21,799 bases of DNA from the IMG/VR virus record IMGVR_UViG_3300006868_000136, positions 1 to 21,799 of that record; one strand, given 5' to 3'. The position numbers were made by a program, and so were the translations under genes. The stretch's first letter is position 1. Each line of letters starts with the position of its first letter. A model generated the notes under the pieces. That model had not been told where the DNA came from, made no database searches, and saw only the letters and a list, made by a program, of their open reading frames with translations. Below are positions 1 to 21,799 of the stretch, one piece after another. The DNA is from a virus.

Positions 1-9
1 TCGAGTCTA

Positions 10-399
10 ATGACTCCAAGCAAAACAGTTACAATGGATTACCCGGGATTTCCGGATTTCACTGTTGATGTTACTTATTTAGCTCGCGAAGAACTTCTCA
101 AACTTCGTAAGCGTTGTGTTAGCACAAAGTTCAATCGTAAAACTCGTCAGCCTGAAGAAGAGCTGAACGAAGATATGTTTTTAGTTGAGTATGTAAAAGG
201 CGTTATTAAAGGCTGGTCTGGCCTAAAATTTCGATACCTAGAAGAGCTTCTTTTGGTAGATGTGGCAGAGCTTGACCCTGATGATGAACTTCCTTTTACT
301 CAAGATAACGCAGAGCTTCTTATGAAGAACTCTGGAGATTTTGATACATGGATTACCGAGGTTGTTGGTGACCTTGAAAATTTTACTGGGAACAAGTAG
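10..399 (+). CDS. Tail assembly chaperone, lambda gpG-like (short form)
   Basis: This 129-residue protein resembles the lambda gpG family of tail assembly chaperones, which bind the tape measure and recruit tube subunits during tail assembly without staying in the virion. Visible hallmarks are the opening PGFPDFTVDVTYLAREEL, the charged middle, the GWSGL motif near residue 68, a DDELPF segment near residue 92, and the end DLENFTGNK. Lambda gpG is 140 residues, so the length fits. The frame is open to the left edge (codons for S, S, L before this ATG), so the true start may lie outside the window. No ribosome binding site can be judged from 9 upstream bases, and the ATG at 34 is an alternative. 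The gene ends in TAG at 397-399, just past a slippery site that yields the longer GT form. Position directly before the tape measure supports the call. Confidence 0.8.
   Translation: MTPSKTVTMDYPGFPDFTVDVTYLAREELLKLRKRCVSTKFNRKTRQPEEELNEDMFLVEYVKGVIKGWSGLKFRYLEELLLVDVAELDPDDELPFTQDNAELLMKNSGDFDTWITEVVGDLENFTGNK
378..384 (+). promoter_or_regulatory. Programmed -1 ribosomal frameshift slippery site
   Basis: Read in the G frame the bases are A AAT TTT, which fits the X XXY YYZ rule exactly (AAA, TTT, T). After slipping, the P- and A-site tRNAs re-pair with AAA and TTT, and translation continues in the frame that is open to 815. The 0-frame stop TAG is only 12 bases on, and the -1 frame has stops just before the site (369-371 and 375-377), so the usable overlap is very short and centred here. 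This is the conserved position of the G/GT frameshift in long-tailed phages. Confidence 0.8.
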
Positions 400-815
400 C
401 GGAAATACAAAAGCTACTAGAACGTCATGCAAAACAAACAGATTCTAAGATAGATGTTGAAAAATATCTTACAATTTGTGAACAACTAGGTCAAGAACCT
501 GATCCTGCTAAAATGCCGCTCGAACTCTCTGATTTTCCAGAGGAAGTTCAAGTGGCATTTTTTATATTAGGGCTACTACCCGATCGCTACGAAGGCATGA
601 GCGGCACTTATTTGGGAAAAGTCTGGGAAGGAATAGCATTTTTATTCGATATGTACCAAGTAGAAAATCGAACAACGGTTTTATATTTTATGAAAATGTA
701 TGAAACTATTATAGTTTCAGAAAAGTTAGATAAAGCAGAAAAACAAAGAAAACAAGCAGAGCGACAAACACAAGCAGGCGGTGGAAAAAATTACACCCAT
801 AATGTAAAAGGCTAA
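378..815 (+). CDS. T-like extension of the tail chaperone, made by -1 frameshift
   Basis: This frame is open from 378 to the TAA at 813-815, immediately after an in-frame TGA at 375-377. It has no ATG until 513 and no ribosome binding site there, as expected for a lambda T-type extension that is only made fused to G. Shifting -1 at A AAT TTT (378-384) joins residue 125 of the short form (F of ENF) to YWEQVAEIQKLLERH. The fused protein is about 268 residues if G starts at 10. The T part is about 143 residues, similar to lambda's, and ends in a Lys/Gln-rich tail (about 745-812). In lambda the T domain contacts tube subunits while G coats the tape measure. The TAA overlaps the tape-measure ATG by one base. 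A conventional gene starting at the ATG at 513 (100 residues) is the less likely alternative. Confidence 0.75.
   Translation, partial: KFYWEQVAEIQKLLERHAKQTDSKIDVEKYLTICEQLGQEPDPAKMPLELSDFPEEVQVAFFILGLLPDRYEGMSGTYLGKVWEGIAFLFDMYQVENRTTVLYFMKMYETIIVSEKLDKAEKQRKQAERQTQAGGGKNYTHNVKG
395..418 (+). promoter_or_regulatory. Candidate frameshift-stimulating stem-loop
   Basis: AGTAGC at 395-400 and GCTACT at 413-418 are perfect reverse complements around a 12-base loop. The stem begins 10 bases after the slippery heptamer and contains the TAG of the short form. It is only six pairs long and the spacer is slightly long, so its role is inferred from position. Many G/GT sites work with little or no structure. 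Confidence 0.35.
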
Positions 816-3800
816 TGGCGAAAAAAATACAAATTGATATTGAAGTCAATGGCAAAATGCAAAAAGCCACGGTCTCTGCTAAAAAGCTAGAAAAAGCTTT
901 AAAAGGAGCAGATGCAGCAACAGAAGGATTAGAAACTAGTTCTAGAAATGCTGAAAGACAGCTAAAAGGGACTGCACGTACTTCTTCAAATAGTACAAAA
1001 AACTTTTCTAAGATGGCTCAAGGCATAACTGGGGGCCTTGTTCCTGCGTATGCAACTCTTGCAGCTAACTTATTTGCATTAAGTGCTGCATTTAACTTTT
1101 TTAAAAATGCGTCTCAACTAGAAAACTTGGAAAAAAGTCAACTTTCTTTTGCACAAACAACAGGTATTGCAATGGCTTCTGTTACTAACGGATTAAGAGA
1201 AGCAAGCCAAGGAATGTTAGGTTTCAGAGAAGCTGCTCAAGCTGCTGCTATTGGTACAGCAAAAGGGTTTTCTCCAGAGCAATTAAATAAATTAGCAGAG
1301 GGTGCAATGAGAGCCTCTGTAGCTCTTGGTAGAGATTTTGCAGATGCTTTTGATAGACTGGTACGAGGCGTATCTAAAGCAGAACCTGAACTTTTAGACG
1401 AATTAGGAATTACTTTAAGACTGGAAAGAGCAACTAAAAGCTACGCAGATGCATTAGGTCTAGAAGCTAAAGCTCTAACTGAGGCGCAAAGAAGCCAAGC
1501 AGTCTTATTAGAAACTCAAAGACAATTAGATGAAATTTTTCAAAATGAAGCGGCGGCCAACCCGTTCATTAAGTTAGATAAAGCATTTGAAGATTTAATT
1601 AAGACAGTCACTCAAAAATTCTTACCTGTAATATCAGGAATAGCTGATATTATTTCTAATAATATTGCAGCTACTATTACAGTTTTTGGACTATTTTCTT
1701 TATCTATTTTAAAAGCGGCGTTTAATTTATCAGGACTTCAAGCAAAAGTTGATGACTGGGCGGCTTCCCATAGCAAGGCTGCGACTCAGGCAAAAAATGA
1801 CATGGAAGCTTATCGAACTCAAATTGAGCGTTCCGAAGCAGCCCAGAAAAAACTAAAAGAGGCCGCCAAAAAAACTCTTCAAGGATCTGCACAAAAAGCT
1901 TTAGACCAAGGCTCAAGTAGTGCATTGTTGAAAAAAGTAGCTGCAGGGGGAATAGATAGTCTTGCAAAAGTAGATCAAGCCAACTTAAAAAGATTCTTGA
2001 AAAAAGCAGAGCAAAATGTTGATGCTTCTGGTAGAGTAATGTCCGGAGTATTTAAGGGTGTACATATTTCAGTAGTTCAAGAAATGAACTCGGCGTTTGC
2101 CAAGATAGATAGTAGGGTCAAGATTACAGAAGGTCGATGGAAGTTAAGTTTTAAAAATATTCAGACGTTTGGAAAAATTATGCTGTCAGGCTTGGTAGCT
2201 GCAACCAGAACAGCTACAACTGCTATGATAAATATGGCAAATGCAGTTGGAAATGCTTTCATGAAAGTAGTAAGAATTCTATCCGTAGTTGGACTGGCTC
2301 AAATATTTGGTAGTCTTGCTATGGAGTTTACCCAAGCATTAGACGGCATGTTCAGAAAGGTAGCAAAGTTTTTTGGTATGGAAGATACCTATAAAAATTC
2401 AGACCTTGGAAAAGCTTTAGCTCAAACTTCAGTTTTAATAGAAAAACATAAAGAATTAAAATCTGCTGCAGACAGCGCAGGAGACGCTATTAAAAATATG
2501 TCGGGAGATATTGATGGAATTGTAAAAGGCATGAACAAAGTTCAAAAGCAAGGATTCAATTCATTAAAGGCAGGTGACGATAAAGATGCTTTAGAAGCTT
2601 TTGCAAAACAAGATCGTATGAGAATAACTGCCATGGCAACTCTTCCCTTAGAAAGTATAATGGAGAAAGTTACCGATATTGCCCGTATGCAGGCTAGTGG
2701 TGCAACAGACGAAGCTAACAAACTTTTGAAGAAGCTAAATCCCGAGTTAGAAAAGCTAGCCACTGTCTCTCCTAGAGTTGCTCAAATACTTCAGCAGCCT
2801 ATAAATACTTGGGCAGAATCTTTCGCAGAATTACAAAGTGCTGCAAATGATAGCTTAGGGACTTTAACGTCTTTTGAAGAACAACTAACCGGCCTTGAGG
2901 ATGCAATGCGAGATCCTAGCGATCCTGCGTCTCTTTCAATGAAAATATTACAAATTCAAAAGACACTCAAAGATGCTCAAAATAAGATAGGCCCAGGAGC
3001 TTTATCCGAAAAACTTCAAAAAGATTTAGATGCTCTCTCCGAAAAAATGGGTATGACAAACGACCAATTCTTAGCATTTGTGCAAGACGAAATTTCGAAT
3101 AGAAGAGACGCTATACGCTTGGGTAACGAAGATGCTATTAGGCGTGAAAAAACAGCAGGAATGTTAGATAGATTCGCACAGGCTAGACAAAAGTTTTTAG
3201 ACGATGAACTAGCCGCAATGGCTTCAATTGCTCTTAAAGAAAATGAATTGAGATACTTACAAAAAACTCGAGCTTTATTAAATGCAGACGAAGTAGCTGC
3301 GAGAGATGAAGTAATATATGCACTAGAACAGCAAATTGAGAAAGAAAAAGCTATTCTTGAAATAAAACAAGAACAAGAAACGGTTGCAATGAAATTACGA
3401 GACCTTGATCAACAAGCAGATTTATTGCAAAAAGAAATACAATTAACACAAGTAGCAAAAACTCTAAATGATGTTATCAGTAAGCGTCTACAGATGGAGC
3501 AAAATATTGCAGATCTTAAGGATAAGCAACTTCAAAGAGAAATAAATGCAGCAAGCAGAGAAAGAAGTCGAACTCCTATGCAGGGAGGCTTTATTAATGA
3601 AGGACTAACTCTAAAAGACCAAATAGCAGCACAGGAAGCTTTAATAGCTAGAATGGAGCAACAGTCCGCAGCGCAACTAGCAGCAAAAAATCAAGCAATT
3701 GATTTAGAATACGATCTTTTAGCGCTACAAACAGATCTTGAAGCAACAAGACTTCGACGACTAGCTTTGGAACGATCAGAAGCATTAAGACAGGATAAGC

Positions 3801-4618
3801 AAGATCCCTCTCAAGATTCTCTAGTTACAAGAACAAACGAAATGGCCGGCAGGCTAGAAACACAAGCAGACGCTTATGGAGACACTGGTGAAGGCTCTAT
3901 GAGAGATACTGCGAAAACTTTAGCAAGTTCCGAGGTGAGTGATGGACTTGCGGCTGCAAATGAACAGCTAGAGATAATGAAGCAGAAATTAAATGATACT
4001 TTTGGAGACGGTGAGTTGAATGAGTACATGGCTAATATGCCTGATACTCTTACTTCAGGCTTCACAGATGCCTTTATGTCTATTATGGATGGGACTAAAT
4101 CAGTAAAACAAGCTTTTGGCGAGATGGCAAAAGCAATGATTGCCGACATTATGAGAATAATAATTAAACTTCTTATTCAAAGAGCAATTATGGCAGCAAT
4201 GGGAATGGCAGATGGTGGAGTTGCGTCCCCAAGCGGTCCAAAGATGAGATACGGTGGAATCGTCAAGCCACGAGGTTACAGATATGGAGGCTATACAGAA
4301 GCACCTCAAATGGCAGCAATCGGAGGTGTCTTTAAAGGGCCGAATGCAGGGTATCCTGTAATCATGCACGGAACAGAAGCAGTAGTACCATTACCAAACG
4401 GCAGAGAAATACCTGTAGAGATGAAAGGTGGCGGTGGCCAAAATAATAATGTAACCGTAAATATTAGTATGGATAACTCTGGAGCTGGAAGCAGAACTCA
4501 AAGTAGCAACGGACAAGATGCAAATCAGTTAGGAACTGCAGTTGCAGCAGCGGTACAGAGAGAACTTCAAAATCAAAAAAGAGCAGGCGGCATTTTAAGC
4601 CCCTACGGAGCAGCGTAA
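815..4618 (+). CDS. Tail tape-measure protein (lambda gpH-like)
   Basis: At 1267 residues this is the tape measure, the extended protein inside the tail tube that sets its length and is thought to pass into the host at infection. At about 0.15 nm per residue it predicts a tail near 190 nm. It opens with a basic Lys/Ala-rich segment. A tape-measure-like block LGRDFADAFDRLVRGV plus PELLDELG lies at about residues 171-198. Hydrophobic stretches lie near 270-305 and 483-510, and a long Gln/Glu/Leu coiled-coil-like region covers roughly 760-1020. The C-terminus has an amphipathic helix (TDAFMSIMDGTKSVKQAF) and a Gly/Tyr-rich stretch with GTEAVVPLPNG, as in many gpH-type proteins. No lysozyme or peptidase motif is evident. 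It starts at the ATG of TAATG (813-817), coupled to the T frame, with AAAGG at 807-811. Confidence 0.93.
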   Translation: MAKKIQIDIEVNGKMQKATVSAKKLEKALKGADAATEGLETSSRNAERQLKGTARTSSNSTKNFSKMAQGITGGLVPAYATLAANLFALSAAFNFFKNASQLENLEKSQLSFAQTTGIAMASVTNGLREASQGMLGFREAAQAAAIGTAKGFSPEQLNKLAEGAMRASVALGRDFADAFDRLVRGVSKAEPELLDELGITLRLERATKSYADALGLEAKALTEAQRSQAVLLETQRQLDEIFQNEAAANPFIKLDKAFEDLIKTVTQKFLPVISGIADIISNNIAATITVFGLFSLSILKAAFNLSGLQAKVDDWAASHSKAATQAKNDMEAYRTQIERSEAAQKKLKEAAKKTLQGSAQKALDQGSSSALLKKVAAGGIDSLAKVDQANLKRFLKKAEQNVDASGRVMSGVFKGVHISVVQEMNSAFAKIDSRVKITEGRWKLSFKNIQTFGKIMLSGLVAATRTATTAMINMANAVGNAFMKVVRILSVVGLAQIFGSLAMEFTQALDGMFRKVAKFFGMEDTYKNSDLGKALAQTSVLIEKHKELKSAADSAGDAIKNMSGDIDGIVKGMNKVQKQGFNSLKAGDDKDALEAFAKQDRMRITAMATLPLESIMEKVTDIARMQASGATDEANKLLKKLNPELEKLATVSPRVAQILQQPINTWAESFAELQSAANDSLGTLTSFEEQLTGLEDAMRDPSDPASLSMKILQIQKTLKDAQNKIGPGALSEKLQKDLDALSEKMGMTNDQFLAFVQDEISNRRDAIRLGNEDAIRREKTAGMLDRFAQARQKFLDDELAAMASIALKENELRYLQKTRALLNADEVAARDEVIYALEQQIEKEKAILEIKQEQETVAMKLRDLDQQADLLQKEIQLTQVAKTLNDVISKRLQMEQNIADLKDKQLQREINAASRERSRTPMQGGFINEGLTLKDQIAAQEALIARMEQQSAAQLAAKNQAIDLEYDLLALQTDLEATRLRRLALERSEALRQDKQDPSQDSLVTRTNEMAGRLETQADAYGDTGEGSMRDTAKTLASSEVSDGLAAANEQLEIMKQKLNDTFGDGELNEYMANMPDTLTSGFTDAFMSIMDGTKSVKQAFGEMAKAMIADIMRIIIKLLIQRAIMAAMGMADGGVASPSGPKMRYGGIVKPRGYRYGGYTEAPQMAAIGGVFKGPNAGYPVIMHGTEAVVPLPNGREIPVEMKGGGGQNNNVTVNISMDNSGAGSRTQSSNGQDANQLGTAVAAAVQRELQNQKRAGGILSPYGAA

Positions 4619-7600
4619 ATGGCAGCAACAGTTTCAGCAGCAGCGCCTAGTAATCCAAGTGATGGAGATTTATGGTTTGATAGCGTAAATCTTCGAATGT
4701 ATATCTATTATGATGATGGAAATACTCAGCAATGGGTAATTACTGGCCCCACAGGATTAAAAGGTGAGACAGGAGACGCAGGACCCACAGGCCCCACCGG
4801 TACTTCAGGACCTGCTGGAGTAGCTGGACCTACTGGACCTCAAGGTCTTACAGGACCACAAGGACCACAAGGACCACAAGGACCTATTGGTATAGGTACA
4901 ACCGGCCCTCAAGGACCAGTTGGAGCTACCGGACCTACTGGGCCTAAAGGAGATAAAGGTGATACTGGGGCTATTGGATTAACTGGGCCTCAAGGACCTA
5001 TTGGACCCGATGGCCCTGTCGGGCCTCAAGGAGATAAAGGTGATGATGGCCCTCAAGGAGCTACTGGACCCGCAGGAGCTTCTGTAACTGGCCCTACTGG
5101 ACCTACCGGCCCTCAAGGACCTGCTGGAAATGATGGTGCAGAAGGCCCAGAAGGCCCTCAAGGACCTGCTGGACCTACTGGACCTACTGGACCTATTGGA
5201 CCCGCGGGACCCACTGGGCCTATTGGATTAACTGGTCCCGCCGGACCTCAAGGACCGATAGGAAATGATGGGCCTCAAGGAGATACAGGAGATATAGGAG
5301 CTACTGGACCCGCAGGACCCACGGGCCCTGCTGGACCAACTGGACCTACGGGACCTGCTGGACCAACTGGACCAATAGGAAGTACTGGCCCCGCCGGACC
5401 TCAAGGACCTCAAGGACCTGCCGGCCCAATAGGAAATGATGGCCCTCAAGGAGATACAGGCGAAACAGGAGCTACTGGACCTGCTGGACCTGCTGGACCT
5501 GTTGGTGCTACAGGAGCGACTGGACCTGCTGGACCAACTGGACCAATAGGAAATACTGGCCCTCAAGGACCTCAAGGACCTATTGGACCCACGGGTCCTA
5601 CAGGAAATGATGGCCCTCAAGGACAAACGGGTGCTCAAGGCCCTGTGGGACCTCAAGGAGAGAAAGGGGATACAGGAAATACTGGACCTACCGGACCTGT
5701 CGGACCTGCTGGGCCTACTGGTGCTACAGGTATTCAAGGCCCCGCCGGCCCTCAAGGACCTCAAGGAGCAGATGGTCTAGATGGTGCTCAAGGTCCCGCC
5801 GGACCTGTAGGATTAACAGGGCCACAAGGTAATCAAGGGTTAGGATTTACTGGAGGTAGCTATACTGCTTCAACAGGTATTGTAACCTTTAGCTCTGATG
5901 ATGGTCTAGGATTTAGTACTGCAGATTTACGCGGTGATGGGAATAGAGGTATTTCTTCAGCAATAGTAGATGTAAATGATGATTTAATTCTTACTCTCGC
6001 AGATAGTACAACTATTAATGCCGGACCGGTGGTTGGACCCACAGGAGCGACAGGAGCGACAGGACCTACCGGCCCTGCTGGTACTAATGGAACAGGGTTT
6101 ACTGGAGGTAGTTATACTGTTTCAACAGGAGTCGTAACGTTTACTTCTGATGATGGACTAGGTTTTAGCACAGGAGATTTACGTGGCGATGGAAATAGAG
6201 GTATTTCTTCAGCGACAGTAAATGCAAATGATGATTTAATTCTTACTCTTGCAGATAGTACAACTATTAATGCCGGAACAGTGGTAGGCCCGCAAGGGCC
6301 CACTGGTCCCACTGGTCCTACTGGCCCTACTGGGGCTACGGGACCTGCTGGAGCAGATGGTGCTGATGGAGTTGATGGAGCAGATGGTACTAATGGAACT
6401 GATGGCACCGGGTTTACTGGGGGCTCTTACGATATAAGTACAGGTACTGTAACATTTACTTCTGATGATGGACTAGGTTTTAGCACAGGAGATTTACGCG
6501 GCGTAAATGGAGTAGATGGTGCTGATGGTGCTGATGGTGCAAGTTCAATTGTATTTGATGTCGAGCCTACTTATACTAGTGGAACTCCTTCTGCTTTTTC
6601 TTTCTCAGGGGCAGGATTTCCCGTTGCAAGAACAAATCCTGATCTATATCTTCAAAAGGGTATAACATATTATTTTGATCCGGGTGATTTTGACAGTTTA
6701 AGTCCTATTACCAGTTCAGACGGCTGGGCCTTTTCTAGCAGTAACTATATTACTTCTGCGGATAGTATAAATGGTCAAACTTTTCCAGCCCAAGCGCATA
6801 CAGATACACAGTTTGAAGGAAACTCACAAACTACAACTCAAGGTGTTTATGTATTTACAGCTGCAGGAGCGGGAAATTATGTAAGGCTTTATACAAAAAC
6901 ATACTTTCTGTTGTCTAGTAACTGGTATAGAAAAGCTTATACAGCTTCCCCTACTTTTAATGTAAAAGAAGGATATGTACTTACTTGGGAAAAAATCAAT
7001 TCTTATCATGAAAGAACTAGTGAAAAAGAAGTACGCGCACAATTTTGGCTAGTAGATATAACAAATGGAGGCTTTTATCGAGCCTATCCTCAAAATAGCG
7101 AAGGATACTACATTGGCACGAGTAGTTCTGCTACTTCGTATAGTTATACTTTTACAACCACAGGACAGTATCGGTGGGTAGCTCTTTTAGGAGTACTTGA
7201 CCTTGGAAATAATTCAGGAGATTCTACAGAAGTCTATGCAGATTTTGGAAATTTTGAACTAAGCAGTGGACATCCTTTATGGATTCAAAGTACTTCAGGG
7301 GCTTATGATGCGGCAAATGTTTTAGGGGCTACAGATGGAGTAACAAATAATGGAGCGGATAGAGATAGGGTTTCATTTACTGTACCTTTAGATGCTCCTT
7401 CTACTCTCTATTATGTGGACGAAAACCACTCCGCAATGGCAGGAACAATTTATACGAGTGATGCAGGGTCGGGCGGCAGTAGTTCTAGCATTACAGATGG
7501 AACTAGCACTTTAGATTTTGATTCTAATAATAACTTACGGTTAGATACTCATTTCCTTCCCTCAACCAGTGTAAGTTACGATTTAGGAAGTGCTACCCAA

Positions 7601-8395
7601 AAATGGAGATATTTGTACTTAGATAATAATACCATTTTTATGGGCGATCAAACTTTAAGCACAGATTCGTCAGGACAACTTGTTCTTGGCGAAACTATGG
7701 ACTTTGGAGGTGAAGGCACAGGAGGAGTTGCTTATGTAGATTGGCAAACAGGAAATAAATTAGTTATACGAACTAATGGGCCTGGAGCTCCAACAGAATC
7801 TCCTTTTAATGAAAAATTTGCATCAATTAAAAAAGATGATTCTTTCGAGCTGCTAACTGGTGCCGCGATATCTGGTGAAACTGATGCCAACGGCAACTTC
7901 CCAGCAAATACAACATTGAAAGCAACTGGCGCTGCCACTTTTACAGCAGTAAGTTTTGCAGGAGATCCTAATTATTATTATGATTGGGAAATACCTGTTG
8001 ATACAGTGCCCGGCTCAAATGTATATGTATATACTTTTAACTTAAAACGGTCTCCAATTTCGGAAGTCACCCAAATAATTAAAGCAGGCACAACTATAGA
8101 TGCATCGGCTTTAACAGGGAATCTTCCTGCTTTAGGAATGTCAGGAAGCTTAATCCCGGATACAAATGCTCAATATGATTTAGGGTCTGCTGAATATAAG
8201 ATAAGACATTTATACTTGTCAGATAATACAATTTACTCTGATAGTGGAAATATAAAAGTAGCTCAACACCAAGCAGGAGGGGCACCCAGCACCTCTACTC
8301 GACTCATCTCTACAGCAAAGTTGAAAGAAATTGCAGCGGCTTCTCCAGATTATGGGGCTTTTCAAGCAGCTATTGCAGCTCTTGAGGATAATTAA
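4619..8395 (+). CDS. Collagen-like tail fibre
   Basis: This 1258-residue structural protein is probably a trimeric fibre. Residues 1-40 form a short domain ([13 protein letters not shown], ending QQWV) of a type often found at phage-fibre N-termini. Residues 43-408 are about 120 Gly-X-Y triplets rich in GPT, GPQ and GPA, broken only at GIGTT (91-95) and GASVT (153-157). Two 64-residue repeats and a truncated third follow (409-472, 493-556, 598-628), separated by more Gly-X-Y. The rest is Ser/Thr/Tyr-rich and looks beta-structured, with two YDLGS modules at residues 987 and 1186, and it ends in an Ala-rich helix. The start directly follows the tape-measure stop, with GGAG at 4607-4610, 8 bases upstream. 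Lambda has no gene here. Attachment to the tail tip and receptor binding are inferred from composition and position. Confidence 0.85.
4745..5842 (+). repeat. Collagen-like Gly-X-Y repeat tract
   Basis: Nine-base units encoding Gly-X-Y run for about 1.1 kb with two short interruptions. X is mostly Pro and Y is mostly Thr, Gln, Ala or Ile. Glycine and proline codons change from unit to unit (GGA, GGC, GGG; CCT, CCC, CCA), so the protein repeats more exactly than the DNA. Confidence 0.92.
5843..6034 (+). repeat. 64-residue fibre module, copy 1
   Basis: Encodes the first copy of a beta-type module beginning [12 protein letters not shown] and ending TTINAGPVV. It is nearly identical in protein to copy 2 at 6095-6286 and is followed by a short Gly-X-Y linker (6035-6094). 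Confidence 0.85.
6095..6286 (+). repeat. 64-residue fibre module, copy 2
   Basis: The second copy begins [12 protein letters not shown] and ends TTINAGTVV. Most differences from copy 1 are conservative (for example S/T, I/V). A Gly-X-Y linker at 6287-6409, later turning into GAD and GTD triplets, separates it from the partial third copy. Confidence 0.85.
6410..6502 (+). repeat. Fibre module, truncated copy 3
   Basis: Only the first 31 residues of the module are present ([12 protein letters not shown] through FSTGDLRG). It then runs directly into [10 protein letters not shown], so the second half (GISSA to TTINAG) is missing. Confidence 0.8.
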
Positions 8396-8400
8396 GGAGA
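8394..8400 (+). promoter_or_regulatory. Strong ribosome binding site for the M-like gene
   Basis: AAGGAGA lies 5 bases before the ATG at 8406 and overlaps the preceding TAA. It fixes the start, so the extra N-terminal domain of the M-like protein is real and not a mis-called start. Confidence 0.8.
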
Positions 8401-8405
8401 CTTAA

Positions 8406-8933
8406 ATGGCAGCAGATTTCCCAGGTAGTCCTTCAAATGGCGATACTTATACATACAATGGAGTAACATATGTATATAATGCCGTAATAGGAGCATGGAG
8501 CATTGATCCCGGGACTGCAGGAGGGACATCCTCTTATGGAGAGATATTTATACTAAAAGTTCCTGCAGATGCTATATCTGGAGGAGTTCCTCTTACAGAT
8601 TCTTTCTATACTTTTGATAGGGGTTTAAGTAGGGCTTCAAATTTTAATATTTTGACCGCAAAATTTGGAGATGGATATGAACAAAGAGCTATAGATGGAA
8701 CAAACTCTAAAAGAGATATGTTTGGAGTATCTTTTTCTAATAGAACTAAAGAAGATATTAATCTTATAGCAAAGTTTCTAGATGTACATCAAGCAAAAAA
8801 CTTTGATATAATTATTCCAGAGTATGATGGAAATCAAACTATAAAAGTAGTGTGTGAGGGATATAATATAAAATATTTGTACCATAGTTATCATTCTCTA
8901 ACCGCAGAATTTAGACGAGTTTATGAACCATGA
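8406..8933 (+). CDS. Minor tail protein, lambda gpM-like, with extra N-terminal domain
   Basis: Residues about 80-175 match the lambda gpM family (phage minor tail protein), which sits at the tip-tube junction and is needed to start tube growth. The typical core motifs are visible: KFGDGYEQR (86-94), the NRTKEDINLIAKFLD helix and the aromatic PEYDGNQTIKVVCEGY strand pair, ending AEFRRVYEP. Lambda gpM is about 109 residues, while this protein is 175. The additional N-terminus (GSPSNGDTYTYNGVTYVYN, then W31) resembles the first 40 residues of the preceding collagen-like fibre, followed by a Gly/Ser linker. The start has a strong ribosome binding site. The stop overlaps the next start as ATGA (8930-8933), so the two genes are translationally coupled. 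Confidence 0.82.
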   Translation: MAADFPGSPSNGDTYTYNGVTYVYNAVIGAWSIDPGTAGGTSSYGEIFILKVPADAISGGVPLTDSFYTFDRGLSRASNFNILTAKFGDGYEQRAIDGTNSKRDMFGVSFSNRTKEDINLIAKFLDVHQAKNFDIIIPEYDGNQTIKVVCEGYNIKYLYHSYHSLTAEFRRVYEP

Positions 8934-11653
8934 GTCAATTTGATTATTACATTGAGTTAAATAGTCCCGGGTATGTTCCCCCGACTACAGATGTATCTGA
9001 TAACTACGCAATTATTGCAAAAGTCGGAGACACTATCAATGTACAAACAGAATACACAGGAACTGAAGGCGCTATTGTTAAAGAAATACGTTATGTACGT
9101 TCTCCTAACTCAGATCCTACAGCTAATGATCCAGATCCAGATCCTCCGTGGTTAGATCATAATGAGAAAGATAAAACTTGGACTTATACCAATTTTGATA
9201 ATAATGATCATTATGCTAGGTGGTACTTTTTTACTGCTGCAACTACGGGAAATGAGTTAACTACTAAAGCGCAAGCTTCTGTTAGAATTTTATGGCTTCC
9301 TTCTACTCTTGGCTGGGATGGTAATTCTGCAGGAACTAGTATTCTTCAGGGAGCTAGTGGAACTATTAATATATCTGCCCCTACCAGTCTTGTTCCTTAT
9401 GTAGCAGGTACTTGGACTCCTTATCATGTTTCTGATGCTCCTGTAGCTACTCCTGAAACTTTTCAGTGGAGAATTGTAAGTGGAGGCGGCTCAAATACTT
9501 TAATCGATCCTAGTTATTTTGTAAATACGAGCGGGCAAGTATCTATAACAAGCACTACTACTGCTGTACAAATTCAACCAACTGCATCGTGTCCTCCAGG
9601 AAGATATTTTCTAAAACTTCATCATTATAATACTACTCCGCAATTTGTTAATGGAACTGCTTCTGCCTCTACTACTGGGGGCTGGAATACTTTTATTGAT
9701 GAAATTACTTTTGAGGTAGAAGAGTATGTACCCCCCAATGTTGCTGCAACTGGCACAGTTACAATTGATGGAAATCAAGTAGGATTTGGATATGAGTTTT
9801 CTCATACGGAAAATATTGCAGACAGTAACGGACTAGGTACTTTTGAATATCAATGGAATAGAAACGGCTACCCCATAACAGGAGCAAATGCAGCTACATA
9901 TACAACAGTTGCTTATGACTTAGGAACTTCTTTATCTTTAACAATTAGTTTTACAGACGGAGATGGATACAGTGAGTTCATAACTAGTAATTCTCTAGCT
10001 ATTTCAGCATTTCCACCCGGAGGAGGAGACGACGAAAATACCGGCGCACCCTCCATATATTCTCTAACATTAACTCCTGATATTTTAAATTATAATGACT
10101 TTTTAGTATATAAAAAGGATGTAATTAGGGTAATTTTAGAAAATGATCCAAATGATCCGTATAGAGTAATAGATGTTATAAGTACTACAAATGCAGATGT
10201 TTCTCCCTTAACGGGAACAACTATTACTTATTTTGATATCACTTTTCTTAACAGTACTGAAGAATCAACATTCGAAGTTGAATTTAGATCAAACTCTAAT
10301 CCCACATTTAGCCCTTCTTCAAGCTATACTTGGACTATTAGTGGATATGTTCAAAAGGATGGCAGACTAAATTTAATAGAGGTAGTACAAGATCAGGATA
10401 TTGGAGATAATTTTATTGAATTATTTGAAATTCAATTACCTTCAGGAAACATGGCATTTTTGTACAATGGATTCGACGAGAGCTCTTTAGACAATATATA
10501 TTTTCCAGACTCCAAAGGATCTGTACTAAATGAATATGTAGCTATGCCTATAATGATAGAAGGTATAGATGTTAAAAGTAGCGGAGCTTCCTCAAGACCC
10601 ACTTTAACTTTAGCAAATATACCTGGAATTGCAAGAACCGTTATGAATGACGGAGATGGTACAAGAGACGAAGAATTACTTATAAATATTTTAGAGTCTG
10701 AAGGTATTTTTAGTGCTCAAGATCTAGTAGGTAGCAAAGTAACATACAGAACTACACTATTAAAGTATACTTACAATGAAGGACAGCTGCCTGAACGCCC
10801 TACAGAATTTCCAAAAGCTTCCTATTATATAAATAGAGTAGCTCAAGAAACAGGACCTTTAATGGCTTTAGAACTTGCCAGTCCTTTAGATCTGGAAGGG
10901 TTTAAACTACCTAACAGGTATATTATTGGTAAATACTGTCCTTGGAAGTATCAGGGCTTTTTTGAAAATGGTCAAGGAGGGTGCACCTTTCCTTTAAATA
11001 GTAGAGGTAACTTATTTTTTGATGAAAATGATGAGTTAATAGTAGGTGCAGCAACATTTCCTGACTGGAGCCCAACAACATCCTATGTAGAGGGCGACAG
11101 AGTAAAAACTATTACTGGAGCAAGCGCAGTATATATTCCTACAACTTATAATAGTAAAGTAGTCAAAAATGCTAATGCTGGAGATTTTGATTTATATATT
11201 GCGTACAATAGAGACTGGATGGAAGCTGACGATGCGGCACAGATACTAGCAAAAATAAATAATTATTATTTAATACCTAGTACTTTAAATTCTCCAGGTC
11301 TTGTAACTAATGTTACACTTACTCCCGGGATGACCTCTGGTAATACTGTTTTATCATATGAATATAAAATTACATTTAGTCGTGCATTTCTTGGCCCGAT
11401 ACTAAAAGGTACTGAAATAAGTTTTACTGATGGTTATAATGGAGATGGATATATAAGAATTTGGGAGGCAACTAATCCGAGCAAGGGTAGAAATCCAAAT
11501 ACTCAAAAAGGCGTTTGGAAGAGAATAGATGTTTGTGGAAAACGAGTAAACTCTTGTAAAGTTCGGTTTCAAGCAACTAGTACCCCTGGAGTTTTAGACA
11601 CTTATTTGCCTCTTCCTTTTGGCGGATTTATAGGAACAAATAAATTTAAATGA
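8930..11653 (+). CDS. Giant lambda gpL-like minor tail protein with Ig-like extension
   Basis: This 907-residue protein combines a gpL-type tip protein (about residues 477-907) with about 476 extra N-terminal residues. Lambda gpL is 232 residues and binds an iron-sulfur cluster through four cysteines. Here C670 (KYCPWKY), C685 (GGCTFP), C869 and C876 (VCGKRVNSCKVRF) match that pattern, and the family ending LPFGGFIG is present. The segment YYINRVAQETGPLMALELASPLDL is typical of the domain before the first Cys. About 183 residues separate C685 from C869, far more than in lambda. The extension includes an Ig-like repeat near residues 271-361 (EYQWNRNGYPITGANAATYT). It may decorate the tip or help adsorption, which is inference. 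ATGA overlaps join it to the genes on both sides. Confidence 0.85.
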   Translation: MSQFDYYIELNSPGYVPPTTDVSDNYAIIAKVGDTINVQTEYTGTEGAIVKEIRYVRSPNSDPTANDPDPDPPWLDHNEKDKTWTYTNFDNNDHYARWYFFTAATTGNELTTKAQASVRILWLPSTLGWDGNSAGTSILQGASGTINISAPTSLVPYVAGTWTPYHVSDAPVATPETFQWRIVSGGGSNTLIDPSYFVNTSGQVSITSTTTAVQIQPTASCPPGRYFLKLHHYNTTPQFVNGTASASTTGGWNTFIDEITFEVEEYVPPNVAATGTVTIDGNQVGFGYEFSHTENIADSNGLGTFEYQWNRNGYPITGANAATYTTVAYDLGTSLSLTISFTDGDGYSEFITSNSLAISAFPPGGGDDENTGAPSIYSLTLTPDILNYNDFLVYKKDVIRVILENDPNDPYRVIDVISTTNADVSPLTGTTITYFDITFLNSTEESTFEVEFRSNSNPTFSPSSSYTWTISGYVQKDGRLNLIEVVQDQDIGDNFIELFEIQLPSGNMAFLYNGFDESSLDNIYFPDSKGSVLNEYVAMPIMIEGIDVKSSGASSRPTLTLANIPGIARTVMNDGDGTRDEELLINILESEGIFSAQDLVGSKVTYRTTLLKYTYNEGQLPERPTEFPKASYYINRVAQETGPLMALELASPLDLEGFKLPNRYIIGKYCPWKYQGFFENGQGGCTFPLNSRGNLFFDENDELIVGAATFPDWSPTTSYVEGDRVKTITGASAVYIPTTYNSKVVKNANAGDFDLYIAYNRDWMEADDAAQILAKINNYYLIPSTLNSPGLVTNVTLTPGMTSGNTVLSYEYKITFSRAFLGPILKGTEISFTDGYNGDGYIRIWEATNPSKGRNPNTQKGVWKRIDVCGKRVNSCKVRFQATSTPGVLDTYLPLPFGGFIGTNKFK

Positions 11654-12342
11654 TAGATGAAATACAAGAACATTTTGCAAAAGAATATCCTAAAGAAGGC
11701 TGCGGAATTATAGGAATTGTTGAAGGAAAAAAACAATGGTTTCCCTGTAAAAATATTGCTACAAATAATCAAGATTTTATAATGTGTTCAAAAGATTATT
11801 TAAATGTAATTAAAAAAGCAGATATTTTAGGAATAGTTCATAACCATATAAATACTAGTAATGAACCTAGTGAATCTGATATAAACGGATGTAACAGTAC
11901 GGGAATACCTTACTATATTTTTGATTCGGAAATGAATTTAAATATAGTAGAACCAACCACAAAAGCATTTCCTTTAATAGGTAGAGAATATAAATTTGGA
12001 GTAATGGATTGTTTCGAAGCTATTAGAGACTATTTAAAAACTCAAAATATAGAAATCCCTCCTAGAGCTTTGTTTGAAGAAAATTGGTGGAAGAAAGAAG
12101 ATTTAAATTATTTTACTGATGATATGGCAAAGCAATGGGGAGGAAAACGCGTAGATAAAAAAGAATTACAGATAAATGATGTATTAATTTTTCAAATGGA
12201 GTCAGATGTACCAAATCATTGCGGAGTTTATATAGGCAAGGATATGTTTTTTCACCATGCAGTACATCGTCTTTCTTGCCGAGAATCTTTGTTTCCAAGA
12301 TGGGCCCCCACAATTGTAGGAGTTTATAGATATGATGCGTAA
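11650..12342 (+). CDS. Tail tip peptidase, lambda gpK-like (JAMM + NlpC/P60)
   Basis: This 230-residue two-domain protein matches lambda gpK, which acts in tip assembly and may cut cell-wall peptides at infection. Residues 1-110 form a JAB/JAMM metalloprotease-like domain with E16 and the zinc motif H64-x-H66-x7-S74-x2-D77 complete. Residues 111-230 form an NlpC/P60-type cysteine peptidase domain with C121 after Asp, H190 in NHCGVYIG, and further His at 202-203 and 206. Both active sites look intact, so a catalytically active protein is likely. It starts inside the L stop (ATGA, 11650-11653) and its end overlaps the I-like gene by 11 bases. An N-terminal deubiquitinase-like fold is normal for this family and does not imply a ubiquitin system. 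Confidence 0.92.
   Translation: MIDEIQEHFAKEYPKEGCGIIGIVEGKKQWFPCKNIATNNQDFIMCSKDYLNVIKKADILGIVHNHINTSNEPSESDINGCNSTGIPYYIFDSEMNLNIVEPTTKAFPLIGREYKFGVMDCFEAIRDYLKTQNIEIPPRALFEENWWKKEDLNYFTDDMAKQWGGKRVDKKELQINDVLIFQMESDVPNHCGVYIGKDMFFHHAVHRLSCRESLFPRWAPTIVGVYRYDA
12318..12322 (+). promoter_or_regulatory. Ribosome binding site deciding the gpI-like start
   Basis: AGGAG lies 9 bases before the ATG at 12332 and 12 before the ATG at 12335. The first ATG (reading MMRK) is therefore slightly favoured over the second (MRK). Both lie inside the end of the K-like gene. Confidence 0.5.
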
Positions 12343-13168
12343 AATATATTTAGAAGGGGATATAGGCGAAAAGTTCGGAAAAGAATTTACTATGGACGTA
12401 TCTTCTTTCCAAGATGTTGTTAAATGCCTTGATTGTAATTTTCCAGAGCTTCGTCCATATTTAATAGAATCTTCGGAAAAAGGTATAGAATTTGTTTGCG
12501 AAGTAGATGATACACCTATTACTGATGAGACCGAGCTTTTGCTTCACTATGATACAGGCGCAATGACAATTCGTGCTATACCAGCAGGTTCTGGAGGAGT
12601 TGTAAAAGCAATTGTAGGCTTCTTGATGGTAGCACTTTTATTCGTTCCAGGAATGCAGTTTTTAGGGGCGGCAGCAGGAAAAACATTATTTGCAACCGTT
12701 ATGGCAGGAGGAGCTAGTGGATTAGCAATAGGTGCTGCTTTAGGACTTGCAGTTCTTGGGGGAGCACTTTTAATGCAGGGATTAACTGAAATGATGATGC
12801 CTGATCCTGCGACAGATAATGGTGGCGCATCAAAAGAGGATACTTATCTTTTTCAGGGGTCGGGACAAGTAATTGCTGAAGGAGATCCTGTCCCGGTGCT
12901 TTACGGGCAGTTAAGAATATCAGGGAGGCCAATTAGTTTTCAAACTGCTAATGCAGCTGCTGTATTTGTTCATAGAGACCCTTTAAACGCTGCCACACCA
13001 AATACCGATAATACAAATGAGGAAGGCACAGATAATTATAACGGAAATACAGATGGCGGCAATGGCGGAGGAACTGATGGAGGGGGTGATGGTGGAGATA
13101 CTCAACCGACCCGTCCACCCAGTGGGCCTGATTTGGACCGAAGTATTATTCCAAGATTTGAGTATTAA
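12332..13168 (+). CDS. Tail assembly protein, lambda gpI-like
   Basis: This 278-residue protein matches the lambda tail assembly protein I family, which acts with J, K and L in building the tip and is not known to remain in the virion. Residues 1-85 look like the usual beta-grasp (ubiquitin-like) domain, opening RKIYLEGDIGEKFGKEFTMD. Residues 88-152 are Gly/Ala-rich and strongly hydrophobic with membrane-like helices. The family motif GQVIAEGDPVPVLYGQLRIS follows at 178-197. Residues about 225-265 form an acidic, Asn/Gly-rich disordered linker, after which the protein ends RSIIPRFEY. Lambda gpI is about 223 residues, so the linker accounts for most of the extra length. It overlaps the K-like gene by 11 bases, and a 16-base gap separates it from J. 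Confidence 0.87.
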   Translation: MMRKIYLEGDIGEKFGKEFTMDVSSFQDVVKCLDCNFPELRPYLIESSEKGIEFVCEVDDTPITDETELLLHYDTGAMTIRAIPAGSGGVVKAIVGFLMVALLFVPGMQFLGAAAGKTLFATVMAGGASGLAIGAALGLAVLGGALLMQGLTEMMMPDPATDNGGASKEDTYLFQGSGQVIAEGDPVPVLYGQLRISGRPISFQTANAAAVFVHRDPLNAATPNTDNTNEEGTDNYNGNTDGGNGGGTDGGGDGGDTQPTRPPSGPDLDRSIIPRFEY

Positions 13169-13170
13169 GT

Positions 13171-13177
13171 AAAGGAG
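13171..13177 (+). promoter_or_regulatory. Strong ribosome binding site for the J-like gene
   Basis: AAAGGAG lies 7 bases before the ATG at 13185, within the 16-base gap after the I-like gene. It sets the J start. Confidence 0.8.
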
Positions 13178-13184
13178 TAAATTT

Positions 13185-16100
13185 ATGCCAGATGGTATCG
13201 GGGGTGCGAATTACCTATTTAATTTAGGTATTGGCGGACCAAATAATTCAGGTAATGTAAATCAAACAGAAAGAGTATTTACTCAAACTGGGTCAGGCAC
13301 AGTAATACAAAATATTTCTATTACTGATGCTATATGTGAAGGCCCAGTAGCAGGTTTGGTAAATGGAACAGGGTCTATTTATTTTGATGATGTTCCTGTA
13401 AAAGATGCAAAATATTTAGGATATATTCCTCCCCAAGGAGTATTAGGCTCCGCTATAGATCCTAGTACTAGAATTGCATTTTCTGGTAAAAATGGAACTT
13501 TATCAAGTGGGAGTACGCTACCAGATTATATGATTGATACCAGTACCGGAGATTACTATGCAACCGGAAAAAGTATAATTTTATTTGATTATTTATTCGT
13601 AGATGACTTAGATATTACATCTACTGTAAGAGATGCAAATAATCAAGTAAGAATTACAGCTGATGCAGCAAATAATTTAAGCGGAGATATACAAAGGTGG
13701 ATTACCTTAAATGATGAAAATTCGCGCGCCTTTTTAGTAGCAGCAGATGCTGGTAGTGTTATGGGGGGCCAGACTGTATATGCTATTGCAAATACTATTA
13801 TATTTGAACCAAAAAATCCTTATGTTGCCATTTACCCCCAAAAGTATAAACTATTTATTGCTAAAAAGTTTGCTCTTGCTAGTATTCCTAACAACAAAAG
13901 TGTTGTAACCGAAAACGAACCACAACCAGGAAATTATATATTTTCAATTACAAGCTCTCTTCAGTTTAATTTCGAAGAAGAATCCCAGATAGAATTACCA
14001 GATGAAGTTACTGTAGACGATGCACCAAATTATTTATTGCCCGACGAAAAAGACGCTTGGGTAGACTACTATAATCGACAGTCTGGAGGCTGGAGAACTG
14101 CGGGTAATTTTTTAAAAGTAGAAGGGCTTTATTCGCAAGAACGTAGGGGCTATTTGATACAAGAGCCTTTATCAGAAGTAGGCACTGTAGGGGCGGCCGT
14201 AGTTACAGAAGGAAATTTAGGAGGAATTACCACAGACTTAAAAATATTAGCCCCAGATCCTAATAATCCTACTCTTTCAGACTACGGCAAAAATACCAAT
14301 GAATCAATAACAATTTTTGATATACACGGGCTTCCTAATATCGATCCAGAAAATGGATATGTAAATAGAACAGGGTTAGGTCAGCTGGAGTTAAACGCAC
14401 ATACTGTAAATAATCCTACAGATATTCCATCAAGTGCTTTTGCAAATAATGCAAAAATAAACGAAATGGATCAAATTTCTTTAATGATTACCTACCCTCA
14501 AGGATTACATACAATGAATCAAGAGGATGGAAGTCTATTGACTTGTTATGCTATATACAAATTTAGAATAAAATTTACAACAAATGGAATTACAGGACCT
14601 TGGGTTGATTTATTTGGAAATTCTGTTAGACATTGGGGAAGAACAAGAGCAGGAATTTCTTATGAACATATTATAGACTTAGAAAGTTTCAGACCTTTTG
14701 ATACTTTTGTACTACAAGTAGCTAGACAAACTAGAAGTGCAGGGCTACCTGTTTACTCAACTGGAAGATCGGCAGGCAGTGAAGATGATAAGACAGACTA
14801 TTATACGGTTGCAGAATCGGTAATTAGTAAAATTCAATGTGTCATAAAAGATAAATTCACCTACCCATACACAGCACTAGTAAATACAATTTTTAATTCT
14901 AAACAGTATAATAAAGCTCCCAGAAGAACTTATGAAATGCGCGGAATGTTAGTAAAAATTCCCGAATCTTACACTCCTCGGGAGTACTCTCATACGGGCA
15001 AAGCCGAGTATGAAAATTTTTGGGGAGGAAACTTTAAAAAAGTTTTACACTATACTGATAATCCTGCTTGGTGTTTTTATGATATAGTAACAAATAATAG
15101 GTATGGTGCCGGACAGTACATTTCTGAGTTTGATATCGATAAGTACTCTTTATATAGAATTGCTAGATATTGTGATGAGCTAGTAGGTACAGGTAAAATT
15201 GCAGGTTTTACTAGTTTTAAAACAGGAGAGTTTTATAGAATTAAAACAACAGGAGCAATACCTTGGACAGACATAGGAGCTCCTGATGGAAATGTGGGAA
15301 CAGAATTTAGGTACATACGTCCTACAGATAGCGCTCCTTCTGATATGGAAGGAACGGCAGAATTATTAGAACCTCGGTATAGAATGAATGTACTTCTTAC
15401 TAAGCCGATCGAAATTTATAAAGTATTGAAAGATATGGCAACCAATTTTGCCTCTATAATTTATTGGCTAGACGGTCAAATAAGTTTAGTACAAGATGTT
15501 CCTTCTGATCCCGTTTATAACTTTACAAAAGCTAATGTTATTGATGGGCGTTTTGCGTATGAAGGAACTCCTGAGAATACAAAATTTAATCAAATAATTG
15601 TAACTTGGAATGACCCTGCTGCAAACTATGAGCTAGTCCCTCTACTTATAGAAGACAAATCAGATATTGCAAAAACTGGACAAATTAGGACAAAAGAAGT
15701 AGTAGCCTTTGGTTGTACTTCTGAAAGTCAAGCAATACGAATGGGAAAGTGGAAACTATGGACGGCACAGAATCAAAGAGAAGTCGTTACATTTAAGACG
15801 TCTTTTGGTAGTGCTTTCATAAGGCCAGGGGACGTAATAACAGTACAAGATGGAGATCGATATGGAATTTCGTATGGCGGAAGACTTAGTAGTGGAGGGA
15901 CTCTTAATTCTTTAGTTTTAGACAGAGAGATAACTTTTAATTCTACAAGTGACTATGAAATGTACCTAGTAATTACAGAGCCCGCGGCTTTTTATACCGG
16001 AGCTCAATCAATTGCTATAAATGGAACAACTTATAATACTAACGATAGAATACCAGAAGCTTATGTTTTTAATGGCAAAGACTATATTTTAACAAGTCTA

Positions 16101-16682
16101 GATAGTGAGAGTAAAGCTTCAAATGCATTTTCTAGTTCTGCTGGAGATACATTACTTCAAATGTCTTGGCATTCTGCAACTTATGTGCAAAAAGTAGATA
16201 TAACTAACCCCGGGACAGTTACAACATCGTCCATTAACTTAGCTAGTAGTTTAGATAAGGTTCCTCGAGCAAATTTAATTTGGTCTATACGAGAAATAAA
16301 TTCAGACGGGGCCGAAATATTAGGGTCAGCAAAAACGTATAAAGTTTTAGATATAGCAAAAGAATCTAAAAATATATTTGCTGTAACGGCCGTGGAGCAC
16401 TATAATCAAAAATTCGGAGAAATAGAAAAAGAATATGACTTAGGAGCTATACCCCCTAGTGCTTATGCAGAAAAAGAGCCTGATGTCATTCCTTCAGTTA
16501 AAAATCTGCACGCCTCATTTGAAGGCCCTCAAGCTACTCCATTCTCTGAAATTTTATTATCGTGGGATAGACCAGAAAATGACGAATGGATTAGTCATTT
16601 TGAAATAGTACATACTGCAGATACAGTAGTGTCTCCTGTAACCACCACAGAAAAGTCAATAAACTTTCCAGGATTTGATTAA
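13185..16682 (+). CDS. Central tail tip protein, lambda gpJ-like
   Basis: This 1165-residue protein matches the J family (lambda 1132 residues), the trimeric central tip that nucleates tail assembly and contacts the receptor. Supporting blocks are ISITDAICEGPVAGLVNG near residue 45; RTYEMRGMLVKIPESY and FWGGNFKKV...TDNPAWCFYDIV...NRYGAGQ at about 580-645; PRYRMNVLL then WLDGQISLVQD at about 725-770; and FIRPGDVITVQDGDRYG near 880. A foreign-looking module (FKTGEFYRI, then WTDIGAPDGNVGTEF) is inserted at about 674-722, where lambda J has only a short loop. The last 65 residues are the first half of a fibronectin-III domain that ends abruptly after NFPGFD; the rest appears in the next gene. Without its continuation, J lacks the long C-terminal host-range region of lambda J. 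Confidence 0.9.
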   Translation: MPDGIGGANYLFNLGIGGPNNSGNVNQTERVFTQTGSGTVIQNISITDAICEGPVAGLVNGTGSIYFDDVPVKDAKYLGYIPPQGVLGSAIDPSTRIAFSGKNGTLSSGSTLPDYMIDTSTGDYYATGKSIILFDYLFVDDLDITSTVRDANNQVRITADAANNLSGDIQRWITLNDENSRAFLVAADAGSVMGGQTVYAIANTIIFEPKNPYVAIYPQKYKLFIAKKFALASIPNNKSVVTENEPQPGNYIFSITSSLQFNFEEESQIELPDEVTVDDAPNYLLPDEKDAWVDYYNRQSGGWRTAGNFLKVEGLYSQERRGYLIQEPLSEVGTVGAAVVTEGNLGGITTDLKILAPDPNNPTLSDYGKNTNESITIFDIHGLPNIDPENGYVNRTGLGQLELNAHTVNNPTDIPSSAFANNAKINEMDQISLMITYPQGLHTMNQEDGSLLTCYAIYKFRIKFTTNGITGPWVDLFGNSVRHWGRTRAGISYEHIIDLESFRPFDTFVLQVARQTRSAGLPVYSTGRSAGSEDDKTDYYTVAESVISKIQCVIKDKFTYPYTALVNTIFNSKQYNKAPRRTYEMRGMLVKIPESYTPREYSHTGKAEYENFWGGNFKKVLHYTDNPAWCFYDIVTNNRYGAGQYISEFDIDKYSLYRIARYCDELVGTGKIAGFTSFKTGEFYRIKTTGAIPWTDIGAPDGNVGTEFRYIRPTDSAPSDMEGTAELLEPRYRMNVLLTKPIEIYKVLKDMATNFASIIYWLDGQISLVQDVPSDPVYNFTKANVIDGRFAYEGTPENTKFNQIIVTWNDPAANYELVPLLIEDKSDIAKTGQIRTKEVVAFGCTSESQAIRMGKWKLWTAQNQREVVTFKTSFGSAFIRPGDVITVQDGDRYGISYGGRLSSGGTLNSLVLDREITFNSTSDYEMYLVITEPAAFYTGAQSIAINGTTYNTNDRIPEAYVFNGKDYILTSLDSESKASNAFSSSAGDTLLQMSWHSATYVQKVDITNPGTVTTSSINLASSLDKVPRANLIWSIREINSDGAEILGSAKTYKVLDIAKESKNIFAVTAVEHYNQKFGEIEKEYDLGAIPPSAYAEKEPDVIPSVKNLHASFEGPQATPFSEILLSWDRPENDEWISHFEIVHTADTVVSPVTTTEKSINFPGFD
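16670..16673 (+). promoter_or_regulatory. Ribosome binding site for the second fibre gene
   Basis: AGGA lies 8 bases before the ATG at 16682, inside the end of J. It supports real initiation at the TAATG junction and argues against a single gene broken by a sequencing error. Confidence 0.5.
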
Positions 16683-19600
16683 TGTCAGAAGAAATTACAT
16701 TTAAAGTAAGAAGTGTTTCTCATAAAGGAAACTATTCTGAATTTAAAACAGTACGGATAAATAGAGATGGGCAAAAGTTTACTCTTATAGGCCCTCGTAT
16801 TCATGATGGTATGCCCAAAGGTGCATATGCTAGTTTTAATGCAGATACAGTCAATTCCTTTAGAGCCGATGAAACTCAAAGTACAGAGGAAGGAGCAGGA
16901 GATCCTGTATCTAGTAGGTATAGGGGTTTAATAAATTGGCCTTTCTTAAGAGATTTAGTAGCAGAGTTATATCCTGACGGCTGGACTTATGAAGGAACCG
17001 TTTTAAATCCTCAACCTACAGAAGATTTTGACGAATTTGATTACACTTTTGAAAGCTATCCTGTTAATATATCTTCAATAGTAAATCCTCAAAATGCAAT
17101 CACAGTATCAGAGCCTCAAGTAGTAAACTTAGATGGAGTAGTTCCTGACGAGACACGCGAACTTTATATACTATTTCAAGCGCAGTATAGAACCATTCAT
17201 TTAGTGGAGTGGGACAAACATGCAATGCCAACATTACCGTTTTGGAGATTTATGGGGGATGGCACGCGTGCTATGGATCATAGCAGTAATTGGCTTAGCA
17301 TTGGAAATGTTGCGGTATCAACTGACGGTATAATGACAGGTTCAGGGTTTAGACAATCTCTTAAAGTTAATGATACTGTAACTTTTCCTGTAGGCTCTAT
17401 TAATGACGAATACTTAGGATTAGGGGCCAAAGTAATAGAAATTAACAGTGATACCCAAGTTACTTTAGATCGTTCTTTTGAAACCGAACTTCAAGTTCAA
17501 GCAGCTTATAGAGCTGTTTATCGTCCTAACTATTCTAATGACGCTGTTCTTGCACAAGTTCTTAGAGGTCCTGATGGGCCACCTTACGTATTAAACTTTA
17601 TACTAAATCGTTCCTTTATAGGCGCTGTTTCTAATTTAAATCCTCAGCAGCAAGCAGAAACAGGAACAAGTGATGGAATTACAATAAATGGTCCAAATGC
17701 CGGAATTGACGTAGCTGGAGGAAGTATTCGTGGGGGAATGACTGATTACGGTGTTGGTACCGGTTTTTGGTTCGGCGTAGATCCTACAGACGGTTTACAT
17801 AAAGTAGCTATAGGAGATCCAGCAGCAGGAGACTTTATAACTTACGATGGTACAGACATTAATTCTAAAATGAATAATTTAGAATTAAGAGGCTGGCTAA
17901 GAGGTCCTGCTAACTTTGTAATTGACCCAGCAGTTCATGGAGACGATACGGGTACTGTAATTATTGCAGGAAATTTACAAGTAGATGGTACTACAACAGA
18001 AGTAAATAGTACTATTATGACTGTAGACGATAAAAATATAGTTCTTGCAGATGGTGCAGGAAATGCTGCAGCAGCACAAGGAGGAGGTATTACTCTTGAC
18101 GGAGCTTTTGCAGCAATTCAATATAATATTGCTTCTTCTTTACCAGATGGATCTGGAGGTACGGGGCCTGCATGGGAATCTAATATTCAATGGACAGTTG
18201 CTGATGGTCTATCTGTTTATGGCTCTACTCATTTAAGAGAAAATGTTTTACTTGGAACTTCTTCTACCGATGTAGTTACTTTTAATGCGGAAATTGAAGA
18301 AAATTTAATTCCTACTACAGCAAATAGTTATGATATTGGTAGTTCAGCTAAAAGATGGGGAGAATTATTTGCAAACGCCGCAGATATAGGAACAGGAGGA
18401 CTGAAAGTAGCAGGAGGTTCTAGCACTCAAATTTTACAGCATGATGGTACAAAATTAAGCTATATTGATTATACGTTAGAAAGTTTAACAAATGTTTCTA
18501 CTGGGGCTACCGCGAATAAACTTTTAAAATATGATGGTACAAATTGGGGTCCTGGAACAGTAGCATTTTCTGACTTAACTAATACTCCCACAACTTTAGC
18601 AGGTTATGGGATTACCGATGCTGCTACCGCAGCTCAAGGAGCAAAAGCAGATTCCGCAGTACAGCCGGGGGATAATGTTTCTGTTCTAGCTAATGATGCA
18701 AACTATGTTACTTCGACCAGCCTTCATGCAGTAGCCACAAGTGGTAATTATAGTGATTTAAATGGTACTCCAAATCTTCATGCAGTAGCAACATCAGGCT
18801 CTTATAATGATTTAATTAATAAACCAAGCATACCGACAAAAACTAGTGATTTAACAAATGACTCTGGGTTTATTACAAGTGCACAAATACCTAGTGATGT
18901 TAGTGATCTAACTGATACTACTAATTTGCTTTTTTCAGGCAACTATAATGATTTAAGTAATAAACCAACTATACCTACAAAAACTAGTGACTTAACTAAT
19001 GATTCAGGATTTTTAACTTCAGGGAGTTTTGCAACTGTAGCTACTACAGGTAATTATAATGATTTAAGTAATTTACCAAGTATACCTACAAATAATAATC
19101 AATTAACAAATGGTGCGGGGTACCTTACAGATGTATATACAATTAATGGAAATTCTATAATAGGAACAGGTAACTTAAATGTACAGGCTACTCTTGACGT
19201 CGCAGGACTTACTGATGTAACAATAACAAGTATTCAGTCCGGTAGTTACCTTTTCTACCAAGGGCCCACAGGAGGCTGGGTAAATGCACAGCCAAGTATA
19301 GCTACCTTTAATGATGTAGCATATAGCCCTAACCCTCCAGCGACAGATAATGAATTACTGCTTTGGGATACTACAGCCGGAGAGTGGCAAAATAAAGCTT
19401 TTAGTACTTTTAACTTAGGAGATCTAGGGGATGTTAGTAGTAATGTTCCTTTTTCTTCTGACTCTGTTTTAAAATGGGATGCCACAAATAGTGAGTGGGA
19501 ACCTCAAATGCTTTATCTATTTAACTTAGCAGATACGGCAGTAGGAGGTAGATCAAATGGCGATGTATTAACTTGGAGGTCTATAGACAGCAAATGGGTG

Positions 19601-20362
19601 GCTCAAGCTCCCGGCACCAGCATAACATTAGGTAGTTTAAGTAATGTAGACTCCGCTGTAGATACCGGTGGTACCTACCACGTTTTATCTTGGGACGGTA
19701 ATGAGTGGCATTCTCGCCACCTTCCCTTTTATCATATAGATATCTCATCAAATGATTTTAGAAATGAAGTAGACAGTGTGCTGCCTTATGGACTAAATAC
19801 CTCTAGTGCAACATCTGGACAAATTTTAGCTTGGGATGGAACTACTAGCGACTTTACTTGGGTAAATCAAGCAAGTGCAGGACAAACTCTTGCTGGACTA
19901 ACAGATGTAAATATTCTTGGTGCAACTCAAGGGGATGTTCTTGTTTACGATAGCGGAAACAGTGCTTTTGAAAACGTTCCGCAATCGGATCTGGATGTAG
20001 TAGAATCTGGAACTTGGACTTGTACTATCGCGGGAAATTCTGGAGGAACTCAATACTACGTAAAAACAGGAAAGTTGGTTCATGTTAGTGTGTCTGCATT
20101 TAATATAGGTACTAGTACAGCTGGTGCCATTCCAATAACAGGGCTACCCTTTGCTATAGGTAGATCCGGCACTGCTCCTGTAAGAATAACGAATTCTGCT
20201 ACTAGTGTTTCTGGGGCAAGTATTTATGTAACCGCTATAGCGGGGACAAGCACTTTATATTTAGAGTATAATACCGCATCGGGGTCTCCAACAGCCGTAC
20301 CAGGATCTATGCTAGGAACCAATACTGGTTTATCATTTGGAATAGCTTATCAAACGACATAA
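16682..20362 (+). CDS. Large distal tail fibre, probable J continuation and receptor-binding protein
   Basis: This 1226-residue fibre-like protein begins in mid-domain. Residues 2-26 (EEITFKVRSVSHKGNYSEF) look like the last two strands of the fibronectin-III domain begun at the end of J. A block at about 405-475 contains VIIAGNLQVDGTTTEVNST and VDDKNIVLADG, a combination I recognise from marine phage structural proteins. A YDIGS module follows at residue 550. Residues about 680-816 carry YNDLxNKPxIP and LTNDSGF repeats, and about 838-1105 carry degenerate VLxWDxxxxxW repeats. Residues 1108-1226 form a tip-like domain starting SGTWTCTIAG, with YYVKTGKLVHVSV and ITGLPF, common at fibre ends. 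The start overlaps the J stop as TAATG. Host recognition is inferred from architecture and position. Confidence 0.82.
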   Translation: MSEEITFKVRSVSHKGNYSEFKTVRINRDGQKFTLIGPRIHDGMPKGAYASFNADTVNSFRADETQSTEEGAGDPVSSRYRGLINWPFLRDLVAELYPDGWTYEGTVLNPQPTEDFDEFDYTFESYPVNISSIVNPQNAITVSEPQVVNLDGVVPDETRELYILFQAQYRTIHLVEWDKHAMPTLPFWRFMGDGTRAMDHSSNWLSIGNVAVSTDGIMTGSGFRQSLKVNDTVTFPVGSINDEYLGLGAKVIEINSDTQVTLDRSFETELQVQAAYRAVYRPNYSNDAVLAQVLRGPDGPPYVLNFILNRSFIGAVSNLNPQQQAETGTSDGITINGPNAGIDVAGGSIRGGMTDYGVGTGFWFGVDPTDGLHKVAIGDPAAGDFITYDGTDINSKMNNLELRGWLRGPANFVIDPAVHGDDTGTVIIAGNLQVDGTTTEVNSTIMTVDDKNIVLADGAGNAAAAQGGGITLDGAFAAIQYNIASSLPDGSGGTGPAWESNIQWTVADGLSVYGSTHLRENVLLGTSSTDVVTFNAEIEENLIPTTANSYDIGSSAKRWGELFANAADIGTGGLKVAGGSSTQILQHDGTKLSYIDYTLESLTNVSTGATANKLLKYDGTNWGPGTVAFSDLTNTPTTLAGYGITDAATAAQGAKADSAVQPGDNVSVLANDANYVTSTSLHAVATSGNYSDLNGTPNLHAVATSGSYNDLINKPSIPTKTSDLTNDSGFITSAQIPSDVSDLTDTTNLLFSGNYNDLSNKPTIPTKTSDLTNDSGFLTSGSFATVATTGNYNDLSNLPSIPTNNNQLTNGAGYLTDVYTINGNSIIGTGNLNVQATLDVAGLTDVTITSIQSGSYLFYQGPTGGWVNAQPSIATFNDVAYSPNPPATDNELLLWDTTAGEWQNKAFSTFNLGDLGDVSSNVPFSSDSVLKWDATNSEWEPQMLYLFNLADTAVGGRSNGDVLTWRSIDSKWVAQAPGTSITLGSLSNVDSAVDTGGTYHVLSWDGNEWHSRHLPFYHIDISSNDFRNEVDSVLPYGLNTSSATSGQILAWDGTTSDFTWVNQASAGQTLAGLTDVNILGATQGDVLVYDSGNSAFENVPQSDLDVVESGTWTCTIAGNSGGTQYYVKTGKLVHVSVSAFNIGTSTAGAIPITGLPFAIGRSGTAPVRITNSATSVSGASIYVTAIAGTSTLYLEYNTASGSPTAVPGSMLGTNTGLSFGIAYQTT
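18721..19131 (+). repeat. YNDLxNKP / TNDSGF fibre repeats
   Basis: About four degenerate units of the form SGNYNDLSNKPTIPTKTSDL followed by TNDSGF(I/L)TS. The first is a shortened variant (SGNYSDLNGTP), and the last ends with NNNQLTNGAGYLT in place of TSDLTNDSGFLT. Such repeats are common in phage fibre shafts and probably form trimeric beta structure. Confidence 0.8.
19195..19990 (+). repeat. Degenerate VLxWD-type fibre repeats
   Basis: Roughly six units with a period of about 35-50 residues share a leading L-x-x-(V/T), then (V/L)LxW or LVYD, then an aromatic a few residues on. Examples are ELLLWDTTAGEW, SVLKWDATNSEW, DVLTWRSIDSKW, HVLSWDGNEW and QILAWDGTTSDF. Earlier relatives (KLLKYDGTNW) occur near 18520. 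Confidence 0.7.
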
Positions 20363-20366
20363 GGAG
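20361..20366 (+). promoter_or_regulatory. Strong ribosome binding site for the 74-residue protein
   Basis: AAGGAG lies 8 bases before the ATG at 20375 and overlaps the fibre stop codon, so the small gene is probably well translated from the same message. Confidence 0.75.
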
Positions 20367-20374
20367 AGTAAAAA

Positions 20375-20599
20375 ATGGCGTTAACTAAACAGACAGTGGT
20401 TGATAGAATAGAGATTGTAGAAACTCAAGATGAGTCCTTTAATACTATAGTCGCTGTTCAAGTAAGAGAAAAAACAAAAATTTTAGAAGATGGTAATTTA
20501 CTTTCTTCTTCTTTTCATCGTTATGTAATTTATGCCGAGGATGATTATTCTCAACGAGATGAAAAAGTACGTGCTGTATGCGACATTGCATTTTCTTAA
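20375..20599 (+). CDS. Small conserved phage protein of unknown function
   Basis: This 74-residue protein starts MALTKQTVVDRIEIVE, continues with IVAVQVREKTKILEDGN and SSSFHRYVIYAEDD, and ends VRAVCDIAFS. Small proteins with this pattern (ALTK...VDxIEV, VR...I.EDG, HR, late IC or VCD) occur next to fibre genes in marine phages as far as I recall, and I know of no assigned function. It has no signal peptide or membrane segment, one cysteine, and looks like a compact beta fold. It follows the large fibre by 12 bases with a strong ribosome binding site and is the last gene before a new promoter. A role as fibre chaperone or minor virion part would fit the position but is a guess. Confidence 0.7.
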   Translation: MALTKQTVVDRIEIVETQDESFNTIVAVQVREKTKILEDGNLLSSSFHRYVIYAEDDYSQRDEKVRAVCDIAFS

Positions 20600-20627
20600 C
20601 TACTAATACCCTTACAAAAAATATATC

Positions 20628-20656
20628 TTGACAAGGCAGGTATGCTTTGTTATAAT
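20628..20656 (+). promoter_or_regulatory. Consensus sigma70 promoter with extended -10
   Basis: TTGACA (20628-20633) and TATAAT (20651-20656) are both perfect, separated by exactly 17 bases, and TG at 20648-20649 gives an extended -10. Transcription would start near 20663, leaving a leader of about 50 bases before the ATG at 20713. It lies in the only real intergenic gap of the window (20600-20712). Confidence 0.85.
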
Positions 20657-20662
20657 CATACC
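20639..20662. promoter_or_regulatory. Operator-like inverted repeat around the -10 box
   Basis: GGTATG (20639-20644) and CATACC (20657-20662) are perfect reverse complements 12 bases apart, and two further inner positions also pair. The dyad encloses the -10 box and reaches the start site, the usual place for a repressor site. Only one copy is seen, so function is unproven. Confidence 0.35.
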
Positions 20663-20682
20663 ATAGAATATTTAAAAAAAGC

Positions 20683-20698
20683 CTTCTTAAATAAGAAG
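20683..20698 (+). other. Leader hairpin
   Basis: CTTCTT, AAAT, AAGAAG forms a 6-pair hairpin with a 4-base loop (or 7 pairs with a 2-base loop) in the leader, 14 bases before the ATG at 20713. No T-run follows on the + strand. On the - strand it is followed by GC and seven Ts, so a weak reverse terminator is possible. Confidence 0.3.
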
Positions 20699-20712
20699 TT
20701 AGCGCCCTTCCA

Positions 20713-21081
20713 ATGAATAGATTAGTGACACTTGTTAAAAACGATACAGGACCTGATTTAACTGTAGTTATTGTTAAAAATGAAAACAATGACAGGTTTG
20801 TCACTGATTCTGCTAATGTATTTTTAAATATTCGACGAAAAGATACTCCTACTGCAATTGTGAGTGTTGCGGCAGACGAATTTAAATCTACAGATACTCA
20901 AGGCCAATATGTTTTTAATTTGAAGCCTTTTTTAACTCATGCCGATGTAGACGATGATTTTTATGAAGCAGAGGTAGAGTTTATTGTACCCGCAGGCGTC
21001 GATGAGAGTAATAATCCTTTGACAGAAGTTTATACAACTTTTGAACAAATTACTATACAGGTGCGGGATGATTATACATGA
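20713..21081 (+). CDS. BppU-like baseplate or fibre-associated protein
   Basis: This 122-residue, probably all-beta protein opens LVTLVKNDTGPDLTVVIVKN. It continues with a strand pattern NVFLNIRRKDTPTAIVSV, a turn DTQGQYVFNL, and FYEAEVEFIVP, and ends TIQVRDDYT. The order of a KNDTGPDL-like opening, a LNIRRKD strand, an AEVEF strand and a terminal VRDDY resembles the N-terminal domain of the BppU family, upper baseplate proteins of lactococcal-type siphophages, and related fibre-attachment domains. The match is by pattern only. It is the first gene after the strong promoter. No good ribosome binding site precedes its ATG (AAGAAG is 14 bases away in a hairpin). The stop overlaps the next start as ATGA (21078-21081). 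Confidence 0.6.
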   Translation: MNRLVTLVKNDTGPDLTVVIVKNENNDRFVTDSANVFLNIRRKDTPTAIVSVAADEFKSTDTQGQYVFNLKPFLTHADVDDDFYEAEVEFIVPAGVDESNNPLTEVYTTFEQITIQVRDDYT

Positions 21082-21799
21082 GCGGAAAGTTTCGCATAGA
21101 TTCTTTAATAGAGAACTCTTTATTAATAGCAGATACTAGCGATACTGCTATAGAAATCGATGCTGCTTCGGTATCTCTTCTATCTTTTTTAGATGTAAGA
21201 ATTACTCACGAACAGCTTTTACGATTTTTTCTCTTGGATGAAGTATTTCAAGAGGATGTTTTTGCAAAAATTGTACACTATAGACGAAAGTTCAATGAAG
21301 TATTAATTACTCCTGAGTTAGTATCTAAGCAGCCAGCTCTTAGTGAAGATGAAGAGCTACTTACTGTAGAAAAGTTTGATTATTTTCACCTTCGTAGACG
21401 ACTGCCGCAAGAAAACATACTGTTTTCAGATTCTATAGTTACTCCTAAAGTTAAAACAAAAAATGAACTTTTGTTTACAAGCGATCGGGTGTCCAAAAGA
21501 CTGCCTGACATAACAGCTCGACACGCTACTAAGGATGAAAAATCAGATTTTGATTTTATTGTAGAGTTTTTTGACGAACAAATAGACTTTATTTTAATAA
21601 GAAATCGTCCTCAATTTGATGCAGCAAGAGTATTAGAAGTTCCAAATATCTATAGGTATACTAATCCAAGAGATTTAGTATTTTTAGAAGATTCTATTAA
21701 ACGCGTCCAAGCTATTACAGCTCCTCATGAGACGCAGTTAGTAGACCCTTTTGGTGATGGTAGTGTACCTCAAAAGCCGGGCTTCGATCACATTGTAGA
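21078..21799 (+). CDS. Unknown structural-looking phage protein, 3' end outside the window
   Basis: An open frame begins MSGKFRIDSLIENSLLIADT at the ATGA overlap and stays open to the right edge, giving at least 240 residues. It is acidic and rich in Phe, Leu, Asp, Glu and Val. It includes FLDVRITHEQLLRFFLLDEV and VHYRRKFNEVLIT near the start, and NIYRYTNPRDLVFLEDS near residue 205. Recurring short segments of the form LL-S-DS/D-V (LLFTSDRVSKRL, ILFSDSIVTPKV) hint at degenerate internal repeats. There is no signal peptide, membrane segment or enzyme motif that I recognise. GGGA lies 9 bases before the ATG. Translational coupling to the BppU-like gene suggests a structural or fibre role, but I do not recognise the family. 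Confidence 0.7.
   Translation, partial: MSGKFRIDSLIENSLLIADTSDTAIEIDAASVSLLSFLDVRITHEQLLRFFLLDEVFQEDVFAKIVHYRRKFNEVLITPELVSKQPALSEDEELLTVEKFDYFHLRRRLPQENILFSDSIVTPKVKTKNELLFTSDRVSKRLPDITARHATKDEKSDFDFIVEFFDEQIDFILIRNRPQFDAARVLEVPNIYRYTNPRDLVFLEDSIKRVQAITAPHETQLVDPFGDGSVPQKPGFDHIV

Follow-up and report, generated by a model that had tools for sequence, protein, structure and literature searches.

The hub protein gpL of phage lambda has 232 residues and starts directly at its core. In contrast, gene L of the viral sequence studied here encodes 476 residues ahead of the core, which raises the question of what this N-terminal arm is, how it came to stand in front of a tail hub and what it does there. 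The sequence, hereafter the window, is a stretch of 21,799 nucleotides (positions 1 to 21,799 of IMG/VR record IMGVR_UViG_3300006868_000136). An earlier note, made from the sequence alone, had proposed that a tip protein had gained an adhesin-like arm. We find that the long chain of immunoglobulin-type domains at the front end of L is a real added part, carried by uncultured lambda-like viruses, and that it probably helps the tail tip to hold its fibre or to touch the host cell.

The gpL core and its junction with the arm

Gene L is a single open reading frame of 907 aa that spans arm and core (Table 1). It matches the Pfam family Phage_tail_L (PF05100; 67.4 bits against a cut-off of 25, E 1.4e-18, best match at aa 595–676) and PHROG 18, a minor tail protein (E 2.1e-32, aa 534–701), so that, as the earlier note had it, only the second half of the protein bears the gpL signature. 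The core sets in at about residue 478. By sequence, aa 477–907 match four PDB chains (E 2.7e-10 to 1.6e-4), namely hub gp21, the T1 minor tail protein (9l9p), F2-pyocin BHP and, at E 1.6e-4, lambda gpL. The modelled HDI domain (aa 493–659) superposes on lambda gpL (8iyk_L) with a Z of 12.0 and an rmsd of 3.1 over 132 residues, and the fold matches of the core also include T1, Chi, JBD30, GTA and R4C chains. Lambda gpL and its homologues (T1 gp36 and the Chi, JBD30, RcGTA gp13 and R4C hubs) share the HDI fold and four cysteines. In L, the corresponding C670, C685, C869 and C876 are invariant among 41 aligned L proteins; gpL holds an Fe-S cluster (PMC10721106), and by analogy these four residues are its expected ligands. 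L also lies between M and K in the tail operon, as gpL hubs do. It shows every gpL feature that could be tested (profile, HDI fold, cysteines and position), and we file it with the gpL hubs. The gene order H-M-L-K-I-J is common to lambda and the window, except that the window, unlike lambda, has a fibre gene between H and M.

Table 1. Positions of gene L, its parts and its neighbours in the window
Feature	Position	Strand	Remarks
Gene H	815-4618		Neighbour in lambda order
Collagen-like fibre gene between H and M	4619..8395	+	1258 aa; Pfam Collagen, 189.6 bits
Gene M, distal tail protein with N-terminal extension	8406..8933	+	PF05939
Bead-like N-terminal extension of M, about aa 1-36	8406..8513	+	Resembles N-terminus of fibre protein; hhalign 2.1%
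Gene L, hub/minor tail protein L with N-terminal arm	8930..11653	+	907 aa; PF05100 and PHROG 18
Arm domain D1, aa 1-125	8930..9304	+	Beta-rich, no named relative; pLDDT mostly 39-67 per 10-residue block; boundaries approximate
Arm domain D2, aa 126-265	9305..9724	+	Beta-sandwich; fastest-changing arm domain; boundaries approximate
Ig-like domain, aa 266-367	9725..10030	+	Related by sequence to phage decoration proteins
Arm domain D4, aa 368-476	10031..10357	+	Beta-sandwich in model; adjoins core
gpL core, aa 477-907	10358..11650	+	HDI domain, four-cysteine domain, stretch between cysteine pairs
C670, C685, C869, C876	10937..11557	+	Codons at 10937, 10982, 11534, 11555; expected Fe-S ligands by homology
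Stretch between cysteine pairs, aa 690-862	10997..11515	+	Longer than in armless L019
Gene K, downstream neighbour in lambda order	11650..12342	+	JAB and NlpC/P60

The stretch between the two cysteine pairs is much longer in arm types A–C than in the armless relative L019. The R4C hub likewise has extra sequence between its two ion-binding segments, in the form of an oligosaccharide-binding domain (PMC10276861); the passages of that report consulted describe no N-terminal arm on it.

We collected 60 viral loci with relatives of L and the best 80 of 572 matches to a core profile, two sets that overlap. Counting identical cores once, and leaving out matches of fewer than 250 profile positions and 5′-open frames lacking an arm match, gave 99 distinct core sequences. 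Their sampling is uneven, some relatives having been sought with the arm as query and only the best 80 of 572 kept. Within this set, 82 cores are armless, 11 carry the window-type arm and six another arm. In the armless proteins (290–496 aa, the shortest interrupted by a contig end) the core begins fewer than 30 residues from the start codon, which indicates that the arm is an addition, made in frame just behind the start codon of an otherwise standard gpL hub as the earlier note supposed, or else reflects a loss at that site. Complete matches of the armless relatives to the window L begin at residue 481–489, and their start methionine aligns with residue 477–479; the figure of about 476 extra residues is therefore accurate to within a few. 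The ends of M and L overlap by the four bases ATGA in the window, and this overlap is shared by window-type (10/10), arm-E (5/5; see below) and armless cores (56/79) with M present, so the arm sits behind an unchanged M/L start junction.

Could the long frame be an artefact, in which faulty assembly or sequencing joined two genes and a free L protein in fact starts near 10358? A separate start of this kind, which the earlier note had named as the finding that would overturn its reading, is absent. No in-frame ATG, GTG or TTG occurs at codons 437–507, and the first start codon past the joint is codon 508 (ATG at 10451), inside the HDI domain; a free L from an internal start is thus ruled out. 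Moreover, 20 further contigs, of four sequence types, have arm and core in a single frame. Nothing was observed in favour of such an artefact, and we regard it as vanishingly improbable.

Every frame that matches the arm profile in the loci collected also contains the core, and across 12 whole records the profile gives one match each in seven and none in the five that have arm E or no arm. The possibility that the arm is a common domain of cultured phages was rejected: a tblastn search with the window arm at E ≤ 1 picked out 68 phage records among 50,697, and the 20 of these that were listed all fall within residues 257–376, the Ig region. Neither the D1-D2 arm of L075 nor arm E matched the phage records at E ≤ 0.1. 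In 84,980 bacterial and archaeal genomes, 13 stretches fitted the search patterns and none was a relative of the arm; because the collection scans were seeded by two short peptide patterns, arms that have diverged or stand free of a core may have escaped them. Among 40 matches listed of 318, the best E-value of a cultured relative belongs to Synechococcus phage S-CBS4, in which the tape measure gene, the minor tail protein gene and a gene for a 465-aa L follow each other directly.

Several relatives of the core are unusual in other respects. The pattern-led scan of the 84,980 genomes gave one core relative, a 405-aa L (L161:4995-6212) on a 16-kb contig of a Euryarchaeota MAG, which represents either a true host or misbinning. 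In L147 (4974-6140) gene L lies in two frames, of 75 and 262 aa, through gene damage or sequencing error. Finally, L118, L128 and L143 encode L proteins of 479–493 aa with a normal start and apparent extra sequence inside the first part of the core, which seems to be a further place where the hub takes up sequence.

A modular arm and a second arm at the same site

The window-type arm is a modular chain. In the window its order is D1-D2-Ig-D4, and its types are nested: D1-D2 in L075 and L076 (261 aa), D1-D2-D4 in L014, L016 and L018 (380 aa), and the full D1-D2-Ig-D4 in the window (476 aa) and L012 (481 aa). The earlier note had observed several strands rich in threonine, serine and tyrosine; over the whole arm Ser+Thr+Tyr amount to 28.8%, against 19.5% in the core, a contrast equalled or exceeded in 8 of 10,000 label shuffles.

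The note had also proposed at least one Ig-like domain in the first half, and sequence comparison bears this out. Residues 293–367 match the PDB chain 5lxk_A, a ‘Decoration protein’ that we take to be T5 pb10, at E 7.7e-5, and a second decoration protein was matched as well. Searched alone against PHROGs, aa 1–476 gave three matches, at aa 264–356, 265–354 and 290–337 (E 2.5e-5, 2.1e-4 and 0.0045), of which the one at aa 265–354 is the Hoc-like phrog_4069. Decoration domains of the T5 pb10 and Hoc-like type sit on the capsid, whereas the Ig-like domain of the window is part of a tail hub protein. It is the sole arm domain with named sequence relatives. D1, D2 and D4 have none in Pfam, PHROGs or the phage records, giving only a few weak PHROG matches, mostly of unknown function, and hhalign comparison of D1–D4 with each other detected no sequence relation (probability up to 3.8%).

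Structure prediction of the first half, which the earlier note had suggested, adds further beta-sandwich domains to the Ig-like one. The AlphaFold2 model of L (41 sequences) has a mean pLDDT of 61.2 and a pTM of 0.34. The best-modelled part of the arm is D2 (pLDDT 62–92 per block at residues 121–230), and most of the HDI core is also well modelled; confidence is poor to middling for D1 and D4 (36–61 per block in D4) and very low for the Ig region (below 50 over aa 268–395). The fold matches of D2 and D4 are beta-sandwiches of a generic kind, such as the macroglobulin domains in complement and TEP proteins and an S-layer domain; at a Z of about 7.5–8.6, they suggest a common arrangement only.

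Many phage Ig-like domains may be neutral or stabilising decoration, and the arm as a whole could be of this kind, its domains coming and going free of any specific task. The absence of the Ig-like domain from types C and D, the absence of D4 from type D (L075) and the decoration proteins among the PDB relatives of the Ig domain are in keeping with this explanation. Against it, D1 and D2 are kept in all complete-arm types, with invariant residues across copies that are 41–44% identical, and selection on all four domains is purifying in the single pair compared, the window and L012 (dN/dS 0.14 in D1, 0.42 in D2, 0.13 in Ig and 0.12 in D4, with 0.10 in the core). The arm is thus maintained coding sequence, and we consider its being mere decoration improbable. 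In two type-C pairs dN/dS is 0.25–0.29 in the arm and 0.16–0.20 in the core. Types A and C share 41% identity over D1-D2, as against 52–72% over parts of the core, K, I and the beginning of J. From these rates, D2 appears the best candidate for an exposed, variable contact surface.

The earlier note had further asked whether relatives carry different N-termini on the same L core, and they do. Besides the window-type arm, L095, L099, L121, L152, L154 and the fragment L096 carry arm E, of about 290 aa, which does not match the window-arm profile. One site on the core has thus taken up two arms that are, by sequence, unrelated. The model of arm E (mean pLDDT 68.7) comprises a jelly roll set within a sandwich domain, the latter formed by aa 1–75 and a last strand before residue 288. 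In fold the sandwich is similar to the N-terminal domain of peptidylarginine deiminases (Z up to 10.0), and the jelly roll resembles, among others, the hyaluronan-binding module 4d0q (Z 8.7), with weak Foldseek matches to CBM modules (E 0.01–0.1). In hhalign comparisons the first arm-E domain reached 20.1% with D4 and 30.2% with D3, D4 scoring no better than D3, and arm E reached 0.9% with the fibre tip.

Arm E bears on the main rival account of the window-type arm, that of a self-standing adhesin whose Ig-like and sandwich domains would make weak, reversible contacts with glycans of the host surface and have no need of the fibre. A second arm at the same site, with a modelled sandwich, a CBM-like jelly roll (from weak matches) and no fibre gene before M, would suit such an adhesin, as would the faster change of D2 relative to the other domains; a possible role in adhesion has been suggested for the Ig-like domains of phage tails (PMC10721106, citing Fraser 2006). 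On the other hand, the top matches of the first arm-E domain, ranked above the module matches, are to the peptidylarginine deiminase domain, and the folds listed as matching D2 are sandwiches of a generic type, with macroglobulin and S-layer domains at a Z of about 8.

Fibre gene, M bead and neighbouring genes

The window-type arm keeps constant company. In all ten window-type cores with M present, M carries the bead (10/10) and the fibre gene or its end stands directly before M (10/10): six have the collagen part in frame before M, and four have the end of the fibre gene, the rest being cut off where the contig ends or the frame breaks. Fibre gene before M and M bead are both absent from the arm-E cores (0/5) and the armless cores (0/78) with the upstream gene present; in these 83 cores (0/83) the tape measure gene H runs straight into M. 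The counts are drawn from the collection that includes the best 80 of 572 relatives. Since arm E occurs without the fibre gene before M and without the bead, an arm does not need a fibre. That the window-type arm is never seen without both, in the ten cores with M present, argues against the fibre-independent adhesin, an account that we consider possible but doubtful.

The M bead itself resembles the N-terminus of the fibre protein. In 12 pairs, the bead and the first 45 fibre residues align with scores of 38–53 (shuffled means 24–28) that were reached by 1–57 of 2000 shuffles, and the N-termini of four control M proteins did not exceed chance against the fibre N-terminus. The bead is also like the C-terminal end of the fibre, to a smaller degree (4–136 of 2000 shuffles), which we count against the relationship, and hhalign gives the bead and fibre N-terminus only 2.1%. 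Homology of these short stretches is plausible. Comparison of the arm domains with the fibre tip by hhalign gave no convincing link.

A tree of the cores, from which the truncated L009 was left out, puts the carriers of the window-type arm in two places, requiring two changes, with L075 and L076 beside the arm-E clade (98/96). An AU test did not reject a single clade (p-AU 0.152). The joint occurrence of arm, fibre and bead therefore amounts to at most two independent observations, and may reflect common descent rather than function. Recombination at the arm/core joint is not claimed, as the AU test allows one clade.

Other genes of these tails vary in their own ways. The fibre tip of the type-C L016 is 79% identical to that of L075 and 46% to that of the window, against the relations of the cores, and so may be exchanged on its own. 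Gene J of the window is split into J1 (13185-16682) and J2 (16682-20362) by a TAATG stop/start overlap, the split lying at 16560-16760 inside an apparent FN3 domain. The second frame has the same start in type B (L157–L160 and L169) and type C (L171), and J is unbroken in L075. Only one codon ahead of its ATG is open in this frame, which makes a frameshift between the two frames unlikely and a coupled split gene the likelier case. Gene K encodes 103–107 aa in L075 (6072-6395), L095 (6005-6316), L099 (6032-6343) and L121 (2510-2821); scanned in L075 and L121, this short K matches a JAB domain only, while the window K has JAB and NlpC/P60.

The arm and the tail tip

The earlier note was right in seeing an added arm with at least one Ig-type domain on L. 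Its view of this arm as surface-exposed and adhesin-like, and of the tip protein as essential, is a proposal only. It did not connect the arm with the fibre gene and the M bead, and these suit a component of a fibre apparatus no less than they suit a free adhesin. We favour, at a probability of roughly one half, the view that the arm is one component of an adhesion apparatus, built around the fibre, at the M/L ring. In lambda, three gpL HDI domains belong to the ring stacked on the gpM ring (PMC10721106), and the N-terminal helix of the T1 gpL homologue extends upward as far as the distal tail protein (PMC11945409). On this view, a lambda-type hub L would have received the beta-sandwich chain D1-D2-Ig-D4 in frame behind its start codon. 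Should L form a trimer, as lambda gpL does, three arms would stand on the tail tip beside the ring of M and, by analogy, leave it next to six M beads. The beads would most likely anchor the collagen-like fibre; the arms may line or brace its base and make weak side contacts with the fibre or the cell surface, with D2 as the putative variable contact domain.

More speculatively, and with rather less confidence than we give to a fibre-based apparatus, we conjecture that gene L of uncultured lambda-like phages takes up adhesion modules, in the form of unrelated arms, at its start as at a plug-in site, and that the window-type arm, the collagen-like fibre gene and the M-bead anchor form one co-dependent cassette that makes the M/L ring a side-fibre dock. 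Our literature search found no description of such a dock. Nor did it find, in a body of papers that included few behind subscription, an N-terminal arm on gpL or the association of such an arm with fibre gene and M bead, and we regard the joint occurrence of these three as new.

The armed L is a new variation on familiar phage parts and not a new kind of system. Phages with Ig-like domains on their tails are well known. Added domains, Ig-like in one case, have been reported as a focus of hypervariability in the Jersey and LSH1 hubs (PMC13243795); there they occupy N-terminal extensions of gpJ and the C-terminal region of gpL, and variability at these two places is thus already in print. In the window the addition is at the N-terminus of gpL, which also accepts large additions. 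The lambda and T1 tip structures come from laboratory strains that lack visible side fibres (PMC10721106, PMC11945409), so that the attachment of side fibres to lambda-like tips is hard to see in them. A natural set of phages that carries a fibre gene, an M bead and an L arm supplies concrete pieces with which such a dock may be tested.
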